Virus record (IMG/VR): IMGVR_UViG_3300022538_000807
Coordinates: 1-60,018 of that record
DNA length: 60,018 nucleotides
Source: a virus
Strand: one strand, 5' to 3'
Below are positions 1 through 60,018 of the stretch, piece after piece (positions within the stretch are counted from its first letter, which is position 1; every line of letters begins with the position of its first letter). The notes beneath the pieces were generated by a model. The model saw nothing but the letters and a program-made list of their open reading frames with translations, was not told the origin of the DNA and searched no databases. A program made the position numbers and the translations under genes.

Positions 1-113
1 TCTATCTGCATCAAGTTCACTTTTGTAGCGTGAGGAGATTCCAAAATTTCTTTTAATTTGGTAAGGCTTAGTTCTAATAAACCTTCACACGTCTTCTCTC
101 TTTTCTTATCCAT
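1..113 (-). CDS. Duplicate N-terminal part of the 97-aa protein at the other edge
   Basis: This is the first 37 codons of the gene at 59697-59990, repeated here only because the contig overlaps itself. ATG is at 111-113, preceded by an AGGAGG-type site. It should not be counted as a separate gene. Confidence 0.9.
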   Translation of the reverse strand, partial: MDKKREKTCEGLLELSLTKLKEILESPHATKVNLMQI

Positions 114-141
114 TGATTGACCTCCTAATTTTAAATAGTAA
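1..141. repeat. Terminal direct repeat, left copy (circle junction)
   Basis: These 141 bases are identical to the last 141 bases of the window. This is the signature of a closed circular assembly, not of a biological terminal repeat, because the length matches a common maximal assembler k-mer and the repeat cuts through a gene. The non-redundant genome is therefore 59,877 bp and genes near both edges are neighbours. Confidence 0.95.
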
Positions 142-672
142 AAAATAGGCTTTGATAAGCTTTTTGTCTAATTTATTCAACTCTTGATTTTTAAATAAAC
201 GAGTACCCAAGCTTTTTTCATATATATTTCCATTTTCCCACAATTCAAGCATGCTTATTCTACTTTTTATTCTTCTTTCTTTTTCAGATCTTGAACATAA
301 CCAACATAGATTTGATTTAACTAATTCTCTTCCCCGAACTCCAACAATTCTTTCTTTTTTACATTCGGGACATTCAATTTTGATTTTTTCATCAATTACA
401 TAAATATAATTTTCTGGTCTCGTCTTCAAATTACGTTTTTGTAAACTAATAAATCTTTGGGCACAAGTAGGATTACAAAACTTCATTTTTCTTTTTTTCA
501 TTTCACACTTTTTCCGTATAAATAATTTTCCACAAAAATCACATTTCATTTCAATTAATGCCAATTGAATTTTTGCTTTTTCATAACATCTACGACAACA
601 ATATTTTCTATTTTTATGAACAAAAGCTTCAAACTCTTTTTTACACTGTTTACAAATCTTTTTAATCGTCAT
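106..672 (-). CDS. Multi zinc-finger protein, 188 aa
   Basis: No family is recognised, but the protein is built around metal-binding cysteine pairs: CxxC at residues 7-10, YCCRRC at 24-29, CDFC at 44-47, FCNPTC at 65-70, CPEC at 101-104 and CWLC at 123-126. That allows at least three treble-clef or ribbon zinc sites, followed by a basic helical tail. The CDFC...FCNPTC unit resembles the CKLC...FCNP unit of the protein at 5020-5211, so the two may share an ancestor. DNA or RNA binding is plausible but inferred. The ATG overlaps the stop of a possible 22-codon coupling ORF, and the gene's end overlaps the start of the 97-aa gene across the circle junction by 8 bp. Confidence 0.7.
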   Translation of the reverse strand: MTIKKICKQCKKEFEAFVHKNRKYCCRRCYEKAKIQLALIEMKCDFCGKLFIRKKCEMKKRKMKFCNPTCAQRFISLQKRNLKTRPENYIYVIDEKIKIECPECKKERIVGVRGRELVKSNLCWLCSRSEKERRIKSRISMLELWENGNIYEKSLGTRLFKNQELNKLDKKLIKAYFLLFKIRRSING

Positions 673-737
673 GATTTTTTGCTCTTATCCCAGAATTCAC
701 CTAAAGCATTGAATTTCTCTTTGTACCGAGAGTTCAC
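669..737 (-). CDS. Possible 22-aa coupling peptide
   Basis: A GTG at 735-737 overlaps the stop of the preceding zinc-ribbon gene, sits behind GGAGG, and opens a 22-codon frame that ends in an ATGA overlap with the 188-aa zinc-finger gene. The downstream gene has only a weak ribosome site of its own, so this frame may serve translational coupling. No homology can be judged at this length. Confidence 0.35.
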   Translation of the reverse strand: MNSRYKEKFNALGEFWDKSKKS

Positions 738-874
738 TCCAACCCTCCACGAGTCTTTTCCAGTGCTTGTGAAAAGACATGTGGACAATTCCACGTTGGA
801 CAGCCAGCATGTTTTCCAATTACATATAATGCACCGCAAACTGGGCAACAAATAAACTCAAGTTCTATGCTCAT
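734..874 (-). CDS. 46-aa zinc-ribbon protein
   Basis: A short gene with a strong start: GGAGG about 5 nt before ATG at 872-874, directly after the stop of the upstream 68-aa gene. The peptide has CCPVCG near residues 9-14 and a second pair, CPTWNC, at residues 25-30, a compact four-cysteine zinc knuckle. The function is unknown. It belongs to the dense run of small cysteine-rich proteins in the early unit. Confidence 0.65.
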   Translation of the reverse strand: MSIELEFICCPVCGALYVIGKHAGCPTWNCPHVFSQALEKTRGGLE

Positions 875-1081
875 TTAATCCTCCTTTTTAATTTTTTCTT
901 GATGAACAAATTGATGGTCAAAAGCTCTTCGAGCTGCTTCTAGTATTTTCTCGTTACCATGAATGGATAAAGTCCCATATATTCCACACAACCACCAACG
1001 AAAGTGATCCTTACCAAGCTTCTCCTCTGCCTTTTTCCAAAGCTTTCCAAAGCCAATATAGATTTCTTTTGTAGTAATCAT
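875..1081 (-). CDS. Hypothetical protein, 68 aa
   Basis: No family is recognised. The protein is mixed charged/aromatic (FGKLWKKAEEKLG, then HFRWWLCG) and probably helical, with no membrane segment and too few cysteines for a zinc site. Its start directly abuts the stop of the upstream zinc protein and its stop abuts the next start, so it is a translationally coupled member of the early small-gene operon. Confidence 0.6.
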   Translation of the reverse strand: MITTKEIYIGFGKLWKKAEEKLGKDHFRWWLCGIYGTLSIHGNEKILEAARRAFDHQFVHQEKIKKED

Positions 1082-1264
1082 TCATTCCTCCTTTATTTTT
1101 TCTGTTTTTAACTCTTCGGTTTTTGGTTTAGGACATTCAGGATGTATATCAAACAAATTAACAACCATCGGTCTCCATACATCACTGAAATTACAGAGCC
1201 CCTCACCTTCGCCAATGGCTATGCAATCAGGACAGTCTGCGCATGGATATTTTTGTATGCTCAT
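1082..1264 (-). CDS. Cysteine-rich small protein, 60 aa
   Basis: The N-terminus carries a cysteine cluster (CADCPDC at residues 8-14) and two later cysteines, consistent with one zinc site. The C-terminal third is lysine/glutamate rich. I take the ATG at 1262-1264, which overlaps the upstream stop as ATGA, over an in-frame upstream start that would run 33 bp into the upstream gene. Function unknown. Confidence 0.6.
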   Translation of the reverse strand: MSIQKYPCADCPDCIAIGEGEGLCNFSDVWRPMVVNLFDIHPECPKPKTEELKTEKIKEE

Positions 1265-1530
1265 CTGCTCTTCTCCCGATAGAACGCCGACTCGCAATCC
1301 TTACCACAGAAATCGCTTGTCTCCGGAATCTCCTTGCAGCAGACCGGACACAGGTTCTCACCATCCTCCGCCTCTTTCAGGCAACTCTCGCACAGAAGCT
1401 CCCCATCGCACTCGAACAGCTCGTCCTGCAGGCACTCGTGGGGGCAGCGGTCGCACTTGTCCATCTTGACGATGCCGGTGAGGTTTGCCATGTGCCTTGC
1501 GAGGTCTTTTTTATCCATTAAAATATCCAT
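1261..1530 (-). CDS. Double zinc-ribbon protein with atypical base composition, 89 aa
   Basis: The sequence shows three cysteine groups: CDRCPHEC near residues 26-33, CDGELLCESC near 41-50, and CPVCCKEIPETSDFCGKDC near 61-79. The last has the spacing of a zinc ribbon found in many small phage and bacterial proteins (CPxC...FCGxxC). Its base composition is clearly different from its neighbours: long GC-rich runs and G/C-ending codons in an otherwise A/T-rich operon, which suggests a recent arrival from a higher-GC genome. ATG at 1528-1530; a second ATG five codons in (MDKKDL) is also possible. Function unknown. Confidence 0.65.
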   Translation of the reverse strand: MDILMDKKDLARHMANLTGIVKMDKCDRCPHECLQDELFECDGELLCESCLKEAEDGENLCPVCCKEIPETSDFCGKDCESAFYREKSR

Positions 1531-1541
1531 GTTTTCCTCCC

Positions 1542-1898
1542 TTATCTAAGAAAATTAATAGTTCTTACTTTACATTCATCAGAACCATGAAGCAAAACAA
1601 ATATTTCTGTCATCAACCAATAATCACGAGGTGATTCAGGCGTTCTTTCGAACAGCTCTTTAAGAAGCCCACACTTCTCACACGCATCATTTAATTCTGG
1701 CATGATTTCCTCCTTTCTTTCATTCCACACCTCTATCGCATCGGATAATTGTTCAGCCCAGGGCCCAACCGCACCGCAATTCATGCAGCGAATAACCCTA
1801 TTTCTGTCTTCATCATAAGCATCCTCCCCCTCGTCTTTCCCACAGAATGGGCAGGGCTTGATCTCCTTGCCGGCTATTATGGTTTTTTCGTTAGGCAT
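1542..1898 (-). CDS. Lar-like restriction-alleviation protein fused to a duplicated C-terminal domain
   Basis: The N-terminal half (PCPFCG..., then IRCMNCGAVGPWAE...AIEVWNER) matches the Lar family: a zinc ribbon with two CxxC pairs followed by 'A..VWN.R'. Lar proteins of lambdoid phages protect phage DNA by modulating type I restriction-modification. Here that role is inferred from family. The C-terminal half, from 'MPELNDACEKC', is a separate unit, repeated as a free-standing gene at 2516-2656 (shared LKELFERTP, RDYWLMTE, FVLLHG). I use ATG 1896-1898 behind GGAGG and reject an upstream extension. The gene may be a fusion, or the second unit may also be translated on its own from its internal ATG. 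Confidence 0.7.
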   Translation of the reverse strand: MPNEKTIIAGKEIKPCPFCGKDEGEDAYDEDRNRVIRCMNCGAVGPWAEQLSDAIEVWNERKEEIMPELNDACEKCGLLKELFERTPESPRDYWLMTEIFVLLHGSDECKVRTINFLR

Positions 1899-1921
1899 GA
1901 TTTTCCTCCTTTTTTTATGAT

Positions 1922-2212
1922 TTATTGTACCCACAAAGTTATCAACACATAATCATCAAAATCTTTCCCATACCAACCTTCAAGCATCCTAATTAACCTT
2001 TCTTTTATTTCACCAATACCTAAGTCTACGCTTGCCAAATCATCAGTTATTTCTTTCTTTTTTATAGGACAAATACCAATTACTTTAGCTTTAAATTTTC
2101 CTATTGGGGTAATCATTGTATAAGTATTACTAAGCTTGTATCTTCCTGTGTTTTTTCTGATGGTTGTAAAAATAACCCAACCTAATTTTTCATAATTTTT
2201 AGTAAATTTCAC
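1922..2212 (-). CDS. ASCH-like domain protein, 96 aa
   Basis: The strand-rich middle (KFKAKVIGICPIKKKEITD), followed by an acidic helix and 'LEGWYGKDFDDYVLITL', resembles ASCH-domain proteins, small beta-barrel proteins proposed to bind RNA or modified nucleosides and common in phages. The start is taken as GTG 2210-2212 behind GGAGGAGAG; longer upstream frames would overlap the small gene at 2226-2345. Function is inferred from fold resemblance only. Confidence 0.6.
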   Translation of the reverse strand: MKFTKNYEKLGWVIFTTIRKNTGRYKLSNTYTMITPIGKFKAKVIGICPIKKKEITDDLASVDLGIGEIKERLIRMLEGWYGKDFDDYVLITLWVQ

Positions 2213-2225
2213 CTCTCCTCCTTTT

Positions 2226-2345
2226 TTATATATCCAACGCATGCCATCTCTTCCGGCAACGGACGCAAAACACGAAGTTCCATCCGTCTTCTGAAATAAC
2301 AATGCGCTTGTGAAAGCCTAGTTTGCATAGTAGCTTTCTAATCAT
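2226..2345 (-). CDS. 39-aa zinc-finger-like peptide (DUF1660-like)
   Basis: The ATG at 2343-2345 immediately follows the stop of the 57-aa gene. The peptide has the pattern 'CKLGFHK...FCVRCRK', resembling very small prophage proteins in which Cys/His pairs bind one zinc (DUF1660 type). No role is known. Confidence 0.5.
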   Translation of the reverse strand: MIRKLLCKLGFHKRIVISEDGWNFVFCVRCRKRWHALDI

Positions 2346-2519
2346 TTATTCTCCCTCTTGATTCTTTTCTACTGGAATACAAAACTTACCACATTTATGA
2401 CAATATGGTTTTCTTATGGTTAGTTCATAATCCCATGAATGTTTAGGATTTTTAACGCCTTTTTTTGGTGTCCACCCATGATGTTCTCCAACTAAAGCCC
2501 CACAACAATCAGATTTCAT
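2346..2519 (-). CDS. 57-aa Cys/His-rich protein
   Basis: The ATG overlaps the upstream stop as ATGA (2516-2519), and GGAGG lies 6 nt upstream. Cysteines at residues 5-6 and a later 'YCHKCGKFC' near residue 44 could form one zinc site with the HH pair near residue 13. Unknown function; part of the overlapping small-gene string. Confidence 0.6.
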   Translation of the reverse strand: MKSDCCGALVGEHHGWTPKKGVKNPKHSWDYELTIRKPYCHKCGKFCIPVEKNQEGE

Positions 2520-2656
2520 TGCTTGCCTCCTTTACATTCATCAGTGCCATGAAGCAAAACAAAAAGCTCTGTCATCAGCCAATAATCCCGATCCGATTTG
2601 GGCGTCCTTTCAAAAAGCTCTTTAAGGCGTTTGCACTTTATGCAATTTTCAGGCAT
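2516..2656 (-). CDS. 46-aa paralogue of the Lar-like protein's C-terminal unit
   Basis: The sequence repeats the second half of the protein at 1542-1898 almost residue for residue: a CxxC pair, LKELFERTP, DRDYWLMTE, LFVLLHGTDEC. The two copies lie about 0.7 kb apart, so this is an internal duplication. The start ATG overlaps the upstream gene by 8 bp (ATGCCTGA) and its stop overlaps the next ATG. No function is known for the unit. Confidence 0.65.
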   Translation of the reverse strand: MPENCIKCKRLKELFERTPKSDRDYWLMTELFVLLHGTDECKGGKQ

Positions 2657-2828
2657 TTTCTTCCCTTTCAGGATAATCACCTATATATTCAATATCAAAG
2701 CTATCTCCGCCCCCCAAATCAAAACCGTAGTCGCAGTGCTCATAGGGGTCGATATTTTGTTCAGCACAGAATTCTTTCCAATCCTCCCAATTTGTTACAT
2801 AGTGGATACTACCCATTCCGATTCCCAT
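2649..2828 (-). CDS. Acidic hypothetical protein, 59 aa
   Basis: GGAGGAG stands 5 nt before ATG 2826-2828. The protein is acidic and aromatic (NWEDWKEFCAEQN, then a run of Asp and Tyr), with an EYIGDYPE tail. Small acidic phage proteins often mimic DNA or inhibit host enzymes, but nothing specific supports that here. Confidence 0.6.
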   Translation of the reverse strand: MGIGMGSIHYVTNWEDWKEFCAEQNIDPYEHCDYGFDLGGGDSFDIEYIGDYPEREENA

Positions 2829-2976
2829 TTTCTCCTCCTTTTTTTATGAACGCAGTCGCCGCCGGCAGGGTCTTGAACCAACAGAAATAATGACCAGATT
2901 TAGTCATTGCTTGATGACCAGATTTGGTCATTACCATCCAGCCAGTTCGGCAACCTTGGATTTTCCAGCCGTTCAT
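2809..2976 (-). CDS. Possible 55-aa protein with internal MTKSGH repeat
   Basis: The open frame begins at ATG 2974-2976 and runs over the ribosome site of the next gene. Residues 15-30 contain the same hexapeptide (MTKSGH) twice, encoded by two 18-bp near-palindromes 24 bp apart. Either the repeat is part of a small protein, or the DNA is an operator pair and the frame is incidental. The long overlap with the next gene (20 bp) lowers my confidence. Confidence 0.4.
   Translation of the reverse strand: MNGWKIQGCRTGWMVMTKSGHQAMTKSGHYFCWFKTLPAATAFIKKGGENGNRNG
2890..2931. promoter_or_regulatory. Pair of 18-bp near-palindromes, 24-bp spacing
   Basis: ATGACCA-GATT-TGGTCAT occurs perfectly at 2914-2931 and with one changed base at 2890-2907. 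Each has 7-bp arms around a 4-bp centre. Two identical dyads a little over two helical turns apart resemble a dimeric repressor's operator. They lie in or between tiny genes, so they may also act at the RNA level. Confidence 0.4.
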
Positions 2977-2983
2977 CTCTTCT

Positions 2984-3199
2984 TTATCTCAACCTGTCCT
3001 TTTCGCATTCAGCTAATGGCTGATGATGAGCAGAACACCACCATATCCAATAGCCCTTAATAATTGTTATGCAAAAGCGTGAATCGCATTTGACGGAATA
3101 ATCTCTTTTGGCTAAAGCGCTATTTGTCCCCTTTGCTATAACACCAGGTGCTTCATTCCAGTCCTCTTTATCAATCCATTCTTTGTCATTTCTTGTCAT
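2984..3199 (-). CDS. Hypothetical protein, 71 aa, with Cys/His cluster
   Basis: The start is taken at ATG 3197-3199, which overlaps the stop of the 38-aa membrane peptide (ATGA) and has GGAGG upstream. The C-terminal part 'CDSRFC...WWCSAHH...C' could hold a zinc ion. Function unknown. Confidence 0.6.
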   Translation of the reverse strand: MTRNDKEWIDKEDWNEAPGVIAKGTNSALAKRDYSVKCDSRFCITIIKGYWIWWCSAHHQPLAECEKDRLR

Positions 3200-3312
3200 T
3201 TCCCCCTCCTCACAAACCCCTTCCACAAAAGCCCGATGATTATCGCCACAAGGCAAACCAAAAGACCGCTAGTAATTGCCATAAGGAAAATTTCGTGAAA
3301 TTCGAGTGCCAT
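3196..3312 (-). CDS. 38-aa single-span membrane peptide
   Basis: ATG 3310-3312 is preceded by an AAGGGAA site. After a short polar start comes one hydrophobic segment (AITSGLLVCLVAIIIGLLW) and a basic end (KGFVRRGK), predicting one membrane helix with a cytoplasmic positive tail. Its end overlaps the next start as ATGA. Function unknown. Confidence 0.55.
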   Translation of the reverse strand: MALEFHEIFLMAITSGLLVCLVAIIIGLLWKGFVRRGK

Positions 3313-3486
3313 CTACATTTCCCTTGAATAATTCTCTTCGATAGTATAACTGTGAAAAATCGAACCGTCCGGTTCTATCAAAATAATATGGTCGCCACTT
3401 CTGTAGGCTTTTGCATCCGCATAAAAGAATCCGGCTTCTCGGTAAATTTTGCCCTTGTGTTTAATCGTTTCTGTTAAATGTGGCAT
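3313..3486 (-). CDS. Hypothetical protein, 57 aa
   Basis: The start at 3484-3486 directly abuts the upstream stop, and the stop abuts the next start. The sequence alternates beta-like stretches (GKIYREAGFFYADAKAY, HIILIEPDGSIFHSY), suggesting a tiny beta-rich domain. No family recognised. Confidence 0.6.
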   Translation of the reverse strand: MPHLTETIKHKGKIYREAGFFYADAKAYRSGDHIILIEPDGSIFHSYTIEENYSREM

Positions 3487-3678
3487 TTAACCCTCTTGTG
3501 TTTTAATAGCCCGACTGACAACCATCCCATCGTTAATAAATTTAACTTGCCACAATTCAACCCCATAATTCACAGCGGAATTCAGTTGCTTGATGAATGA
3601 GACTAGTTTAGCCTCGCCTTCATATTTTGTTTCAGTCAAAGGCTGTTCATAAATACTTACGATATCGCCTTTTTTCAC
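3487..3678 (-). CDS. Small SH3-like hypothetical protein, 63 aa
   Basis: GTG start at 3676-3678 behind GGAGGAGAG, overlapping the stop of the 25-aa membrane peptide (GTGA). 'MKKGDIVSIYEQP' followed by alternating beta strands ('ELWQVKFINDG') resembles the small SH3/KOW-like barrels common in phage early regions. Function unknown. Confidence 0.6.
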   Translation of the reverse strand: MKKGDIVSIYEQPLTETKYEGEAKLVSFIKQLNSAVNYGVELWQVKFINDGMVVSRAIKTQEG

Positions 3679-3752
3679 CCTCTCCTCCTTTCCTCTCTCA
3701 TATATCTGATTGCGACAAATGCGAAACAGAGCATGAAGATGGATTCAATCAT
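3675..3752 (-). CDS. 25-aa membrane peptide
   Basis: The frame starts with ATG 3750-3752 in an ATGA overlap and ends in a GTGA overlap with the next gene. It has one short hydrophobic stretch (SIFMLCFAFVAI) then a strongly basic end (REERRRG) whose codons also form the next ribosome site. It may be a genuine micro-protein or a coupling device. Confidence 0.4.
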   Translation of the reverse strand: MIESIFMLCFAFVAIRYMREERRRG

Positions 3753-3910
3753 TTAATCTTCCTTTGACCCTGATTATATTCAACAAATGTGGTATGACTC
3801 CTTGTTAAAAAATGATCGCATTTAAAACATATCCATCCCCAATGATGTTCCCTTAAATCTGTGCACCCACATTCAGGACACTTGGGTTCTCCAATAATTA
3901 TTGTTTCCAT
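3749..3910 (-). CDS. 53-aa zinc-ribbon protein
   Basis: ATG 3908-3910 follows GGAGG. The peptide shows CPECGC near residues 11-16 and CFKCDHF near residues 32-38, the spacing of a standard zinc ribbon. Function unknown. Confidence 0.6.
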   Translation of the reverse strand: METIIIGEPKCPECGCTDLREHHWGWICFKCDHFLTRSHTTFVEYNQGQRKIK

Positions 3911-3920
3911 CTAATCCTCC

Positions 3921-4109
3921 CTATTGATTAATCGCCTGTCTGAACGATATGACGTGCCTATCGAACACAATTTCATCTTTGAGCATAGAATCAGTAATCG
4001 ATTTTTCCAGCTTTTTAAATTCTCGATTTTCTTCTCGTGTCACACCCTTGTCGCATCCTTTTTTATAAAGGATGCTTAATCTTGTGATTTTCTCACCTAG
4101 GTCTTTCAT
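3921..4109 (-). CDS. Hypothetical helical protein, 62 aa
   Basis: Strong GGAGG site 5 nt before the ATG. Highly charged and probably all-helical (KKLEKSITDSMLKDEI). No family recognised. Confidence 0.6.
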   Translation of the reverse strand: MKDLGEKITRLSILYKKGCDKGVTREENREFKKLEKSITDSMLKDEIVFDRHVISFRQAINQ

Positions 4110-4122
4110 GGTTTCCTCCTTT

Positions 4123-4344
4123 TTATTTTTTATTTTTCAAAGCACTTCCTGTGCTAATCTTTTCTTTGATGGCTCTTTTATTTCTTCTTTTCGGTTCTAA
4201 TTTTCTTTCAGAAGCCTCAATAAAAATATCGCAAATTTCACATCGTGGTTCTAACATGGGCTCTGAATAAGACCAAACATCCCCACATTGCTCACCACTT
4301 AAATCACATATCATAAATTTCATAACTTTATATGGCACTTTCAT
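4123..4344 (-). CDS. Hypothetical protein with one zinc-like site, 73 aa
   Basis: The ATG overlaps the methyltransferase stop as ATGA, so the two are co-translated. Cysteines at residues 13, 20 and 'CEICD' near 35 may bind zinc; the tail is Lys/Arg rich. It may be a partner of the adjacent methyltransferase, which is inference from coupling only. Confidence 0.6.
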   Translation of the reverse strand: MKVPYKVMKFMICDLSGEQCGDVWSYSEPMLEPRCEICDIFIEASERKLEPKRRNKRAIKEKISTGSALKNKK

Positions 4345-4841
4345 CTCTCTCCCTCTATTTTTTTATAAACATGAACACACCGTAATTTATGCCATATTCT
4401 TGTTTCCATAAAAATGCGTTCTACCAAAGCCGTTCCCTTTAATCTGGGAGTAGCTAAATAGTGATACATAACAATATATCCACTTGGCTTCGTAACCCGA
4501 ACGGCTTCTTGAGTATATTTTTTGAAACTCAATTTTCCAGTTCCGTAGAGTTTTTTGGAGTATTTATCACTATAAGGAGGATCTAAAACAACTAAATCAA
4601 ATTCGTTGTCTTTAAACATATTTAAATCATGGGCATCCCCCACTATATCAGGATTAACCTCGGCATTAATATCTATTCGTATACCATATTCAGCATGTCC
4701 ACCAAAAGGATGTAAAATTTTATGCTTTTCTGGATCAATATTTAATTCTTTTATTAATTTAGTTTCAAAATGCAAAGGGAATCCTCCTTTGTATCGTGTC
4801 TTTCTTGGTCTAGGCAAAACCCATGCTAACGTTTTAATCAT
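4341..4841 (-). CDS. DPPY-type DNA adenine/cytosine-N4 methyltransferase, 166 aa
   Basis: The catalytic motif of amino-methylating DNA methyltransferases is clear: 'LVVLDPPYSDKYSKKLYG' near residues 83-100, followed by a TKPSGYIVMYH strand typical of the Rossmann core. It lacks a recognisable target-recognition domain and is short, like other compact phage methylases that act on N6-adenine or N4-cytosine. A likely role is self-protection of phage DNA from host restriction, fitting the Lar-like gene in the same operon. An upstream GGFPLHFE segment may form part of the AdoMet pocket. The ATG at 4839-4841 overlaps the previous 56-aa gene. Confidence 0.75.
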   Translation of the reverse strand: MIKTLAWVLPRPRKTRYKGGFPLHFETKLIKELNIDPEKHKILHPFGGHAEYGIRIDINAEVNPDIVGDAHDLNMFKDNEFDLVVLDPPYSDKYSKKLYGTGKLSFKKYTQEAVRVTKPSGYIVMYHYLATPRLKGTALVERIFMETRIWHKLRCVHVYKKIEGER

Positions 4842-5004
4842 TTATTTTCTTCTCCGTTTGTATCATATCTTTTAATTCCTTTAATATTTCCGTGGGAACT
4901 ATCTCAAATCCACGGGAATAAAGCGCTTTAATGACTTCGGAGAAATTAGACAAAGACTTAAATTCCTTCCAATCTTTCAATTCTAAGGCAAACTTCTTTT
5001 TCAT
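4834..5004 (-). CDS. Hypothetical helical protein, 56 aa
   Basis: ATG 5002-5004 follows AGGAGAGGTGAG. The peptide is Lys/Glu rich (DWKEFKSLSNFSEVIKALYS), two predicted helices, and its end overlaps the methyltransferase start by 8 bp. Function unknown. Confidence 0.55.
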   Translation of the reverse strand: MKKKFALELKDWKEFKSLSNFSEVIKALYSRGFEIVPTEILKELKDMIQTEKKIND

Positions 5005-5019
5005 CTCACCTCTCCTCCT

Positions 5020-5211
5020 TTATATATTCAGCTTTTTTTCAAGCCTTTCAATCTTCTTTAATAAATATGCTTTATCATTCTGGATTCGTCTCCAGTATTC
5101 TCTTTGCTCATCAGGATTACAGAATTCCTGCCAGCCTCTTTTGGGAATAAAGAGTTTTCCGCAAAGCTTACACTTTTTCTTTACAACGTCGTTTGTTTCT
5201 TTCTTAATCAT
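5020..5211 (-). CDS. First gene of the early operon: zinc-finger/coiled-coil protein, 63 aa
   Basis: A zinc-binding unit (CKLCGKLFIPK...FCNP) is followed by a C-terminal leucine-heptad helix (LLKKIERLEKKLNI) that may dimerise. The promoter at 5238-5266 places transcription start near 5231, so an ATG at 5229 would be almost leaderless. The internal ATG at 5209-5211, six bases after GAGGTG, fits better. A small zinc protein with a dimerisation helix as first gene of an early unit is a reasonable candidate regulator, but this is inference. Confidence 0.6.
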   Translation of the reverse strand: MIKKETNDVVKKKCKLCGKLFIPKRGWQEFCNPDEQREYWRRIQNDKAYLLKKIERLEKKLNI

Positions 5212-5237
5212 CTGCATCACCTCTATCATTTAGCTTG

Positions 5238-5266
5238 AATATAATACATTATATAAAGCCTGTCAA
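5238..5266 (-). promoter_or_regulatory. Sigma70 promoter P1 for the early small-gene unit
   Basis: On the minus strand TTGACA (5261-5266) and TATATT (5238-5243) are separated by exactly 17 bases. Transcription would start about 5231, just upstream of the first small gene. It is expected to drive the string down to position 1 and, across the circle junction, the recombination genes. Confidence 0.8.
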
Positions 5267-5283
5267 GCAAAATCTTTGATATT

Positions 5284-5304
5284 GGGGGGTGAAATTTACC
5301 CCCC
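5284..5304. other. GGGGGGT/ACCCCCC hairpin
   Basis: A 7-bp G/C-rich stem (5284-5290 with 5298-5304) encloses a 7-nt loop, 18 bp upstream of the -35 box of P1. No U-run follows on the minus strand, so it is not a standard terminator. An operator or transcription barrier is possible. Confidence 0.45.
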
Positions 5305-5392
5305 TCCAAAGACTAGTCGTTTTTGATAAAAAAGCAGAGAAATCCCTTTTGAAGTTTACCTTTAATTGATTTGTTGTTAAACTATAATTTGA

Positions 5393-5434
5393 CACGCTTT
5401 TAAGCGTGAATGATTCTCCTTGAATAAGGAAAAT
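5393..5434 (-). other. Two hairpins at the end of the virion operon
   Basis: Just after the last tail gene come an imperfect 9-bp stem (5413-5421 with 5426-5434, loop 5422-5425) and a perfect palindrome CACGCTTTTAAGCGTG at 5393-5408. Neither is followed by a U-run. They may slow read-through into P1 or serve as regulator sites. Confidence 0.4.
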
Positions 5435-5441
5435 CGGTAGG

Positions 5442-6719
5442 TTATCTCTTCACTTCTTTGCAGGTTTGTGCGGTGGCCTCGACCCGTTCCCAGTCGATGA
5501 TATCCATCTCCCAATGCTCTTTCCAGTTATTATTAGTTGTTGTTTTCTCGCTGTATATCTCCATCAGCCATAGACAGTAGATGCCGTGCTTTTTATAATT
5601 CTTACACTGTTGCATATAGTATTTAACCAACTTCTTCATATCATCTGGGCTACCCTGATAAAAATTAGTCCCAGGAATCTTGAATCCGTTTGTTCTGTAG
5701 GGATATGCCCCTCCATCTCCACTCAATTCATATCTCTTCCACTTGCTTCCTAACCATTTAAGTGCATCTAGATTCTCTGTAATATTCTTTAGGCAACCAT
5801 ATCCATGCTTTTCGGCAAGGATGGATTTTGTAGGAATAGCCCTATCAAAACGTGGGTCTCCGTGAATCTGTCCGCATTTTCCGCATGGCAGGGGTTCATT
5901 CAAATAGATTTGTCCGCCCTCAGAAAGCGAGAGGTCACACTTGATTTTATCAATCGTTGTATCCCCTCTGCCCATTAAATGGTCAGCAATATTAAAATGA
6001 AGCCTTCCTATTTTATGGAATACTTCCGTACTGCCTCCGTGCATCAGTTCATTGGCAATTTTAATCATTGGTTTATAATTCACATCCTTATAAGCCTCCC
6101 GATACATACGGCATATATTGCGAACTAGTGCCCTGAGATATTTCCATTTACTTTCATCATGCCAACGGATTGCCTTTCTGGTATAGTCATCACGCATAAT
6201 TATGCAGTATTCAACCTCAATCCCCACTTCCCTATGTAACCTGATGAACGTTCTTAATAGCTGATAATACCTGAGTTCGTTTTTGTCTAAATTAGCACCG
6301 CCACCAATGAGCTTTTTCTTCCAGGGGCATTTCCCGTCAAGATGCCTGTGCTCTCCTCTGCCTGACCATATCCATCCCAAAATCTCATCTACAGAATAGC
6401 CATATGATGCAAATTTATAAAGTACCTCCCTGGCTTCCTTTATTGTTGCTGCCTGATCTTCTGTCTCCCATGCCTGATACAGAAACCATAGAAAGAACGT
6501 GCCCCCAAAGTGAAGCCTATCATCCTTTTCGGGAAGCGGTGGTGGAGGTGGTGTAGGTGGCGGTGACGAAGGATTGATCTCTTGATTCCAGTATTTATTC
6601 AGCTCATCCTGACCCTTCTTTATTTTATCATACTTGTCCCTCAGAAATGGGTTTATCTTCTCATTTACAAAATCCCTTATGCTTATTACTTCTTGCCTAT
6701 CTTCCTTGTCCATCGCCAT
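5442..6719 (-). CDS. Candidate tail glycoside hydrolase (TIM-barrel-like), 425 aa
   Basis: The N-terminal 45 residues are charged and helical, followed by a poly-proline linker (SSPPPTPPPPPLP near residues 51-63), then a 350-residue aromatic-rich domain. 'FGGTFFLWFLYQ', 'KIANELMHGG' near residue 224 and 'IYCLWLMEIYSEK' near residue 397 follow the order of a (beta/alpha)8 glycosidase: an Asn-Glu acid/base on strand 4 and a Glu nucleophile on a late strand. This is resemblance, not proof. Position at the end of the tail module, after the baseplate genes, fits a receptor-binding depolymerase that cuts host capsule or O-antigen. The helical stem plus proline hinge would attach it to the tail tip. 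A non-enzymatic tail protein remains possible. Confidence 0.5.
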   Translation of the reverse strand: MAMDKEDRQEVISIRDFVNEKINPFLRDKYDKIKKGQDELNKYWNQEINPSSPPPTPPPPPLPEKDDRLHFGGTFFLWFLYQAWETEDQAATIKEAREVLYKFASYGYSVDEILGWIWSGRGEHRHLDGKCPWKKKLIGGGANLDKNELRYYQLLRTFIRLHREVGIEVEYCIIMRDDYTRKAIRWHDESKWKYLRALVRNICRMYREAYKDVNYKPMIKIANELMHGGSTEVFHKIGRLHFNIADHLMGRGDTTIDKIKCDLSLSEGGQIYLNEPLPCGKCGQIHGDPRFDRAIPTKSILAEKHGYGCLKNITENLDALKWLGSKWKRYELSGDGGAYPYRTNGFKIPGTNFYQGSPDDMKKLVKYYMQQCKNYKKHGIYCLWLMEIYSEKTTTNNNWKEHWEMDIIDWERVEATAQTCKEVKR

Positions 6720-6739
6720 TTGACTCTCCTTAGGAATGC

Positions 6740-7090
6740 TTATTTTTTGTCGCTGGGAATCGTCTCTTTCGGGTCTCTGGGGTCAAGAATATTCCATGCC
6801 TGAAATACTATAGTGGGTGAACCTGTCTCCCCTATTAAATCTTTAAGAAGCGTAATATCCTCAGAAGAGAGATCAATCTCACTTCCAGCCTTATGAATCT
6901 GAAATGCCAATCCGCCACGTCGATTTTTCTCCACTCCATTAATGGGATGTATTGGCTGCCTTGTTTTTGGATCAACTTTTTCCATACCAAGTACATTTTC
7001 GCAAGCTTGTCTTAAAGTGAAGTCTTTACCTTGATTTTTAATAGGTTTTTCGTCAAGGCCTTTAAAAACATAATCGAGTTTAATTTTCAC
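6740..7090 (-). CDS. Hypothetical tail-region protein, 116 aa
   Basis: GTG start at 7088-7090 with GGAG upstream. Contains 'GLDEKPIKNQGKDFTLRQACENVLGM' and 'DITLLKDLIGE', a pattern I associate with small phage proteins encoded near tail genes and of unknown role. Soluble, no cysteines of note. The preceding 51-aa gene overlaps its first codons. Confidence 0.6.
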   Translation of the reverse strand: MKIKLDYVFKGLDEKPIKNQGKDFTLRQACENVLGMEKVDPKTRQPIHPINGVEKNRRGGLAFQIHKAGSEIDLSSEDITLLKDLIGETGSPTIVFQAWNILDPRDPKETIPSDKK

Positions 7091-7235
7091 GGTTGTCTCC
7101 TTTAATTATTTTGGGTTTAGATTTGATAGCCAAACCAAAATCTTCTGAAATCTTATCATTTCCAATTATTAACTTCCTTGCGGACTTTGGCAATCGTATT
7201 TTCAACTCATCCTTCTCTTTTTGTAATTTTATCAT
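7080..7235 (-). CDS. Basic hypothetical protein, 51 aa
   Basis: ATG 7233-7235 overlaps the upstream stop (ATGA), and the stop overlaps the next start by 11 bp. Strongly Lys/Arg rich with isoleucine stretches. Unknown. Confidence 0.5.
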   Translation of the reverse strand: MIKLQKEKDELKIRLPKSARKLIIGNDKISEDFGLAIKSKPKIIKGDNREN

Positions 7236-7492
7236 AGATATCCGTTGTCATCAAGCCATGTTTTTAACTCTGATAGCTTCGCTATTCTTTGCCGTGCCCA
7301 AGTAACGGAATAATCAGGATGAATATCGAGAATTTTTTTCACTTCAGCTAATCTAGCTGTATCATCCACAATTTCAGCCTTGTCTTTCTCCAGCCTACTT
7401 ATCCCATTGTATAGAGCTTGCATCTCATTGGTGCACATCTCTATCCTTGAGATGATTACGCTGAAATCACGCCATCCTTGTTTGTCTGCCAT
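7232..7492 (-). CDS. Coiled-coil helper protein, cytoplasmic paralogue, 86 aa
   Basis: The protein is helical and contains 'GWRDFSVIISRIE', 'LEKDKAEIVDD' and 'ILDIHPDYSVTWARQRI..LSELKTWLDDNGY'. The same blocks occur in the gene at 28847-29179, which adds a Sec signal peptide. In both places the gene follows a fibre-like gene, so fibre plus helper was duplicated as a unit. This copy has no signal peptide and is likely part of, or a chaperone for, the tail tip. The role is inferred from position. Confidence 0.65.
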   Translation of the reverse strand: MADKQGWRDFSVIISRIEMCTNEMQALYNGISRLEKDKAEIVDDTARLAEVKKILDIHPDYSVTWARQRIAKLSELKTWLDDNGYL

Positions 7493-7504
7493 GTTAATCT
7501 CTCC

Positions 7505-8824
7505 TTATGTTCCTATGAAAAACACCTTGACCGTCTTTGCCGCTGCCCATGTGTTCTCAACCGTCAGTAAATTAGCGGCTATATAGACATTAATCTTGTC
7601 ATTTGTTCCTTGTGTTGTAGTGAAGTTGGCGTTCTGGTTGATGACTACCAATGCCGCACCATCAATATGATAAACTCCGCTTGTCGTATCTGTGACATTC
7701 TCAACAATGATGATTCCCGTCCATGAATCAGGAATCGTTGTCACAAAAGTATCATTGTCGGCCAGTGCAGCGGAGAGCGTTCCAGCCCTAACATAACCAG
7801 TATTATAAGTGCGGAATTTACTGATGGCTGAAACCCTCAAATCCATAAGTGCATTCGGATTGCCACTTGCTGAACCATCCCCCAAATTCGTTTCTGTAAC
7901 ATCCATAAGCAAACCGACATAATTCCCTGTAGCTGGCGCAATGCCCATATTGATTTTAGGCTCGAGATACATCCATGCCTGTTCTGCGTCCGCATCGATG
8001 AGTTCGACGTTGGCATTAGATTCAAAGCTAACATAATGATTGACGGGAATATCGTTAACAAGAATATGCCTTAACCTATTATAGGTCTTAATATTTAAAC
8101 TATAACTAGCATTTATTTCAGCCCAATTAATATATAACTTATTTGTACCTGCAGCACTAAATATATACATAGTTAGATCTGTTGCGGCATTCAACCCAAA
8201 ATCAGTATTGATATCCCCCCTATCGCAGAGAATAAATGTTCTCAAAGCCTCATCAAGCCCTAATCTTGTATCTGATCCCGCTAAACCCTCCGCTTGAGTC
8301 TCCTGAATTAGGGAATAATAAGCTCCGCTTTGAAGAAGTATTGTCGGCTTGTCATCAGCGGTGAATCCAAACCGTATCCGTGAATCTAAATCCAAATCGA
8401 CAAGATTAATCTCAGGGAATCCCGTAGGAGTTATTAAGCCTGTAAAATCCCCTCCGATATCGGCGACATCGCAGAAAATTAGCCCCCTCTTTGGGTCTAT
8501 GGGAAGCCCCCAGATCACAGCGTCGTTCGTCGTCTCCTCATAAGGAATAAGAATCGCATCAGAACCGTCGCCGCCTATTATCTGCAAATCATCCGAGATT
8601 GGCGTGTCGCCCTGTATTATCTCAAAGCAGGCAGCCGCCTGATAATGGTAGAGTTTCTCATCGTCTGAGTCCGAAACGATCATTCCTGGCTGTATGTTGG
8701 TGAGATTCGTGCAAGGATCGGACATCCTCCAATGGTTCTTGATATGATTTATAAGCGTATCACATAACGGATCATCTACGGTAAAATCCGCCCCTAATAA
8801 GAGGTTTGCTAATCCTGTTGCCAT
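7505..8824 (-). CDS. Tail fibre/baseplate protein, 439 aa
   Basis: The protein is rich in beta-type repeats and polar residues and follows the baseplate hub gene, as phage fibres do. A central block 'GLDEALRTFILCDRGDINTD' and a second block 'VELIDADAEQAWMYLEPK' recur almost intact in the signal-peptide protein at 29880-31025. The C-terminus (TFVTTIPDSWTGIIIVEN...) looks like a beta-sandwich adhesin tip. Likely role: host attachment at the tail tip. Starts at ATG 8822-8824 behind GGAG. Confidence 0.65.
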   Translation of the reverse strand: MATGLANLLLGADFTVDDPLCDTLINHIKNHWRMSDPCTNLTNIQPGMIVSDSDDEKLYHYQAAACFEIIQGDTPISDDLQIIGGDGSDAILIPYEETTNDAVIWGLPIDPKRGLIFCDVADIGGDFTGLITPTGFPEINLVDLDLDSRIRFGFTADDKPTILLQSGAYYSLIQETQAEGLAGSDTRLGLDEALRTFILCDRGDINTDFGLNAATDLTMYIFSAAGTNKLYINWAEINASYSLNIKTYNRLRHILVNDIPVNHYVSFESNANVELIDADAEQAWMYLEPKINMGIAPATGNYVGLLMDVTETNLGDGSASGNPNALMDLRVSAISKFRTYNTGYVRAGTLSAALADNDTFVTTIPDSWTGIIIVENVTDTTSGVYHIDGAALVVINQNANFTTTQGTNDKINVYIAANLLTVENTWAAAKTVKVFFIGT

Positions 8825-8833
8825 TTTGTTCTC

Positions 8834-11653
8834 CTAAAAAACATCACAGTCTGCAACCTTTTTGCCTGGATCGCCATTTGAAAATTCATTGGTAGCGCAA
8901 TCTGATATATAGGCATACATCCTGTCATGTTCTGTTGCTGTTAAATAATCATCTGATATTACCGAACAGTCTCCTATAATAAGGTATTGTCTTATAAGCC
9001 ATTCCATGTCTATGGCCACAACGTCAATCTTTTGGTTCTGGAAATCATAGGAAAGACTCTCCACATAATAATAGCGTCCATATTCACCTGCGCCAGTTGA
9101 GCTTAATCCAAATGGGTCTTGAAATCGGAAATTTGTAAAGATATCTAAATCGTCTATGAACTTTATATTAACAGAGAATTCAATCTTTTTATCGCCATAG
9201 CTCCTCTTTAATAACTCCTCAGTAAGCCGTTTTTCAACAAGCGTTTGTGAAGTAGTCCAGGGAAAAAGCCAATCAGATGAAGGTGACATCTCCTTCTCAT
9301 AATCATCTATACTTGTCTGTCTTCTGTCTTCTATTGCATCCTGATATACATTATGAGCAGATGCGTATTCCCATTTGGCATTAACGAAATTTACGGCTTC
9401 ATTGAGGTTGTATTTTCTATTTGCTGACTTATATAAATCTATTTGGTCAAAAATAAATAAATCTGTTGCAAAATTTGATATATCTTTACGTCCTATTGTA
9501 ATCCGCCCATCTTTAGCAGGCCAAAGTTTAGCACCGTAAGTAAAAAGCAATTCCTGTAATACCGCCATCGCATCTCGCTCTGTTTGGATAATAAGAAATC
9601 CTGCCTGATGCCAGCCGGCTGTTGTATAGAGTGCGGCCAGGGTATCAAATGATTCCATATCTAAATAAGCTATGGGCATCCCAAGTATTTGGGTTAAGTA
9701 AAATGATATAATATAAGCCGGATTCTGAATGTAACCATTGGCACTATCCCACATTCCAACAGAATAACCAGTGGCATTAAAAGTAATCTTATTATCTCCC
9801 TGGTCACCCGCACCCGTAAAATCAATATAAGTCCGCCCTCTGTCTCTATAGGCAACAACATAATCCGCAGGCGTTGCTTGTAATATATTATTTGAATATA
9901 CTTGCGTAATCGAATTAAGACTAAAATTGGCGGCCAGATAAGAAAATGTAGTTGTATCAACATAAACAGCTTCAATCGATCCCGAATCTTCACTTGCAAC
10001 AGCAGGGACTAAAGAAGCAATGCCTAACACTTCTGGCCTAACTTTCCCAACTCCTGACTCATGGATATTAGGATAATCAGTTGCCTCTGCCGAACAGAAA
10101 TATTGAGGCACTTTTATTTTAAAATACTTCTGCGTTATATCCTTTATGGCAACATTAAAATGTACACCTTCAAGCGAATAATCATCTACCACGCCCTGAA
10201 ATACATGAGTTTGCCATGCTTCTGGTTGTCTACCCCATCCATGATAGAATTCTACAAGCTGATTTTTGAGAAAATATTCAGCAAGAAGCTTTGAAAATTC
10301 TTTATCCTGATTAGCCAGTGTTACATTTGTATCAGATACAGAGAAAAGTCCTGTCTTATCATCTATCGAGCGTGTAAAGGGTGAGACGCTTTTTATCCTG
10401 CCGTCATAAAAGTTGTCTCCTCTTGTATCTAATGGCGAGTAAAATCTATCGATTGTAGTATCGCCTTTTTTCCACTTCCATTTAGTTCGTATTTCAGGCG
10501 GGTCTTCGGATGGATCTTCATCTGCCACAAGTAATAAAAATCTTGCACCTTCAAACATCCGCCCATCACTTCCAGTCCGCCAGTCGCCTGCATATCCTTC
10601 TGTCACTCCACAGTCTGTAAGATTTCCTTTGGATAAAAGTATGTGATAAGTTCCTTCGGCAAGCCCAAGGGCAGTTAAAGTAACGGCAGGAATGGTTATT
10701 TGTGTATCAGAATTAACCGTAAATTCATTTAGTGGAGTTGTAATTGTTCCAGCAAGCACGCCAGCCGCTGTCCAAAATTCAATGGTACTAACAGTTAATT
10801 CAGCACCCCATTGAGCATTAGCGTTTACGCCGCACAAATCATTTATTTCATCAAAATCATTTGCAAAGCCCATCCCGTTTATAATCAAATCGACTCCACC
10901 CGCCGTTGGTATGCGATAGCGATTAAAGGAATTTACTACAGGATTAAAGTATTTAACTTTGAGTCTTTCCGGGAATACGTTAAGCGTAATTTTATGTCCA
11001 TCACCTAAATTGCAAGCTCCTCCATTTTTGAAACTGTCAATTTTAACCTGGATTCCATTTCTAAATAAATTTGCCCTTGTTACACATGCCGATAAGGCAG
11101 CAAAATCACTCGGCACTTCCGACTCTATCAGAAGCGGTGGCGGCATCGGGTCATCAACTACTTCAGATCGCAAAACATCACGATAACCAAGATATAAAGG
11201 TGGATCTGTTATTGGACGACAATGACAGATGGGATTAAAGCTATATCCCTCATTTATAGGATAATTATCCCAGTCTATCGCTACACCATCCACATATCTT
11301 CCCGTCGCTTTATCAGGAAGCCAAGCATTGCCAGCGTTCCACATAACCATTGGTTCGACATTTGCAATAGTACAGGGTTGCGCCTCCCATGAATCTTTCG
11401 TTAGCTTAAAATCAAACCTGTAATTGGCCGGTATATCGGCCCCACTTACTAGCTCAAAATTGCCGGCACTCGGCTTCATTATTGAATACCAAAGCCACCG
11501 ATTCGTTGCCGTCACGCGATATTGGCCTATAAGTCCGTATGCACGATAGACATTCGTCCAATCTTCGGGATCATTGAATGCACCATCAGCAGTATGGCCC
11601 TCAAGCGTAACTATATTAAACGCCGTCCATTCTCTATATGGTATTCTTGCCAT
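8834..11653 (-). CDS. Baseplate hub / tail-tip protein with IPT/TIG domain, 939 aa
   Basis: Length and position after the tape measure and the distal tail gene point to the central tail-tip (gp27/Tal-like) protein. The first 200 residues are rich in Trp, Cys and Pro. Residues about 245-300 ('RIPTAGGVDLIINGMGFANDF') open an IPT/TIG-type immunoglobulin domain. The segment from about residue 390 ('DRFYSPLDTRGDNFYDGRI...') to 880 ('FRFQDPFGLSS...YYYVESLSYDFQNQKIDVVAIDMEW') contains alternating strand motifs typical of phage hub proteins. A cysteine-containing tail ('DCSVISDD...VADCDVF') closes it. Catalytic residues for a peptidoglycan hydrolase are not evident. Confidence 0.65.
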   Translation of the reverse strand: MARIPYREWTAFNIVTLEGHTADGAFNDPEDWTNVYRAYGLIGQYRVTATNRWLWYSIMKPSAGNFELVSGADIPANYRFDFKLTKDSWEAQPCTIANVEPMVMWNAGNAWLPDKATGRYVDGVAIDWDNYPINEGYSFNPICHCRPITDPPLYLGYRDVLRSEVVDDPMPPPLLIESEVPSDFAALSACVTRANLFRNGIQVKIDSFKNGGACNLGDGHKITLNVFPERLKVKYFNPVVNSFNRYRIPTAGGVDLIINGMGFANDFDEINDLCGVNANAQWGAELTVSTIEFWTAAGVLAGTITTPLNEFTVNSDTQITIPAVTLTALGLAEGTYHILLSKGNLTDCGVTEGYAGDWRTGSDGRMFEGARFLLLVADEDPSEDPPEIRTKWKWKKGDTTIDRFYSPLDTRGDNFYDGRIKSVSPFTRSIDDKTGLFSVSDTNVTLANQDKEFSKLLAEYFLKNQLVEFYHGWGRQPEAWQTHVFQGVVDDYSLEGVHFNVAIKDITQKYFKIKVPQYFCSAEATDYPNIHESGVGKVRPEVLGIASLVPAVASEDSGSIEAVYVDTTTFSYLAANFSLNSITQVYSNNILQATPADYVVAYRDRGRTYIDFTGAGDQGDNKITFNATGYSVGMWDSANGYIQNPAYIISFYLTQILGMPIAYLDMESFDTLAALYTTAGWHQAGFLIIQTERDAMAVLQELLFTYGAKLWPAKDGRITIGRKDISNFATDLFIFDQIDLYKSANRKYNLNEAVNFVNAKWEYASAHNVYQDAIEDRRQTSIDDYEKEMSPSSDWLFPWTTSQTLVEKRLTEELLKRSYGDKKIEFSVNIKFIDDLDIFTNFRFQDPFGLSSTGAGEYGRYYYVESLSYDFQNQKIDVVAIDMEWLIRQYLIIGDCSVISDDYLTATEHDRMYAYISDCATNEFSNGDPGKKVADCDVF

Positions 11654-11659
11654 TTTTAC

Positions 11660-12835
11660 CTACAATAAAGATATCCCCTTTGTTAACTCTTTAAGTGGAA
11701 TATTCCAATCTAAAAGTTGTGGATAACCGACAGAAACTCTATTAGCAAGAAACTCTTGTCCTTCAACTTTAACATAATAACACTGGCATTTTGTCTCACA
11801 ATAATTATCATCAGGTACAAATACAAAACGCCCCGCCGCTCCCTGGATAGCCTGCAAGAATAACCTAAGCTCATCTATAGCACCTGACACAGGCGTTTCC
11901 TGTAGCGGTTGTAATACAAATCGCATGGCATCAGAATAATAGTTGTCCCAATCCTGACCATAATGGGTTTGCTGCGAACCGGTATAAATTACAGGTCCTT
12001 CTGAATCGCTACGGATATAGAAATTGTCAAACCGACACCAGTTTGTGAGAATAAATTCTCCTATCTCAATATCAGCCCCACTATGAGCTACGCACAATAA
12101 CCAGTAACGAAATTGATCTGTATCAAGGTCGGAAAAATCAAGTTTCATACAGCTATTTGTTACATCTGTAACAGTGCCACAAGCATCTGTCGCCTCACAG
12201 CAGGTAAAATCCCATTCGGCAAAATCATTCTGGGGGTCTTCATATCCCCTGTCGTCGCAATCGGAAAAAGGTCCATCTGCATCCCTCCGGGCTTTTAATC
12301 GAAACATTGTTACTTCACTACAATCAAGATTGTGGTTTATAACAGCAGCGAAATCGATAGAGACATCACTTCCCATATCAACATGAATCCATTCTGTAAC
12401 CGCACTACCATCTGAGGTGAATCTAAATGCCTTGCTCGGACGTTCATTATATAGCCAACTTCTAACATAAACATCATGTTCAGAGCTTACAAAATTAAGG
12501 GGAATTCCATCAACTCCTAATGCAGCGCCGCCATTAGCTAAGACATTAGCTTGAGTTACATTGTCTATCTGGGCATTATCAGCCCATCCACAGGTTGTAT
12601 CACCATCTTTTTCAATCGTTAATACTCCTGCGGCATTATTGCCAGCCCATCCGCCACCTGTTAAAGTATAAGATATGAGTATCCAACCGACTTCAGCACC
12701 AGAACCAAGCTCATCACCAATGGCTGGTTCATTTTGTCCGCCATCATAGGCTACCTCTGAATAAGAGCGTAAGGTATCGCCATCTATAAAATTCCCCGTT
12801 GCATATATTGAAGTTGTTTCAGCCGGACATGCCAT
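11660..12835 (-). CDS. Distal tail-like protein, 391 aa, cysteine-rich
   Basis: Encoded between the tape measure and the hub, where siphoviruses carry the distal tail (Dit-like) protein. The N-terminus resembles a jelly-roll ('YNERPSKAFRFTSDGSAVTEWIHVDMGSDVSI', 'AAVINHNLDCSEVTMFRLKAR'), a galectin-like beta-sandwich. At least 15 cysteines are spread through the chain (for example 'CCEATDACG', 'CETKCQCYY'), which is unusual for a cytoplasmically assembled tail protein and may reflect metal binding. Ends 7 bp before the hub start. Confidence 0.6.
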   Translation of the reverse strand: MACPAETTSIYATGNFIDGDTLRSYSEVAYDGGQNEPAIGDELGSGAEVGWILISYTLTGGGWAGNNAAGVLTIEKDGDTTCGWADNAQIDNVTQANVLANGGAALGVDGIPLNFVSSEHDVYVRSWLYNERPSKAFRFTSDGSAVTEWIHVDMGSDVSIDFAAVINHNLDCSEVTMFRLKARRDADGPFSDCDDRGYEDPQNDFAEWDFTCCEATDACGTVTDVTNSCMKLDFSDLDTDQFRYWLLCVAHSGADIEIGEFILTNWCRFDNFYIRSDSEGPVIYTGSQQTHYGQDWDNYYSDAMRFVLQPLQETPVSGAIDELRLFLQAIQGAAGRFVFVPDDNYCETKCQCYYVKVEGQEFLANRVSVGYPQLLDWNIPLKELTKGISLL

Positions 12836-12836
12836 T

Positions 12837-15800
12837 TTAATTCCCCTGTGCTTCTTTTAATCTTGTTTTACTTCCTTTGTAATTGACGTTTATCGCCTCA
12901 ATTATTTCAGGAAGCCCCTTTTCTCTCATAAACTCTCTAACCCCTATTGCATCCATAGCAGTTATGTTGAGTACGGGAGCAATATAATTATTAATAAACG
13001 GTTGTTTTCTTCCTGTATCTTGAATTATATTTTGGATTGCACCAGGTTTATTTAGTGGAATAATCGCCTCTGGACCAGATTCACCTGCCATTATTAATCG
13101 TGGTGTTTTTACTATTGCTCCATGTTGTGCTCCAGGAATTGCTTTAATTGCCCTAATAACATCACTCACGCCATCTCTAATTTTTCCTGTTATACCAACT
13201 ATAAGTTCAAGTTGGTGATTACCATAATCGAATTTAGGAAACATTTCGCTTAGGAAATAATTAGCTTCGTCTATTTTATCAAGCATCGCTGCCAGTTGGA
13301 TGTAGCTTATATCCTTAAGTAAAGCCTCCAGTGTGCCAGTTTTTGCAGCCTTTTTAAATAACGAGCTTATTAGCTTAAATCCTGCATATGCAGCAAGTGC
13401 TATGCCCAAAACAACCATAAGAGCTGGAGCTGCGGCAGCAAGCGTCTTGGCAGCCGTAGCAATGGCTGTTGCTAAAGTTGTTATAAGGGTTGCTATTCCA
13501 GTGCCTATGCCTGCTATGGTTTTTCCAATGCCACTAAGTGCAGAGCCAACTTTAGTTCCCGTATCTACTGCACCATCTTTGACTGTTTTAAAAGCACTGC
13601 CCAAATCTTTAACTAGAGACCCTGCGACATCTGTAATACTAAGAAATATTTTTTGAATAAAATCAGTCATCCAAGTTTGAAGCATGCTTTCAACAGCTTG
13701 TCCAAAAACGATTTTGACTTTATTCCATAGAGTATTTTGGCGTTCTTCTTCATCAATAGCATGTTGCTCCCTTGCCGCATCTTCTTCGGTTCGAATTCGC
13801 TCTGATTCTGTTTGATGGTCTTCTTCAAGTTTTACTAATTTATCTTGTAAATCTTGTTCTTTTTGCAGTTGATCCGCCCTGGCTTTCTCAAGGTCATGCT
13901 GATGTTTCTGTTCCAACTTCAACAACATTTCCTGCTTTTTCTCTTCATCTTTTACGGTAGCCTCTATCCATTCTTTTCTTTTTTCATAATTTTCAGTGAG
14001 CTTTCCTTCTAAATCTTCATAATAGCTGGCAGCATCTTCAAGCTGTTGTTCTAATAGAGTTTTTTTGCCTTCATAAGCCTCTTCTGCATTTTGCATGGCG
14101 TTTTCCCAATAGCTATTATCAAATTCTTTCATTTGATAGGTGATGCTCTCTGTGATCCCAAGTATATCGACAAAAACACTGGCAAAACCATCAGCTAAAT
14201 CTCTAGTAAAATCAAGAATGTGCTCAAACATAGATTTGAAATAGATGGTTATTGTTTCTGTTGCTTCTTTGGTTTTTTCTTTGATTTTTTCACCGGTATT
14301 ATAAAAAGCCGACTTTACTTCTTCCTGTGTATTCCATGCAACTCCGGGTAATTGTCTCATAGCAGGGATTACTGTGTTTATTATGGTTTCAGAGATCTCT
14401 TTGACTGCCGGAATAACAGTTGTAGTAGAGGTTGTCGAAAGTTTTTTTATCTCATCATTAATCGCCGTAGTTGCCTTCTTATAATCTTTAAGGCTGATTT
14501 TACCATTTTTATATGCTTGATCCAATATTTTGATATTTTCTTTAAGAAACCCAATTTGTTTTTTGGTTTCAGGAATTGTTTTAATGCCGAGATTACGAAG
14601 AATATCTTTCCATGTCTTAATTGCTTCACCTGTGCTCTCTAATTTGATTTTTAACCCTGTTAATTTTTCAACAAGATTCGCAATGCTTTTTTTATTTTTA
14701 TCTGCCCATTCTTTTGCTTTTTTTTGCTCAATATAATTATCTGCCCACGCTTTTGCCGCATTCTTTAAGGTTGGTATTTGTTTATTTTTTATTGCAAGAA
14801 TCATGCCGTCCATAAGCAACTTCATTCCTTTATTCACATCCAAAACTTTATTCAATTGAGTCATAAGTCCCTTATATGCAGGAACTACAATATTACCAAC
14901 TAACTTTCCTAATTCTTGGAAGGTGGTTATTAATTCTTGTGTCGCCTTCTCTAAATCTTCCGAACTTTGTATTCCTTCTTTGAGTGGGGTTGTAAATCCA
15001 TCCCAGAATGCTATCTTAAATTTATCAACCGAAGTCTTGGCTGTTTCAATCCAAAAATCTACGGTTTTCATCTGCTTGCGAAAAGCTTCTTCTGTAGCAC
15101 CGGCAGCATTTAACATTTTAATCTGGTCTTCAGCAAAGGCATCTGCTTGTTCGCCAGCAAGGGCTAAAACTCCTGTTAATGCCCTTACATTGGGAACAAG
15201 AGCAGCCATCTTTTCAGTATTGCCACCGGTTTTTTCTTTAAGATCTTTCAGAAAACCAACAAGTCCCTTTGATTTTAATCCAAGAAGACTAAATTCTATT
15301 TTTAAGTCTTCAGCCATTTTTTTGGCTTGGTCACCAGGTTTCAAAATAGCCATAAAAACTTGGCGCAATTGCATTGTTGCTGTTTGTGCATCAATTCCCT
15401 GCCTGGTTAAAGTTGCCGTAGCGGCTGCAACATCTTCAAAGCTAACCCCTACCTGAGAAGCAACCGGAACAACCGTACCAAGAGAAGCGGATAATTCCTC
15501 ATAAGTTATTTTTCCACTTTTCACAACTTGGAACATAATATCAGATACATCTGTCACATCTTCTGCTGCCATACCATAGGCATTTATTACAGTTGTCAAG
15601 GCATCAACGGCAACTTTTGTATCTGTAACACCAGCCTTTGCAGCCTTAGCGGCTTCACCCAAAAATCTTATAGCCTTTGCCGGTTCGATTGACGCAGATA
15701 AAACTTGATACATGCCTTCGGCGAGCTTTGTCGTATCACCCAAAGTAGGAGAGAGTCGCAATAGCTCATCTTTTAGTATCTTTGTTTCGTTGCTAGAAAT

Positions 15801-16121
15801 ACTGAGCATCGTGGTAACATTTGCCCATTCTTTTTCAAACTCCCTGCCTTTGGTTACCATATCCGTAACGGCTCTTTTTGTTCCAAGAAGTATACCAGTA
15901 ACTCCCATTCCTAAGCCGAATCCCATCGCAATCTTTCCAGCGGTGGACTTCATTAACTTTCCGAACCTGGACATGGAAGGAGTAAGATCTTTGTTTATGG
16001 TTTTGCTTATTTTTTTAGTATGTTTCTGAACTCCCTGTAAAGACTTTTGAGCTTTAGTTAGATTGGTTTGTAGACCCCTAATATCAGCTTGAAGTTTTAC
16101 ATAGATTTCAGCTATCTTCAT
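12837..16121 (-). CDS. Tape measure protein, 1094 aa (TP901 core)
   Basis: The N-terminal half contains the TP901-type tape-measure core: 'FEKEWANVTTMLSIS', 'KAAKAGVTDTKVAVDALTTV', 'YEELSASLGTVVPVASQVG', 'AATATLTRQGIDAQTATMQL' at roughly residues 95-260. A glycine-rich hydrophobic stretch (about 63-81) and a longer one near residue 930 ('APALMVVLGIALAAYAGF') may insert into the host membrane at DNA entry. Residues about 690-790 form a Glu/Lys-rich coiled coil. At about 1.5 angstrom per residue the length predicts a tail of roughly 150-165 nm. Its ATG shares one base with the stop of the tail-chaperone T frame, the usual order G, GT, tape measure. Confidence 0.9.
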   Translation of the reverse strand: MKIAEIYVKLQADIRGLQTNLTKAQKSLQGVQKHTKKISKTINKDLTPSMSRFGKLMKSTAGKIAMGFGLGMGVTGILLGTKRAVTDMVTKGREFEKEWANVTTMLSISSNETKILKDELLRLSPTLGDTTKLAEGMYQVLSASIEPAKAIRFLGEAAKAAKAGVTDTKVAVDALTTVINAYGMAAEDVTDVSDIMFQVVKSGKITYEELSASLGTVVPVASQVGVSFEDVAAATATLTRQGIDAQTATMQLRQVFMAILKPGDQAKKMAEDLKIEFSLLGLKSKGLVGFLKDLKEKTGGNTEKMAALVPNVRALTGVLALAGEQADAFAEDQIKMLNAAGATEEAFRKQMKTVDFWIETAKTSVDKFKIAFWDGFTTPLKEGIQSSEDLEKATQELITTFQELGKLVGNIVVPAYKGLMTQLNKVLDVNKGMKLLMDGMILAIKNKQIPTLKNAAKAWADNYIEQKKAKEWADKNKKSIANLVEKLTGLKIKLESTGEAIKTWKDILRNLGIKTIPETKKQIGFLKENIKILDQAYKNGKISLKDYKKATTAINDEIKKLSTTSTTTVIPAVKEISETIINTVIPAMRQLPGVAWNTQEEVKSAFYNTGEKIKEKTKEATETITIYFKSMFEHILDFTRDLADGFASVFVDILGITESITYQMKEFDNSYWENAMQNAEEAYEGKKTLLEQQLEDAASYYEDLEGKLTENYEKRKEWIEATVKDEEKKQEMLLKLEQKHQHDLEKARADQLQKEQDLQDKLVKLEEDHQTESERIRTEEDAAREQHAIDEEERQNTLWNKVKIVFGQAVESMLQTWMTDFIQKIFLSITDVAGSLVKDLGSAFKTVKDGAVDTGTKVGSALSGIGKTIAGIGTGIATLITTLATAIATAAKTLAAAAPALMVVLGIALAAYAGFKLISSLFKKAAKTGTLEALLKDISYIQLAAMLDKIDEANYFLSEMFPKFDYGNHQLELIVGITGKIRDGVSDVIRAIKAIPGAQHGAIVKTPRLIMAGESGPEAIIPLNKPGAIQNIIQDTGRKQPFINNYIAPVLNITAMDAIGVREFMREKGLPEIIEAINVNYKGSKTRLKEAQGN

Positions 16122-16881
16122 TATTTATCCTCTTTTTTTGGTATAGAAAGCCCTGTTAAAACCTTCCATGTTTCATCCGCCATTTCTTTTGTTGGTTTTA
16201 TTTTTTTTCTCTTTGCATTTTTAACAAGCAACCTTTTGTGTTTTTTCCATGTTTCTAACGATTCCCTCTGTCGTTTTTCTACATCAATTTCCTTCTCTTC
16301 GTCTGCGAATTTGAACAGTTGCTCAGGTTTAATATCTCGCTTTACAGACTTCCCCGAAATGTTAATAAACCAAGTTCCGAGTTGCCGAATTCCCAGCCAA
16401 AACTCTTTTCTCCAGACCTCTTCACTTTCCCTGCGGCGATTTGCCATAGTGAAAATTTCAGATGGCATATAGAGACCAAACTCATGTGGTCGAATGTTTA
16501 GAGAAAGGGCTGTGTCATAGTAATTATCTACGAATTTTTTCCAGTTCCACTCCCTTGATTCGACCCCGCTTCTTTTTTTTTATCCTCTTCCTCTGCAGGA
16601 AAGGCAATTTCAAACGCCTGGCGTATTCTGTCAGCAATTTCTGCTATCTCACCCAATTCAAGAAAATTCCCCACATCTTTAACCGTTAGGCTCTCATCCT
16701 CATGGATGAGGCCGGCCCAAACAATAGCTCTCAAATCTTTAAGCCCTACTGAGCCGGCCAGAATATTTCCTAACTTAGCTATCGATAAACCAAGTTCATC
16801 TTCCAACGCACAAAGAGCGTTAAAATCGAAGCGGAGATGCCTCTGTTTGTCCAATTGAATTGGAATAGATTTAATAGGCAT
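16121..16881 (-). CDS. Tail assembly chaperone G-T fusion made by -1 frameshift
   Basis: The G frame (start 16881) and the downstream T frame (to 16121) are in -1 relation. At 16573-16581 the mRNA has nine consecutive A residues, read as AAA AAA AAA in the G frame. Slipping back one base there enters the T frame, which is open from the slip site to its stop. The fusion would be about 253 aa: 103 from G, 150 from T. Lambda gpG/gpGT and most siphoviruses use exactly this arrangement to make a minor chaperone that recruits tail-tube subunits to the tape measure. An independent ATG at 16466-16468 is available but has no strong ribosome site. Confidence 0.8.
16528..16881 (-). CDS. Tail assembly chaperone G, 117 aa
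   Basis: Small helical acidic protein directly upstream of the tape measure and downstream of the tail tube. 'HLRFDFNALCALEDELGLSI...LKDLRAIVWAGLIHEDESLTVKDVGNFLE' is typical of the GpG/tail-chaperone family (a winged 'RFDFNAL..LE' opening). It ends in a low-complexity Lys/Gly/Ser tail that follows the frameshift site. Expected to coat the tape measure and keep it soluble before tube assembly. Confidence 0.75.
   Translation of the reverse strand: MPIKSIPIQLDKQRHLRFDFNALCALEDELGLSIAKLGNILAGSVGLKDLRAIVWAGLIHEDESLTVKDVGNFLELGEIAEIADRIRQAFEIAFPAEEEDKKKEAGSNQGSGTGKNS
16571..16582 (-). promoter_or_regulatory. A9 slippery site for -1 frameshifting
   Basis: Reads GAT-AAA-AAA-AAA-GAA in the mRNA. 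The sequence permits tandem slippage on A AAA AAA or A AAA AAG. A GC-rich segment (GCGGGG) directly follows and may add pausing. Confidence 0.75.
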
Positions 16882-16901
16882 TCTCCTTTATTCTCCTTTC
16901 T

Positions 16902-17321
16902 TTAGCTTACAGACGGTACGATGTCGCAAGTTCCCTGTAGTGTACCACTAATAGTAACGGCATCCTCATAAGGTCCATCAAAAGTCATGTCTGTAAGAAT
17001 ACACTTGCCAGTAAATGTTTGTAAGCAACCAGGATCAGTTGTTGGCATTGAGAGAACTATGTCCAGAAGAGCAGTGTGACTGGTGTAGTGGTCTAAAAGT
17101 TCCTTCCTTCCGACATCAGTACAAATCCATAATCCGTCAAAGCTGATTGTCCATTCTCTACGTCCTACTAAAAATTCCCCATACCAGTTGGTATCTCTAT
17201 TTGTGATATCAATTGTTCCTTGCGTAAAATTGATTGAGAAACTTCTACTTTCTCCCAAAAGATTACCATCAACACTCAATGTCATACTGTGTCCCGAACG
17301 TCCAGCAGATAAACAAGCCAT
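16902..17321 (-). CDS. Major tail tube protein, 139 aa
   Basis: The protein has the size and strand pattern of TP901-1-like tail-tube subunits: 'VDGNLLGESRSFSINFTQGTIDITNRD' at the start, 'WTISFDGLWICTDVGRKELLDHY', then 'FTGKCILTDMTF...DAVTISGTLQG' at the end. It lies just upstream of the chaperone pair. It should polymerise as hexameric rings forming the tail tube. A divergent second copy is encoded far away at 48720-49187. GGAGG precedes the ATG. Confidence 0.8.
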   Translation of the reverse strand: MACLSAGRSGHSMTLSVDGNLLGESRSFSINFTQGTIDITNRDTNWYGEFLVGRREWTISFDGLWICTDVGRKELLDHYTSHTALLDIVLSMPTTDPGCLQTFTGKCILTDMTFDGPYEDAVTISGTLQGTCDIVPSVS

Positions 17322-17520
17322 AATTTCCTCCTTCGTGGTATATAGCTATAGGAATACTAGGATTAGATTTAGCATTCCCCTTTTGCTAACTAAAAATTAG
17401 TTACTTTTTTTATGCACAACCAGACCGTTTATGTCACATAAGTAACACTAAATGATTCGCTTTGTGCAAAAAGTGACCATCTATGACCCATAAATGACCC
17501 ATAAATGTCCCAAATATTGT
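17322..17520. other. Non-coding gap upstream of the tail tube gene
   Basis: 199 bp without a credible gene. It contains an AT-rich dyad TAACTAA-AAA-TTAGTTA (17387-17403), a CCCCTTTTGCT 11-mer (17377-17387) also found in the two other large virion-operon gaps, and a direct repeat of ATGACCCATAA (about 17478-17500). No good sigma70 promoter is visible on the minus strand. Confidence 0.5.
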
Positions 17521-17943
17521 TTATGTATTAGACATAATAATGCGAAACCGGATAATCCCATGTCTCACAACAACAGCCGGTTCTGTGTCGTCTATAATAA
17601 TTTCACTATAATCATGGCGAAGTATATGAGAACCACAGCCTCCAACGGTTAAAACTGAGCCAGTTATAGCCTGCACAATATTATCCATCATCTGAGCGGC
17701 TTCTTTGTCGCCCAAATAATCACTCCAAACATGAACCATGAATATATTATCTTCAACCCAAGCATCTCTTGAGCTAAAGGTTGCAGAGTCTACGCTTGAG
17801 AACCCCCCAAAACTTATATAGGGCATAGAGGTATTATCTGGCACATAGTTATATGTAGAATATCCCAGCGTTAACGCATCTGTAGCGAGGCGAGTATAGA
17901 CTGCTTGCTGTAAATCCCAAAAACCAAGATATCTAATTGCCAT
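17521..17943 (-). CDS. Tail terminator / completion protein (DUF3168-like), 140 aa
   Basis: 'FWDLQQAVYTRLATDALTLG' followed by 'YVPDNTSMPYISFGGF' and 'FMVHVWSDYLGDKEAAQMMDNI' matches the DUF3168/gpU-like tail completion family: N-terminal helix, 'P.I.lG' strand, and the D-K-E-A helix. This protein caps the tail tube and contacts the neck. Normally it lies next to the HK97-gp10-like protein; here a seven-gene glycan island separates them. Confidence 0.75.
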   Translation of the reverse strand: MAIRYLGFWDLQQAVYTRLATDALTLGYSTYNYVPDNTSMPYISFGGFSSVDSATFSSRDAWVEDNIFMVHVWSDYLGDKEAAQMMDNIVQAITGSVLTVGGCGSHILRHDYSEIIIDDTEPAVVVRHGIIRFRIIMSNT

Positions 17944-19592
17944 TATCTACCCCTTAAAAATTGGTTCTCTATCCCTGTTATTCCATGCTTTTCATAAAAA
18001 TATTTTGTAGGTGCATTCCTTCGGCATTGGTTATAAGTATAATCATGTGGAATTGTGGATTGATGAATGGCTTTTGCATCCATGCAAACCGCAACTTTCC
18101 ACCTTGTATCTTTAAGCCGGATGAAAAAATCCATGTGTTCATATTCAATTTTTATCGCATCATCCCATCGGATATCTTTAAACATTTCCCGCCTGGCAAG
18201 AAAAAAATTAACCACTTGGTTAGCATAAAGGAATTTTACTCCATAGAATTCCTGTGGTTTTCCATTATGTGAATGGCGGTAAAGAACATTGTCTTTAATC
18301 TCTAGCATCAACCCTCGATTATACCGCTCAGTTCCCCAATGTTGACCATTCGCAAGGAAAAGCATCCCGGCACAAACCCCAATTTTCTCATGGTGATCCA
18401 GAACTCTCTTCATATTTATAATTGAAGCGGGATCTTCTATTAAGAAATCATCATCCATAATCAGAATGTAATCCTCTACTGCTTCATCAATAATTGCGTT
18501 TCTGCCCACTGATATACCGCTATTGTAGGAAAGCCTCAATATCTGATGCCCCTTTCGCTCAAGCTCTGAATAGCAGTGTTCTTTTCTATATGAAGCAGGG
18601 CTATCATCTGCAATATAAATTTTATAAGGATAAGGAAAATTACGCTCGATAGAATCAAGCGTTTTGAACAGCGTCTCTTCTCTAAGAAACGTCTTAATCC
18701 CTATGGCAATTCTCATTCTATCTTTAAATTTTGCCCTTATTACAGGTTTTGCTCCCTCAATAGGCGATTTTCTTAATATCGAATATAGTTCTAAGTCCAT
18801 TGGATTCTTTATCCCCCATTGCTGATGCCAGGAATTGTAATAATATTTAATTTTCCATTTATCAGCTAATACTTTATAGCCAAAGCCCCGACTTCGGTAT
18901 TTCATATAATCAGCATCGCCGTAGTCAGGCTCGTGATCTATATTAACCTGATCTGTATAGGCTACTTTCCACTTGGTTTTCTTCTTTATAGAGAGAAAAA
19001 AGTCAGTATGTTCAGGGCTTGTTTTAAATCGCTCATCCCATTTTGCATCATTCCACACTGCCCTCCGCATCATGAAGCAATTTATTACAATATCGCAATA
19101 AAAGAATCTTATATTATTTAATCGTTCCCACTTAGACAGAAGCGGACGCTCTATCTTTTCAAGAAAAATTGTGTCGCCTTTAATATCAAGCGTTGCTTCA
19201 TATTGTTGAGAAGCCCTATATCCCCTTCTAACCCTTGTAAAAGCCCCTCCGATAATGCCAATATGTTTTCTTTGTTTTAAAATATCATACCAAATTTCTA
19301 GCTTAGTATTCTTTGTGAAAATAATGTCATCTTCTAGGATGATAATATATTTATATTCATCAGGAATTCGCTTTAGCCCTTCATTTTTGGCAGCACATGC
19401 ACCAGCATCAAACTGTATTCTATATTGAGTATATTTGTACTCGATATTGAGTACGCCATTTTTTTCCTTTTGCCTTCCGGTATCAACAGAAAAAATTGCT
19501 ATGTCAGGATAATATTTTCTTATCGATTTAACACATTTAAAAAAAAGGTCATCACGCTGAAATGTGGTTAATAATATAGCTACGTCTTTCAT
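17943..19592 (-). CDS. Two-domain family-2-type glycosyltransferase, 549 aa
   Basis: Two GT-A domains are fused. Domain 1 (about residues 1-265) opens with 'VAILLTTFQRDDLFFKCVKSI' and has acidic metal-site candidate 'IILEDDIIF'. Domain 2 (about 285-549) opens with 'MRIAIGIKTFLREETLFKTLDSI', has 'YILIMDDDFLIEDP' and a 'KIEYEHMDFFIRLKDTRWKVA' acceptor-side block that also exists in domain 1 ('TSPEHTDFFLSIKKKTKWKVA'). Each domain would transfer a nucleotide sugar to a glycan, as in bifunctional polysaccharide synthases. Start abuts the CgeB-like gene; end overlaps the tail terminator start by one base. It is therefore co-translated with virion genes. Confidence 0.8.
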   Translation of the reverse strand: MKDVAILLTTFQRDDLFFKCVKSIRKYYPDIAIFSVDTGRQKEKNGVLNIEYKYTQYRIQFDAGACAAKNEGLKRIPDEYKYIIILEDDIIFTKNTKLEIWYDILKQRKHIGIIGGAFTRVRRGYRASQQYEATLDIKGDTIFLEKIERPLLSKWERLNNIRFFYCDIVINCFMMRRAVWNDAKWDERFKTSPEHTDFFLSIKKKTKWKVAYTDQVNIDHEPDYGDADYMKYRSRGFGYKVLADKWKIKYYYNSWHQQWGIKNPMDLELYSILRKSPIEGAKPVIRAKFKDRMRIAIGIKTFLREETLFKTLDSIERNFPYPYKIYIADDSPASYRKEHCYSELERKGHQILRLSYNSGISVGRNAIIDEAVEDYILIMDDDFLIEDPASIINMKRVLDHHEKIGVCAGMLFLANGQHWGTERYNRGLMLEIKDNVLYRHSHNGKPQEFYGVKFLYANQVVNFFLARREMFKDIRWDDAIKIEYEHMDFFIRLKDTRWKVAVCMDAKAIHQSTIPHDYTYNQCRRNAPTKYFYEKHGITGIENQFLRGR

Positions 19593-20450
19593 TTATTTAC
19601 AAATTCTATCTAATATTTCATCTATTCTGTTTGATGCCCTATGATATTTCATGGTGAAATTAAGGCCTTCTTTAGCAATGGCATTGGCTTGGGCAGTATG
19701 TTCCAAAAAATACAATATCTTCTCTTGGAGCTCTTTAAGTCCTTGATCCGATAGTTCATAAAATATGCAATGCTTTCCATCAACAAGCGGGTGGATCATC
19801 GGGATATACATTTTATCAGCAAAAACAAACGCCCCATTTGCGAACGCTTCCCACATTCTATGGTCTCCCTCGTGCTTACCAGGATCACAGGTAACTACAA
19901 TTCTACTTCTTTTCAATAGCTTAAAATATTCCCTCATATCAGGAGCGTTAAACCTGCGCATTGTTCCCTTGTTGAATTCTCCAATTTGCTTTTTACCTTG
20001 AATGTCAATTTTCTTTACAAGCTCCAAAGCCCTCACCCTATTAAGATGCCGGCCATATGGTCTTATCGTACATGATAACACCACATCTCTTTCTGTGTCT
20101 TCGCTAATTATGAACTCATCCATAATTGCAAGGGTTAAAGGATAAAAATTAGGGGGTCGTGAAACAGGTCTTTTAATAACATAATTCCCCTTGCTTACCG
20201 CTTCTGTCCAGCTTCTTTTGAAATATGCTAAACACTTAACAGAGGCAACCCAATTGAATCTATCGTGATAATCAATAAAAACGGTTTTATTGGGAGGAAA
20301 TTGTCCAGTAGCAGTATAAAACAGAAAGACAAAATCACTCTCTTTCTCATTGTCAACAAGCTTAATCCTAGGATTGTTTACAAGTCCCTGTTTAATAAGC
20401 AAATATTCCCTTGTTGGTGAGTTGCTAGGAACATAATAAATTTTAATTAT
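19593..20450 (-). CDS. CgeB-like GT-B glycosyltransferase, about 285 aa
   Basis: The C-terminal half matches the glycosyltransferase fold of CgeB-type proteins: 'FKLLKRSRIVVTCDPGKHEGDHRMWEAFANGAFVFADKM' and 'HPLVDGKHCIFYELSDQGLKELQEKI'. The Glu of 'RMWEAFANG' is the expected nucleotide-sugar ligand. The shortest start is TTG at 20402, but the frame stays open upstream and encodes 'KIYYVPSNSPTREYL', a convincing first beta-strand and helix. No ATG or GTG exists there; ATA 20450 or ATT 20447, placed after GGAGG in the tail of the previous gene, are the only candidates. Confidence 0.65.
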   Translation of the reverse strand: MIKIYYVPSNSPTREYLLIKQGLVNNPRIKLVDNEKESDFVFLFYTATGQFPPNKTVFIDYHDRFNWVASVKCLAYFKRSWTEAVSKGNYVIKRPVSRPPNFYPLTLAIMDEFIISEDTERDVVLSCTIRPYGRHLNRVRALELVKKIDIQGKKQIGEFNKGTMRRFNAPDMREYFKLLKRSRIVVTCDPGKHEGDHRMWEAFANGAFVFADKMYIPMIHPLVDGKHCIFYELSDQGLKELQEKILYFLEHTAQANAIAKEGLNFTMKYHRASNRIDEILDRICK

Positions 20451-21115
20451 TTTCTCTTTGCCCTCCCTTTATAATGAACCATGCAAGCATCTTCTATGTC
20501 TGTTGGATAAGCTCCGTAGATTCTTTTCTCTAATGGCAATATCTTATACCCATGAACTTCGTAAATTTGTCCCGAAATAATCTTGCAAGAATCCTCTTCT
20601 GGAAGCATTATTTGATTCAGAGAACTCTGTTTATTAAACCAACTTTGTTTCCACCCATCGATTTTCAAAGTTTCGGGAAAAAATCTAAAGTCAGGCTTTC
20701 CCCAAAGTTCGGCTTTGTTAATCCACTCAACCCAAAACCTCCGAATAATATCAGGTCTTTTATTATTAAGGGCAACTAACCCAGCATTATAATCTTGCCG
20801 CCCATTTTCATTACAATGCCTTCCTCGGTAACAAACGGCAACATCCCAATCGGCTTCAAAGATATTTGGTAAGGGTTTTTTTAGTTCATTGTCACAATCC
20901 AACACAATTATTGGCCTTGAGTTTATTGCTTTTATGATATAAGAATATAACAAACAAGCTGATACAGTAAAAAAATCTGCATTTTTTCCTGGAAAATTAA
21001 CCTTAATGAGCTGAAAATCGCCAGCATCAAATCTTTTTATGCTCTTTTCAAGTTCTTTGGCAAGAGTTAAATATGGTTCTCTAGGATTTGAAAAAGTAAG
21101 AAATAAAGGTCTCAT
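20447..21115 (-). CDS. GT-A glycosyltransferase (tandem paralogue B), 222 aa
   Basis: 'RPIIVLDCDNELKKPLPNIFEADWDVAVCYRG' carries the D-C-D metal motif of GT-A enzymes near residue 75, followed by 'QDYNAGLVALNNKRPDIIRRFW', the sugar/nucleotide pocket. It is clearly paralogous to the next gene upstream (21112-21822), sharing the opening 'PLFL..SN..EPYLT.A.EL', 'GDF' and the 'YKILPLE.RIY' end. Likely transfers one sugar in the late glycan pathway; specificity unknown. Confidence 0.75.
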   Translation of the reverse strand: MRPLFLTFSNPREPYLTLAKELEKSIKRFDAGDFQLIKVNFPGKNADFFTVSACLLYSYIIKAINSRPIIVLDCDNELKKPLPNIFEADWDVAVCYRGRHCNENGRQDYNAGLVALNNKRPDIIRRFWVEWINKAELWGKPDFRFFPETLKIDGWKQSWFNKQSSLNQIMLPEEDSCKIISGQIYEVHGYKILPLEKRIYGAYPTDIEDACMVHYKGRAKRK

Positions 21116-21822
21116 GGCTTTCTTCTAATTCCTTTGCTTTTTCCTTTATATTGAATCATATAAGCATCATTTGAATCTTTTGGAAGGGCAGCATAAATCC
21201 TTCTTTCAAGTGGTAGTATTTTATAATCACAGGTTTCGTAAATCTCTCCAGGAACTATTTTATAAGAATCTTCTTCTGGATTCCCCCGATTGCTTTCTGG
21301 AAGAATTATCTGATTTAATGCACCCTGATCAGAAAACCAGGAGTCAAGCCACCCATCGTCTATTAGTACTTGGGGAGACGGCTTTTCGTTACATTGCCTC
21401 CAGAATGCAATCATATATGTCCATTCAATCCAAAACTTTTTAATAACAGTAGGCCTTCTATTGTTGAGGGCAACAAATCCAGAACCATAGTCATGTCTTC
21501 CACTGTCTCTTCTTTGTGCCCAGCGAAAAGCTACTGCTATATCCCAATCTGTTTCGAATAAACAATCAAGAGGCTTTATTAATACAGCATCGCAATCAGT
21601 CAATATTATGGGTCTTGTCATAATTGCCTTTGATACATGAGGATATAATAGGCCATTTGCTTCGGCAAAGAAATTCATATCATTGCCTGGGCCCTCAACA
21701 AAAACATGATGGAAATCGCCTGCATCCAGATTCTTGATCTGCCTTCTCAGCTCATGAGCCATTGTTAAATATGGCTCTGCTCCATTGGAATAAACCAAAA
21801 ATAAAGGCTTTATATTTCCCAT
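21112..21822 (-). CDS. GT-A glycosyltransferase (tandem paralogue A), 236 aa
   Basis: Contains 'RPIILTDCDAVLIKPLDCLFETDWDIAVAFRW' (D-C-D motif) and 'HDYGSGFVALNNRRPTVIKKFW', then 'SWFSDQGALNQIILPE', as in family-8/32-like GT-A enzymes. It overlaps its downstream paralogue by 4 bp (ATGA), so the pair arose by tandem duplication and remained coupled. Differences around the acceptor side ('NEKPSPQVLIDDGW') suggest different acceptors. Confidence 0.75.
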   Translation of the reverse strand: MGNIKPLFLVYSNGAEPYLTMAHELRRQIKNLDAGDFHHVFVEGPGNDMNFFAEANGLLYPHVSKAIMTRPIILTDCDAVLIKPLDCLFETDWDIAVAFRWAQRRDSGRHDYGSGFVALNNRRPTVIKKFWIEWTYMIAFWRQCNEKPSPQVLIDDGWLDSWFSDQGALNQIILPESNRGNPEEDSYKIVPGEIYETCDYKILPLERRIYAALPKDSNDAYMIQYKGKSKGIRRKP

Positions 21823-22493
21823 TTATCGTATATCTTAAAATAATTATCCGCTGTTAATTCTTTAAGCTGCTGTTCAAATTCAGGCTTTAATACTCCATGA
21901 AATCGCTCGTTTAAATATAGCCCCCCAAGAACCTCTTTTGCTTTAGCATCCTCTATGTCTTTCATGTCCTGCGTAATATATTCGTGGCGTAATATTCCAA
22001 CGCCCCCTTCAATTGCATCTTTTGCTATCGAGTTCCATAGCGAAGCGTAATCTTCAACACACGCTTTTGTATTAATTCCACCATAGCGTATTGCATGCCT
22101 CTTGTGTCGTATTGTAAGAAGGACAACCATAATATGAACAGGATGTCGTATTAGACAAAAAACATTTTCTATCTTATTCTTTCTAAAAAACAGACCCATA
22201 AGCGATAGGCTTCCTGCCAAAACGGTATTCTTTGTTCCATCGGCATTAATGCGTTCAAGATAATCAACCATATTCTCTTCTATTGTTCTATCCAAATCCA
22301 ATGTATACCAATCATACGTCCTCTTTAAAAATCTTTCTCGTTGCTTCTCTGTCGGCTTGTCTGTAGATTTTATGTTTTTACAATAAATGCCATGTCGTGG
22401 ATAAAAAGCAAGATCGGGTCTTTTATGTGCAGGAAGGCATTTACGTAAATATGTTCCGCCTTGCCCCCCACATGCAACTATAATAATCCCCAT
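21810..22493 (-). CDS. Sulfotransferase-like P-loop protein, 227 aa
   Basis: The N-terminus 'IIIVACGGQGGTYLRKCL' sits where sulfotransferases have the 5'-phosphosulfate loop (G-x-x-G-T-x-L). 'NVFCLIRHPVHIMVVLL' near residue 118 matches the 3'-phosphate motif (R-H/D-P). Later 'ASLWNSIAK...VGILRHEYITQD' follows the order of the family. Probable role: PAPS-dependent sulfation of a glycan in the pathway encoded around it. The alternative is a non-sulfo P-loop kinase. It overlaps both neighbours (13 bp and 1 bp). Confidence 0.6.
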   Translation of the reverse strand: MGIIIVACGGQGGTYLRKCLPAHKRPDLAFYPRHGIYCKNIKSTDKPTEKQRERFLKRTYDWYTLDLDRTIEENMVDYLERINADGTKNTVLAGSLSLMGLFFRKNKIENVFCLIRHPVHIMVVLLTIRHKRHAIRYGGINTKACVEDYASLWNSIAKDAIEGGVGILRHEYITQDMKDIEDAKAKEVLGGLYLNERFHGVLKPEFEQQLKELTADNYFKIYDKWEI

Positions 22494-23122
22494 TATTTCT
22501 TCTCCAGGACTATAAAATTTCCTCTTTTCTCTTCTGATCCAGAATAAAATTCAATAATTTGATACTTGTTGGAATCAATTCTTTCTATCTGCCGGTTTAT
22601 CCAATCCTTTGCTTTTTTTCCACCTCGCAATCCGAAAATTAAAAGACAACTGTTTTTAAGGAGAGGATGAATATCTTCTAAAAATGAGTTAATAGGCCAA
22701 TGAAATCCCAATGCTAAGAAACTATAAACCAAATCAGGCCTGTAGCTTAGATCCTCCCATTTACATTTTTCAAGGTTAAATATCTCGACATTCTCCATTC
22801 CATTGGATCTACAAAATAGCCCTGTCACTTCTAGGGAATTATAAAAATCAGACTCACCTGTTCTTATTCCCGACAACTGTTTATCACCCGAATCCCCATC
22901 TGCTAGAACAAACAGGGTATCTTTCCAATTGAAATATTTAAAGAGAAAGACGCTTGCCCGTCCTATTCCTGAACCGACATCCAAGGCTATTTTAGGATTC
23001 AAATCTTTTAAATACCCTTCAATTCCTTCAATTTCTGATAATTGAAGAAAATCTTCTTTTTTATCATTACATTGAAGGTCAATATATTTCTGTACTTCTT
23101 CAGGAAAGCCTACCTCAATCAT
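22493..23122 (-). CDS. Class I SAM-dependent methyltransferase, 209 aa
   Basis: Motif I 'IALDVGSGIGRASVFLFKYF' (near residues 63-82) is the AdoMet-binding glycine loop, followed by an acidic 'FVLADGD' and 'DLVYSFLALGFHWP', typical of small-molecule methyltransferases such as sugar O-methyltransferases. The final block ('KYQIIEFYSGSEEKRGNFIVLEKK') is a beta hairpin. Position between the sulfotransferase and glycosyltransferase genes argues for glycan methylation. Confidence 0.7.
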   Translation of the reverse strand: MIEVGFPEEVQKYIDLQCNDKKEDFLQLSEIEGIEGYLKDLNPKIALDVGSGIGRASVFLFKYFNWKDTLFVLADGDSGDKQLSGIRTGESDFYNSLEVTGLFCRSNGMENVEIFNLEKCKWEDLSYRPDLVYSFLALGFHWPINSFLEDIHPLLKNSCLLIFGLRGGKKAKDWINRQIERIDSNKYQIIEFYSGSEEKRGNFIVLEKK

Positions 23123-23874
23123 CTTGTCCTTGCCCTCTCTAATCGCTTTTCTCTCAAAAGTATTCTATGCTCTCGCCTAATCCGCCTTTTTTCTTCAGGA
23201 GAAAACACCTGGTCTTTTGTTATATTGTGAATATGAGAAACAAAACAGTTAAGCGCAACTGCTGATTTATAGCCCGAGTGCCTTACCCTTTCATTATAAT
23301 CATCGTCATTTCCCCAGCAGGTAAGCCTTTCATCAAGCATTCCTACTTTATCAACCATTTCTCTACGCAACACCGCACAAAACATTGAAACATTATCATT
23401 GCAATAAACAAACCTTGAGGGAAGCTTATTTATCATATCATATCGCATATCTGGTCCTAGTAATTTATGTACGGGTATCATATAAGAAGCCCTCGGACAG
23501 TTAGAACCGATATTGTCAGTCAGTGGAGAAATCAAACCAATTTCAGGCTGCTCCTCCATTATTGCGATGAGTTTTGTTAACCACTTTTTAGTTACAAAAA
23601 CATCATTGCTCAGGGTTACCACATACTTGGAATCAGAAAGCTCTATCCCTTTATTCGTACCCCTTGCATAATACTGGTTTTCTTCAAACCGAAACACTAC
23701 GGAATCTTCAAAAGTCTTAACATATTTTTTTACCGTCTCATAATTCTCTTTCTTTGAACCATTGTCCACCCAGATTATTCGATAGGGCATGCGTGTTTTG
23801 TCCTTTACTGTTCTTAGACAATTTAATGTCATAATAGGAAAATTCCATCCCAAAATAGTGATGTCTATTCTCAT
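23119..23874 (-). CDS. Family-2 glycosyltransferase, 251 aa
   Basis: Classic GT2 layout: 'DITILGWNFPIMTLNCLRTV' strand, 'IIWVDNGSKKENY' nucleotide-binding loop, 'ENQYYARGTNKGIELSDSKYVVTLSNDVFV' with the Asn-Asp metal motif replacing DxD, and 'LTCWGNDDDYNERVRHSGYK' (ED-like catalytic region). Closest in style to rhamnosyl- or galactosyltransferases of O-antigen pathways. The 4-bp overlaps with both neighbours show co-translation. Confidence 0.8.
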   Translation of the reverse strand: MRIDITILGWNFPIMTLNCLRTVKDKTRMPYRIIWVDNGSKKENYETVKKYVKTFEDSVVFRFEENQYYARGTNKGIELSDSKYVVTLSNDVFVTKKWLTKLIAIMEEQPEIGLISPLTDNIGSNCPRASYMIPVHKLLGPDMRYDMINKLPSRFVYCNDNVSMFCAVLRREMVDKVGMLDERLTCWGNDDDYNERVRHSGYKSAVALNCFVSHIHNITKDQVFSPEEKRRIRREHRILLREKRLERARTR

Positions 23875-24635
23875 ATTTTATAAACTTTTCCAATTCCAAA
23901 ATCCACAAGTGCCTTTGTGATAATCTCCTTGTCTATGATTTTTTCCCCTCTCCATCGGATAGTACTACCTTTTTTTATATCGCTAATATTTTGAATATGC
24001 CTGATATGACAAACTTTATATCCTATAATCTCTTTTGTTGTGGACAAATTTGCACTGGCAAAACGATGATTCACATAATGCTGTTCAATAAAATCCCCCC
24101 ATTTCTTATAGATAGAACGAGGAAAAACATGGGTGAAAAAGGGCGAAGATTGTGCACGTACATGATATATAATATAATGCCTTAGAGTATCCCAAATAAT
24201 ATACTGTTTTATTATTAACTCGCTTCTTTTATCATCAATAAAAACAGAGTCTTTAATCTCCGCCATCAGGTCTTTATGGAAAAGGTCGTCTGAATCAATC
24301 CTTGTTATTGCAACGTGTTCAGTGTCTATTGTGTCATATCCAGCTACCATTGATGCTGGTCGCATTCGCTTGGGATTGGTTAGCCTGTCCTCCCCCTGCA
24401 CATGATAAACTTCCACCTTCGGATGCCAGGGCAAACTTTCCGTTATCGCCTTATGTCTATTTCCACAAATTGCGAATATTCTAAAATCCTGAAAGCTTTG
24501 ATTTAATAAACTAGGTAATGTGTATTTCTTAAAAATCCTAAAACGCTGCTTAATCCATTCAGGATTCAACTGGGCTTCCCCAGGTGGTCTATCAAAACTA
24601 AAAAATATCTCTACTATGTGAGTTATGTCGCTCAT
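23871..24635 (-). CDS. Putative rhamnosyltransferase, 254 aa
   Basis: 'EWIKQRFRIFKKYTLPSLLNQSFQDFRIFAI' and 'HVAITRIDSDDLFHKDLMAEI' match the putative rhamnosyl transferase family (PF11316): the 'R...F..yTLPSL..Q' opening and the R-x-D-x-D-D metal motif. It overlaps the HK97-gp10-like neck gene by 4 bp, so the glycan island is translationally fused to the virion genes at this edge. Sugar donor assignment is by family only. Confidence 0.7.
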   Translation of the reverse strand: MSDITHIVEIFFSFDRPPGEAQLNPEWIKQRFRIFKKYTLPSLLNQSFQDFRIFAICGNRHKAITESLPWHPKVEVYHVQGEDRLTNPKRMRPASMVAGYDTIDTEHVAITRIDSDDLFHKDLMAEIKDSVFIDDKRSELIIKQYIIWDTLRHYIIYHVRAQSSPFFTHVFPRSIYKKWGDFIEQHYVNHRFASANLSTTKEIIGYKVCHIRHIQNISDIKKGSTIRWRGEKIIDKEIITKALVDFGIGKVYKI

Positions 24636-25060
24636 TTCTTAAATACTTTCGATATCTCCTTGACTACTTCACCCTCATTTTTATGATAGGCTGGAAACAG
24701 ATATGGCTTTGCTGACATTTTGCGAGTTCCAAATTCTTGATATGGAGCATATTTCACATTAGTGCCAACTACTACAGCCAATCCTTTTGGACCCCCGGGC
24801 TGCCCTACGCCATCACCCGATTTAGCCTGTCCTCCTGTTTTGCCTTCTGGCAGTCCACTTCCCGACCAGTTGGTTGAAATCGAACCTCTAAGCCTTGATG
24901 TATCCACTGGAGACTTCCTTTTAGCATCTGCCTCAATTTTAAGCCCTACTGTCTTTAGAATATCACTACACGCCTCTTTTTTAATAACCTGATAATTCTT
25001 CAGCTTGGCAATCGCTTCCTGTACGCCTGTGACCTTTATGGTTATTCTATCTTTAGCCAT
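24632..25060 (-). CDS. HK97 gp10-like neck/tail protein, 142 aa
   Basis: 'VTGVQEAIAKLKNYQ' , 'KIEADAKRKSPVDTSRLRGSIS' and 'VVVGTNVKYAPYQEFGTRKMSAKPYLFPAY' are hallmark blocks of the HK97-gp10 family (head-tail joining/neck). The insert between them is unusually Gly/Pro/Gln rich. It should bridge the connector and tail terminator. Confidence 0.85.
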   Translation of the reverse strand: MAKDRITIKVTGVQEAIAKLKNYQVIKKEACSDILKTVGLKIEADAKRKSPVDTSRLRGSISTNWSGSGLPEGKTGGQAKSGDGVGQPGGPKGLAVVVGTNVKYAPYQEFGTRKMSAKPYLFPAYHKNEGEVVKEISKVFKK

Positions 25061-25238
25061 TATTTGTTAATAATTCCCGTAGTTTGCGTATAAATTTTAC
25101 TATGGAAAACTCTTTTTCGTGCATTTCTTTAATACATAAATCACATTGGGCATAATTTATATTTGGAAAATTATCAGGATATAATTTAGATTCCCCACAA
25201 TATGCACATATTATTTTTCTTCCTATTAGATTATTCAT
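25053..25238 (-). CDS. Zinc-ribbon protein, 61 aa
   Basis: 'CAYCGESKLYPDNFP...AQCDLCIKEMHEKEF' is a four-cysteine ribbon like those of phage HNH-associated or DksA-like small proteins, followed by a basic helix. Overlaps both neighbours by 8 bp, inserted between two neck genes. No known structural role. Confidence 0.6.
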   Translation of the reverse strand: MNNLIGRKIICAYCGESKLYPDNFPNINYAQCDLCIKEMHEKEFSIVKFIRKLRELLTNNG

Positions 25239-25590
25239 TTCTCCCCACTTCTAGCACAGCCAGTTTCATATAATTCCTATCCTCATCCCAATCCTGTATG
25301 AGCTTAACCTCAAATTCCCTGCCATCATCGGTTTTTATAAGCCTATTGCCCTCTTTTATTGCAGAAAGATACATGAGATAAACATATTGATTGGCAAAAA
25401 CGGTTGTTTTATTATATGCAATAATTTCCTCTCGCTTAGGAAGAGCATTAAATCTACAGGTAATATTGAAATAAATGGTTGTCCAGACGCTTGTAAAACT
25501 TCCTGCACCATCAGCGGTAAGCGTCTCTTGTACAATATTCACCTTTGTAATATTGCCTTTACCTGTAGTTAACATAGATTCAATGCTCAT
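25231..25590 (-). CDS. Head closure / head-tail joining protein (SPP1 gp16-like), 119 aa
   Basis: A small beta-barrel: 'TLTADGAGSFTSVWTTIYFNITCRFNALPKREEIIAYNKT', 'ANQYVYLMYL', 'NRLIKTDDGREFEVKLIQDWDEDRNYMKLAVLEV'. This follows the phage head-tail joining family (PF05521) in size, strand order and position after the connector gene. It closes the portal channel after DNA packaging. Confidence 0.75.
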   Translation of the reverse strand: MSIESMLTTGKGNITKVNIVQETLTADGAGSFTSVWTTIYFNITCRFNALPKREEIIAYNKTTVFANQYVYLMYLSAIKEGNRLIKTDDGREFEVKLIQDWDEDRNYMKLAVLEVGRNE

Positions 25591-25754
25591 TATTCCTCAC
25601 CCCTAAAATCCATTATCGTTGTTGCCTGTTGTTCTTTTTTCTCCATTTCCTGCAATTGCTTCTGTAGCCAAGTGATGCTTAGTTTTAAATCTTCACGTTG
25701 GGAAACATAGAGGTATTTTGCCTCGTCTTTTCCTCTGTATTCAAAGAGTATCAT
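25590..25754 (-). CDS. Hypothetical helical protein, 54 aa
   Basis: The frame opens at ATG 25752-25754, without a strong ribosome site, and ends in a one-base overlap with the head closure start. Its long charged helix ('SITWLQKQLQEMEKKEQQ') and 'YRGKDEAKYLYVSQRED' opening look like a real protein. Unknown. Confidence 0.5.
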   Translation of the reverse strand: MILFEYRGKDEAKYLYVSQREDLKLSITWLQKQLQEMEKKEQQATTIMDFRGEE

Positions 25755-25769
25755 ATTTAATGCTTTGCT

Positions 25770-25970
25770 TTAATAAGCCCTTAATCTTTTTTTGTATTCT
25801 TTCGATGTTGCCCAAATATGAACATTAAACATCCGATTGAAAATAGTTAATTCTATCCAACATCCTGTAATTTTTTTCTCATCTGGATATGAAGAAGCAC
25901 TGAATTCAAACCATACAAAATATGGCTTGTTCAAACGTTTCCGATTAAAAGTGTTAAATTTTATATTCAT
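25770..25970 (-). CDS. Hypothetical basic protein, 66 aa
   Basis: Aromatic and basic ('RKRLNKPYFVWFEFSASSYPDEKK', 'KEYKKRLRAY'). Beta-rich by eye. Lies between connector and head closure genes with a clear ATG after an AGGGGG site. No family recognised. Confidence 0.55.
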   Translation of the reverse strand: MNIKFNTFNRKRLNKPYFVWFEFSASSYPDEKKITGCWIELTIFNRMFNVHIWATSKEYKKRLRAY

Positions 25971-25980
25971 TTAAACCCCC

Positions 25981-27141
25981 TTAAAGTAATCGCCTCTTAA
26001 ATAAATCAAGTCCATTCTGAAGTTCAATCGGCATTAAGGCTTTGACTGCAATAAGGTCTCCCATGTTAAATTTCTCATAAGAATAATCACCAAGGGTTTC
26101 CGACATAAGATCACCGGTATCCGCCCTCTTAGATTTGCCATACATATAACAAACCAGTTCAATGCAGAATTGCATTAAAGCATAGGGTGCACTTCCTGAA
26201 GCATATCCGGCTGAATATGAAACAAAAACATTCCTGAATCCAGCAGAAAAACTTGGTGTCCATTCGATTGTTCCGTTATCCAAATCAACATCATAATCCG
26301 CAATCGGATCGCTTGGAATTTCAAGATAATTATCAGCGTTTAAACACTGAATATTAGGTTGGGTGAATAATGCAGCCGAAGGATAGGGATTGTAAAGGCT
26401 ATTCGCAATCGAAGCACTCCATCCCAAACCTATGCCGTTTATAACACCTACAAGTTTGGTAAGCGTTTCGGCTGTACCAGTGACTACGGTGGTATCAATT
26501 GGTCCATCCCAAGTTCCGTCACGATAAAGATTGATTGATGCCCCCTGTGTTACTATCACATAGGCATTTCTGATAGCAGCAGATGTGCATTTTATTCTAA
26601 TAGCACCTATTGTACTTGTGTTAACTTCTATTACTTCTTCTAAGGGATAATTTTCAAGGAAAAGTTTATTGCCTTCGCCATTATACCGTTCATGGGTATA
26701 TGTGGCGTATATAAAATGTCTATGACAATAGCGGTTAATCAAATCCGATGCCCTATTAATAAGTTCTGCGATAAGATATCTGTCAAGGATGCGTAAGGTT
26801 TGCCTGTTGCCTGATCCTAAACAAGGAAGTTGTCCCGTCTCTTCAAGGTCAACCGTCAAAGCATTTGAATGATAAAGCCTTCCAGCCTCCCATCCTGCCA
26901 CGCTTGCATTTATATAATCCACCAATTCAGCAAGGGTATCATAGGCAGCAAGGGATAAATCCAGATTCGCATCTGTAACGGCATCGTGGATTAGAATAAG
27001 CCAGTCATTCTCAACTTGTACTGTAGCAGTAGCGCCTGCCCCAGAACGATAAACCCAAAAAGCAGACCTATAAGCATTCTCTCCAAGAAATGCTATGATA
27101 TCATCTACCGAAGCTAAAGCTATAGCTGCATCTAATGCCAT
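25981..27141 (-). CDS. Head-tail connector (gp6-like) with duplicated insert domain, 386 aa
   Basis: The core of a gp6-like head-tail adaptor is visible in pieces: an N-terminal 'ALASVDDIIAFLG', then 'LIAELINRASDLINRYCHRHFIYATYTHERYNGEGNKLFLENYPLEEVIEV' and the C-terminal 'GTIEWTPSFSAGFRNVFVSYSAGYA...LMQFCIELVCYMYGKS'. Two similar ~75-residue segments are inserted (about 30-105 and 195-270), each ending in a '(T/E)LAELVDYINA..GW' or 'TLTKLVGVINGIGLGW' helix. The normal adaptor is about 100-200 aa, so this one is nearly doubled. The inserts may decorate the neck surface. Confidence 0.7.
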   Translation of the reverse strand: MALDAAIALASVDDIIAFLGENAYRSAFWVYRSGAGATATVQVENDWLILIHDAVTDANLDLSLAAYDTLAELVDYINASVAGWEAGRLYHSNALTVDLEETGQLPCLGSGNRQTLRILDRYLIAELINRASDLINRYCHRHFIYATYTHERYNGEGNKLFLENYPLEEVIEVNTSTIGAIRIKCTSAAIRNAYVIVTQGASINLYRDGTWDGPIDTTVVTGTAETLTKLVGVINGIGLGWSASIANSLYNPYPSAALFTQPNIQCLNADNYLEIPSDPIADYDVDLDNGTIEWTPSFSAGFRNVFVSYSAGYASGSAPYALMQFCIELVCYMYGKSKRADTGDLMSETLGDYSYEKFNMGDLIAVKALMPIELQNGLDLFKRRLL

Positions 27142-27183
27142 TTTCTCCCCCTTTTGTTAATAAAGGCTAAATTATCCTGATGT

Positions 27184-27200
27184 GAGGCTCAAATAGCCTC
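27184..27200 (-). other. Small hairpin upstream of the connector gene
   Basis: GAGGCT-CAAAT-AGCCTC forms a 6-bp stem with a 5-nt loop between the 59-aa gene and the connector. No U-run follows, so an mRNA processing or stability role is more likely than termination. Confidence 0.35.
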
Positions 27201-27242
27201 GTAGACGCAAAAAGTCACCTTAATGAATACCCAAGTAAGGGC

Positions 27243-27422
27243 TTATTTAGCCTTATCTGCCATTTCCACCATTTTATTCTCTGGTGGTTTTTCAAATAGC
27301 TTTGCTACCCCTTGTTCTATCCACTTTTGGGCAATATGTTCATAGGTATCGAATGTTTTGCCCTTCTTGTGGCAACAGCCGAAGTTTTTAAGAAATACTA
27401 CTTTTACCATAGTGCGATTCAT
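27243..27422 (-). CDS. Small phage packaging-region protein, 59 aa
   Basis: Starts in an ATGA overlap with the GT4 gene (ATG 27420-27422; a second ATG lies four codons in). 'VKVVFLKNFGCCHKKGKTFDTYEHIAQKWIEQGVAKLFEKP' resembles small proteins found next to phage connector genes ('LKN...G...A..LIE.G.A'). Its precise role is unknown. Confidence 0.6.
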   Translation of the reverse strand: MNRTMVKVVFLKNFGCCHKKGKTFDTYEHIAQKWIEQGVAKLFEKPPENKMVEMADKAK

Positions 27423-28594
27423 TTCTTTAACCTATCCTCAAATATTTTTAATGCTGGAATCCAATATTTATCCCATACTACATTCCAATCATATTCCAGA
27501 ACACTTTCTCTAGCATCTTTCTTTAGGCTTTTCCAATCGCCATGTTTCCAAAAGTTATAAGCTACTGCCAAACACTTCAAGATATTTGACACTCGTGGTT
27601 CTTCTCTCCATGTTCCAGTCGGCAACCAACGCAGGTCATCATCATCCACATCAATTAACCACCCTGATTTGCATAGTTCAGAACCGGTAGTGGTATCTGT
27701 GGTTATTGTTGGTATGCCACAGCTTTGTGCTTCAACTATGGGCATTCCAAATCCTTCGCCTTTTGTTGCCAGGCAAAACACATCAAATCCGTTATAGGTA
27801 TTACTTAACCAATTCTCATCTAGCCTATTAAAATCATAATATTGTTGATTTGGATAAGTTACATAATCAACAATCTCCAAATCTTCACCTATTCGAGCAT
27901 AGTCAATTGAGGAATCTCTTAGTCCTGGTGCGTGGGTATGAAGATATAACCTTGCCTCTGGATGTTGTTTGTGGAATTCTTTAAATGCCCGCATTAGAGG
28001 AATAAACCCCTTTCTATCATCACTATAGTTGAGCCCTACAGAACCAATGATAAAAAGATTCTCATCTTCCCAGTCAACGCTTTTCCTGAAGGCTTTTCGC
28101 CCCTCTGTAGATGGCTTAAAGACTTCCGTATTAATTCCTAGTGGGATATACAGCGGATCAAGTCCGATGGACTTCAGTTCTCTTGCGCCATGTTTAGACA
28201 TTGCAATTCGAATACCAGGACCTTTATTCTCTTCAATATTAGAATCTTTACCTAAAATAAGACTAGCATAGTGAGTTGCTATCCATTCTGTATCTATAGG
28301 AAGATAGGCAATCCATTTTTCATGTGGAAAATGACGCTTTTCTGCTAACAACCAAACATCCCAGAATGTAAAGATATAATCAAAATTCTCCTCTTTTATC
28401 ATCGCACAGAGATGTTTGAGGTTAAGTCCCTCAAAAATCTCAATACCTTCCCACTTGTGCCAACCACTATGAACATGCTTAGTGGCAATTCTTACAAAGT
28501 GTCCTGCTTTAACAAGCCTTCGCACAAGCTCCTTGGTAACAATCCCATAAGCCGAATTGCATATGGGGGTGGAACTATTCCAGAGGATTCGCAT
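27419..28594 (-). CDS. Family-4 GT-B glycosyltransferase, 391 aa
   Basis: The N-terminal Rossmann domain opens 'ILWNSSTPICNSAYGIVTKELVRRLVKAGHFV' (G-x-G-like acceptor loop). The C-terminal domain has 'LFIIGSVGLNYSDDRKGFIPLMRAFKEF' and the EX7E-type retaining motif 'EGFGMPIVEAQSCGIPTITT'. A full-length retaining GT4 enzyme that uses nucleotide sugars. It stands alone between two virion genes, apart from the main island. Confidence 0.85.
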   Translation of the reverse strand: MRILWNSSTPICNSAYGIVTKELVRRLVKAGHFVRIATKHVHSGWHKWEGIEIFEGLNLKHLCAMIKEENFDYIFTFWDVWLLAEKRHFPHEKWIAYLPIDTEWIATHYASLILGKDSNIEENKGPGIRIAMSKHGARELKSIGLDPLYIPLGINTEVFKPSTEGRKAFRKSVDWEDENLFIIGSVGLNYSDDRKGFIPLMRAFKEFHKQHPEARLYLHTHAPGLRDSSIDYARIGEDLEIVDYVTYPNQQYYDFNRLDENWLSNTYNGFDVFCLATKGEGFGMPIVEAQSCGIPTITTDTTTGSELCKSGWLIDVDDDDLRWLPTGTWREEPRVSNILKCLAVAYNFWKHGDWKSLKKDARESVLEYDWNVVWDKYWIPALKIFEDRLKK

Positions 28595-28606
28595 ATAGCC
28601 TCCTAA

Positions 28607-28816
28607 TTAAAAGTATGAGTACGTTGCTCTGTTATCCCATACTTTATCGAATTTATTGTCAGCACCAGCCCATTGTTCAGCGACAATAAGGCCTCCTGAA
28701 TATATGAGCTTTTTTATCTTCCACATTGCAGTTGCGTTTTTCGTACCCGGCAATGCCCATCCTTCATATATGGGATCATTACCAAAGTAATCTATGTTAT
28801 GTGTTAGTTTGGCCAT
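28607..28816 (-). CDS. Hypothetical protein, 69 aa
   Basis: Strong GGAGG site; ends 12 bp before the GT4 gene. Trp/Tyr-rich and compact ('YEGWALPGTKNATAMWKIKKLIYSGGLIVAEQW'). Style is that of small beta-structured virion accessories (decoration or tip proteins) but I cannot assign it. No signal peptide, unlike the next four genes. Confidence 0.55.
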   Translation of the reverse strand: MAKLTHNIDYFGNDPIYEGWALPGTKNATAMWKIKKLIYSGGLIVAEQWAGADNKFDKVWDNRATYSYF

Positions 28817-28846
28817 TTTTATTCCTCCTTTCTTTCAATATTATTC

Positions 28847-29179
28847 TTAATTCACATATCCGTTATCTATTAGCCACTGTTTCAATTCAGTCAGCTTTGT
28901 TATCCTTACCTGTACCCATTGTACGGAATAGTCAGGATGAATATTTAAAATCTTGATAAGCTCATTTCTTCTATTTACATCGTCAATTATCTCTGCCTTT
29001 TCTGACTCTATGCTTACAATGGTGTTATAAAGTTGCTGTATTTGCATTTCGCCACTTTCAAGTGCCCCGATAATCACCCTGAAGTCTCGCCAAGCTTCTT
29101 TATTCGCTTCCTGTGCCAAAAGAAATATTGACATCGAAAGAATCAATGCAATCCCGATAAATATTAATGTCTTTTTCAT
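28847..29179 (-). CDS. Exported coiled-coil helper protein, 110 aa
   Basis: Begins with a classical Sec signal peptide: MKK, a hydrophobic core (TLIFIGIALILSMSIFLLA) and a likely cleavage after LLA before QEANKEAW. The mature part repeats the helper at 7232-7492: 'AWRDFRVIIGALE', 'SEKAEIIDD', 'ILNIHPDYSVQW', 'LTELKQWLIDNGY'. It is therefore an exported paralogue of a cytoplasmic tail-region protein. It is the last of four consecutive signal-peptide genes. Confidence 0.75.
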   Translation of the reverse strand: MKKTLIFIGIALILSMSIFLLAQEANKEAWRDFRVIIGALESGEMQIQQLYNTIVSIESEKAEIIDDVNRRNELIKILNIHPDYSVQWVQVRITKLTELKQWLIDNGYVN

Positions 29180-29195
29180 ATTGCCTCCTATTATA

Positions 29196-29867
29196 TTATG
29201 TTAAATCCTCTCCAAGCTTGTCGTCTATAAACGCGAAATGAACCTGGATGAGACAGGCGTCCGTTCCGAGAGTATCCTCACTGAAATCGCGCCATAGCCG
29301 AAGTCCCAAAATATCATGAGCGATTGCGCCTGTGATGCCGGTCGTCAGCCTTATCCGGATGAGCATACCAGTAGCATGGTTACCGTCAGTGGTCGTGGTT
29401 ATAGTCGTTGTTGTATCATTGACCGTCTCACCACCCACAATAGTAATATAATCAAGATTCCAGCAGACAGTCCCGTTATCCTGCGCACCGGTATAGCACC
29501 AATCAACATCAACGTCTATTGTTGTGCCGACTGCCAATCTGAATGGCACTATGATGGAGTAATATGCCTCGTCGTCATGTGTCGAATCGAAAAGAATCAC
29601 AGGGAAAATCCCGACTAAACCATCCGTCGGGGCTTCAGCCCCTCTCTCCCAACTAGGTGCGGTAACACGCACATGATTCCTCACTCTCGCCGTTCCGACC
29701 ATTGTCAGCGTGCCGTCTGGTGACAACTGCGTGTAGTTGGCCGTATCCCCCATTTGGAACGTACCATCATCAGCTATCCGCAACCAAGCCAGATGAAGAT
29801 AGTGATCGGCCATGAGGAAAGCGCAGAAAACGAAAACAGCTAAGCCGATAATCGCCAGTTTTTTCAT
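29196..29867 (-). CDS. Exported beta-sandwich protein, 223 aa
   Basis: Signal peptide: MKK then LAIIGLAVFVFCAFLMA, likely cleaved before DHYLHLAW. The mature region is rich in beta residues and resembles phage receptor-binding or fibre domains: 'ANYTQLSPDGTLTMVGTARVRNHVRVTAPSWERG', 'GIFPVILFDSTHDDEAYYSIIVPFRLAVGTTIDVDVDW', a Thr-rich turn and 'ILGLRLWRDFSEDTLGTDACLIQVHFAF'. Two cysteines (DWCYTG, TVCWN) could form a disulfide after export. G/C-rich codon use compared with many neighbours. Confidence 0.7.
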   Translation of the reverse strand: MKKLAIIGLAVFVFCAFLMADHYLHLAWLRIADDGTFQMGDTANYTQLSPDGTLTMVGTARVRNHVRVTAPSWERGAEAPTDGLVGIFPVILFDSTHDDEAYYSIIVPFRLAVGTTIDVDVDWCYTGAQDNGTVCWNLDYITIVGGETVNDTTTTITTTTDGNHATGMLIRIRLTTGITGAIAHDILGLRLWRDFSEDTLGTDACLIQVHFAFIDDKLGEDLT

Positions 29868-29879
29868 CTTTAAACCTCT

Positions 29880-31025
29880 TTAATATTGCGTATAAATGAA
29901 ATAAAATATCACTTCGCCTGCGCTTGTTGTATTAAGATTGGCTCCTACTGCCGTGGAATAAGCCAACCAGGCTTTAGCGGCCGTGGTATAATAAGCCCCT
30001 GCTGTAGTGGCACTCCAATAAGCACCCTTTAGGCTGTAGTCCAGCCCTACGGCATCAGAAGTCAGGTTCATCGTCTCCAGTAATATCCCAGTATTGTCGC
30101 CCGCATCTCCTACGGTGACATCCAAATCCGTCATGCCCGCCGCCACAAATTGAGTCTCTAAAACAATAATAACATTCTCCAATCGGCTATTGGCTGGCTG
30201 TGTCCAGATAGTAACGGAGTCTGTCAGACCTGCCGCATCGAACAGGTCAGAGCCGTGAACTTTGGCTATATGGTATCTGGCTATGTTGTAGAGCGATGTG
30301 TCGTTCGTGTCATCAACCCTGAAGTCGGCAAAGAAGTTGTATCCCTTGCCCGATGATGCGTCACCCACGCTTGTCAGTAGCGACTTAATTAATAGGCTTC
30401 CGCCTGCTGCTGTATTAGTCTGGTTATATTTGTCTTCAAAATACATCCATGCCTGCTCTGCGTTGTCATCAACGAGTTCAATGTTGGCAGCGGAATCAAA
30501 TTCAACAGCATTACCCGAAGATCTGTCATACACATTGCGAAAAGTAGGCCTTCCCGAAATTTCAAATATGAAGTTTGATTTTGCATATATTGTATCATGC
30601 GTGATTCTTAAATAATCGGTGAAAGCCGCATCCATTATATATATTGCAGGCTCCGCAGATGCAGCCAATCCTCTATCGGTATTAATATCTCCCCTATCAC
30701 AGATAATCAAAGTCCGCAGGGCCTCATCAAGCCCTATCCTCAAGTCAGTACCAGCTAAACCTTCGGCTGTAGATGTCCTAATTAAATTTGAATAAGCTAC
30801 ACTCCCAAGTGATAATTGAGAATTGTCATCTGAAACAAATTCCAACACGATAGTCGAATCGCCATCAGCATCATTTATCGTTAATGAAGTCAAGAAAGTA
30901 GGTGAATCACCCGCTCCCATATACCAATCAAGCTTTCCTGTAAATGGGTTATAACGCCAATCGGCATAGCCTGTCGATGCCACCAAAAACAGTAAAGCTA
31001 TTATTGTTATAATTAATTTTTTCAT
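29880..31025 (-). CDS. Exported fibre-like protein, 381 aa
   Basis: Signal peptide: MKK then LIITIIALLFLVASTGYA, cleavage expected before DWRYNPFTG. The mature protein shares two long blocks with the tail fibre at 7505-8824: 'GLDEALRTLIICDRGDINTD' and 'IELVDDNAEQAWMYFEDK'. It also contains 'PFTGKLDWYMG', a fibre-type N-terminal segment. It is therefore a tail-fibre paralogue redirected to the cell envelope or outside. It overlaps the next upstream gene by 4 bp (ATGA). A membrane-anchored alternative is less likely given the clean cleavage site. Confidence 0.75.
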   Translation of the reverse strand: MKKLIITIIALLFLVASTGYADWRYNPFTGKLDWYMGAGDSPTFLTSLTINDADGDSTIVLEFVSDDNSQLSLGSVAYSNLIRTSTAEGLAGTDLRIGLDEALRTLIICDRGDINTDRGLAASAEPAIYIMDAAFTDYLRITHDTIYAKSNFIFEISGRPTFRNVYDRSSGNAVEFDSAANIELVDDNAEQAWMYFEDKYNQTNTAAGGSLLIKSLLTSVGDASSGKGYNFFADFRVDDTNDTSLYNIARYHIAKVHGSDLFDAAGLTDSVTIWTQPANSRLENVIIVLETQFVAAGMTDLDVTVGDAGDNTGILLETMNLTSDAVGLDYSLKGAYWSATTAGAYYTTAAKAWLAYSTAVGANLNTTSAGEVIFYFIYTQY

Positions 31026-31375
31026 TTTTTATCCTCCTTTATTTGCTCCTCTATCTCCTTCTCGGCTTCAGCCTGGAGCTTTAGAAAATCCTGCGTTGTA
31101 ATAAAAATCCCGTTTCTCAAATCTAAAATTGCATCTTCAGGCATATCCTCAAATTCAGCGAACCGTTTAATCAACTCTGCTTTATATGAATTCACTTTAA
31201 TTTGAAATTCCATGTTGAATTTCTCAATCATGTTCTGAAGATTCTCTGCCATATAAACAGGCAGTTTCCATGTTTTTATTTCAAGCTTATCCTCTTTTAC
31301 TGCCTCATCAGATAAACATGGAATAGAGACAAGGAAAACCATTAGAAATATCATAATTGCTGTTTTTTTAAACAT
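31022..31375 (-). CDS. Exported helical protein, 117 aa
   Basis: Signal peptide: MFKK then TAIMIFLMVFLVSIPCLS, cleavage probably before DEAVKEDK; a lipoprotein is less likely because the residue three before Cys is Ser. The mature chain is helical and charged ('MIEKFNMEFQIKVNSYKAELIKRFAEF', 'KLQAEAEKEIEEQIKEDKK'). First gene after the terminator at 31402-31433 and coupled by ATGA to the exported fibre. Confidence 0.65.
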   Translation of the reverse strand: MFKKTAIMIFLMVFLVSIPCLSDEAVKEDKLEIKTWKLPVYMAENLQNMIEKFNMEFQIKVNSYKAELIKRFAEFEDMPEDAILDLRNGIFITTQDFLKLQAEAEKEIEEQIKEDKK

Positions 31376-31401
31376 TATTACTCCTTTGTTACTTGTTTAT
31401 A

Positions 31402-31433
31402 GAAAAAGGGAAGAGGAGTTGTCTCCTCCTCCC
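31402..31433 (-). terminator. Intrinsic terminator downstream of the capsid genes
   Basis: In the minus-strand RNA, GGGAG-GAGGAG pairs with CTCCTC-TTCCC around an ACAA tetraloop (11 bp, one G-U), followed immediately by UUUUUC. It is the best intrinsic terminator in the window. It lies between the capsid/decoration genes and the signal-peptide cassette and should reduce or regulate their expression. Confidence 0.75.
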
Positions 31434-31444
31434 CATCTATTATG

Positions 31445-31906
31445 TCAATTCAGCATGGTCGCTTGTTTGTACCTAGCTCTACCTTGAACCAAGAATATAC
31501 TTGCTACTTCCGAACCATCTGTGTCGTTGGTGGTAAGTCTTGCGCCGACATAAGCATAGCCCGATGACAGGCCTTCGCCTCGGACTTGAGCCTCAAGTAT
31601 ATCAAGACTCGCTCCAGCAGCAGAAGTGTAAGTGTCAATACAATTGGGTGCGGCAGTTGTTGATAAAGCCTGTGCACCTCCACCGGTTGCATCAGTAGCT
31701 TCATACATTGCAAGAGTTACAACTGCACCACTAGAACAGCTACTAACGTGTCCAACAGCACGAATTAAATCATAATATCGTGCACGGCAATATGCAGGTG
31801 TTTCAATACAATCAGCAGCGGGTGGACTGGCTTCTGAACCAAGGTCAGTTGACATATCAAGGCCACTAGATCGATAATTCTGTTTGAAGACGTGTACGTT
31901 CGCCAT
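31445..31906 (-). CDS. Putative capsid decoration protein, 153 aa
   Basis: Encoded directly after the two capsid genes and before a terminator, so likely abundant. Ala/Thr/Ser/Gly-rich beta protein ('VVTLAMYEATDATGGGAQALSTT', 'SSGYAYVGARLTTNDTDGSEVASIFLVQGRARY') with four cysteines. Composition and place fit a head decoration protein; there is no direct sequence proof. Confidence 0.55.
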   Translation of the reverse strand: MANVHVFKQNYRSSGLDMSTDLGSEASPPAADCIETPAYCRARYYDLIRAVGHVSSCSSGAVVTLAMYEATDATGGGAQALSTTAAPNCIDTYTSAAGASLDILEAQVRGEGLSSGYAYVGARLTTNDTDGSEVASIFLVQGRARYKQATMLN

Positions 31907-31967
31907 TATTTTACCTCCTATTTATTTTTTGCCTAACTAACTACGGTAGTTAAGCTCACGAGTGGAT

Positions 31968-33029
31968 TTAGCTCACTTGTGCGGCAAGAACCACAAAAGC
32001 ACTTACGGTATTAGCCCCTCGATAAGGGGTTATAGGATCACCCATAATGGGTTGTCCATCTACCCTAAGCACCACTCGCCAGAACGTCTCGTCGGTTACG
32101 AATCCTACGTGTTCGTAGTTTTGTAATCGAAGTTGTAGATAATCCATATCACGAGACGCATCTATTGTCATTTCCCTATCAGCTATTACATAGTGACTAA
32201 AGTCAGCCAATAACAAATCCCCTGTAGTACCAAGAGCATAAGCCTTTTCACTGACTATAATCGGCAACCCTAGAAGTTTACGATCATTCACATTAACAAC
32301 ACTAACAACACCCGCCTCTACCGTATCAAGACGGAATATTTCCTCTAAAGTATCAGAATTCATAATCCAGACCGCCCTATTCCAGCTATCAGGCAACAAC
32401 CTCAATGCCATCCCAACAACATCGTCGTAAAGGATGGAGTTGGCCTGTGCCCTAGGAACTGTAATAAGAGCACCAGAATTTATGACTCCCATCGGTTGAT
32501 TCACACCAGTGCCGTTAATGAAACTATCGTCTTCAATAAAGCGTAAAGCTCTACCAAAGCTAATCTTCATGAAATCACCAAATTTACCATAATCGGCCTC
32601 TAGCTCATTACTGACAAAACAGCCGCCAACAAGTTTGTGCGGAGTAAGTTCCAGTTCACCGAGAGCGGGTTTAGAGACTCTATATGCCTTGCTGCCCGCT
32701 TCCTCCAGCCATCTAAAAGTGATTCCACCAAAAAGGCTAGAGACACGACTGGTTTCAACCATTCGCCTCACCTTTAAGGAATCACTTGTGGCTTTAAGAA
32801 CGGTAGCTCGTGGACGCACAATTGCATCCTCAAGAGCAACGCTGTAAATCTCCTTTGCCCATTGTTCGGGAACAAGATACCCACCTTGAGAATCATCCCC
32901 AATTTCCATGTGGCCTGCTGTCTTTCGTAATAGCCGACTGTCCTTTATGCCAGAAGCACAAGCTTTGCGAACTCTGACTAAGAACTCACCAAGACTTCTG
33001 AATCCGCCTGTTCCATCGTCTGTACTCAT
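31968..33029 (-). CDS. Second HK97-fold major capsid protein, 353 aa
   Basis: Aligns along its length with the capsid gene just upstream: 'KTAGHMEIGDDSQGGYLVPE', 'VVRPRAT'-like 'IVRPRATVLKATSDSLK', 'ELTPHKLVGGCFVSNELEAD', 'FIEDDSFINGTGVNQPMGVI', 'LLGLPIIVSEKAYALG', 'FSHYVIADREMTIDAS'. These are the N-arm, E-loop, P-domain and A-domain landmarks of HK97 subunits. Unlike the first copy, it lacks the N-terminal delta/scaffold domain, having only about 25 residues before the conserved arm. It may form a different capsomer (for example pentamers) or co-assemble. Confidence 0.85.
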   Translation of the reverse strand: MSTDDGTGGFRSLGEFLVRVRKACASGIKDSRLLRKTAGHMEIGDDSQGGYLVPEQWAKEIYSVALEDAIVRPRATVLKATSDSLKVRRMVETSRVSSLFGGITFRWLEEAGSKAYRVSKPALGELELTPHKLVGGCFVSNELEADYGKFGDFMKISFGRALRFIEDDSFINGTGVNQPMGVINSGALITVPRAQANSILYDDVVGMALRLLPDSWNRAVWIMNSDTLEEIFRLDTVEAGVVSVVNVNDRKLLGLPIIVSEKAYALGTTGDLLLADFSHYVIADREMTIDASRDMDYLQLRLQNYEHVGFVTDETFWRVVLRVDGQPIMGDPITPYRGANTVSAFVVLAAQVS

Positions 33030-33041
33030 TTTTAACCTCTA

Positions 33042-34394
33042 TTAGCTTGTAGCGGCATTAAGAACAACAAACGGTGACATAGAATGAGCACCGTACCTGG
33101 TTGTGAGCGTAGCTGCAGGCCAACACATGCCAGCAACTCTAAGCACGAACCTCCATGCTGTCTCATCGTAATCAAATCGTAGATGAGAACTTGCATCGAT
33201 GGTTATAGGTTGACGGTCTCCGATTAAGTAATACTTAAAATCGAAGAAACCGATATCTCCCTGTACACCAAGTCCCTGCATTTTTTCACTCACGATAACG
33301 GGTCTCCCGAAAATCTTCATTGGAAGAGGTTCGTTCGCTCCGCCATCTGCACTAATCCAGATCATGTTCTTACCAGAAGCATCAGCAGCATTGCCCGTTC
33401 CCAACTCAATAAGCTCAGCTAAAACTTCAGGGTTAATTACCCAGAAGGCCCTGCCTAATGAAGGAGTAAGCATTGCTTGATACATTTCTGCTAAATCTTC
33501 CAGCATCACCCTATTTGCCGTGTTACGAAAAACACTAAGCAAACATCCGCATTGAAGAATTCCCAAAGGCTGTCCACCACCCGTACCATTGATGAATGCG
33601 TCATCCTCGAAAAATCCCCAGGCAGTTCCAAACTGTCTCTTAATGAGTGGTTGCAATGCGATTGCACTGTCAGCCAAAAGTTCATTAGAGGCATAGGTCA
33701 TGCCGGCGAGTTTATGAGGAACGAGTTCCATCTGTCCAAATTCAGGTTTGGTAGGAGTTTTCTGTTTAGTTTCGGCAGTCCAATAGGCTATGATTCCACC
33801 ATATACAGAAGTCACATGAGAAGTGTCATTGATGTATGGAATTTTTAAAGAATCAGTAGTCATCTTGAGAATGGTTGCCCTAGGTCTTACGACTGCCCCT
33901 TCAAGAGCGATTTCGTAAAGGTCTTTCAGGAAAATCTCAGGAACTAAGAATCCACCCTGTGTGTCGTCTCCAATTTCCATGTGTCCGGCTGTTTTAGCTA
34001 GAGGATCAGTATATCTTCCGGCAGGGTCTACCCAAGTTAAGCGAGAATCAATAGCACTTCGGTTCATTCTGAACCTTCTGATTGAAGTCAGATATTCTCC
34101 GAATGTTTTGAATCCCTTGGCTTTTTCTGCTGCTAGTTTTTCTTCAGCGGTAGGTTCTGCAACCTTTACTTTCTCTTTTGCCTTATCAACGGAATCCTGT
34201 AAGAGTTCTTTCAACTGGTCTTGGACATAAGGATCAACTTGCTCTTTCACGAGATCCATTAGTTGCTCATCTATTGTCTTTTTAGTCTGCTCTGCGACTA
34301 AATCTTGTAGTTCACTTTCTTTCATTGTCTTTCCATAGTATGCTGACTTTTGAATTTCAGCGATTAGACGAATACCCCCGTTGTTAACCAACAA
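33042..34394 (-). CDS. HK97-fold major capsid protein with delta domain, 450 aa
   Basis: The first ~110 residues are helical and Glu/Lys/Gln-rich ('ELQDLVAEQTKKTIDEQLMDLVKEQ...'), an HK97-type delta scaffold removed by the protease. The capsid core begins near 'AKTAGHMEIGDDTQGGFLVPE' and continues with 'VVRPRATILKMTTDSLKIP', 'ELVPHKLAGMTYASNELLAD', 'FFEDDAFINGTGGGQPLGIL' and 'IFGRPVIVSEKMQGLG'. The start is uncertain: TTG 34392-34394 gives the form listed; ATG 34323-34325 (MKESELQ) behind GGAAAG is the main alternative. Confidence 0.9.
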   Translation of the reverse strand: MLVNNGGIRLIAEIQKSAYYGKTMKESELQDLVAEQTKKTIDEQLMDLVKEQVDPYVQDQLKELLQDSVDKAKEKVKVAEPTAEEKLAAEKAKGFKTFGEYLTSIRRFRMNRSAIDSRLTWVDPAGRYTDPLAKTAGHMEIGDDTQGGFLVPEIFLKDLYEIALEGAVVRPRATILKMTTDSLKIPYINDTSHVTSVYGGIIAYWTAETKQKTPTKPEFGQMELVPHKLAGMTYASNELLADSAIALQPLIKRQFGTAWGFFEDDAFINGTGGGQPLGILQCGCLLSVFRNTANRVMLEDLAEMYQAMLTPSLGRAFWVINPEVLAELIELGTGNAADASGKNMIWISADGGANEPLPMKIFGRPVIVSEKMQGLGVQGDIGFFDFKYYLIGDRQPITIDASSHLRFDYDETAWRFVLRVAGMCWPAATLTTRYGAHSMSPFVVLNAATS

Positions 34395-34617
34395 AGTAGG
34401 TTATATAACCTACTCGTTTGGTAAGTGTGTATCCCCAGTGGCGACTTTTATTAACTAGCTACTTTAAAATTAGCCTCTGTTAATGAAGTCTTCCACCTGA
34501 TAATATCTTTTTAGGAAACAATCCCCTTTTGCTGAAGCCAGCAAGATTGATTAAACCTATATTTCATTGCAGTAAGTATCGCTTCTTGATACTTTAGCGA
34601 AATGAATATAGGTTTAA
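34395..34617. other. Non-coding gap upstream of capsid genes
   Basis: 223 bp without a gene. From the upstream side it holds the large hairpin at 34550-34618, a TTGCTG-AAGC-CAGCAA hairpin that includes the shared CCCCTTTTGCT 11-mer (34524-34542 region), and the 18-bp palindrome. No consensus promoter is visible. The structured leader suggests RNA-level control of capsid synthesis. Confidence 0.5.
34396..34413. promoter_or_regulatory. 18-bp perfect palindrome upstream of capsid gene
   Basis: GTAGGTTATATAACCTAC is perfectly self-complementary and lies immediately upstream of the first capsid codon candidate. It may be a regulator site, or a hairpin that controls initiation at the TTG start. 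Confidence 0.5.
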
Positions 34618-34618
34618 T
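34550..34618 (-). other. Long two-part RNA hairpin
   Basis: Outer arms ATTAAACCTATATT-(T)-CATT and its complement (34550-34568 with 34601-34618) pair over 18 bp with one bulge. An inner stem AAGTATC/GATACTT (34574-34580 with 34588-34594) encloses a 7-nt loop. It directly follows the 77-aa gene. No U-run follows, so processing or stabilisation of capsid mRNA is more likely than termination. Confidence 0.6.
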
Positions 34619-34851
34619 TAATCCGACTTGCTTATCGAAATGCCGAAATTTAAAATTGTAAATTCATAACATCTAAATGAAGGATTTAAATCGGCATAAA
34701 TTGTTAATAAATTTATTGGAAATGCCCCTCCATCTTTCATAGGGTTTCCAATCCAATAGTTTAAAAGTTTAATCTTCATTTTTTTCCGAATTGGTTTTAG
34801 TTTAATATTATCAAACGATACTATGGGACTATGAAAAATATATTTTTTCAT
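34618..34851 (-). CDS. Hypothetical protein, 77 aa
   Basis: Overlaps the methyltransferase stop by 4 bp. Lys/Ile-rich with 'HSPIVSFDNIKLKPIRKKMKIKLLNYWIGNPMKDG' and beta-type C-terminus. No family recognised. Its base use is AT-rich like the neighbouring methyltransferase and unlike the capsid genes, so the two may have entered together. Confidence 0.55.
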   Translation of the reverse strand: MKKYIFHSPIVSFDNIKLKPIRKKMKIKLLNYWIGNPMKDGGAFPINLLTIYADLNPSFRCYEFTILNFGISISKSD

Positions 34852-35402
34852 TTCTTCACCCTCAGAATTATCTGTATTTCTTTAATTACATTATTATATC
34901 TTGTCGCTATCTCATGGATTTGAAGAGCTGTTAACTTACCAGAATCAAGCTTATCAGCCCACTCTTTCTCTAGTCCTAAATTCACTTTCTCAATCTCAAA
35001 ATCAACATCAAACTCTAATGCTAGTTGTGAATTAGCCCTGTGTTCTTTTGCCCATTTCCTATTCAGGGTTTTAGAGAATAGCGATAATCCCAAAGGTGTT
35101 ATTGCCCTCACATGAGTAGGGTCGCTTATAAAATCATCATGTCTGGGATGTGGCACAACAATATCAATCTTTGCCCCATCTGCACATACTCGGTAGAGTT
35201 CTTGGATTATTTCAAAGTAGTTCTCTATAGTCCGACCTAAATGCTCTAGCACATGGTTAAGCAGAACTTCTCCGACTGAATTATTCATCCAAGGCCAAGG
35301 ACAAGATTCTAAATTAAACAACAGGTCAGGCTTGCCATATTTATCAACATTAACATAGCCTTTTTTGTGGTTAGTGCCACATCCAAGGTTGAGTTTAAGC
35401 AT
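34848..35402 (-). CDS. Class I SAM-dependent methyltransferase, 184 aa
   Basis: 'LKLNLGCGTNHKKGYVNVDKYGKPDLLFNLESCPWPW' contains motif I (LNLGCG) and the acidic ribose ligand; 'VGEVLLNHVLEHLGR' and 'LYRVCADGAKIDIVVPHPRH' complete a Methyltransf_11-type core seen in polysaccharide-cluster methyltransferases (COG4627-like). ATG 35400-35402 behind GGAG is preferred over an upstream in-frame start. Inserted between the prohead protease and the capsid gene, two genes that are normally adjacent. Confidence 0.75.
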   Translation of the reverse strand: MLKLNLGCGTNHKKGYVNVDKYGKPDLLFNLESCPWPWMNNSVGEVLLNHVLEHLGRTIENYFEIIQELYRVCADGAKIDIVVPHPRHDDFISDPTHVRAITPLGLSLFSKTLNRKWAKEHRANSQLALEFDVDFEIEKVNLGLEKEWADKLDSGKLTALQIHEIATRYNNVIKEIQIILRVKK

Positions 35403-35442
35403 TAATTCTCCTGACAAAAATACCTATAGATATGAATAAATA

Positions 35443-35460
35443 TGGGTACAAACGTACCCA
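35443..35460 (-). other. Hairpin after the protease gene
   Basis: TGGGTAC-AAAC-GTACCCA forms a perfect 7-bp stem with a 4-nt loop between protease and methyltransferase. No U-run. It may stabilise or separate the protease message. A nearby CCCATAAATGT (about 35488-35498) also occurs in the 17.3-17.5 kb gap. Confidence 0.4.
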
Positions 35461-35533
35461 CGTTGGTAGCGGGGGGGGAAATCGTCCCATAAATGTGCGA
35501 TAAGCATCCAACATTCGTGCTAAAAACGTGATA

Positions 35534-37069
35534 TTATCTTACTCTTCCTCTTATCCTATCTGTCTCATCCGCTATAGACTGCTTCAGAATTTCCTTTATC
35601 TTCTCGGGACTCAATGCTTCCTTTATTGCTTCTTGTACACCATTGCTAATGTTCACATTTTGTGGAACTCCAAAAGCATGAACATCTCTCTCTATTGCAA
35701 CTTCTCTTTCCCCTTCCTGACTCTGAGGCGGTTCGGTTGCATTGTAAAGCTGTTCTAGCTTTTCCCTGAGTTCAGTAAGTACATCTATTGTCTCTTTGAC
35801 TAGGGTGCGGTTTTTAGAGCTAAGAACACGTCCCTCTTTTAGCTCTGAAAGCTGTTCCTGAATATCCTCAAAGATAATGCCAATCGCTTCTTTAAGGTCA
35901 GCATGGTCATCAGGTTCGTGCTTGGCTTCATCAAAAATTTCATCAACTATCACTAATTCTGTAGGCAATGGAATTTCTTGCACCGCATCATCTATATCTA
36001 CAAGCACCTTTTCCTCTTCTAATTCCTCATCTGGAACTTCTTGGAGGATATTGTCTATGTTAACAATGGTTGTATCTTCCATTTCTTTTTCTCCTAATAG
36101 CTTTTCGTATCTATCTAAAAGGGATTTATGGTCACGTACCCAAGCCTGTGCTTCCGCCATGCTCCATTTTTCAATATCGAACAAATACGTATGCACCTTC
36201 TTTACCTTGCCGCAATAAATCGCTTTAATTCCCTGCTTTGCCGATATGGTAATCGTAGCCGTCACTTCGCATCCTGGATTAACAGGTATTCTGTGGTACT
36301 TCTCGGTTGTTTCGGGTTTGGTTATAGTTTCTTTCATCATCTCTGCAAGCTCTTCTAGTTTTTCTTTGCTTAATTTTTTGCCATTGCTTGTATGGATAAA
36401 TATTGGCAATTTATCTACTAGCTGTTTTTCCTTTGCCACTTCAACCTCCAATTCATCAACTATAATTTCAGGGTCATCTTTTTCTATCTCAATTTCAAGG
36501 TCTTCCTTGAGACCGCTACATGTAATAATGCCCTTCTGGTAAGCTTCCATAATTAACGCATTTTGATTTGCTGGGACTGGAACTGCCGATACCTCTAAAA
36601 GAGCAATTTTTTTATGAATTTTGTTTTCTTCGTCAAAATCCAAAGGAATGAATCCGATACTAAATCCTTTGAGAAATTTATCTTTATAGAGTTGGTAGAT
36701 TTCATCTGCTAATTGAGTTTTGGCGAACTCGAATTTCATAATTAATCCGTCTTTGCTTTTCTTTTGCCATTGCGATCGACCAATTGGAGGATCAGAATAC
36801 CGGTGTGCCCACATGAGAATTGGATTTTTCTCATATGAACTTAAGTCTATTCCCTCGGGAATAATCACCTCTCCTTCTCTGTCTTTGTCTCGAGTAGATA
36901 CCGTCGCTATAATAGTCCTGGCATCCTCATCTACTTCGCCCCTCTCTACAACATAGCTCTTTCTGACAAGCTCTATTTTATCCTTTTTCTTTTTTAGTTT
37001 TTGAGGCCAAGTGCCTAACTTATCTGGATAGACATCTATATACTTCAGCCTTTCGGTCATTTTGTTCAT
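35534..37069 (-). CDS. HK97-type prohead protease with long C-terminal extension, 511 aa
   Basis: Residues about 30-185 form the S78/HK97 prohead protease: 'ILMWAHRYSDPPIG' with His89, 'KFLKGFSIGFIP' with Ser137, and 'LLEVSAVPVPANQNALI'. The remaining 320 residues are acidic and helical with a small domain ('VKKVHTYLFDIEKWSMAEAQAWVRDHK') and probably act as scaffold, later self-cleaved. That would complement the delta domain of the first capsid protein. It matures the prohead before packaging. Confidence 0.85.
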   Translation of the reverse strand: MNKMTERLKYIDVYPDKLGTWPQKLKKKKDKIELVRKSYVVERGEVDEDARTIIATVSTRDKDREGEVIIPEGIDLSSYEKNPILMWAHRYSDPPIGRSQWQKKSKDGLIMKFEFAKTQLADEIYQLYKDKFLKGFSIGFIPLDFDEENKIHKKIALLEVSAVPVPANQNALIMEAYQKGIITCSGLKEDLEIEIEKDDPEIIVDELEVEVAKEKQLVDKLPIFIHTSNGKKLSKEKLEELAEMMKETITKPETTEKYHRIPVNPGCEVTATITISAKQGIKAIYCGKVKKVHTYLFDIEKWSMAEAQAWVRDHKSLLDRYEKLLGEKEMEDTTIVNIDNILQEVPDEELEEEKVLVDIDDAVQEIPLPTELVIVDEIFDEAKHEPDDHADLKEAIGIIFEDIQEQLSELKEGRVLSSKNRTLVKETIDVLTELREKLEQLYNATEPPQSQEGEREVAIERDVHAFGVPQNVNISNGVQEAIKEALSPEKIKEILKQSIADETDRIRGRVR

Positions 37070-37097
37070 TCAATCCCCCTTTGCCAACTAGAATAAA

Positions 37098-37202
37098 CTA
37101 GTTGATGAAATTTTGTTTAAATTCTTCAAATTGTTCTGGAGTTGTTACTTTTCCATTTGTAAAATTTATGTACGCTAATGTGACATTCTGTTGAAATGTC
37201 AC
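37098..37202 (-). CDS. Possible 34-aa micro-protein
   Basis: A GTG (37200-37202) inside the 11-bp inverted repeat opens a frame whose C-terminus looks protein-like ('YINFTNGKVTTPEQFEEFKQNF'). No ribosome site is visible, so this may be the remnant of a larger gene. Confidence 0.25.
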   Translation of the reverse strand: MTFQQNVTLAYINFTNGKVTTPEQFEEFKQNFIN

Positions 37203-37205
37203 ATT
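37177..37205. promoter_or_regulatory. 11-bp perfect inverted repeat (operator-like)
   Basis: AATGTGACATT and AATGTCACATT flank CTGTTGA. The TGTGA...TCACA core resembles sites bound by CRP/FNR-type dimers, although the centre spacing here is longer. As RNA it would form an 11-bp hairpin 108 nt upstream of the protease start. Confidence 0.5.
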
Positions 37206-37321
37206 GGTATACAATTAGATATGCTAGTATTCCAAATTACGTAGTTCTACATTACGCAATCATAAGTAATACTATATTATTTTGATAATGCCACATGTTA
37301 TATAAATATATTATTATTGCA

Positions 37322-37456
37322 GGGCTGGCAGAACTTACATCCGAGCAGCGTTCCAAACAGCTTATAATGCTTATCTTGCTCGGTTCGTCTAGTACCAGTG
37401 GGTTTATGGTTGCCAGCCCATTGTGGGACTGACTTTCTGTGACAGATAATCAGCCC
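37322..37456 (-). ncRNA. Candidate structured RNA
   Basis: Two adjoining domains are visible from complementarity. Domain 1: GGGCTGGCA (37322-37330) pairs with TGCCAGCCC (37411-37419), and inside it CCGAGCA (37341-37347) pairs with TGCTCGG (37377-37383). Domain 2: GGGACTGA (37425-37432) pairs with TCAGCCC (37450-37456) with one bulge, enclosing TCTG/CAGA. Both domains begin GGGCUG in the minus-strand RNA. No protein frame crosses the region. I do not recognise a known riboswitch, ribozyme or intron. A DNA-level role (origin) is the alternative. Confidence 0.45.
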
Positions 37457-37489
37457 GACCCCCTTTTGCTTAGTAGGAATTTCGGCATG

Positions 37490-37515
37490 GTGTCACAAGT
37501 TAGTGTCGCAAGTTA
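37490..37515. repeat. Tandem 13-bp repeat
   Basis: GTGTCACAAGTTA followed directly by GTGTCGCAAGTTA (one mismatch), with a related GTGTCACCAATT at 37576-37587. Iteron-like spacing near an AT-rich tract suggests protein binding. Confidence 0.5.
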
Positions 37516-37655
37516 TTATAGGTTACTATCCTAATGGTAAGCCATCGCCTCAACCTTAGATATGGATGCTAATTTGTGTCACCAATTCGTAGTCCCCATA
37601 ACCTAGGATTGTCATGCAAGCCTAGGGCGCTAATTAAACCACGCGGTAGTACTAT

Positions 37656-38315
37656 CTATTCAATAAAATCCTTTACTGAATTCTCACTGTTTATTACCCT
37701 TCGACATAATAAAAAACAATCGCTTTTATAATTGTTTATATAATCGTTATCATTTTTAACTGCGTATTTATAACCAGCCTCTTTTACGGTATCTACAGTC
37801 CATTTGTTATAAACATTATAAGGATATGCAAAAGAAACAATAGGAAGCTTAATCTTTTCTTCAATCATCTCTTTCGATTCGGCTATTTCTCGCCACAATG
37901 CCCTTCTTGATAAACATGAGAAATTAAGATGGTACAGTCCATGACTGCCAATTTCATGTCCTGCGTTCAATACGTTATGTATCTCACTCCAATCCAACAA
38001 AGCCATTAGGTGCAATTCCCTTTTACGCCATCGAGCGGTATCTCCAACTAGCTTAGACACAATAAATACCGTAGCTGAAAAATTAAACCTATCTAAAACT
38101 GGCATAGCAGTATCAGAAAAATCCTTATATCCATCATCGAAGGTTAATATAATAGCCTTTTTTTGTTTAATATCCTTAAAAAATTCTTTGAGAGAAACTC
38201 CCTTATATCCACGTTCAGCCAGCCATTGCATTTCTAATCCGAAGGTTGAGGGGGAAACTGCCCAAGGATCTTCGCTATTATTTGAGATACTGTGGTATGC
38301 TAAAATTTCAGTCAT
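37656..38315 (-). CDS. Polysaccharide deacetylase (NodB homology), 219 aa
   Basis: 'KAIILTFDDGYKDFSDTAMPVLDRF' holds the catalytic Asp and metal Asp of NodB-domain carbohydrate esterases; 'GHEIGSHGLYHLNFSCLS' provides the two metal histidines; 'VSFAYPYN' is motif 3. It removes acetyl groups from N-acetylated sugars in a polysaccharide. Start is ATG 38313-38315 two bases after the stop of the radical SAM gene, with AAGGGAT upstream. No signal peptide, so it acts in the cytoplasm on a precursor or is released at lysis. Confidence 0.85.
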   Translation of the reverse strand: MTEILAYHSISNNSEDPWAVSPSTFGLEMQWLAERGYKGVSLKEFFKDIKQKKAIILTFDDGYKDFSDTAMPVLDRFNFSATVFIVSKLVGDTARWRKRELHLMALLDWSEIHNVLNAGHEIGSHGLYHLNFSCLSRRALWREIAESKEMIEEKIKLPIVSFAYPYNVYNKWTVDTVKEAGYKYAVKNDNDYINNYKSDCFLLCRRVINSENSVKDFIE

Positions 38316-38316
38316 A

Positions 38317-39642
38317 TTATCCCTTGTTGTGTTTTCCTGTTTCCTCAACATAGGCTTTCATCCGTCTGACATTATCCTTCATCTGGCATATCGGAAGGAA
38401 TCTATTATGAATCATCGGCTCATATTCTCTTTCAACTTTCTTCCCGTTTTTCATAACCCAGCCATATTGATTATACTTCCTGAAATCTTTACTCAGAATC
38501 TCACAGTTGTATCTATCGGGATTGTTCCATATCGGACTTCCCGGAAGCGGGGTGAATGTGGAAAGCGTAATCATATCAAAATCAAGCCTACTAATATAAT
38601 CCCTATTTAACTCAGGAGTGTCTGCCCTTTCTCCTGGCGTTCCCATCATAAATAATACCTTAATTTTTAAACCTGCCTTCTTTGCATTTCTGCATCCTTC
38701 TAGCATCGCTTCCGCATCTATATGTTTATCCAAAAAATCGAGGACTCGCTGATCTCCGCTTTCAACTCCTGGCCAAATCTCCCTGCATCCAGCAGTTACC
38801 AGAGATTCACATATCTCAGAATCAAGCTGATCGGCTCGTACTAGACACCGCCAGATAATATCAAGCTTTTTAAATTGATCGCACAGATTTAGACATCTTC
38901 TTCTATTCAATGTCATATTATCATCCCATATCCCGAACTGCCTTATTCCAGTAGATTCGACAATCTCTTTTATCTCCGAAACGATATTAAATATTGACCT
39001 ATATCTTGTTTTTCGCTCCCACATAGATTGGGATGCACAAAAAGCACAATTAAATGAACATCCTCTGGAAGTTATAAGACTCTCGCTTCCACCGCTGACA
39101 TAGCTTTCTCTGTTTACGAAAATATCCTCGCCATAACTTCCCTCAATTAACGACCTGTCGGGAAAAGGAATAGCATCAAGATCCTCAATAAATCCATTGG
39201 GGCAATAAATTTTTTTAAGTTCTCCCTTCTCAACATCTCTAACCATATCCGATATAATAAGCTCACCCTCGCCTATGCCTATCGCATCAAATAAATCACC
39301 CTTAGAAATATCCTGATACATCGCCGTAGCATGAGTACCACCAAGAAATATCTTTATACCAGGAAGATGTTTCCTTATCCATATAGCACATTCCACATTC
39401 ATCGGATATTCTAGTGTTGTTCCACTCATACAGATAATATCCGCATCCTCGAAGTTGATAAAATCCTCTTTCCTTTGGGGGCGTACCAACCTTGCTTCGT
39501 AACCTTCTCTTTTAAGAATTGTAGCTAAATATAGCGGTCCTAATGCAATGTGCATATTTTGTCTAACAAGCCAGGGACTAGGAGTTTCAACAAAAACTAT
39601 CTTCAAGTCTGCCTGTCTTTTAATAAATCCGATATCACCCAT
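38317..39642 (-). CDS. B12-binding-domain radical SAM enzyme, about 441 aa
   Basis: The N-terminal half is cobalamin-binding-like ('GPLYLATILKREGYEARLV', 'FEDADIICMSGTTLEYPMNVECA', 'KIFLGGTHATAMYQDI'). The central domain has the 4Fe-4S motif 'SRGCSFNCAFCASQ' (CxxxCxxC) and radical SAM barrel blocks 'FGIWDDNMTLNRRRC', 'IWPGVESGDQRVLDFL'. Such enzymes do difficult C-methylations, rearrangements or epimerisations, often on antibiotics or polysaccharides. The start is unclear: ATG 39640-39642 lies inside the previous gene; TTG 39604-39606 sits right at its stop. A full-length B12 radical SAM gene in a virion operon is very unusual. Confidence 0.85.
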   Translation of the reverse strand: MGDIGFIKRQADLKIVFVETPSPWLVRQNMHIALGPLYLATILKREGYEARLVRPQRKEDFINFEDADIICMSGTTLEYPMNVECAIWIRKHLPGIKIFLGGTHATAMYQDISKGDLFDAIGIGEGELIISDMVRDVEKGELKKIYCPNGFIEDLDAIPFPDRSLIEGSYGEDIFVNRESYVSGGSESLITSRGCSFNCAFCASQSMWERKTRYRSIFNIVSEIKEIVESTGIRQFGIWDDNMTLNRRRCLNLCDQFKKLDIIWRCLVRADQLDSEICESLVTAGCREIWPGVESGDQRVLDFLDKHIDAEAMLEGCRNAKKAGLKIKVLFMMGTPGERADTPELNRDYISRLDFDMITLSTFTPLPGSPIWNNPDRYNCEILSKDFRKYNQYGWVMKNGKKVEREYEPMIHNRFLPICQMKDNVRRMKAYVEETGKHNKG

Positions 39643-40253
39643 ATCATAACTGACAACCGTACCCTTCCATGCCTCATGAACCCTCCGGATATATATTCGA
39701 TAATTGGAGTTTCTGACCAGAGGATTTGCCATTTGGATGCCATTCCTTTAAGGCGTTCCGAACCATCAACTTCGGTTTGCCAAGGCGTTTCTCCGTCTCG
39801 CAAAACATCGAGAAGATATGACTTTTGCCAAATTGCAGTTTGCAGTGACATAGAAAATTGCTTGTCAAGAGGATATTCCCTGAAACCCTTGTGAACATTA
39901 GTGCTAATTGCATGGTTAATGAACCATTTGTCTGGAGCGTTTAGCTTCACGCAACCCACGTTGCCCTCACAAAGACTTTCTGCTTGCTCGATTCTTTTAG
40001 TGTCCACTATCTTATCGATAATATAATCATCCAGAATTAACAGAAACTTATCTTCTTTAGATTGTTTAAGATAATTAATTATCCCACTAGCCCACGACAC
40101 TCCACCAGTATAAAAAACCGCACCATCTATATGGTCTGTCTCAGTTATTATTTCAGTCTGATATGGATTATCTGGCCAGTTTTTCTTATAAAAGTGCGTG
40201 AAGATCGGAATTAAAAAATTATATCTATTGCAGGTTGAGACAATAACCCTCAT
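39603..40253 (-). CDS. Glycosyltransferase-like protein, 216 aa
   Basis: Opens 'MRVIVSTCNRYNFLIPIFTHFYKKNWP', has an acidic loop 'FLLILDDYIID' in place of DxD, and 'WQTEVDGSERLKGMASKW' with 'EYISGGFMRHGRV' near the end, in the order of GT-A enzymes. Start ATG 40251-40253 overlaps the previous stop (TGATG) with GGGAG upstream. Probable sugar transferase with unknown specificity. Confidence 0.6.
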   Translation of the reverse strand: MRVIVSTCNRYNFLIPIFTHFYKKNWPDNPYQTEIITETDHIDGAVFYTGGVSWASGIINYLKQSKEDKFLLILDDYIIDKIVDTKRIEQAESLCEGNVGCVKLNAPDKWFINHAISTNVHKGFREYPLDKQFSMSLQTAIWQKSYLLDVLRDGETPWQTEVDGSERLKGMASKWQILWSETPIIEYISGGFMRHGRVRLSVMIWVISDLLKDRQT

Positions 40254-40885
40254 CAATACTCCCAACCATCCTCTATGGGCAATAATCCCTTCAGCCTTCT
40301 ACCTCTTCTTGTCGTCTTACGGTGGTGTTTCACGTGCCTTCCCAAAGTAGGAAACTCCTTTAATATTTTACTTGATAATCCTTGCTTGTGAATATCAAAC
40401 ATCGCTTTCCAACAGGGTGCTCCATGATGAACATACCGATGAAATTTCTTGTAATTATTTACGTTTATTAACTGAAAAACAGGATGAAGATAAAGCATCC
40501 ATTCTCCACTCTTATAAGGAAATCCATCAAGCCTCTTTCTTCCTATGCCACCAACGCCGAATGTATCATCCTCCATCGTTTCTAACATGATGGTCACACA
40601 TGGCTTTACTACCTCTATATCAGAATCAAATACTAAGGCATACTTCGTTTCAGCCAAGCCAATGCCCATGTGCATACCCGGGCCATGATTAACATTTTTT
40701 CCAAGCGAGACAACTGTTGTTAAATCAGATGCCAGGCTTTTTACATAGGAAGCACATCGATCATTAGGATCAGAACCGTCAATAATAATGATAGGTATAT
40801 CAGAATAGAATTTGCGAACTGAATTATATGCTCTTTCTATGGAATCTTTCGTATTGTAGCATACTGTGATTCCAGTTATTTCCAT
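40253..40885 (-). CDS. Family-2 glycosyltransferase, 210 aa
   Basis: 'EITGITVCYNTKDSIERAYNSVRKFYSDIPIIIIDGSD' is a GT2 N-terminus, 'NHGPGMHMGIGLAETKYALVFDSDIEV' carries the D-S-D metal motif, and 'VHHGAPCWKAMFDIHK' is the acceptor side. Truncated relative to full GT2 enzymes, but all nucleotide-sugar contacts seem present. ATG 40883-40885 overlaps the methyltransferase end. Confidence 0.75.
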   Translation of the reverse strand: MEITGITVCYNTKDSIERAYNSVRKFYSDIPIIIIDGSDPNDRCASYVKSLASDLTTVVSLGKNVNHGPGMHMGIGLAETKYALVFDSDIEVVKPCVTIMLETMEDDTFGVGGIGRKRLDGFPYKSGEWMLYLHPVFQLINVNNYKKFHRYVHHGAPCWKAMFDIHKQGLSSKILKEFPTLGRHVKHHRKTTRRGRRLKGLLPIEDGWEY

Positions 40886-41349
40886 ATCCACCAATCGATA
40901 TCCTCTGTATTTAATTTAAATCTATTCCTCCCACAAAATTCATTAACCGCCTTGGGAACACCCGGCCATCGCCTTCCATAATCATGTCCGGAAACCAATC
41001 CCCCTTTTTTTACTTTAGGATAATATAAGCTAATGTCTTGCAGTACAGTTTCATATTGATGGTCGCCATCGATGTAAACAAAGTCAAGGCTCTCATTGTC
41101 AAATTTATTTACGGCATCTATTGATTTAGCTTTTGCCCATTCAATCTTATTCTCATGGTCCTTTAATTGTGAATGAGCAACGCCTTCCATCTTTCCCCTT
41201 GCTAAATATGGATCTATCAAAAAGACTTTCTTAATGTCTAATTCTTCAAGATAAACTACAGCATAAGCACCAGCATATATGCCTATCTCGATTCCTATTA
41301 AATTATGTTTGTTTAATAGCTGCTTTAATGCTGGCCTTAAATTGCTCAT
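40876..41349 (-). CDS. Class I methyltransferase (Methyltransf_24-like), 157 aa
   Basis: 'LIGIEIGIYAGAYAVVYLEELDIKKVFLIDPY' is AdoMet motif I plus the acidic strand-2 end; 'DFVYIDGDHQYETVLQDISLYYPKVKKGGLVSGHDY' is the diagnostic block of Methyltransf_24 sugar O-methyltransferases. The last residues (IDWWIWK) overlap the next glycosyltransferase start. Likely methylates a glycan. Confidence 0.8.
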   Translation of the reverse strand: MSNLRPALKQLLNKHNLIGIEIGIYAGAYAVVYLEELDIKKVFLIDPYLARGKMEGVAHSQLKDHENKIEWAKAKSIDAVNKFDNESLDFVYIDGDHQYETVLQDISLYYPKVKKGGLVSGHDYGRRWPGVPKAVNEFCGRNRFKLNTEDIDWWIWK

Positions 41350-41352
41350 TTA

Positions 41353-41910
41353 TCAGCTTTCCTTATAAATACGTATTATATCATGATAGATAACTATTTT
41401 ATAATCTGTTGGTGAATTTAAGCCTATGCTATCGTATATATCCCCTAAGCTCGGCCAATAGTCATATTCTTCAATTGTGTTACCAAAACACCGAACATCA
41501 TCAATAAGAATAACATGATCCTTTATTGGGTGATTAAATATTGCTTTAAGTTCCTGTAATAATGGTTGGTTTCCCTCGCCTACAGTTATGCCCCCAGAAT
41601 AGTGGGCGTCGAGCCAAAAGATGCAACGGTCATTGACTTGGTCTAAAACAGTTTGAATAAGTTTGGCACTATCACCCTCATAAATTGTTATATTTGGGGT
41701 ATCTTTATATTTGTCAATTTGGACTTGGGCAAGCGATGTATCCAATTCGATTGAATATATTTGAGAAAAACGATCTCTCAGTCTATCAAGCATCCGCCCT
41801 TTATATGTGCCTGTCTCAACTAAAACATTGCATTCAAAACGGTCTGCATATTCTTTAATTGTAAACGCTTTTTCTGAGGAAGAATGCACAGAAAATATCA
41901 TAATTACCAA
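41353..41910 (-). CDS. Class I SAM methyltransferase, 185 aa
   Basis: 'CNVLVETGTYKGRMLDRLRDRFSQIYSIELD' gives AdoMet motif I and strand 2; 'IFWLDAHYSGG' and 'DHVILIDDVRCFG' are the substrate side of the polysaccharide-associated methyltransferase family. First gene of the second glycan island, 10 bp after the SPP1-gp7-like gene. Confidence 0.75.
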   Translation of the reverse strand: MVIMIFSVHSSSEKAFTIKEYADRFECNVLVETGTYKGRMLDRLRDRFSQIYSIELDTSLAQVQIDKYKDTPNITIYEGDSAKLIQTVLDQVNDRCIFWLDAHYSGGITVGEGNQPLLQELKAIFNHPIKDHVILIDDVRCFGNTIEEYDYWPSLGDIYDSIGLNSPTDYKIVIYHDIIRIYKES

Positions 41911-41919
41911 TTCTCCTTT

Positions 41920-42858
41920 TTATTCAAAATAAGCCACTATTGCACATCTACACAATGTATGCAAAGGGGGCGAAGCCACCTCTTCATAATCAAGCTTTAG
42001 TGTCTGATCCTTTCCGCCTGGACTGACAGTAAACTCATCCCCCTGATCGAAAAAGGAGGTCTCTATTCCTACTATCTTTCCATCCATCTGTTCACACCAA
42101 GGACAAGTACGTTTATCAAACTGCGTTACCCATTGCTTTTTCTTCACCACCCCACTCTGTTTGTAGGCTTCCAGGGCTGCCCTATTGCTTGCTCGCAAAG
42201 TTTCTGTTCTTGCTATCATCTCAGAACGAACTTTATTCCAATGAGCATAGGTGGTGTTTACCCGCTTTGTAAGCTCAGGTATTCCCTCGCCAGCCTTTAA
42301 CCCTGCGAGTAGCTCTCTTCGCAACCTCTCCACGCTTACATCTTCAAGCTTCTTGGAGAATTTGGGTATATACTCTTTTAACCATTTCTGTACCTCTGGA
42401 TTTTCCATGTTAAAGGCAATATCCGTTACCCCTATCCGCTCCATTTCTAATGCTCCCTGCTTGCTCAATATAAGAAGGTCAATTGTGCGTGCTTTCTCAG
42501 ATAGCTTATTTTCAAACATGCCTTTAGGATACAGCACGGAATCTACAATATCTGAATCATCCTTACTCATATATGCCTTTTTGAGCTTCTTGAGATTAGC
42601 AACTATTATCTTTTCCTCTTCTCCCCATATCCCCTGTAGCATAGCTACCCATTTCTTCTCATATGGATCAAGCGCCTTGAAGAGGGCGGTGAAGAATTCT
42701 GCATGGGGGTAAGAATCAGGCTGTTCTGTTGTATCTTTTCCTACAATATGTTGTATGTCTTTATGCAAGCTGTTGCCCAATTGGACAACAAACCTATCCA
42801 GGCAACACTGGCAAATATAGTCATCTGCTAGTTGAGAAGCGAGGATTTCTGTGTTCAT
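41920..42858 (-). CDS. SPP1 gp7-like minor head protein, 312 aa
   Basis: The C-terminal domain is diagnostic: 'HWNKVRSEMIARTETLRASNRAALEAYKQSG', 'WVTQFDKRTCPWCEQMDGKIV', 'SPPLHTLCRCAIVAY' match the phage Mu F / SPP1 gp7 family (PF04233), with Cys/His residues probably binding metal. These proteins sit inside the head near the portal and travel with DNA. The N-terminus contains 'CQCCLDRF', an extra cysteine pair. Confidence 0.85.
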   Translation of the reverse strand: MNTEILASQLADDYICQCCLDRFVVQLGNSLHKDIQHIVGKDTTEQPDSYPHAEFFTALFKALDPYEKKWVAMLQGIWGEEEKIIVANLKKLKKAYMSKDDSDIVDSVLYPKGMFENKLSEKARTIDLLILSKQGALEMERIGVTDIAFNMENPEVQKWLKEYIPKFSKKLEDVSVERLRRELLAGLKAGEGIPELTKRVNTTYAHWNKVRSEMIARTETLRASNRAALEAYKQSGVVKKKQWVTQFDKRTCPWCEQMDGKIVGIETSFFDQGDEFTVSPGGKDQTLKLDYEEVASPPLHTLCRCAIVAYFE

Positions 42859-43004
42859 TTTCTTATAAATGGAAAATTCTCTATCGCCATAAAAATTAAA
42901 AACATTGCTAGGGCTGTAAATATTCCCGTTTCCTCAAAAACCAAATATATTAATGCTAAAGTGAATACAGTACGAATAACTTTGTTGGTTTTATTTTCCT
43001 TCAT
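42855..43004 (-). CDS. Two-span membrane protein, 49 aa
   Basis: ATG 43002-43004 and the stop both overlap neighbours (ATGA). Two hydrophobic segments, 'VFTLALIYLVF' and 'FTALAMFLIFMAI', joined by 'EETGI', predict a membrane hairpin. Embedded between portal and minor head genes. Could be a small holin or antiholin, but a location in the head module makes that uncertain. Confidence 0.55.
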   Translation of the reverse strand: MKENKTNKVIRTVFTLALIYLVFEETGIFTALAMFLIFMAIENFPFIRK

Positions 43005-43279
43005 CCCAAGGTCTCCTTAACATTTTCATCGCTTGCTAGTTGGGAGGCGAGTTTGGCTAGTTTGGTTATAATAATATTTCCTTTTTTATCATAAGAAATA
43101 TCAATCCCATATTTCCATGCAAATTCATTAACTGCATCAAAAACAGAAAATTCTCCTCTCCTAAAGAATAATTTATATTTTTCAACAAATTTCATTGCAT
43201 CTTTTTTGTTGCAAGTTAATAACTTAATGATATCCTCTTTGGCTTCTTTAATAAACTCCTCCCATGTTTCTGTGTTCAC
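43001..43279 (-). CDS. Hypothetical protein, 92 aa
   Basis: Charged helical protein ('EEFIKEAKEDIIKLLTCNKKDAMKFVEKYKLFFRRGEF') with a short beta hairpin. Its last residues ('LASQLASDENV') resemble the first residues of the gp7-like protein ('LASQLADDY'), suggesting a small local duplication. Coupled to portal by ATGA. Unknown role. Confidence 0.6.
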   Translation of the reverse strand: MNTETWEEFIKEAKEDIIKLLTCNKKDAMKFVEKYKLFFRRGEFSVFDAVNEFAWKYGIDISYDKKGNIIITKLAKLASQLASDENVKETLG

Positions 43280-44712
43280 CCCAATCTCTCCCTTATCTTT
43301 TGCCTTGCCAATTCCACAACCTCCTCCGCCTGTTCTTCTGGAGACACAGCACCAAGCATACTAATCGGCACAAGCCTATTATCAACAAGTAGCTCATCGG
43401 CATCCTTCGGCTCTTTGCCTAAATCCGCCCTCACCTCATCTCTGGATAATATGCCGGCATTGACGTACTCAGTATTTTCCTTTAGCAATTGTTCCCTATC
43501 CTCCGGCACAACATCATCAAAAGCACAGAAGATGTTTGTATCGAAAAGCGATAAAAGCTCATTAAGCTTCTCTTCCTGTTTTCGCAATCTAGGCATTATT
43601 CCGGACTTAGCATGAGTGTAATCGGATGAATCCGCATTGGCACGGTTCACATCAGTTGAAACAAGCTTGCCTATAGGTATATCAAAGGCAACCGCAATCT
43701 CTTCACGAGTTATTTTCTTTCCTTCAATAAAGGATAATTCCTGCGGTGTCATCGTATCTTTAGAAAATTTCATCCCAGGTGGTAAGACGGCTGTTTTGCC
43801 CCCCTTAGCTGAACCTTCATATTTCTGCTGCCAGTCCTCTTTAAGGCGCTTCATCTCTTCTGTACCGATAAGCTCTGTTGATTCTAGCACCCCACCTACT
43901 CTTGCCTTATTCTTGAAGAGTGCCTCCTCAAATACATACATCTCTTTATTGACATATACGGCATCAGCGACACCTTGAACACAGGAGAAGCCTATATATT
44001 CGTTCTTAGGGTTAGGATAACGAAGGTGAACCACGTCATCTATTTCAAGCGTAAGCTCTATGCCACCCCTCTTGTACAAATAGCCTTTAACAAAGTCTCT
44101 TAAATCCTTGCCGGGAATAGGCTGTATATATGGCGATGGTATAACCCATAGCTCTCTAGGAACTTGAAGCCCGTCTCGTATAATATACCAGTAGGCATCA
44201 CCCGTAAGGTCGAGGAACAGCGATGTAAGCTCACGAAACTCACGACCGCTCATGAAAGGATTGGCGGTCTTTGTAAGGTCAAGAAAAGGATGTTCGTCAA
44301 CTTCCTCAACTTCCTGTGCTTTTTTGAGATAAGAATCAAGCCCTGTATTCGACTCAAGCCATTTCATCTGAGCTTTATCGATTGAGCGTGTAGGAAATAG
44401 CTGTATTTTCTTGCCACTCTCCGGTTTAGCCACATACAGCCTTAGCTTGGCAGCACCTATAGATTCAGCGTTGAGCGAAGCACATATATAAACCCATGAT
44501 GTAAACTCCCTCAGCATATCCTCTTTTGTGCGGACTTTACCGCTCTCCACGCCCTCACCCCAGAATACAGAGTCACCCCAAATGGTGGGGTCTAAGGCGG
44601 AGGGTCGTGCACCGCTTGTGTGGAATACATCGGCAAGCCCTTTGCGATAGCTCCCCGCTGTTCTTCCTATGTTATATGTTAATTTTTCTAATACGTTCAT
44701 TATTTTTCTCAT
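43276..44712 (-). CDS. Portal protein (HK97 family), 478 aa
   Basis: 'FTSWVYICASLNAESIGAAKLRLYV', 'HPFLDLTKTANPFMSGREFRELTSLFLDLTGDAYWYIIRD', 'PRELWVIPSPYIQPIPG' and 'EEIAVAFDIPIGKLVS' follow the HK97 portal family (PF04860) in order. The subunit forms the dodecameric DNA channel and terminase dock. The C-terminal 'LSRDEVRADLGKEP' helix is also typical. An internal ATG four codons in is a possible start. Confidence 0.9.
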   Translation of the reverse strand: MRKIMNVLEKLTYNIGRTAGSYRKGLADVFHTSGARPSALDPTIWGDSVFWGEGVESGKVRTKEDMLREFTSWVYICASLNAESIGAAKLRLYVAKPESGKKIQLFPTRSIDKAQMKWLESNTGLDSYLKKAQEVEEVDEHPFLDLTKTANPFMSGREFRELTSLFLDLTGDAYWYIIRDGLQVPRELWVIPSPYIQPIPGKDLRDFVKGYLYKRGGIELTLEIDDVVHLRYPNPKNEYIGFSCVQGVADAVYVNKEMYVFEEALFKNKARVGGVLESTELIGTEEMKRLKEDWQQKYEGSAKGGKTAVLPPGMKFSKDTMTPQELSFIEGKKITREEIAVAFDIPIGKLVSTDVNRANADSSDYTHAKSGIMPRLRKQEEKLNELLSLFDTNIFCAFDDVVPEDREQLLKENTEYVNAGILSRDEVRADLGKEPKDADELLVDNRLVPISMLGAVSPEEQAEEVVELARQKIRERLG

Positions 44713-44815
44713 TTTCTAATTTTTTCTTTTGTATTTTCTTTATTTCTGGTTCAAGCAAAAATCCGACTAATGCCCAGAAGTTAAAATTGCCTTTATGGTT
44801 CTTTAATTGTTTCAT
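44672..44815 (-). CDS. Possible 47-aa basic protein overlapping portal start
   Basis: ATG 44813-44815 opens a frame rich in Lys/Asn that runs 41 bp into the portal gene. No clear ribosome site. It fills an otherwise empty 135-bp gap, so I list it with low confidence. Confidence 0.3.
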   Translation of the reverse strand: MKQLKNHKGNFNFWALVGFLLEPEIKKIQKKKLENEKNNERIRKINI

Positions 44816-44847
44816 TTAACTCATTTTAAAATTATTAATCAGAATGC

Positions 44848-45015
44848 TTAAATGCTTGTATTAAACTTAAACAAAAGCTCTATCCCCACAATTTCATAAT
44901 TTTCATCAAGATCAACATTAACCATATAGGGTGCGATTGATTTCGTTTTTTTGATTTTCTTATTTGATATTTTTGCATAGCTTGCATTGGCTTTTTTGTC
45001 ATATATAAATTTCAC
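44848..45015 (-). CDS. DUF2283-like protein, 55 aa
   Basis: 'KFIYDKKANASYAKIS...SIAPYMVNVDLDENYEIVGIELL' is the DUF2283 pattern (YD..A...Y..., V.vDlDe...vGIEil), small beta proteins common on plasmids and phages with unknown function. GTG 45013-45015 behind AGGGGAGAA overlaps the previous stop and is preferred to an earlier start. Confidence 0.65.
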   Translation of the reverse strand: MKFIYDKKANASYAKISNKKIKKTKSIAPYMVNVDLDENYEIVGIELLFKFNTSI

Positions 45016-45104
45016 TTCTCCCCTCCGCTCCGCCACCAGTAATCCTCAAAATACACAAGCATAGCAACGAATAGTGCAAATAAAAACCAAGAGTCGGGGG
45101 TCAT
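45012..45104 (-). CDS. 30-aa membrane peptide
   Basis: ATG 45102-45104 overlaps the previous stop (ATGA); ends as GTGA. One span ('WFLFALFVAMLVYF') then Trp-rich polar tail. Micro-protein or coupling frame. Confidence 0.45.
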   Translation of the reverse strand: MTPDSWFLFALFVAMLVYFEDYWWRSGGEK

Positions 45105-45241
45105 TGCTTATCTTTTGCTTTACAAGGCGTAGAGCATTTACAACACACCCAAAATTTAAGTTTTACCAAAGAACCATTAATTTTATCTATATATACTCTA
45201 TTAATATTCGCATTACAACATTCACTTATAAATTTTTTCAT
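45101..45241 (-). CDS. 46-aa cysteine-rich protein
   Basis: 'SECCNAN...FWVCCKCSTPCK' holds six cysteines in two groups, a likely zinc site. ATG 45239-45241. Overlaps the following membrane peptide by 4 bp. Confidence 0.55.
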   Translation of the reverse strand: MKKFISECCNANINRVYIDKINGSLVKLKFWVCCKCSTPCKAKDKQ

Positions 45242-45255
45242 ATTCCCATCTTTAT

Positions 45256-45399
45256 CTATTGCGGTTGGCAAAGCTTAATAACCTCTTTCATTAAATAAAT
45301 ACCTAATAATCCGCAATAAATAACAAAATTTTGATTTGGATGCGGTCTATATAGCCATTTGCAAAATGTACAACCCGCAGGGAAGCAATCTTTTTTCAT
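45256..45399 (-). CDS. 47-aa cysteine-rich protein
   Basis: ATGA overlap with the methyltransferase. 'DCFPAGCTFCKWLY' at the start plus two later cysteines. Looks like a zinc or disulfide micro-protein. No family recognised. Confidence 0.55.
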   Translation of the reverse strand: MKKDCFPAGCTFCKWLYRPHPNQNFVIYCGLLGIYLMKEVIKLCQPQ

Positions 45400-46574
45400 A
45401 AACTAAGCTCTTTTTGCTTGGGTTCACGCTCCCAATGTTTTACTCTTTTCCGTGCGATAGTCAAATACTCATCCTCACGCTCAATTCCTATACATTTACG
45501 CCCTATGTTGTGTGCTGATATTGCAGTAGTACCAGAACCAAGGAAGGGGTCTAGGATGATTTGCCCTTCACGGGTTACAAGTTTTATTAGCCATTCAAAG
45601 AGAGCGGTTGGTTTTACTGTGGGGTGGTTGTTTTTGCTATCATCTAGTCCTCTATTCCGCTCGCTTTTTGATGCTTTTGCTGTGTAAAAAAATCTGGAAG
45701 CTCCTCCGTTTTGATTGGCGTATTTATTATCATCATAACCAGCTTTAAAAATTCCCGTATTATAATATCCCTTGGGGTCTTTATATTGCCCCTTGCCTTT
45801 TAGTTCCCCACTCTGCTCATCCAGCATCCTTGCGGCTTCTTCATCTAGGATGACGTTGGCAGGGAAGCGACCTTTGGGTTGTTTCCAAGGCTCTTTGCAC
45901 ATAGAATAATCACCATAAATTTCATTGTCGGCATGAACGGTATGAGGATTTTTATCAGCCTGTTCTTGTTTATCTGCAGGAGAAATATATCCAATCCTAC
46001 ACTCCTCCACATTAACCGCCCCAACCCCCCATTTCAGCACATTTTCAATATATGAACCTTCAGGAGGCTTGACCGCCCAGATTATCGGCTCATAGGCTGG
46101 CTTGATGCCACCGACTTTTAAGCCGTCCCACTCCTTACCATTGCCACCTCTCTTATCAATCATCTTCCCCAAATCCTGTGCCTTCGGGAATCCACTTCCA
46201 TATAGCCACATCAACGTATCCTTAATAATAAACCCGCTGTCCTCAATCGCACATGCCAAACGGTGGAATGTCCTTGTTCCACCCATGACTAGCATCGACC
46301 CCCCAGGCTTCAGCACTCGATAGGCTTCGGTGAGCCATTGGGTGTGAAAAACTTGATTAATACCATCCCATTCCTTTCCCATAAAGCCCTTTGATAAAGC
46401 TATGTGTGGTGAATTACCCTTACCAAAAGATTCTCTTACAAGAGGAGCAGAATTAGTTTTCCCAAATCTTTTAGTAATACTTACCAATCCATAAGGCGGG
46501 TCTGTTACAATCGCATCTACACTATTAGGCTTCATCGCCTTCATGACTTTGATGCAGTCACCTTTTAATATCAT
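45396..46574 (-). CDS. Beta-class DNA methyltransferase (N6-A or N4-C), 392 aa
   Basis: 'VDAIVTDPPYGLVSI' (motif IV) precedes a long target-recognition region, and the AdoMet motif comes last: 'HPTVKPTALFEWLIKLVTREGQIILDPFLGSGTTAISA' (motif I, DPFLGSGT). This IV-TRD-I order is the beta class of DNA amino-methyltransferases. No restriction partner is present. Probable role is protection of phage DNA or epigenetic timing. Start ATG 46572-46574; an earlier in-frame start would overlap the previous gene further. Second gene of the virion operon behind promoter P46.8. Confidence 0.9.
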   Translation of the reverse strand: MILKGDCIKVMKAMKPNSVDAIVTDPPYGLVSITKRFGKTNSAPLVRESFGKGNSPHIALSKGFMGKEWDGINQVFHTQWLTEAYRVLKPGGSMLVMGGTRTFHRLACAIEDSGFIIKDTLMWLYGSGFPKAQDLGKMIDKRGGNGKEWDGLKVGGIKPAYEPIIWAVKPPEGSYIENVLKWGVGAVNVEECRIGYISPADKQEQADKNPHTVHADNEIYGDYSMCKEPWKQPKGRFPANVILDEEAARMLDEQSGELKGKGQYKDPKGYYNTGIFKAGYDDNKYANQNGGASRFFYTAKASKSERNRGLDDSKNNHPTVKPTALFEWLIKLVTREGQIILDPFLGSGTTAISAHNIGRKCIGIEREDEYLTIARKRVKHWEREPKQKELSL

Positions 46575-46773
46575 TTCTTTGTTTCCACTTCTCAACACAA
46601 TCTTGACAATAATGTTCCCATTCGCTATATTGATTTAGTTTAAATCGCCATCCCTTTTCTTTTGAATATTCTACAAAATCATCCCAATTATTGCCATTTT
46701 CAAATTCTTCAAAATAAGAACAAGTATCACAAGAAAGTAAAAAGCCTAATTCATGGGGCAATTTTTCTATCAT
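46558..46773 (-). CDS. First gene of the virion unit: zinc-type small protein, 71 aa
   Basis: 'SCDTCSYFEEFENGNNWDDF...EWEHYCQDCVEKWKQ' provides two CxxC pairs 40 residues apart, one zinc site. The promoter at 46792-46820 puts transcription start near 46785, so ATG 46771-46773, six bases after AGGTG, is preferred to GTG 46782. As first gene of the unit it may be a regulator, which is inference. Confidence 0.6.
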   Translation of the reverse strand: MIEKLPHELGFLLSCDTCSYFEEFENGNNWDDFVEYSKEKGWRFKLNQYSEWEHYCQDCVEKWKQRNDIKR

Positions 46774-46791
46774 CTCTTTCACCTCACCCTA

Positions 46792-46820
46792 ATTATACAG
46801 AAGAAGTGAATGAACGTCAA
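46792..46820 (-). promoter_or_regulatory. Sigma70 promoter P46.8 for the virion unit
   Basis: TTGACG (46815-46820) and TATAAT (46792-46797) with a 17-bp spacer on the minus strand. It lies between the terminase unit and the methyltransferase/portal unit. Confidence 0.8.
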
Positions 46821-46821
46821 A

Positions 46822-46923
46822 TTAAATACGTTTCTTATATAACTTACTAGCAAACCAATGTCCAATGTGTATTCCTATATACATTGATCCTAATGCTATT
46901 AATACTATCCAATACCACATCAT
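46822..46923 (-). CDS. 33-aa membrane peptide
   Basis: AAGGAG precedes two adjacent ATGs (46923, 46920). One hydrophobic helix ('WIVLIALGSMYIGIHIGHWFA') and a basic end (KLYKKRI). Lies just after terminase, ends inside the next promoter's -35 region. Confidence 0.5.
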   Translation of the reverse strand: MMWYWIVLIALGSMYIGIHIGHWFASKLYKKRI

Positions 46924-46955
46924 ATTGTTTCTCCTTTTCTATCTTGTATTAAGCA

Positions 46956-48140
46956 TCATATCCAAGTTATCCCTACCTCTGGTTTGTCTATCCGCATAAC
47001 CAGATATCTAAGTGCATCCATCGCATGATCGTCTTCCTTTACCGGCTTCTCCTTATCCTCATCATATCGGTAGAGTGAAAATTCGTCTATCAGGTGAATG
47101 CAGCTCTTAAATATCTTTAGCCTTACCGACTGTGGATCATCTGTAACCGGTCTTATTCTAGCGTTGACCTTCAGAATGCCCATGTCTACATCATTATTAG
47201 CAGGCACAACAACAAAGCCTAAGTGTTGAAGTTCTTTGTTTTGTTGTTTCTTTGATGGATCTGCTTCATATGTAATTTTGGAATCTAGGTGTTTAGCATG
47301 CTCTTCTAATAAACGCCCTCTTTCATAGTGTTCTTTATAAATATAAAGTACATCATCATCATCTAATGCTCCATCTAAAACAACAAATGGATTATTATAT
47401 CCTTGATCAATACCGCCCCCCCTTCTCCAGTCATTGGGAATATCAAAGTCATCAATAATATTATGATTACAAAAATCAGCATATATAAGCCCTTCGGCTT
47501 TACCAAATATCCCCTCATATCTGAGCCTGAACTGAGTCGGGGTCAGCATACGCTTCGCCCTTTCATACTCCTCTTTGGGAAAATACGGACTGTCCACAGA
47601 GCGAAACTGGATAAAATCTATATCGCCTTCCTCGCCCCTTAGCCGGCGTTCCTTATCCTTCTCAATCTCTTTATGCACCCAGTTCAAACTTATGGGGGTA
47701 AATGTACAGAGAATCCTTCCCTGTGTACGAGACACCCTACCCTGCATCATAACCCATATATCAGGCTTCATGAGCGATGCTTCATCAGCCCATATTGCCT
47801 GTGCCGTGATGCCTTCGATTGATTCCGGTTTGTCTGCGGAGCGGAGGAAGAAGTTTATTCCTGTTCTGGTTTTGTAGGTGGAGTCGGCTTTATTGAATAT
47901 CCCCCAGCCTTTTGGTACAAGCTCTTGAAATTTCTGTAAGGTACTTTGCTGAAGCATCTTATAGGTGGGAGCTACTATAATATAATCACCCCTCCCTTTT
48001 TGCATGGCTTCATTAACAATCCATATCGAGCCAAGAGTTGTCTTCCCCGATTGAACACCAGCTACTAAAAAAACAAATCGCTTCTTACTATTCCACGCTT
48101 TGATTTGCCATTTGTGAAGTTCAATCCGGCTTGTTTCCAT
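46956..48140 (-). CDS. Terminase large subunit, 394 aa
   Basis: Walker A-type 'FLVAGVQSGKTTLGSIW' (near residues 24-40), Walker B-like 'QAIWADEASLMKPD', coupling motif 'GRILCTFTPISLNW', and a C-terminal RNase H-like nuclease with 'GGGIDQGYNNPFVVLDGALDD' (first Asp) and 'KPVKEDDHAMDALRYL' (last Asp). This is the ATP-driven DNA packaging motor and cutter. It closely follows a 59-aa basic gene whose tail overlaps its start. Packaging type cannot be assigned from sequence alone. Confidence 0.9.
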   Translation of the reverse strand: METSRIELHKWQIKAWNSKKRFVFLVAGVQSGKTTLGSIWIVNEAMQKGRGDYIIVAPTYKMLQQSTLQKFQELVPKGWGIFNKADSTYKTRTGINFFLRSADKPESIEGITAQAIWADEASLMKPDIWVMMQGRVSRTQGRILCTFTPISLNWVHKEIEKDKERRLRGEEGDIDFIQFRSVDSPYFPKEEYERAKRMLTPTQFRLRYEGIFGKAEGLIYADFCNHNIIDDFDIPNDWRRGGGIDQGYNNPFVVLDGALDDDDVLYIYKEHYERGRLLEEHAKHLDSKITYEADPSKKQQNKELQHLGFVVVPANNDVDMGILKVNARIRPVTDDPQSVRLKIFKSCIHLIDEFSLYRYDEDKEKPVKEDDHAMDALRYLVMRIDKPEVGITWI

Positions 48141-48300
48141 GCTTTACTTCTAACTCATCAAATATTTCTGCTCCTCTTTCTTTTAGGACTTTCCCGAATC
48201 GCTTGAGCGTCTTTTCTATTTCAACCTGCTTCCCCAAAAACCATTTCTTTGATTTTCTCTTCATTTTCCTTCCGGCTTGTTTCCATCTGGTTTTTGTCAT
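48121..48300 (-). CDS. Basic hypothetical protein, 59 aa
   Basis: Lys/Arg-rich helix ('KMKRKSKKWFLGKQVEIEKTLKRFGKVLKERG'). ATG 48298-48300 or ATG 48262-48264 behind GGAAGG. Its last 20 bp overlap the terminase start. A 16-bp segment of its 5' end is repeated exactly at the terminase start. Unknown role. Confidence 0.5.
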   Translation of the reverse strand: MTKTRWKQAGRKMKRKSKKWFLGKQVEIEKTLKRFGKVLKERGAEIFDELEVKHGNKPD

Positions 48301-48319
48301 ATGATATTTTTATTTATTG

Positions 48320-48466
48320 CTAACACCAATCAAGATGATTTTTGACAATTATCCACCCTGTTCCATTGCATTTATGACATTTTGCTTCTCTAGTGCAATT
48401 GTCTTTTTTATCAGATTGTTGACGCTTACCGGTCCCCTTGCATATCGAACATAAAATGCCCCTCAT
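48320..48466 (-). CDS. 48-aa DnaJ-type zinc-knuckle protein
   Basis: Two CxxCxGxG repeats, 'CSICKGTG' near residue 6 and 'CHKCNGTGW' near residue 30, as in the DnaJ zinc domain. ATG overlaps the previous stop. Related in design to the protein at 58055-58201. May bind zinc and unfolded protein. Confidence 0.6.
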   Translation of the reverse strand: MRGILCSICKGTGKRQQSDKKDNCTREAKCHKCNGTGWIIVKNHLDWC

Positions 48467-48630
48467 CTTTTCTTCTTTAAAAGCCCTTCTTTTCTAAAGT
48501 CGTTTTCAAATTTCTTATAAAGTGCATGATGCTCATTATCATCAATATAAATATCGTTTTTCCGTGGTTTCGTTTCGGCAGCACAAAGAGCAACGAGTAT
48601 TCCTTTAACCTTTCTTATTCTTATTGCCAT
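48463..48630 (-). CDS. Hypothetical protein, 55 aa
   Basis: ATG 48628-48630 follows TTGAGGTAAATAA. 'VALCAAETKPRKNDIYIDDNEHHALYKKFENDFRKEG' is well-formed coding sequence of a type found as small hypothetical proteins in phages. Function unknown. Confidence 0.6.
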   Translation of the reverse strand: MAIRIRKVKGILVALCAAETKPRKNDIYIDDNEHHALYKKFENDFRKEGLLKKKR

Positions 48631-48649
48631 TTATTTACCTCAATATAAA

Positions 48650-48710
48650 GAAAATGGGGGGTTAGCAATTATTGACCATACGAGTTCGACTCTCGCACTC
48701 CCCCATTTTC
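48650..48710. terminator. 11-bp inverted repeat hairpin, possible bidirectional terminator
   Basis: GAAAATGGGGG (48650-48660) is perfectly complementary to CCCCCATTTTC (48700-48710). In the minus-strand RNA the stem is followed by UUUAU, so partial termination after the tail-tube-like gene is plausible. The same stem contains the tRNA-like element. Confidence 0.5.
48656..48704 (+). tRNA. Truncated tRNA-like element (acceptor plus T arm only)
   Basis: On the plus strand GGGGGGT (48656-48662) pairs with ACTCCCC (48697-48703, one G-U), followed by a discriminator-like C. Between them lie 'TA' and 'GC' as at tRNA positions 8-11, then only about 13 nt, then a T arm: ACGAG-TTCGACT-CTCGC (48680-48696) with the invariant TTCGA loop. 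D and anticodon arms are missing, so it cannot decode. It is either a decayed tRNA gene or a deliberate minihelix. Confidence 0.45.
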
Positions 48711-48719
48711 CTATTTATT

Positions 48720-49187
48720 CTATAACCGTGTAAAGCTACGATTTCCCCAAAGCTCGCCATTAATAGTAACAATATTTTCACGATCTTCAAGAAATTCATT
48801 AGTAGCCGAAACTACAAGGCTTGCTTCACCAACAAACGCTTGCGAGCTTACACCACGAACTGGTATTGTAAGAAGTATATCCACTAAATTAACACTGTGT
48901 TTTGCATAGAAATCCAAGAGTGCGTTTTGCCCAATGTCACCACAAATCCATAGTTCATCGAAACACATTTTCCAGTCTTCGCATTTTGTTAAAAATTTTG
49001 GCCATCGCTTAATGTCTTCTTTTATAAGGAAAATTGCTTCTTGCATAGAACTAATGAAAAAGCTTCTGCTTTCTCCTAAAGGATTCTCACCAAGAAATAA
49101 TGTCACAGAGGGTCTTGGAGGTCCCTTGCAAATGGAAACAAATTTAGTCAAAAATTGCCACATTGCTTTTTCGTTTATTTTATTCAC
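48720..49187 (-). CDS. Second tail-tube-like protein, 155 aa
   Basis: Clear paralogue of the major tail protein at 16902-17321: shared 'LGESRSF', 'W..FL....W...FDELWICGDIGQNALLDFYAKH', 'DILLTIPV', 'QAFVGEASLVV', 'EDRENIVTINGEL'. It adds 25 N-terminal residues and is more basic and diverged. GTG 49185-49187 behind GGAGG. It lies between putative small and large terminase genes, far from the tail module. It could replace tube subunits at an end, control tube length, or interfere with related phages. Confidence 0.75.
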   Translation of the reverse strand: MNKINEKAMWQFLTKFVSICKGPPRPSVTLFLGENPLGESRSFFISSMQEAIFLIKEDIKRWPKFLTKCEDWKMCFDELWICGDIGQNALLDFYAKHSVNLVDILLTIPVRGVSSQAFVGEASLVVSATNEFLEDRENIVTINGELWGNRSFTRL

Positions 49188-49378
49188 TTCGCCTCCGGCT
49201 TGCCTTTATCAAACTTTCGACTATCATCCTTAGTTTGCATATCCCATCTATGGCCACAAATATTACATGTTACATCCAGCCATCCAATAAAATCAGAAGG
49301 ATCAAAAAGACGATAATTTAATTTTATATTATGAGAACCGCATTTACTACACTCTGGATTTATTTCAAAAGGTTTCAT
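49184..49378 (-). CDS. Zinc-ribbon protein, 64 aa
   Basis: 'CSKCGSHNIKLNYRLF...WLDVTCNICGHRWDMQ' is a canonical four-cysteine zinc ribbon of the transcription-factor type. Both ends overlap neighbours at a repeated 'KPE(A/V)K-stop' / GGAGG junction. Confidence 0.65.
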   Translation of the reverse strand: MKPFEINPECSKCGSHNIKLNYRLFDPSDFIGWLDVTCNICGHRWDMQTKDDSRKFDKGKPEAK

Positions 49379-49695
49379 TTCACCTCCGGCTTTCCCCCAT
49401 CGTGATTTATAATAACCGTAAGGGGCTTAAATTCCCCCTCCTCATCCTGACCACCTGTTACAGAGGAGGGAAGCATCTTGGTTATCCAACCGTAGAACAA
49501 TGCTTTGTTATGTGGATTTTTGTTTGCCCACTCTTCTAAACCACCTGTTCCACCCAAGCGTTCAAATACTTCAAGGAAGGCATTTTTGAGGTTGGTGAAT
49601 CGAGATTTAGCACCTTTAGGCTTACCTGGATTCCCACGCAGAAATTTCCCTTCTTTATCCCGAATTTCTCCGTTTCTTTCGGTTTCGTTATTCAT
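49375..49695 (-). CDS. Putative small terminase subunit (DUF5681-type N-terminus), 106 aa
   Basis: 'IRDKEGKFLRGNPGKPKGAKSRFTNLKNAFLEVFERLGG' has the 'GxFxxGNPGxPKGxxSR' opening of DUF5681 proteins, which lie upstream of large terminases, and continues 'EEWANKNPHNKALFYGWITKMLP'. Likely binds packaging sites with its basic N-terminal segment. Position, not domain proof, supports the terminase role. Confidence 0.55.
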   Translation of the reverse strand: MNNETERNGEIRDKEGKFLRGNPGKPKGAKSRFTNLKNAFLEVFERLGGTGGLEEWANKNPHNKALFYGWITKMLPSSVTGGQDEEGEFKPLTVIINHDGGKPEVK

Positions 49696-49904
49696 CTCGC
49701 CACCACCACCTTTACCTCTTCCTCTATTTCTTGCATTTTACTTAGCTGTGACACAGCCTCCTTGTTGCTTTCATCCAATGGTCTAAAGGTAAGAATAAGC
49801 TTTGCCTCTAGTTCACCACATGCCAAACGATAGCTTGTTATGTTCTTAATCATCGCTTGGAAACAGATTGGCTCTATCAGTTCTTCACCCAAAATTTCCA
49901 CCAT
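49692..49904 (-). CDS. Hypothetical protein, 70 aa
   Basis: Alternating strands and helices ('ITSYRLACGELEAKLILTFRPLDESNKEAVSQL'), typical of a small phage protein that follows packaging genes. Overlaps the next start by 4 bp. No family recognised. Confidence 0.55.
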   Translation of the reverse strand: MVEILGEELIEPICFQAMIKNITSYRLACGELEAKLILTFRPLDESNKEAVSQLSKMQEIEEEVKVVVAR

Positions 49905-50065
49905 TTACGTTTGTAATAAGAACAGTCAAAGCCTAGGTTGTAATTTAATCTTGGATTTTCCCACTTTGGAGTATTATCATTAATACAAAATTCATCTATT
50001 CCCATAAATTTGCTTGGATAAAGGTCAATATAAAATTTGCAATCTTCACAATAAATCATTTTCAT
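49877..50065 (-). CDS. Cysteine-containing small protein, 62 aa
   Basis: 'YCEDCKFYIDLYPS...FCINDN...DCSYYKRKWWKFW' matches a style of small zinc proteins with CxxC, later Cys and an aromatic-basic tail. ATG 50063-50065 overlaps the previous stop (TGATG). Confidence 0.55.
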   Translation of the reverse strand: MKMIYCEDCKFYIDLYPSKFMGIDEFCINDNTPKWENPRLNYNLGFDCSYYKRKWWKFWVKN

Positions 50066-50301
50066 CAGCACCGCCCACTCTTGCCTGTATAAATTCCGAA
50101 CCCTCCTGAAAAATTCTCTTCACTAGGCTCTGGTGGTTTAGGTAGCGTCTTTGCCTTCTGCTTCTTTCCAAGCACTACCCCAATTTGCTTCCATGCGGTT
50201 GGAAATGAGGCAAGGTATATTACTATCGCAACTATAAATGAAAGAATTGCACCCAGCATAAGGTAGAGAATAAAAAGAATGGGTTGGAATATGTATCTCA
50301 T
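50065..50301 (-). CDS. Membrane protein, 78 aa
   Basis: One long or two short membrane spans ('FILYLMLGAILSFIVAIVIYLASF') followed by a Lys/Pro-rich cytoplasmic tail ('KTLPKPPEPSEEN'). In the lysis/packaging unit, so a holin-type role is possible but not shown. Confidence 0.55.
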   Translation of the reverse strand: MRYIFQPILFILYLMLGAILSFIVAIVIYLASFPTAWKQIGVVLGKKQKAKTLPKPPEPSEENFSGGFGIYTGKSGRC

Positions 50302-50519
50302 ATTTTACTCATTTCCCGATTTTTATCGAAAGTGATTAAATCCCGGTATTTCTTTAAAGCGATTCTAGGCATTGAGCTATTGTCCTTATAAATTTTCACG
50401 TGCTTCTCAATGCGCTTAACATGGCTTTTCTCATGCTTTTTCAATGCCCGGTATTTAGCGCCCTTATCTTTATCTCTTCCATGTTTCCTTGCACCACCGG
50501 ATTTCTTTTTGGCTGGCAT
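50298..50519 (-). CDS. Highly basic protein, 73 aa
   Basis: More than a third Lys/Arg/His ('PAKKKSGGARKHGRDKDKGAKYRALKKHEKSHVKRIEKHVK'). Probably binds nucleic acid. ATGA overlap with the membrane protein downstream. Confidence 0.6.
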   Translation of the reverse strand: MPAKKKSGGARKHGRDKDKGAKYRALKKHEKSHVKRIEKHVKIYKDNSSMPRIALKKYRDLITFDKNREMSKI

Positions 50520-50520
50520 A

Positions 50521-50724
50521 TTATGTTAGTCCGTTTAACTTGCCCTCTATTCTTTCAAGTCTTCGTTCTGTATCCTCCATTTGTTCTTCTAGCCTTGCTA
50601 TGCGCTCCCCATATCCAGGATTGTTACTTTTACCAAAAAGCTTCTTTGCTCTCTCAAAAGCGACAAATGCCACTGCGATTCCGATTATTATCCATTGAAA
50701 TATTTGTTGCTGATCCATCGTCAA
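50521..50724 (-). CDS. Candidate inner-membrane spanin subunit, 67 aa
   Basis: N-terminal membrane helix ('WIIIGIAVAFVAF') then a positively charged segment and a long coiled coil ('RIARLEEQMEDTERRLERIEGKLNGL'). A one-span protein with a coiled coil in a lysis unit resembles i-spanins, although its short length is atypical. It overlaps the lipoprotein-like gene upstream by 4 bp, like Rz/Rz1-type pairs in reverse order. Confidence 0.45.
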   Translation of the reverse strand: MTMDQQQIFQWIIIGIAVAFVAFERAKKLFGKSNNPGYGERIARLEEQMEDTERRLERIEGKLNGLT

Positions 50725-50984
50725 CTCCCCTTTTGCTTCCGTAGTTTTTTTATCTCTTCCTTAAGTTCGAGTGTCCACATTAAAAATGCTTCGTTTACGA
50801 TAAAATTACCGTCTTCTGTTACAGCAAGAGGATTGAGCCGAACTTCTGGACCTGGATTTAGCACATCGTAACTTGGATAAAGCGATGGAGAGTAGCCTAC
50901 GCAATTAATCAAAAAGCAGCTTACGAATGTCGTCAAGACTACGACTCTGGCAAGCCTTGCGTAATTTCTTCCTCTTTTTCGCAT
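50721..50984 (-). CDS. Possible lipoprotein (o-spanin-like), 87 aa
   Basis: Basic start (RKRGRNYARLAR), hydrophobic core (VVVLTTFVSCFLIN) and a Cys that could be lipidated, though the -1 Asn is not ideal for a lipobox. The rest is proline-rich then helical ('EAFLMWTLELKEEIKKLRKQKGS'). AAGGAAAGAG precedes the ATG. Starts 80 bp inside the preceding 57-aa gene, an overlap style seen in spanin genes. Confidence 0.45.
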   Translation of the reverse strand: MRKRGRNYARLARVVVLTTFVSCFLINCVGYSPSLYPSYDVLNPGPEVRLNPLAVTEDGNFIVNEAFLMWTLELKEEIKKLRKQKGS

Positions 50985-51078
50985 CTTTCTCTTTCCTTAT
51001 CTGGATTTCAATCATACTCTCAAGTTGTAGTATCTTTTCTAATATTTTAAAAACGGTTTCTATGGTTTCTTTGCTCAT
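50905..51078 (-). CDS. Hypothetical helical protein, 57 aa
   Basis: ATG 51076-51078 lies one base after the phosphoesterase stop. Helix with Lys/Arg-rich middle ('QIRKEKDAKKRKKLRKACQSRSLDD'). A longer in-frame extension into the phosphoesterase gene exists but is a shadow. Confidence 0.5.
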   Translation of the reverse strand: MSKETIETVFKILEKILQLESMIEIQIRKEKDAKKRKKLRKACQSRSLDDIRKLLFD

Positions 51079-51079
51079 T

Positions 51080-51862
51080 TTATTTTTCCGGATGAATAAT
51101 CTCGTAAATCTGCTTGCGATTATCACATCTTCCGTTTGTGCTACCCACAAAGGTAACCTTGATAAACTCTGTTGAGGCAGCCGGTTTTGCCCTTTCTTCT
51201 GCATAGCTATTATCCCATTCAAGAGCAGACCCTGTAATATAATCATAGCCAACATGTTTAAGAACCTGCTTACGCCCAACATCATACCAAGTAACTGGTA
51301 TCCTTGAAGTGATGTGGAAATGCCCGCTGAAAATAGCATCTGCAGTCGGAGTTATTCTGCGTAGTGCTTCAGCTCTATTCACCTTGCCGCCATATGTATA
51401 GCCCCCACCGTAGTTATGATGAAAATAGCAATTGAACGAATTTGGATTTTTAGAACTTGCTACCTGAAACACAGCATAACATGAAAAGCCTACGTATGAC
51501 ATCCCTAGTCGATAAGCTATGTGTTCTTCCGGTATAAGCCCCACCAATCGCATTGTGCGCTGTTCATGGTTACCAGCAATAAGAAACAATCCCTTTTCTT
51601 TTATGGGTTCTAGCAAATCACAGATATATTCTATCTGTTCTTTCGGGGGTACTGTTTGAGTATAGATATCTGATTTAGAACCAATTATGGCATTCTCAAG
51701 CATGTCTCCCATGCCCACCCAGTAGGCGTTGGGATTATCTTTAATTTCTGCTATCGTTTGTTTCATAAAATCTTCATTACACTGAGCAGAACCAAAGTGA
51801 AAATCCCCAATCGGATAAAGAGTAAATAGCTTCTTAGGAAATTTCTTATAATAAAATTTCAT
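51080..51862 (-). CDS. Calcineurin-like metallophosphoesterase, 260 aa
   Basis: All metal motifs are present: 'LYPIGDFHFGS' (D, H), 'WVGMGDMLENA' (GD), 'LFLIAGNHEQR' (GNHE), 'HHNYGG', 'IFSGHFHIT' (GHxH). This phage family is thought to act on phosphoesters of nucleic acids or phospholipids, but the substrate is unknown. Located in the lysis/packaging unit. Confidence 0.85.
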   Translation of the reverse strand: MKFYYKKFPKKLFTLYPIGDFHFGSAQCNEDFMKQTIAEIKDNPNAYWVGMGDMLENAIIGSKSDIYTQTVPPKEQIEYICDLLEPIKEKGLFLIAGNHEQRTMRLVGLIPEEHIAYRLGMSYVGFSCYAVFQVASSKNPNSFNCYFHHNYGGGYTYGGKVNRAEALRRITPTADAIFSGHFHITSRIPVTWYDVGRKQVLKHVGYDYITGSALEWDNSYAEERAKPAASTEFIKVTFVGSTNGRCDNRKQIYEIIHPEK

Positions 51863-51871
51863 AAAATTCTT

Positions 51872-52084
51872 TTATTTTTTTCCTTCTTCCAATTCCCTCG
51901 CCTTTCTACATCCTTCCACCCAATTATCTGCCGTAAATAATAGTATCTTCTTGTGGGGGATTCCTTGCATTTCACACATAAATTCTGTTGTTTTAATACA
52001 ATTATTAAAATTCTCTAAAAAAAAGGCGTATTCTACATCTCGTATTATTTGCAGATGAATTTCTTTCTCTTCTTCGTCTGTCAT
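51872..52084 (-). CDS. Hypothetical protein, 70 aa
   Basis: Acidic start (TDEEEKEIHLQII), then 'FFLENFNNCIKTTEFMCEMQGIPHKKILLFTADNWVEGCRKAREL'. No family recognised; soluble, possible redox or metal Cys pairs. Confidence 0.55.
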   Translation of the reverse strand: MTDEEEKEIHLQIIRDVEYAFFLENFNNCIKTTEFMCEMQGIPHKKILLFTADNWVEGCRKARELEEGKK

Positions 52085-52165
52085 TTCTTTCCTTTCATGC
52101 CGTGACCGCCACCTGTCACATCAATCTTTCAGGCATAATAATTCCCCACCCTGCTCACGTGTTTT

Positions 52166-52525
52166 TTAATATTGAAAATGGAAGTGATCCTTAAATTTAG
52201 TTTTACCCTGTTCATACCACCGAAGTCCCCACGTGCCACCCATCGACTCCCAGAATTGACCCAAAACCAGATACTCCGGACAGTCCCAAATAGGGTTACC
52301 CTTATCATCGATAATTACAATATCCCTTGCCCTATCAAGTTGATGCTTTGATATTTTCTTATAACCATCGCAGTTGCTTTTCCCATCCTTGAAGAACTTA
52401 TTCTGTTCTGGTGCTGTTCTTGTATATGCAGTGCAGATAAATTTAATATCTTTGATAGAGGCATAAACAGAAAGCATTCCAAACTTATAATTAAATTGGC
52501 AGCGGAGGAGTGTGTTGTTAGGCAT
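52166..52525 (-). CDS. M15-family peptidase endolysin, 119 aa
   Basis: 'TAYTRTAPEQNKFFKDGKSNCDGYKKISKHQLDRARDIVI' holds His61 and Asp68, zinc ligands of M15 peptidases (SxHxxxxAxD pattern), and 'GQFWESMGGTWGLRW...FKDHFHFQY' gives the catalytic Glu region and C-terminal HxH (114-116). These cut D-Ala or L-Ala-D-Glu bonds in peptidoglycan and serve as phage lysins. No signal peptide, so a holin is required. Confidence 0.85.
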   Translation of the reverse strand: MPNNTLLRCQFNYKFGMLSVYASIKDIKFICTAYTRTAPEQNKFFKDGKSNCDGYKKISKHQLDRARDIVIIDDKGNPIWDCPEYLVLGQFWESMGGTWGLRWYEQGKTKFKDHFHFQY

Positions 52526-52732
52526 TTATATCTTATGAAATCCTTTTTTGTCTATATCATCCTTCTTGATTGATGGCAACCAAGAGGGATCTGGTATCCC
52601 CAATTTTACCGCATAGCAGTAAGGACAGTATCTTCTTGTTGAATCTTTAACCTCCACATTTGATATATACGCATCACCACAATAGTCACAGGCATATTCA
52701 AATTGCTCTTTTTCTTCCTCTTCTCTTTCCAT
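52526..52732 (-). CDS. Zinc-ribbon protein, 68 aa, first gene of the lysis/packaging unit
   Basis: Acidic start, then 'YACDYCGDAYISNVEVKDSTRRYCPYCYAV', a four-cysteine ribbon. It is the first gene downstream of promoter P52.8, about 30 nt from the predicted transcription start, with no strong ribosome site. Regulatory role is possible. Confidence 0.6.
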   Translation of the reverse strand: MEREEEEKEQFEYACDYCGDAYISNVEVKDSTRRYCPYCYAVKLGIPDPSWLPSIKKDDIDKKGFHKI

Positions 52733-52769
52733 CTATTCATTCAATCTTATAGAACCCCTATATATCCTT

Positions 52770-52798
52770 ATTATACGTACCAAGCATACTTGTGTCAA
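52770..52798 (-). promoter_or_regulatory. Sigma70 promoter P52.8 for lysis/packaging unit
   Basis: Perfect consensus on the minus strand: TTGACA (52793-52798), 17-bp spacer, TATAAT (52770-52775). The strongest promoter match in the window. Expected start near 52763. Confidence 0.85.
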
Positions 52799-52844
52799 GG
52801 AAAAAAATTTTACCTCAAGAGGATTTTTCTCTTTAAATAAGAAA

Positions 52845-52857
52845 AAGGGAGAGTGTC
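52845..52857. repeat. 13-bp inverted repeat, left copy
   Basis: AAGGGAGAGTGTC lies 10 bp beyond the stop of the ParB-like gene and is the exact complement of the copy at 53640-53652. In the minus transcript it is followed by UUUUUC, so pairing with the 5' copy would place a stem before a U-run. Confidence 0.6.
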
Positions 52858-52867
52858 GGTTAAAAGT

Positions 52868-53614
52868 TTATTTCCCGTTAGTTCTTAAATCCCAATAGAA
52901 ATTTGCTTTTTCTTGTCTTCTGTAGTTGTAGATTCCCTCAATTAATCTCAGATAAGAATTAACTGAAATCGCATCAAATAACTTGTCTCTTTGATATCTA
53001 AGTTTCGAAATAAAATCAGCATGGCTATAATCTTTATGATCAAAAAGCCTTATCATCGCAGCAACAAAATGTTTTCTTCCGTAACCAGGGTATAAATCTT
53101 TAATCATCAAAACTTTCTCTGCTCTGTCTTCCGCTCTTAATGGATTTTTAAAAGCAAATTCCCCCCTCTTGAATACATCTTGGCTTGTTCCTCCTTCAGA
53201 ACCCAGTATGATGAGTAGGGTCGTCGTCTGCGGAAATCCATATTTCTCATAGAACTCTTTGTATTTAATATAATCTGGATAATCTAACTCTACATAACAA
53301 TTCATAAAATTAGTCATAGTCCAATTTTTTCTACTTGAATTAATAGCGTGAATTTCTTTAAGACCATATCCTTTTTTAATGATATAATCAACAGGCAATC
53401 CTAATTCTTCAAAAATTTCGACTCGAGTTTGACCATCAATAAGCTCACCCTTCTCATTAACTAAACAAGGCGGACCTAGGTCACCATACTTTGAAATAGA
53501 CTCTTTCAAATGCCTTTTATGGGCTGGTTTGACGGGCCTATTTCCCTTCAGTTTTTTGAACTTAGCATAGTTTAAGGTTTCAAAAACCTTTATTATGCTT
53601 TCTAAATCGTTCAT
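52868..53614 (-). CDS. ParB/Srx-fold protein, 248 aa
   Basis: 'PAHKRHLKESISKYGDLGPPCLVNEKGELIDGQTRVEIFEELGL' is the ParB N-terminal domain pattern, with 'LIDGQTRVEIFEEL' in the CTPase/nuclease loop position (typical GxxR). It continues 'SSRKNWTMTNFMNCYV', a common follow-on in phage ParB-like proteins. Roles of the family include DNA binding, segregation and nuclease activity. ATG 53612-53614 is chosen behind CAGGAGG. The gene appears monocistronic and flanked by 13-bp inverted repeats. Confidence 0.7.
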   Translation of the reverse strand: MNDLESIIKVFETLNYAKFKKLKGNRPVKPAHKRHLKESISKYGDLGPPCLVNEKGELIDGQTRVEIFEELGLPVDYIIKKGYGLKEIHAINSSRKNWTMTNFMNCYVELDYPDYIKYKEFYEKYGFPQTTTLLIILGSEGGTSQDVFKRGEFAFKNPLRAEDRAEKVLMIKDLYPGYGRKHFVAAMIRLFDHKDYSHADFISKLRYQRDKLFDAISVNSYLRLIEGIYNYRRQEKANFYWDLRTNGK

Positions 53615-53639
53615 GATTCTAACCTCCTGATTGGTTTTT

Positions 53640-53652
53640 GACACTCTCCCTT
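53640..53652. repeat. 13-bp inverted repeat, right copy
   Basis: GACACTCTCCCTT sits in the leader of the ParB-like gene, about 26 bp upstream of its ATG. It may be an operator or, with the 52845-52857 copy, form a panhandle of the mRNA. Confidence 0.6.
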
Positions 53653-53718
53653 AAATTATCTTTTTATGCCTCTTGTTTTATTAACAAAATCATTGGGATA
53701 TTTCATCACCAAATCTTT

Positions 53719-54090
53719 CTAGCTTATATAAACACCATTCATAAAATCCCTTCTCTTCTCTTTTATTCTTTTCCTGAATCTCTCTGGATCGATTTCAATG
53801 TATCTGCATATAAATTTGAATCCGAAAACATATTCTTCAGAAGATTTGGAATTGTCAAATATATAAGACTCTGCCACGTTCCCCCTTGCCATTGCTTTAA
53901 GGTCCCGCTCTTCTTTTCTTGTCTTGTTCTTCTTAATACCATCTGCCTTCAATCTTTTGCTGAAATTAAATCCACCCACTCTTATGGCTTGAATATAATC
54001 TGTTATCGCCTGAGCAAGTACCGAAATCATAAGCGCCTTATATCCTTTTTCCGATGACACAATATTGCCTTCTTGTAATTGTTTTCTCAT
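53719..54090 (-). CDS. Hypothetical basic protein, 123 aa
   Basis: 'EKGYKALMISVLAQAITDYIQAIRVGG' helix, then Lys/Arg-rich 'KRLKADGIKKNKTRKEERDLKAMARGNVAESYIFDNSKSSEEYVFGFKFICRYIEIDPERFRKRI'. The pattern (helical start, aromatic 'F.ICRYI.IDPE..R' end) occurs in phage hypothetical proteins of replication regions. Probably binds DNA. Start ATG 54088-54090. Confidence 0.6.
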   Translation of the reverse strand: MRKQLQEGNIVSSEKGYKALMISVLAQAITDYIQAIRVGGFNFSKRLKADGIKKNKTRKEERDLKAMARGNVAESYIFDNSKSSEEYVFGFKFICRYIEIDPERFRKRIKEKRRDFMNGVYIS

Positions 54091-54269
54091 CCCCCTCCTC
54101 CTCTTAAATAGCATTTAAAAAGTGTTAGTCCCGGAGCATCGTATATCCTATCTTTACAATCTTGTCCCAATGGACAACTCTGACAAAACGGATGGAGTCC
54201 GTACCTTGAAAAATTGTATTCAATAAACTTCCTTAGCGGTGCTTGATATAATTCCGAGATATTTGGCAT
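54087..54269 (-). CDS. Cysteine-rich protein, 60 aa
   Basis: 'FCQSCPLGQDCKDRIYDAPGLTLFKCYL' has four cysteines in a compact pattern. It could bind a metal or an Fe-S cluster. Ends in Gly-rich tail that overlaps the next gene. Confidence 0.6.
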   Translation of the reverse strand: MPNISELYQAPLRKFIEYNFSRYGLHPFCQSCPLGQDCKDRIYDAPGLTLFKCYLRGGGG

Positions 54270-54313
54270 AATTACCTCCTGTGCCCCACCCCTGTCCCTT
54301 AATTCCGATATTG

Positions 54314-54658
54314 TTAGTAGGGTTCTACTTGTTTAAATTTTGCTCCAAATAGCATTACAACAAGAGCGGTGAGAACCGTAACAATGGTTTCAACTGGAAT
54401 GCCCAACTGCCAATTTGCCTCGATTGCTGCTAAGATTGCTGATATAATAGTAATCCACCACTTCGGATCTTTCCACTTTCCCGGTTGTGCCTTGAGAGCA
54501 CTTAAATCCAATTTAGCCTCAAAGAAAATGTACGTTAGGATTGCACCTAAACCAACTGCAACAGCAACAGGATCAAAGCTTAATCCAAACTGTTTCTGGA
54601 AAGCCAAGAGAACCGCACCAACGATTGCGACTATAAAGCCGATTGTTTTACGTGACAT
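54314..54658 (-). CDS. Holin-like membrane protein, 114 aa
   Basis: Three hydrophobic segments: 'TIGFIVAIVGAVLLAF', 'VAVAVGLGAILTYIFF' and 'IVTVLTALVVMLFGAKF', with a short amphipathic middle ('WWITIISAILAAIEANW'). Size and topology suit a class I holin. It lies about 2 kb from the endolysin. A non-lytic membrane role is possible. Confidence 0.55.
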   Translation of the reverse strand: MSRKTIGFIVAIVGAVLLAFQKQFGLSFDPVAVAVGLGAILTYIFFEAKLDLSALKAQPGKWKDPKWWITIISAILAAIEANWQLGIPVETIVTVLTALVVMLFGAKFKQVEPY

Positions 54659-54677
54659 TTGTCACCTCCTTTTTTAC

Positions 54678-54935
54678 TTAATATTCTGGTGCATTTGGCA
54701 TTACACCACCAAGGCTTTTTTTCGTGGTTTTTTTCGCACTGCTTTTAATAACTTTTAGTTGGTTAAAATCTACATATTCATGTTTTAGCTTTTTTCCCTC
54801 TTTGTCCACTTTCGGTTCTACGCAGTATTGAATGCAACCATTCATATATTTCACCCTTGCTGTTACAGTTCCCTCAAAGCCAGTCACCACGTCTTTGACT
54901 TTGCTTCCTAGTGGAATCTGAACTTTTTCTTCCAC
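54678..54935 (-). CDS. KOW/SH3-like phage protein, 85 aa
   Basis: 'LGSKVKDVVTGFEGTVTARVKYMNGCIQYCVEP...YVDFNQLKVI' is a small beta barrel widespread in phages and sometimes annotated as a hypothetical phage structural or KOW-like protein. GTG 54933-54935 behind GGAGGTGATG. Tail is Lys-rich then 'GGVMPNAPEY'. Confidence 0.6.
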   Translation of the reverse strand: MEEKVQIPLGSKVKDVVTGFEGTVTARVKYMNGCIQYCVEPKVDKEGKKLKHEYVDFNQLKVIKSSAKKTTKKSLGGVMPNAPEY

Positions 54936-54941
54936 TTCTCA

Positions 54942-55046
54942 TCACCTCCTCTTTTTAGATTTTATGCCCTCATGAGCATATATTAAGTATAAAATACACC
55001 ATAGCCAACCAAATACTAGGCATAGGATGATTAGTAGTTTAGTCAT
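54942..55046 (-). CDS. 34-aa membrane peptide
   Basis: ATG 55044-55046 overlaps the nuclease stop by 8 bp; one span ('LLIILCLVFGWLWCILYLIYA') and basic end. Its last codons form the next ribosome site (AGG AGG T). Confidence 0.5.
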   Translation of the reverse strand: MTKLLIILCLVFGWLWCILYLIYAHEGIKSKKRR

Positions 55047-55356
55047 AGAATTCCTTAATCCAGTATTTACGATCTTTCCAAACCCAAATCCATTTTTGGC
55101 AACATTTAGGAAGTTTAAAGGCTTTTATCTTGTCTCTTGTTTCAACGTCACATCTATTTGATTTGCACTGGATAAAAAGTAAATGGCTACCATCGGCAGC
55201 AACTCCTAAAACATCAAACAATCTAAAAAGATCAATGTTTTGATATTGCACCCTAATGGTTTTCCATGTTATATAGCCCATTTTTTTCAATTCATCTTCA
55301 CATGCCTTTTCTATTCGTTGTCCTTTCCTGGTCTTTTGTATTGCCACTTTATTCAT
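55039..55356 (-). CDS. PD-(D/E)XK-like nuclease, 105 aa
   Basis: 'RKGQRIEKACEDELKKMGYITWKTIRV' (helix with Glu) and 'FDVLGVAADGSHLLFIQCKSNR' (Asp, then Q-x-K) follow the PD-(D/E)XK fold of VRR-NUC/Holliday-junction resolvase-like nucleases. It may resolve branched DNA during replication or packaging. ATG 55354-55356 is preferred to an earlier in-frame start. Confidence 0.65.
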   Translation of the reverse strand: MNKVAIQKTRKGQRIEKACEDELKKMGYITWKTIRVQYQNIDLFRLFDVLGVAADGSHLLFIQCKSNRCDVETRDKIKAFKLPKCCQKWIWVWKDRKYWIKEFYD

Positions 55357-55498
55357 TATTCCTCTCTGCATCCGCCCTTAACCTTCTCATGTCCGATTCA
55401 AGATGGAGCTTGAGAAATTCAGCCCTTTCTATTAGCACGCCAAGATGTGCGACTATCTCTGAAAGTAGGAAATAAGCATCTTTTTTTGGCTCTTCCAT
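55349..55498 (-). CDS. Hypothetical helical protein, 49 aa
   Basis: ATG 55496-55498 shares a base with the previous stop. Coiled-coil like ('LLSEIVAHLGVLIERAEFLKLHLESDMRRLRADAE'). Overlaps the nuclease start by 8 bp. Confidence 0.55.
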   Translation of the reverse strand: MEEPKKDAYFLLSEIVAHLGVLIERAEFLKLHLESDMRRLRADAERNNE

Positions 55499-55698
55499 TA
55501 TTTCTCCCTCCCTTGCTTTGGTCTCCCCACTTCAAAATCCTTACAAGGTGGAGGTGCATTGAGTAAATCGTATTTTTCGTTAAGTTCCATAGGAGATTTG
55601 TCTAAGTCACAAATTCCCCACGTTGTAGGATTCTCTATCCTGCTATATCTTGTGAAGTACTTACATCGAGGACATCGATATACGTTGTAGATTCTCAT
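55498..55698 (-). CDS. Zinc-type small protein, 66 aa
   Basis: 'YRCPRCKYFTRYSRIENPTTWGICDLDKSPMEL...CKDF' has the CxxC...C...C pattern with TxWGxC motif seen in small phage proteins. ATG 55696-55698 behind GGAGAAG. Confidence 0.55.
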   Translation of the reverse strand: MRIYNVYRCPRCKYFTRYSRIENPTTWGICDLDKSPMELNEKYDLLNAPPPCKDFEVGRPKQGREK

Positions 55699-55711
55699 TT
55701 CTTCTCCTCTC

Positions 55712-55918
55712 TTATCCCTCAAAAAGCAAGATAATTCCTCCGACTATTATTATCGGCAATCCAAAAATCAGCAAGGCAACAAAAATCAAAGTCGCTATTA
55801 CCCAATAGGTTTTGCCGCTGCTCCAGTTGGTATAATAACCTTCTTTCGCAGTATTAATAGTACAAAACACAGCGATGATTAGATTGATGCTAAAATAGAC
55901 GATTATCCACCAGAACAT
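55712..55918 (-). CDS. Two-span membrane protein, 68 aa
   Basis: Spans 'WWIIVYFSINLIIAVFC' and 'YWVIATLIFVALLIFGLPIIIVGGIILLF' joined by a polar loop. Holin-like in size; function unknown. Confidence 0.55.
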   Translation of the reverse strand: MFWWIIVYFSINLIIAVFCTINTAKEGYYTNWSSGKTYWVIATLIFVALLIFGLPIIIVGGIILLFEG

Positions 55919-56248
55919 CTAACCCTCCTTTATCTTTACAACCACTTCATAATATTCTTTCTTAACCGTCTCTCCTGGCTGTAAGAAATATTTACTACCT
56001 CGTTCCCGAATGATTGACAGAACTTCCTTTTCATGCCTACTGCTTCGCATGCTAAAATAGTCAATAACCTCCCAAAGCAACTCCTCGTCGTCATCAATAT
56101 CATCATCATTTCTTATGGGAATTAAACTCCCTTCGTTTGTCTCCAAAACATACCCATCTCGTATGCTGTGGATAATAAGATACCACGAATCCTTATCAAG
56201 CCGAAGAGTAGTTATGGTTGTTTTTTCTTTTTTTGTGAGCTTTTTCAT
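55919..56248 (-). CDS. Hypothetical protein, 109 aa
   Basis: 'KEKTTITTLRLDKDSWYLIIHSIRDGYVLETNEGSLIPI' then acidic 'DDDIDDDEELLWEVIDYF'. Mixed beta/helix, soluble. Directly follows a 34-aa membrane peptide (ATGA). No family recognised. Confidence 0.6.
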   Translation of the reverse strand: MKKLTKKEKTTITTLRLDKDSWYLIIHSIRDGYVLETNEGSLIPIRNDDDIDDDEELLWEVIDYFSMRSSRHEKEVLSIIRERGSKYFLQPGETVKKEYYEVVVKIKEG

Positions 56249-56349
56249 TCCTCACTCCTCTTTCCTGCTATTAAAATTGCAATAATAAAAATACCAAACA
56301 TTGTACCAATAAATAAACCGACTATTAAACCAATAACAAATGGACTCAT
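56245..56349 (-). CDS. 34-aa membrane peptide
   Basis: A Gly-rich hydrophobic hairpin or single span ('FVIGLIVGLFIGTMFGIFIIAILIAG') with basic end. ATG 56347-56349 follows GAGGGAGGAAT from the tail of the initiator gene. Confidence 0.5.
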   Translation of the reverse strand: MSPFVIGLIVGLFIGTMFGIFIIAILIAGKRSEE

Positions 56350-56350
56350 G

Positions 56351-57283
56351 TTATTCCTCCCTCGCAGAATACTCTTGCGAGAACGCTGCAATCTTCTCTT
56401 TCCTTATATTTTCAAGCTCTTCTAGCTTGTCTATATCCTTTGCTTTTTTTGCCTTTTTCACCTCATCGGCAAGTTCCTTGTCTATTTCGAGAAGCTTTCT
56501 TACCCTAGCTTCGTTATATTCAATTTCTCGCTTTGTTATTTCGTGGATATTTTCACCCACTTGAGGGCGGCGTTTTGGTAATATTTCGTTCCGATAGTTC
56601 TCAAAGTTTGACTTGCGGAATAGGGTGGATGGGCGCAAGTTTCTGTTATATTCCGAACTATCCAACCATTGCGATGCTTTCACGTCTATCACAAATTTCA
56701 GTTCTTTCAAGGTTGTTGGATTCTTATCGCTTAATCGACCATTAATGAGCTTAATTACAGTATCATTATCCATGTCGAAGTTTTTTCCAGTTTTTTCATT
56801 CAGATATTTTATAACTTCGTGGCGGATTTCTCTATATATATCTTTAATTCCATTCTTATTTCTTACTTCTTTCTTCTTATTTCTATGGGACGTATTTTTT
56901 TCGGAGTTACTTCCTTTTAAATCTGTAGTTACTTCGGACTTACTTCGTAGAATCCTTACTGTATAATTATCAGTTAACTCCTTTAATTTAGGACATTTAA
57001 GCCATATTTCTTTATCATTCAAATTATAGAAAATTCGTTCCTTTTTTGATGTAAAATCTAAAAATTTTATCATCATTTTTCTGTCAATTTTTCTTGAAAA
57101 TCTTCCTAAAAACCATTGAAAATTGAATGTATTTTCACCTGGATTTTCTACAGAAAATTCTTTCGACATGATTTCTAATATACGAAAAAACATATAATAT
57201 CCCTTAAATCCAAACTCATTTTCAATCGCTCCAATATCCGGATCGTCTCCCGATTCAATTAAATGCTTAAACCATCTCATCAT
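56351..57283 (-). CDS. Phage replication initiation protein, 310 aa
   Basis: N-terminal domain: 'RWFKHLIESGDDPDIGAIENEFGFKGYYMFFRILEIM', a DUF4373/Lin1244-type winged helix typical of phage replication proteins. C-terminal: 'VIKYLNEKTGKNFDMDNDTVIKLINGRLSD...LKELKFVIDVKASQW...LRPSTLFRKSNFENY' is the conserved phage C-terminal replisome-organiser domain (phg_2220_C). Together they define an O-like initiator that loads a host helicase. The promoter at 57290-57318 puts transcription start on the ATG itself, so the message may be leaderless. Confidence 0.85.
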   Translation of the reverse strand: MMRWFKHLIESGDDPDIGAIENEFGFKGYYMFFRILEIMSKEFSVENPGENTFNFQWFLGRFSRKIDRKMMIKFLDFTSKKERIFYNLNDKEIWLKCPKLKELTDNYTVRILRSKSEVTTDLKGSNSEKNTSHRNKKKEVRNKNGIKDIYREIRHEVIKYLNEKTGKNFDMDNDTVIKLINGRLSDKNPTTLKELKFVIDVKASQWLDSSEYNRNLRPSTLFRKSNFENYRNEILPKRRPQVGENIHEITKREIEYNEARVRKLLEIDKELADEVKKAKKAKDIDKLEELENIRKEKIAAFSQEYSAREE

Positions 57284-57289
57284 AATTTC

Positions 57290-57318
57290 ATTTTACCAAA
57301 TTCCCGCTTCCTCGTCAA
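57290..57318 (-). promoter_or_regulatory. Sigma70 promoter P57.3 for the replication unit
   Basis: TTGACG (57313-57318), 17-bp spacer, TAAAAT (57290-57295) on the minus strand. The first base of the initiator ATG (57283) is at the expected +1. Confidence 0.8.
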
Positions 57319-57369
57319 GTACAAATCACCTTATTGACATATCTATCAACTTCTTGCTTTGTGTGCATC

Positions 57370-57525
57370 TTATTCTACCCTCATAAAATCCTTTGTTCCA
57401 ATTACGGTTTCGAGGGACCTCCAAATTCTTTTTTCTTTATCTCTTGCTTCGGTAATTTTAATAAAGGAATCTATTAATTTATCGGACAGTTTTAACCAAA
57501 GATCACCCATTAATATTTCGCTCAT
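57370..57525 (-). CDS. Hypothetical helical protein, 51 aa
   Basis: ATG 57523-57525 behind GGGGGAGG. 'LSDKLIDSFIKITEARDKEKRIWRSLETVIG' predicts two helices. Last gene before promoter P57.3. Unknown role. Confidence 0.55.
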   Translation of the reverse strand: MSEILMGDLWLKLSDKLIDSFIKITEARDKEKRIWRSLETVIGTKDFMRVE

Positions 57526-57610
57526 CTTTCCTCCCCCAAACTCTTGACTCAATACTTCAAAAGCTTAGGGGAAGAGGAAGGAGGTTGCCCCTTCCCATGC
57601 GCAAGTAAAA

Positions 57611-58051
57611 TTAGAAGGGCACAGAATCGTCTTCATCTTCATCTTTCTTGTTATTCTCAGGTTCAGGCACATCATCTTCAACATCTGGAACAGCAATATT
57701 AGCAATCCTTGCCCATTTCTTTGTGGGGTCGTTTTTATCCGGTTCATGGATAATACTGGCTTCAAAACTTTGTCCTATAACATCAACATCGTCAAGATGA
57801 ACCTCATCTTTCTCATCTGGTTTTCCACCCAAGGCAAGGAGGACATCACGATAGCGATCATCCCAGGGGACAAGTGATTCTGTATGGAATCGTACATTTC
57901 CGTTCTCGTCTTCTGCTCTAAAAAAAAATGTTACAGCGATAAAATCCTTAACTCCACCAGTTTTTCGCCTCTTCTCCGGCTCTTTGCTAAGGGTAAAAGT
58001 ATAACGTCCTTCTGCCAATCGTTGTGGCTGATAAGGTGGTAAATCTGTCAT
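57611..58051 (-). CDS. SSB-like protein with acidic tail, 146 aa
   Basis: A beta-rich domain ('GRYTFTLSKEPEKRRKTGGVKDFIAVTFFFRAEDENG', 'EVHLDDVDVIGQSFEASIIHEPD') is followed by a very acidic tail ending 'DEDEDDSVPF', the hallmark of single-stranded DNA-binding proteins, whose D-D-x-x-P-F tip recruits partner proteins. Directly downstream of a RecA-like ATPase. A recombination partner role is likely. Confidence 0.65.
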   Translation of the reverse strand: MTDLPPYQPQRLAEGRYTFTLSKEPEKRRKTGGVKDFIAVTFFFRAEDENGNVRFHTESLVPWDDRYRDVLLALGGKPDEKDEVHLDDVDVIGQSFEASIIHEPDKNDPTKKWARIANIAVPDVEDDVPEPENNKKDEDEDDSVPF

Positions 58052-58054
58052 TTT

Positions 58055-58201
58055 TTATTCTCCTTTTTTTATTTTAATCCAACCAGTTCCCCCACATGAG
58101 TAACAACGAACCTTTTGAGGATGGATTAAATGGTGTTGATTTGGAAGAGAGACTCTTCCCTCCCCATTACATGCTGAACATTTCTTCTGTTCTTCTTTCA
58201 C
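58055..58201 (-). CDS. 48-aa DnaJ-type zinc-knuckle protein
   Basis: 'CSACNGEGRV' and 'CYSCGGTGW' are two CxxCxGxG units separated by 21 residues. GTG 58199-58201 behind AGGAGGAGA overlaps the RecA-like stop as GTGA. Same design as the protein at 48320-48466. Confidence 0.6.
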   Translation of the reverse strand: MKEEQKKCSACNGEGRVSLPNQHHLIHPQKVRCYSCGGTGWIKIKKGE

Positions 58202-59232
58202 TTCTCCTCCTTTTCCTCTGGTTTCTTTTCGCTTTTTACCATAAGAAGCTCCAATCCAATCTCAAGTTCCTGCAATTTCTTCCCCTCAACTTCTGTCCAA
58301 GAGCGGGTGTCGAAAATCTCCTTCAAAAGATTGGAACGTGAAGTTTTGTCCTCTGAACTTTGGCGTGGGAAAAGGACATAAAGCTCTTCCCTGATTTTTT
58401 CTAGTAGAATACTGTGTCGCCTGTGAAGTTCATAACCGTTATTTTTATTCTTAAAAAGTTCATCTGAGGTTCTATCCGTGTCTATAGCTCGATGCTTTTT
58501 ACCTAAACTCAGAAGTTCAACATGAGGAAGAAAGTCTTTAAATCCAGGATTATCAAAATGCTTGCCTTCCAATTTAGATTGCACGTTCCACCTATCTTTA
58601 ATTACCCACGCTCTATGAGTCCACCCACTCCCAATTTTGGGTGATTTATGAATCTGCTCAAGTTCAACAAGCAAATTGGGTTCATATTGAATTTCCGTTT
58701 CACTCCGCATTTTAGTACCCACTTTCTTAACCTCTTTTACACCCGCTTCATCAATAACATCTTCCCATTTGTCAGCAGAACGACCAGCCATTATTATATG
58801 AAGACTAGAGTTTATGAATTTGGTAGTAAGCTGTCGCCACGTCTGCTTGATTGCCGGCCAATGACTGATTGTGATTCTGGAAATCTTCTTCTCTCTACAA
58901 TAGCTTTCTGTCATTTCGTTCCAAATGTGTGTCAGGCTATCAATTATAAGCACGGCACATTCTTTTTCGGCTTCATCAATAATGTCTAGGCAGTCTTTAA
59001 ATGCCCTGGTTTTTGCCACTACCAAACCAATTTTAGCTTCCTTGAACGTTGGAATCATGAAGTCGCTTCCCGTCTCCGTGTCTAAAAATGCACATGCTTT
59101 TTTCGATTTAATAAGCTTATGAAGCCCGATGGCGATCAGCGTTGAAGTGTACGTCTTTCCCGATCCGGCCTCTCCATAGAAAGCCATTTTTAAAAAGCTT
59201 GTTTCATTTTTTGCTTTTTGCAAAAGTTTCAT
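58198..59232 (-). CDS. RecA-fold ATPase (Sak4-like recombinase), 344 aa
   Basis: Walker A 'MAFYGEAGSGKTYTSTLIAIG' near residues 16-36, 'CAFLDTETGSDFM', Walker B 'CAVLIIDSLTHIWNEM', then 'HIIMAGRSADKWE'. This is the AAA_24/Sak4-type phage NTPase used in homologous recombination, often paired with an SSB. The C-terminal 90 residues are Lys/Glu-rich helix. ATG 59230-59232 overlaps the previous stop. Confidence 0.75.
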   Translation of the reverse strand: MKLLQKAKNETSFLKMAFYGEAGSGKTYTSTLIAIGLHKLIKSKKACAFLDTETGSDFMIPTFKEAKIGLVVAKTRAFKDCLDIIDEAEKECAVLIIDSLTHIWNEMTESYCREKKISRITISHWPAIKQTWRQLTTKFINSSLHIIMAGRSADKWEDVIDEAGVKEVKKVGTKMRSETEIQYEPNLLVELEQIHKSPKIGSGWTHRAWVIKDRWNVQSKLEGKHFDNPGFKDFLPHVELLSLGKKHRAIDTDRTSDELFKNKNNGYELHRRHSILLEKIREELYVLFPRQSSEDKTSRSNLLKEIFDTRSWTEVEGKKLQELEIGLELLMVKSEKKPEEKEEK

Positions 59233-59432
59233 TTTTCCTCCTTTTTTCTCCACCATTCTTTGAGAATTTTTCTTAATTCACCTCCACATTTTCCACATAA
59301 ATCAAATTTTTCTCCAGGACGTGGATTATCAGTATCCCAACGGATTCCCCCAAGAATGTCTTCTCCTCCAATAGAATAATACTGGATTGCAGAAAATTTT
59401 CCACACCTATCGCACTTTATTGCCTTGCTCAT
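59229..59432 (-). CDS. Zinc-ribbon protein, 67 aa
   Basis: 'KCDRCGKFSAIQYYSIGG' and 'DLCGKCGGELRKILKEWW' form a four-cysteine ribbon of the style found in many phage small proteins near recombination genes. Both ends overlap neighbours by 4 bp. Confidence 0.65.
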   Translation of the reverse strand: MSKAIKCDRCGKFSAIQYYSIGGEDILGGIRWDTDNPRPGEKFDLCGKCGGELRKILKEWWRKKEEK

Positions 59433-59686
59433 TTAATCCTCCTATATTCAAGTGAATATGATTGAGATTGGGGAAGAAGCCCTCCATCTAGCGTAAGTTC
59501 AAAAGACGGGTGATAAAAGTATGCTATAAATGTATCTGTTCCATAATTATAATGGGTTGATAGATATTCAGCATCATCGGGGATTGGGGTTCTAGTAATT
59601 TCTACTTTTCCCTTTTTTAAAATGATGTTCAAAAAGTCAGGAGTAAATTTTACTCCAAATATTTTTCTTTCTCGCTTTTTTCTCAT
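59429..59686 (-). CDS. Hypothetical protein, 85 aa
   Basis: Beta-rich ('KIFGVKFTPDFLNIILKKGKVEITRTPIPDDAEYLSTHYNYGTDTFIAYFYHPSFELT'). No family recognised. Coupled to the zinc ribbon by ATGA. Confidence 0.55.
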   Translation of the reverse strand: MRKKRERKIFGVKFTPDFLNIILKKGKVEITRTPIPDDAEYLSTHYNYGTDTFIAYFYHPSFELTLDGGLLPQSQSYSLEYRRIK

Positions 59687-59696
59687 TAACCTTCCC

Positions 59697-59990
59697 TTAT
59701 TCCTTCAATCGTTTTGATGAAACAACAATTTCGGGAAGATTGACTTTAAAAAAATCCACGATTTCTTCTTTTGATTCACATACCATTTTAGCAATTCCGG
59801 CTCGTACCATTTCTTTTCCGCTTTCGGCTTGACGAATACCTTTGTAAAAATTCAAAAAATTGATTATCAATTTACCGTCTATCTGCATCAAGTTCACTTT
59901 TGTAGCGTGAGGAGATTCCAAAATTTCTTTTAATTTGGTAAGGCTTAGTTCTAATAAACCTTCACACGTCTTCTCTCTTTTCTTATCCAT
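59697..59990 (-). CDS. Hypothetical helical protein, 97 aa
   Basis: Helical throughout ('LLELSLTKLKEILESPHATKVNLMQIDGKLIINFLNFYKGIRQAESG'). The style recalls small phage proteins that precede recombination genes, but no family is recognised. The gene spans the assembly junction; its first 113 bases are repeated at the left edge. ATG 59988-59990 behind AGGAGG. Confidence 0.6.
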   Translation of the reverse strand: MDKKREKTCEGLLELSLTKLKEILESPHATKVNLMQIDGKLIINFLNFYKGIRQAESGKEMVRAGIAKMVCESKEEIVDFFKVNLPEIVVSSKRLKE

Positions 59991-60018
59991 TGATTGACCT
60001 CCTAATTTTAAATAGTAA
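59878..60018. repeat. Terminal direct repeat, right copy (circle junction)
   Basis: Identical to 1-141. It joins the ends of the circular map inside the 97-aa gene. Confidence 0.95.

Follow-up and report, generated by a model that had tools for sequence, protein, structure and literature searches.

Five consecutive minus-strand genes of a tailed phage, transcribed in the order SP117-SP381-SP223-SP110-p69, very probably form an exported cassette of fibre type and would constitute a second, exported set of tail-fibre-type proteins. The window, which is a whole IMG/VR virus record of 60,018 bases taken at full length, encodes a terminase, a portal, a head-tail adaptor, a tape measure and a tail fibre, together with two tandem capsid-type proteins. 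On one side the cassette is bordered by the capsid/decoration genes (to 31445), on the other by a glycosyltransferase gene (from 28594). On present evidence it counts as a new variety of tail-fibre cassette. The literature covered, which was incomplete and mostly without subscription papers, contained no account of tail fibres with signal peptides.

Signal peptides and insertion site of the cassette

The preliminary description had reported four consecutive signal-peptide genes at 28847-31375, and all four open reading frames are present there on the minus strand. SP117 (31022-31375; 117 aa) consists of a signal peptide (MFKKTAIMIFLMVFLVSIPCLS, cleaved before DEA) and about 95 further amino acids that are likely helical. 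Its stop codon overlaps the start of SP381 (29880-31025; 381 aa) in the sequence ATGA. The signal peptide of SP381 (MKKLIITIIALLFLVASTGYA, cleaved before DWR) is followed by YNPFTGKLDWY, and the mature protein begins DWRYNPFTGKLDWY. SP223 (29196-29867; 223 aa) combines a signal peptide (MKKLAIIGLAVFVFCAFLMA, cleaved before DHY) with a domain homologous to a tail-module protein, and SP110 (28847-29179; 110 aa) combines one (MKKTLIFIGIALILSMSIFLLA, cleaved before QEA) with a full-length paralogue of the tail-fibre helper. The last gene of the cassette, p69 (28607-28816, minus strand), encodes 69 amino acids without a signal peptide. All genes overlap or are separated by 12-30 bp.

Each of the four proteins starts with a lysine-rich n-region, an uncharged hydrophobic core and a cleavage site of small residues. 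Positions -3 and -1 are small in all four and none of the predicted mature proteins has a Cys at +1, a pattern of Sec export and signal peptidase I cleavage without a lipobox. SP110 has no Cys at all, the other three have Cys only within the signal peptide or deep in the mature part, and the match of SP110 to LPAM_1 is weak and under the cut-off. The signal peptides were called by heuristic scoring with a false-positive rate of about 1-2%; when these proteins were shuffled over their whole length, 0.5-1.8% of the shuffled versions were flagged, and in 18 capsid-relative loci the count was 2 of 141 open reading frames, so four in a row are not a matter of chance. It is from the signal peptides by themselves that export of the window proteins is predicted.

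An artefact of start-site assignment or of the contig, the true proteins being without signal peptides, is highly improbable and found no support. Strong Shine-Dalgarno sequences (AAAGGAG, AAAGGAGG, AAGAGG and TAGGAGG) stand upstream of the four ATGs, and in none of the four genes does such a sequence accompany a further in-frame start downstream of the signal peptide and ahead of the conserved domain. The genes are moreover four independent ones, and the arrangement recurs in many other contigs. The wrong starts that the preliminary description had considered are thus not borne out.

The insertion site is flanked upstream by a conserved, decoration-like small gene that follows the major capsid gene (31445-31906, minus strand) and downstream by the glycosyltransferase gene (27419-28594, minus strand). 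Between the decoration gene and SP117 there is a strong intrinsic terminator with a 12-bp stem and a T tract (31400-31434, minus strand; fold -25.3 kcal/mol, z -4.6). Comparison with 18 IMG/VR loci related to the capsid protein, some on contigs that end early, found the signal-peptide block in none of them where readable. The site is empty in four relatives: the distance from the decoration gene to the glycosyltransferase gene is 66-78 bp in L007, L015 and L020 and 291 bp in L011, the decoration gene of which is 57% identical. The corresponding gap in the window is 2850 bp. Other relatives have beta-helix or fibre-like genes without signal peptides, sulfotransferase-like genes or sugar genes at the same spot, as judged from their N-termini by eye, and this varied content marks the spot as a variable locus for fibres and sugar modification. 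By these comparisons the block is an inserted cassette behind a strong terminator. The cassette is dispensable, since relatives do without it and the phage has a complete tail, fibre and helper included, whose proteins have no signal peptides.

Several other features of the window were observed. The two capsid-type proteins encoded in tandem at 31968-34394 (353 and 450 aa) are of the major-capsid type and related to each other, and most of the 18 relatives have the pair. The structural gene region also encodes a B12-binding radical SAM protein (38317-39732). A run of seven genes for proteins of 140-270 aa (19593-25060) adjoins a GT2 glycosyltransferase gene (17943-19592), together possibly a virus-encoded glycan pathway; two of the seven (19593-20402 and 21112-21822) had no PHROGs match.

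Homology to the phage's own tail proteins

The phage's non-exported fibre (7505-8824, minus strand; 439 aa), which owes its name to its position among the tail genes, and its non-exported helper (7232-7492, minus strand; 86 aa) both have a paralogue in the cassette. SP110 is 56% identical to the helper over 85 aa (E 3e-35), and its signal peptide is placed exactly ahead of the helper's own start. The identity to helpers of other phages is lower (47% and 40%), which fits duplication within the lineage. SP381 is 42% identical to the fibre over 210 aa (E 1e-42). The blocks seen earlier in common between these two proteins therefore reflect significant paralogy, but one that covers residues 41-247 only; ahead of it stands a virion-type fibre N-terminus, the motif of which the tail fibre does not have in common, and behind it an unrelated C-terminal domain made up of the last 134 residues. 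The absence of paralogy that would have undone the preliminary description was not encountered. Its proposal that a fibre-plus-helper unit was duplicated and redirected out of the cytoplasm is supported, and from the identities the in-lineage duplication appears best founded for the helper.

The helper gene also follows a fibre gene in two other phages, L003 and L031. These two pairs and the phage's own resemble the cassette in having adjacent genes, a homologous fibre domain and a helper that is homologous throughout; they differ from it in the lack of signal peptides and in the N- and C-terminal domains of the fibre. Chaperones of the Tfa/gp38 type are likewise small proteins encoded beside the fibre and duplicated with it, whereas in this phage one copy of the helper carries an export signal, and its chaperone role is putative. 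The helper gave no convincing Pfam, PHROG or NCBIfam family, and SP110 none in PADLOC either.

Residues 60-213 of SP223 are 33% identical (E 4e-22) to a tail-module protein of L031 (2498-3082) that is without a signal peptide; the preliminary description had offered for SP223 a guess at the fold, a fibre beta-sandwich. SP117 had no detectable relatives in the sequence data fetched. SP381 itself had no PHROG match, and as a single-sequence query it found no direct relatives in IMG/VR or INPHARED. Searches of the four proteins against Pfam, PHROGs, NCBIfam and PADLOC, and of SP381 and SP223 against PDB sequences, gave nothing convincing, and no PADLOC model of known anti-phage defence matched the cassette proteins. 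The AlphaFold models of SP381 (mean pLDDT 40, 6 sequences) and SP223 (mean pLDDT 46, 2 sequences) were too poor to use.

Signal peptides on fibres and tail-side proteins of other viruses

The module at the start of mature SP381 is found in other viruses, both with and without a signal peptide ahead of it. A scan of IMG/VR for YNPFTGKLD gave eight proteins, seven of which have a signal peptide directly ahead of the motif; the single exception (L026) begins MAFPYNPFTGKLD. In one of the proteins, that of L024, the N-terminus closely resembles that of SP381 (DWRYNPFTGKLDYFMG). In bacterial and archaeal genomes the scan found a version with a signal peptide in a Gallionella MAG contig (L038) and three versions without one in Bacteroidales; one further match was an enzyme and was discarded as coincidental. 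The mature N-termini DWRYNPFTGKLD, KLKYNPFTGKLD and TIYNPFTGKLD match the natural N-termini of fibres without signal peptides, namely MAIKFNPFTGNLD in the cultured cyanophage KBS-S-2A, the one of L026, MPYDFNPFTGNFD and MGYVLNPFTGQLD. The signal peptide is therefore an addition in front of a standard fibre N-terminus.

The fibre of KBS-S-2A (CPKG_00048, Caudoviricetes, [FY]NPFTGxLD) has the same N-terminal module as the cassette fibre and, like the exported relatives, adjoins a small gene after the coat protein gene that is p69-like in position and size only. It matches the exported protein SP411 of contig L153 weakly (residues 24-106, 36%, E 1e-3) and, unlike SP381, has no signal peptide. No cultured phage with the same exported fibres was found; the matches in RcKemmy, ctpbd312 and SnaP-R1 are without signal peptides.

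The p69 protein has the family pattern Y-x-G...PG...W-x-I-x-K...FD..WD.R..Y, with 37-41% identity to four family members and 249 relatives in IMG/VR, and members of the family repeatedly adjoin fibre genes with or without signal peptides. A scan that was blind to signal peptides covered 80 p69-family loci, some of them near-duplicate contigs. Signal-peptide genes of at least 150 aa numbered 33 of 265 at a distance of up to three genes from p69 and 2 of 184 beyond it (Fisher p 2.6e-6); four members of the query alignment came from beside signal-peptide genes, which may have biased the scan slightly towards that group. Of 59 distinct genes directly following p69, 15 encode a signal peptide, in most cases with an NPFTGKLD-like motif just behind it, and the versions without a signal peptide begin with the same module. 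In L057 there are three signal-peptide genes in a row, one homologous to SP381. Others among the exported relatives match tail-fibre PHROGs, and fibre-like, lectin-like or beta-helix domains are found in this group. Fibre-like genes with signal peptides thus recur in unrelated tailed viruses of bacteria and, probably, archaea, a recurrence that is absent from the preliminary description.

Signal peptides are found also on a tail-side connector. The podovirus-like 39.7-kb contig IMGVR_UViG_3300025087_000179 (L153, also L030) has six consecutive or nearby tail-side genes with signal peptides at 6572-18793, and its portal, capsid, scaffold-like and internal proteins have none. One of the six encodes an SU10-type head-tail adaptor (PF24175, E 1e-29, 104.7 bits vs a gathering threshold of 27), residues 25-221 of which align with positions 1-181 of the profile, so that the profile starts right behind the signal peptide. 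Another encodes a collar-domain fibre (PF07484, E 1e-24). The product of a third, 931 aa long, is a tail-side protein of uncertain identity that matches HMO-2011 gp44 weakly (E 7e-5) and has only itself as a match in IMG/VR; three other fibre-like proteins with signal peptides include one encoded after the capsid region. The adaptor and the collar fibre show that bona fide virion proteins can carry signal peptides. Like the cassette proteins, the adaptor is a tail-side protein of the virion with a signal peptide before a full domain; it differs in being a core connector, found in a single other contig, and the head-tail adaptor of the window has no signal peptide. A virion connector of this kind, noticed after the fact in that one contig, is hard to explain as a secreted decoy.

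A further line of evidence for export comes from the many contigs that look archaeal, as judged from their protein composition. N-x-S/T sites in the signal-peptide proteins of L053 number 156, where shuffled versions give 46.6 (sd 5.8), and in the other proteins 18 vs 14.6. The corresponding figures are 60 vs 29.6 and 17 vs 20.3 in L055, and 24 vs 12.2 and 27 vs 24.3 in L054. Enrichment was likewise seen in L078, L081, L098, L104, L136 and L141. With slightly different gene sets the remaining proteins of L053, L054, L064, L071 and L078 rise too, at least partly because other signal-peptide proteins are still in those sets. N-glycosylation by oligosaccharyltransferase takes place outside the archaeal cytoplasm, and the enrichment therefore gives independent support for export, which on these site counts is probably real in the archaeal-looking members. 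The enrichment is not seen in bacterial-looking members, among them the window, and with a bacterial host none would be expected.

The same data bear on whether the hydrophobic N-termini are uncleaved plugs or anchors, with a role inside the virion or, during assembly, at the membrane, rather than export signals. Such a role would avoid the problem of compartments posed by the adaptor of L153, and it is nevertheless improbable: the n-, h- and c-regions are canonical, the cleavage sites vary in sequence and not in pattern, and the enrichment in glycosylation sites of the archaeal-looking viruses is mainly in the signal-peptide proteins. SP223 moreover has two cysteines (Cys124 and Cys135) that the L031 homologue without a signal peptide lacks, a comparison with one protein in which the predicted hairpin holding the pair comes from a low-confidence model.

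Large exported fibre-like proteins very rich in N-x-S/T sites, the longest of 1991 aa, were observed in L053, L054, L055, L064, L071, L098, L104, L136 and L141, encoded beside a p69-family gene or near the capsid genes. A further recurring signal-peptide gene encodes about 250 aa (L064 3696-4484, L070 3922-4680 and L053 11243-12004); the mature N-termini of these proteins look alike, and in L053 the gene adjoins the capsid gene.

Possible fate of the exported proteins

The proposed course of events is that the cassette proteins would be made late, pass the inner membrane by way of Sec and be cut by signal peptidase I. SP381 and SP223 would then fold and form oligomers on the far side of the inner membrane, in the periplasm, aided by the co-exported SP110, and meet the released virions at lysis. 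That the exported set has kept a helper next to its fibre points to folding or assembly of the fibre on that side. Docking may take place through the YNPFTGKLD module, perhaps with p69, as position and conservation suggest; non-exported fibres of other phages begin with the same N-terminal module and would dock by it too, and the virions would in this way gain an extra adhesin. The chance that the exported proteins end up on virions is put slightly below even; the complete tail without signal peptides and the dispensability of the cassette speak against it. Among the three roles considered in the preliminary description (a cell-surface decoy or blocker of superinfection, an exported adhesin and a virion component assembled after export) the last is ranked first.

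The idea of a decoy that copies the phage's own tail fibre was weakened by the analysis. Receptor-binding tips are usually located in the C-terminal part of fibres, and it is this part that SP381 and the own fibre do not have in common, while a virion-type N-terminal module is kept behind the signal peptide. A decoy of the phage's own receptor was consequently rejected as first choice.

A free exported adhesin or receptor-masking unit, located in the periplasm of a Gram-negative host or on the surface, is the main alternative to the virion reading and is considered less likely than it. It would bind receptors from inside or after lysis and block superinfection or the adsorption of progeny to debris. 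The paralogy to the phage's own fibre and the dispensability of the cassette are in keeping with it, and there is a precedent in the superinfection-exclusion lipoprotein Llp of T5, a periplasmic phage protein that blocks the receptor FhuA (PMC9586334). Llp is phage-encoded and acts on the exported side of the inner membrane, as predicted for the cassette proteins; it is, however, a small lipoprotein unrelated to tail fibres, whereas the cassette proteins are not small lipoproteins of the Llp/Cor kind and have no lipobox for anchoring. The C-terminal third of SP381 offers no obvious mimic of the same tip, a virion-type N-terminal module and a helper are retained, and the exported set of L153 holds an adaptor and a collar protein, which are not expected to mask receptors.

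The cassette could also have been recruited from fibre genes to serve the infected or lysogenic host as a surface adhesin or conversion gene, for instance in biofilm formation or attachment. The fibre-like, lectin-like or beta-helix domains of the exported relatives would suit this role, which has a low probability given that the genes lie with p69 at short spacing within the late structural array, that no integrase or repressor match was found among the proteins scanned, which cover part of the window, and that no surface anchor was seen.

The preferred reading, a virion component that is added after export, can be extended, tentatively and with the balance against it, to other viruses. In some bacterial and archaeal tailed viruses, exported proteins may supply part of the virion. 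The cytoplasm would be the site of assembly for heads and internal proteins; fibres, at the extreme also the adaptor and other tail-side proteins, would be built outside it, and the two would be joined at the cell surface or upon opening of the inner membrane. The window cassette would be a modest bacterial example, with an extra exported fibre set. To our knowledge, all established assembly of tailed phages is cytoplasmic.

The recurrence of signal peptides exactly before virion-type fibre N-termini, together with the loading of glycosylation sites in archaeal-looking viruses, points to an overlooked class of exported fibres. If the exported proteins join the virion, part of the assembly takes place outside the cytoplasm, which would be a new mode of virion assembly, and fibres of archaeal viruses can be N-glycosylated. 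If they do not, phages possess a fibre-derived means of acting on the envelope. The combination of a signal peptide and YNPFTGKLD beside p69 is a short motif by which the class can be searched for and tested.

As regards the host of the phage itself, an 87-aa protein with a lipoprotein-like N-terminus is encoded at 50721-50984 of the window; it is possibly an outer-membrane spanin, which would hint at a Gram-negative host.

Follow-up and report, generated by a model that had tools for sequence, protein, structure and literature searches.

A gene between the terminase genes of a two-capsid-protein phage is very probably a diverged copy of its tail-tube gene

The region between the terminase genes

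The window, by which we mean the whole stretch of DNA analysed, is the whole of virus record IMGVR_UViG_3300022538_000807 (60,018 bp). Within it, the genes for the small and the large terminase (terS and terL) are separated by a gap of 1.23 kb, which holds a gene for a 64-aa protein, a 155-codon gene that we refer to as the orphan, and small open reading frames (ORFs). The features of this region are:

46956..48140, minus strand: large terminase, TerL (PF03237/PF04466; phrog_2, E=1.5e-45)
48121..48300, minus strand: small basic insert ORF, 59 aa, overlapping the terL start (from sequence only)
48125..48132, minus strand: junction repeat AAGCCGGA at the terL start
48271-48278, 49194-49201 and 49385-49392: other AAGCCGGA copies at insert gene junctions, close to where the last small ORF starts, at the end of the 64-aa gene and at the end of terS, respectively
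48463..48630, minus strand: small insert ORF, 55 aa (called in the same way)
48649..48711: hairpin GGAAAATGGGGG ... CCCCCCATTTTCC, directly after the orphan stop (fold z-scores -3.3 and -3.8)
48720..49187, minus strand: orphan, 155 aa, GTG start; very probable paralogue of the main tail-tube protein (TTP) by homology, tree and AlphaFold2 model
49184..49378, minus strand: 64-aa CxxC...CxxC protein, zinc-ribbon-like by sequence (zinc-ribbon matches all sub-threshold)
49375..49695, minus strand: inferred small terminase, TerS (by position and homology)

We called 49375..49695 TerS from its homologues, which immediately precede terL in relatives (L003, L005, L006, L008, L009 and L130); library searches with it returned no named family. 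The 64-aa gene overlaps the terS stop by 4 nt, and its own stop overlaps the start codon of the orphan by a further 4 nt. No relative of the 64-aa protein was found in IMG/VR. In 12 out of 12 relatives that share TerL at 60-69% identity, terS directly abuts terL. Because the terS-terL sites of these relatives are empty, the 1.2-kb stretch can be read as an accessory insert, a reading that is firm within the relatives at hand. Four of the seven genome copies of AAGCCGGA fall within this 1.27 kb, against a whole-genome chance expectation of 1.3, and a 35-nt repeat family occupies the same four places. The location of the AAGCCGGA copies near the insert gene junctions suggests that the insert was gained by recombination at short junction repeats, a step that we infer. 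Promoter-like sites are fewer here than expected by chance (5 found, 10.8 expected).

The hairpin behind the orphan holds a T-arm-like GAGTTCGACTCTC on the plus strand and resembles a tRNA that lacks the D and anticodon arms. ARAGORN and Rfam returned no match for it, and it was rejected as a tRNA or known RNA. A separate observation concerns the small terminases of loci L003-L009, whose near-identical TerL proteins (69% identical to that of the window) are preceded by two unrelated TerS types. L004 has the HTH type and the remaining loci have the GKKKGTPNKFTNLK type, and only the C-terminal tail EFHPLKVIISNNEDK is common to both. It looks as if the DNA-binding part of TerS has been swapped among these loci.

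The orphan gene and its genome

An earlier note on this DNA had described the orphan as intact and preceded by a strong ribosome site, and both points hold: the frame is open for 155 codons, and GGAGG stands before the GTG start with a 4-nt spacer. The gene lies between the terminase genes as had been proposed, with the inferred terS on one side and terL on the other, and its product carries the N-terminal extension that had been noticed, which is about 15-18 aa long and predicted, with low confidence, to be helical. The protein had been called basic but is in fact acidic, with a pI of 5.48 and a net charge of about -2; the main TTP of the phage is more acidic (pI 4.44, net charge about -9). 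The separation from the tail module, given earlier as more than 31 kb, is 31.4 kb along the record; as the genome is circular or terminally redundant, the opposite path measures about 27.6 kb. The codon usage of the orphan resembles that of other genes (rank 39 of 45), which is uninformative because spurious ORFs on the opposite strand score equally. The orphan is a real, intact and unusual gene.

The two ends of the record (1-141 and 59878-60018) are identical over 141 bp. The genome is therefore circularised or terminally redundant, and is probably complete. Nearly all genes of the record are on the minus strand. No integrase was found among the ORFs scanned, which were part of the genome's ORFs, and a prophage-encoded defence is therefore not supported. 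Two adjacent genes (31968-33029 and 33042-34394) encode paralogous HK97-type major capsid proteins (MCPs) that are 43-47% identical. Because this tandem pair recurs in about 40 IMG/VR loci of the same clade, the two-MCP pair is a stable lineage signature. Four more paralogous pairs encode glycosyltransferase-like proteins (20447-21115/21112-21822), fibre-like proteins (7505-8824/29880-31025), small unknown proteins (7232-7492/28847-29179) and Lar-like restriction alleviation proteins (1542-1934/2516-2680). This phage genome retains many duplicates. Within the structural module, between the head and tail genes, lie glycosyltransferase-like, methyltransferase-like, radical-SAM/B12 and polysaccharide deacetylase genes (17943-24635, 27419-28594 and 37656-40894).

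Homology to the phage's own tail-tube protein

The main TTP is encoded in the tail module:

16528-16881: tail-chaperone (TAC)-like gene flanking the main TTP gene (PF11836)
16902..17321, minus strand: main TTP, 139 aa (PF06199, E=5.8e-11; phrog_1407, E=1.8e-21)
17521-17943: tail terminator flanking the main TTP gene (phrog_176)

BLASTP aligned the orphan with this protein at 37% identity over 132 aa (E=1e-23), and the pair came up at E=3e-21 when 305 window ORFs were compared with one another. A TTP profile retrieved the orphan at 2.5e-40, with the orphan itself among the training sequences of the profile. Searched alone, the orphan matched no Pfam family at E<=1 and no PHROG; it can be assigned to PF06199 by its significant homology with the main TTP, a PF06199 protein. 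Its gene is placed at terL, outside the tail module, and the neighbourhood of terminator and chaperone is occupied by the main TTP.

Models of the orphan and the TTP were built with AlphaFold2 from six-row alignments; the alignment for the orphan included TTPs, so its fold model is not independent of the homology. The pLDDT was 74 for the orphan and 75 for the TTP, and the predicted strand order was equal in both. The orphan model adds an N-terminal helix, and the helix in its 36-56 loop is longer than in the TTP. The best BFVD match of the orphan was an entry named major tail protein TP901-1 (E=7.9e-5), and PDB matches found with Foldseek were weak (E 0.02). In VIA-align, the best row for the orphan was 8yln, a tail-tube monomer bound to DSR2 (Z 7.1, rmsd 4.8, 104 aligned), level with other tube proteins. 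The main TTP gave Z 7.9 with the DSR2-bound monomer and matches the same structures, so the orphan is not set apart from it by fold. These matches support a predicted tail-tube fold, not a function.

The sequence blocks that the earlier note had seen to be shared with the TTP are real, and BLAST, profile, tree and fold evidence bears out its proposal that the terminase genes flank the gene of a second, diverged tail-tube protein. The orphan is almost certainly a diverged TTP paralogue. Chance similarity or membership of another family, which that note had set against its own proposal, did not emerge and is ruled out by the BLASTP, all-against-all and TTP profile matches.

Origin and distribution of the duplicate

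To place the orphan among its homologues, TTPs of relatives were gathered through their capsid and terminase genes and a tree of 17 TTP sequences was built. In this 17-row tree, the orphan is the sister of the phage's own TTP (support 99/97). Its branch has a length of 1.94 compared with 0.035 for the own TTP, about 55 times longer, and was flagged as a long branch by the tree tool. When the orphan was forced outside the clade formed by the TTPs of two-MCP phages, lnL was 8.5 worse (p-AU 0.06), so that an outside placement is not formally rejected. Because the sister placement is supported at 99/97 but p-AU is 0.06, an in-genome duplication of the phage's own TTP gene is favoured rather than proven. 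Synonymous sites are near saturation, with 23 identical codons compared with 18.2 +/- 3.1 expected, and the split between the orphan and the TTP is therefore not recent.

Four relatives that all carry the same two-MCP signature, G009 (51 kb), G010 (57 kb), G023 (53 kb) and G024 (49 kb), have one TTP each. The evidence for the absence of a second TTP from these four is strong but not final, the records being possibly incomplete. An apparent second TTP in G010 (38910-39014) proved false and is a methyltransferase-like protein. The orphan protein had no match in INPHARED, PLSDB or IMG/VR, whereas the main TTP matched 195 phage records. Its motif pair retrieved nothing from IMG/VR, and neither the main TTP nor a TerL profile brought up another orphan in scans of genome contigs. 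The earlier note had suggested looking for other phages with an orphan TTP near terL; these searches found none, and the orphan gene is carried by one genome only among the records searched. In L129, a 28-kb IMG/VR record, two TTP homologues lie side by side (9860-12844 and 13065-13484), an ordinary TTP beside a TTP domain at the N terminus of a 995-aa fibre-like protein. L129 indicates that TTP duplicates are reused structurally.

Changed constraint on the orphan

Retention of the phage's own TTP residues by the orphan was compared with conservation in the clade, which gave a rho of 0.04 for the orphan and of 0.46-0.73 for true orthologues. The orphan retains own-TTP residues at 19 of 47 conserved sites versus 22 of 61 variable sites. 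It keeps 4 of 21 residues in loop 36-56, which holds the TNRD motif of the clade, 2 of 9 in the PYED loop and 9 of 14 in strands 22-35. The capping or length-measuring role that the earlier note had suggested for the protein finds little support: near-complete relatives manage with a single TTP, and tube-conserved residues have been lost as readily as variable ones. A neutral simulation to equal divergence, crude in that it has no indels and one substitution model, was stop-free in 0.6% of runs, with a mean of 4.3 stops. Because residue retention is blind to conservation and the frame is open despite saturated synonymous sites, these results, read together, point to a gene maintained for its protein product, though no longer in the role of a tube subunit of the former kind. 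Decay with luck is possible. We read the orphan from its sequence as a lineage-specific duplicate with changed constraints.

Possible roles of the orphan protein

Host defences such as DSR2 sense tail-tube proteins, and the prophage and satellite defences Tab, Tai and Rta target tail assembly. Our best explanation, held tentatively and at somewhat less than an even chance, is that the orphan protein is a soluble TTP mimic that acts on TTP partners, with a tail-assembly form and a defence-decoy form about equally probable. A phage-borne, fast-evolving TTP copy outside the tail module has the features expected of an inhibitor, decoy or dominant-negative, that was derived from its target, and the slot of the orphan is the home of one known tail-assembly defence, Tab.

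By homology and the tree, the phage's own tail-tube gene was most probably duplicated in this lineage, and the duplicate sits in the accessory insert of 1.2 kb that the empty terS-terL sites of relatives delimit. Its strand, the 4-nt overlaps and the ribosome site suggest that it is a late-operon gene. After the duplication it diverged fast, losing residues that the tube subunits of its clade have in common in loop 36-56 and the PYED loop and gaining the predicted N-terminal helix, with its frame kept open. The product would fold as a TTP-like soluble monomer that builds no tubes and competes for TTP partners. One possible target is a host sensor of monomeric TTP of the DSR2 type, which would be soaked up; the other is tail assembly in related phages, which would be disturbed. 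A TTP-like monomer unable to switch on DSR2 would be a shield.

Among the points that weigh against a mimic, retention of residues independently of conservation is also expected of a decaying gene, and an inhibitor would need self-immunity because the product of a late gene on the same strand would encounter the tails of its own phage. We consider it somewhat unlikely that the full proposal holds, in which the phage's own TTP has been turned into a soluble mimic in the terS-terL slot that blocks a TTP-sensing defence or the tail assembly of competitors, and would be the first TTP-derived decoy or inhibitor. If the protein is a mimic, it would offer a testable case of a structural gene made into a weapon or a shield by duplication.

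Alternatively, the orphan may have been recruited from the TTP by duplication as a minor virion component, either a decoration of the tail tube or a single special ring at its top, at its bottom or in the neck. Other parts of phages make such use of the TTP fold. A TTP-like fold with an extra N-terminal helix in the model, the late-operon position, and the fusion in L129 of a TTP domain to the fibre-like protein beside an ordinary TTP are consistent with this role. However, the gene is encoded outside the tail module and is missing from relatives with otherwise similar structural genes, and the protein has lost residues common to the tube subunits of the clade. We regard a virion component as unlikely. 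Its confirmation would mean that a second tube-type protein had been added to the tail, which would also be unusual.

A third explanation is that the duplicate is under relaxed selection and heading for loss, with no present function. This would account for retained residues that ignore family conservation, for the very long branch (1.94) and for the retention of the gene in no second genome in the INPHARED, PLSDB and IMG/VR searches. It sits less well with 155 codons that are open despite saturated synonymous sites, and with the strong ribosome site and tight gene overlaps, and we judge it rather unlikely.

Comparison with known systems

Two narrower explanations draw on known systems, and the likelihoods that we give them overlap with that of a mimic overall. 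Tab is a tail-assembly blocker of Pseudomonas phages such as JBD26. Its gene invariably occupies the terS-terL slot, and the accompanying anti-Tab gene overlaps terS; the product is an 83-aa protein unlike known proteins that targets the tape measure, and it is encoded on the opposite strand with its own promoter for expression in the prophage (PMC10884400). The orphan is likewise an accessory gene in the terS-terL slot, and its small 64-aa companion overlaps terS by 4 nt. The earlier note had suggested that the protein might poison the tails of rival phages or satellites, for which Tab would be a striking precedent in position. The orphan might accordingly be imagined as a Tab-like blocker of rival phages, a TTP mimic that would act either by poisoning tubes during their growth or by titrating the tail chaperone. 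The 64-aa neighbour might then be the antidote, and co-polymerisation of a tube-like protein would be plausible. The orphan differs from Tab, however, in being a TTP paralogue that is unrelated in sequence, of another size and presumed target, and on the late strand with the terminases, and promoter-like sites near it are below chance. A Tab-like role is improbable in our view.

DSR2 recognises monomeric TTP, and its known phage inhibitor is DSAD1 (PMC10981675). The orphan could be a decoy for a DSR2-like defence, binding the sensor of tail-tube monomers without switching it on. The monomeric tail-tube fold is the ligand of this sensor, and DSR2-bound tube chains are among the best fold matches of the orphan; these chains are an equally good match for the main TTP. 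DSAD1 is not a TTP copy, and no TTP-derived decoy turned up in the literature found. We hold a DSR2 decoy to be improbable to the same degree as a Tab-like blocker.

A further comparison is with tail tubes of the TP901-1 type (PF06199, phrog_1407). The orphan differs from these in having no Pfam or PHROG match of its own, in its N-terminal extension, in the loss of loop residues conserved in the clade and in its site at terL, but it is clearly homologous to them through the phage's own TTP, and its predicted strand order is the same.
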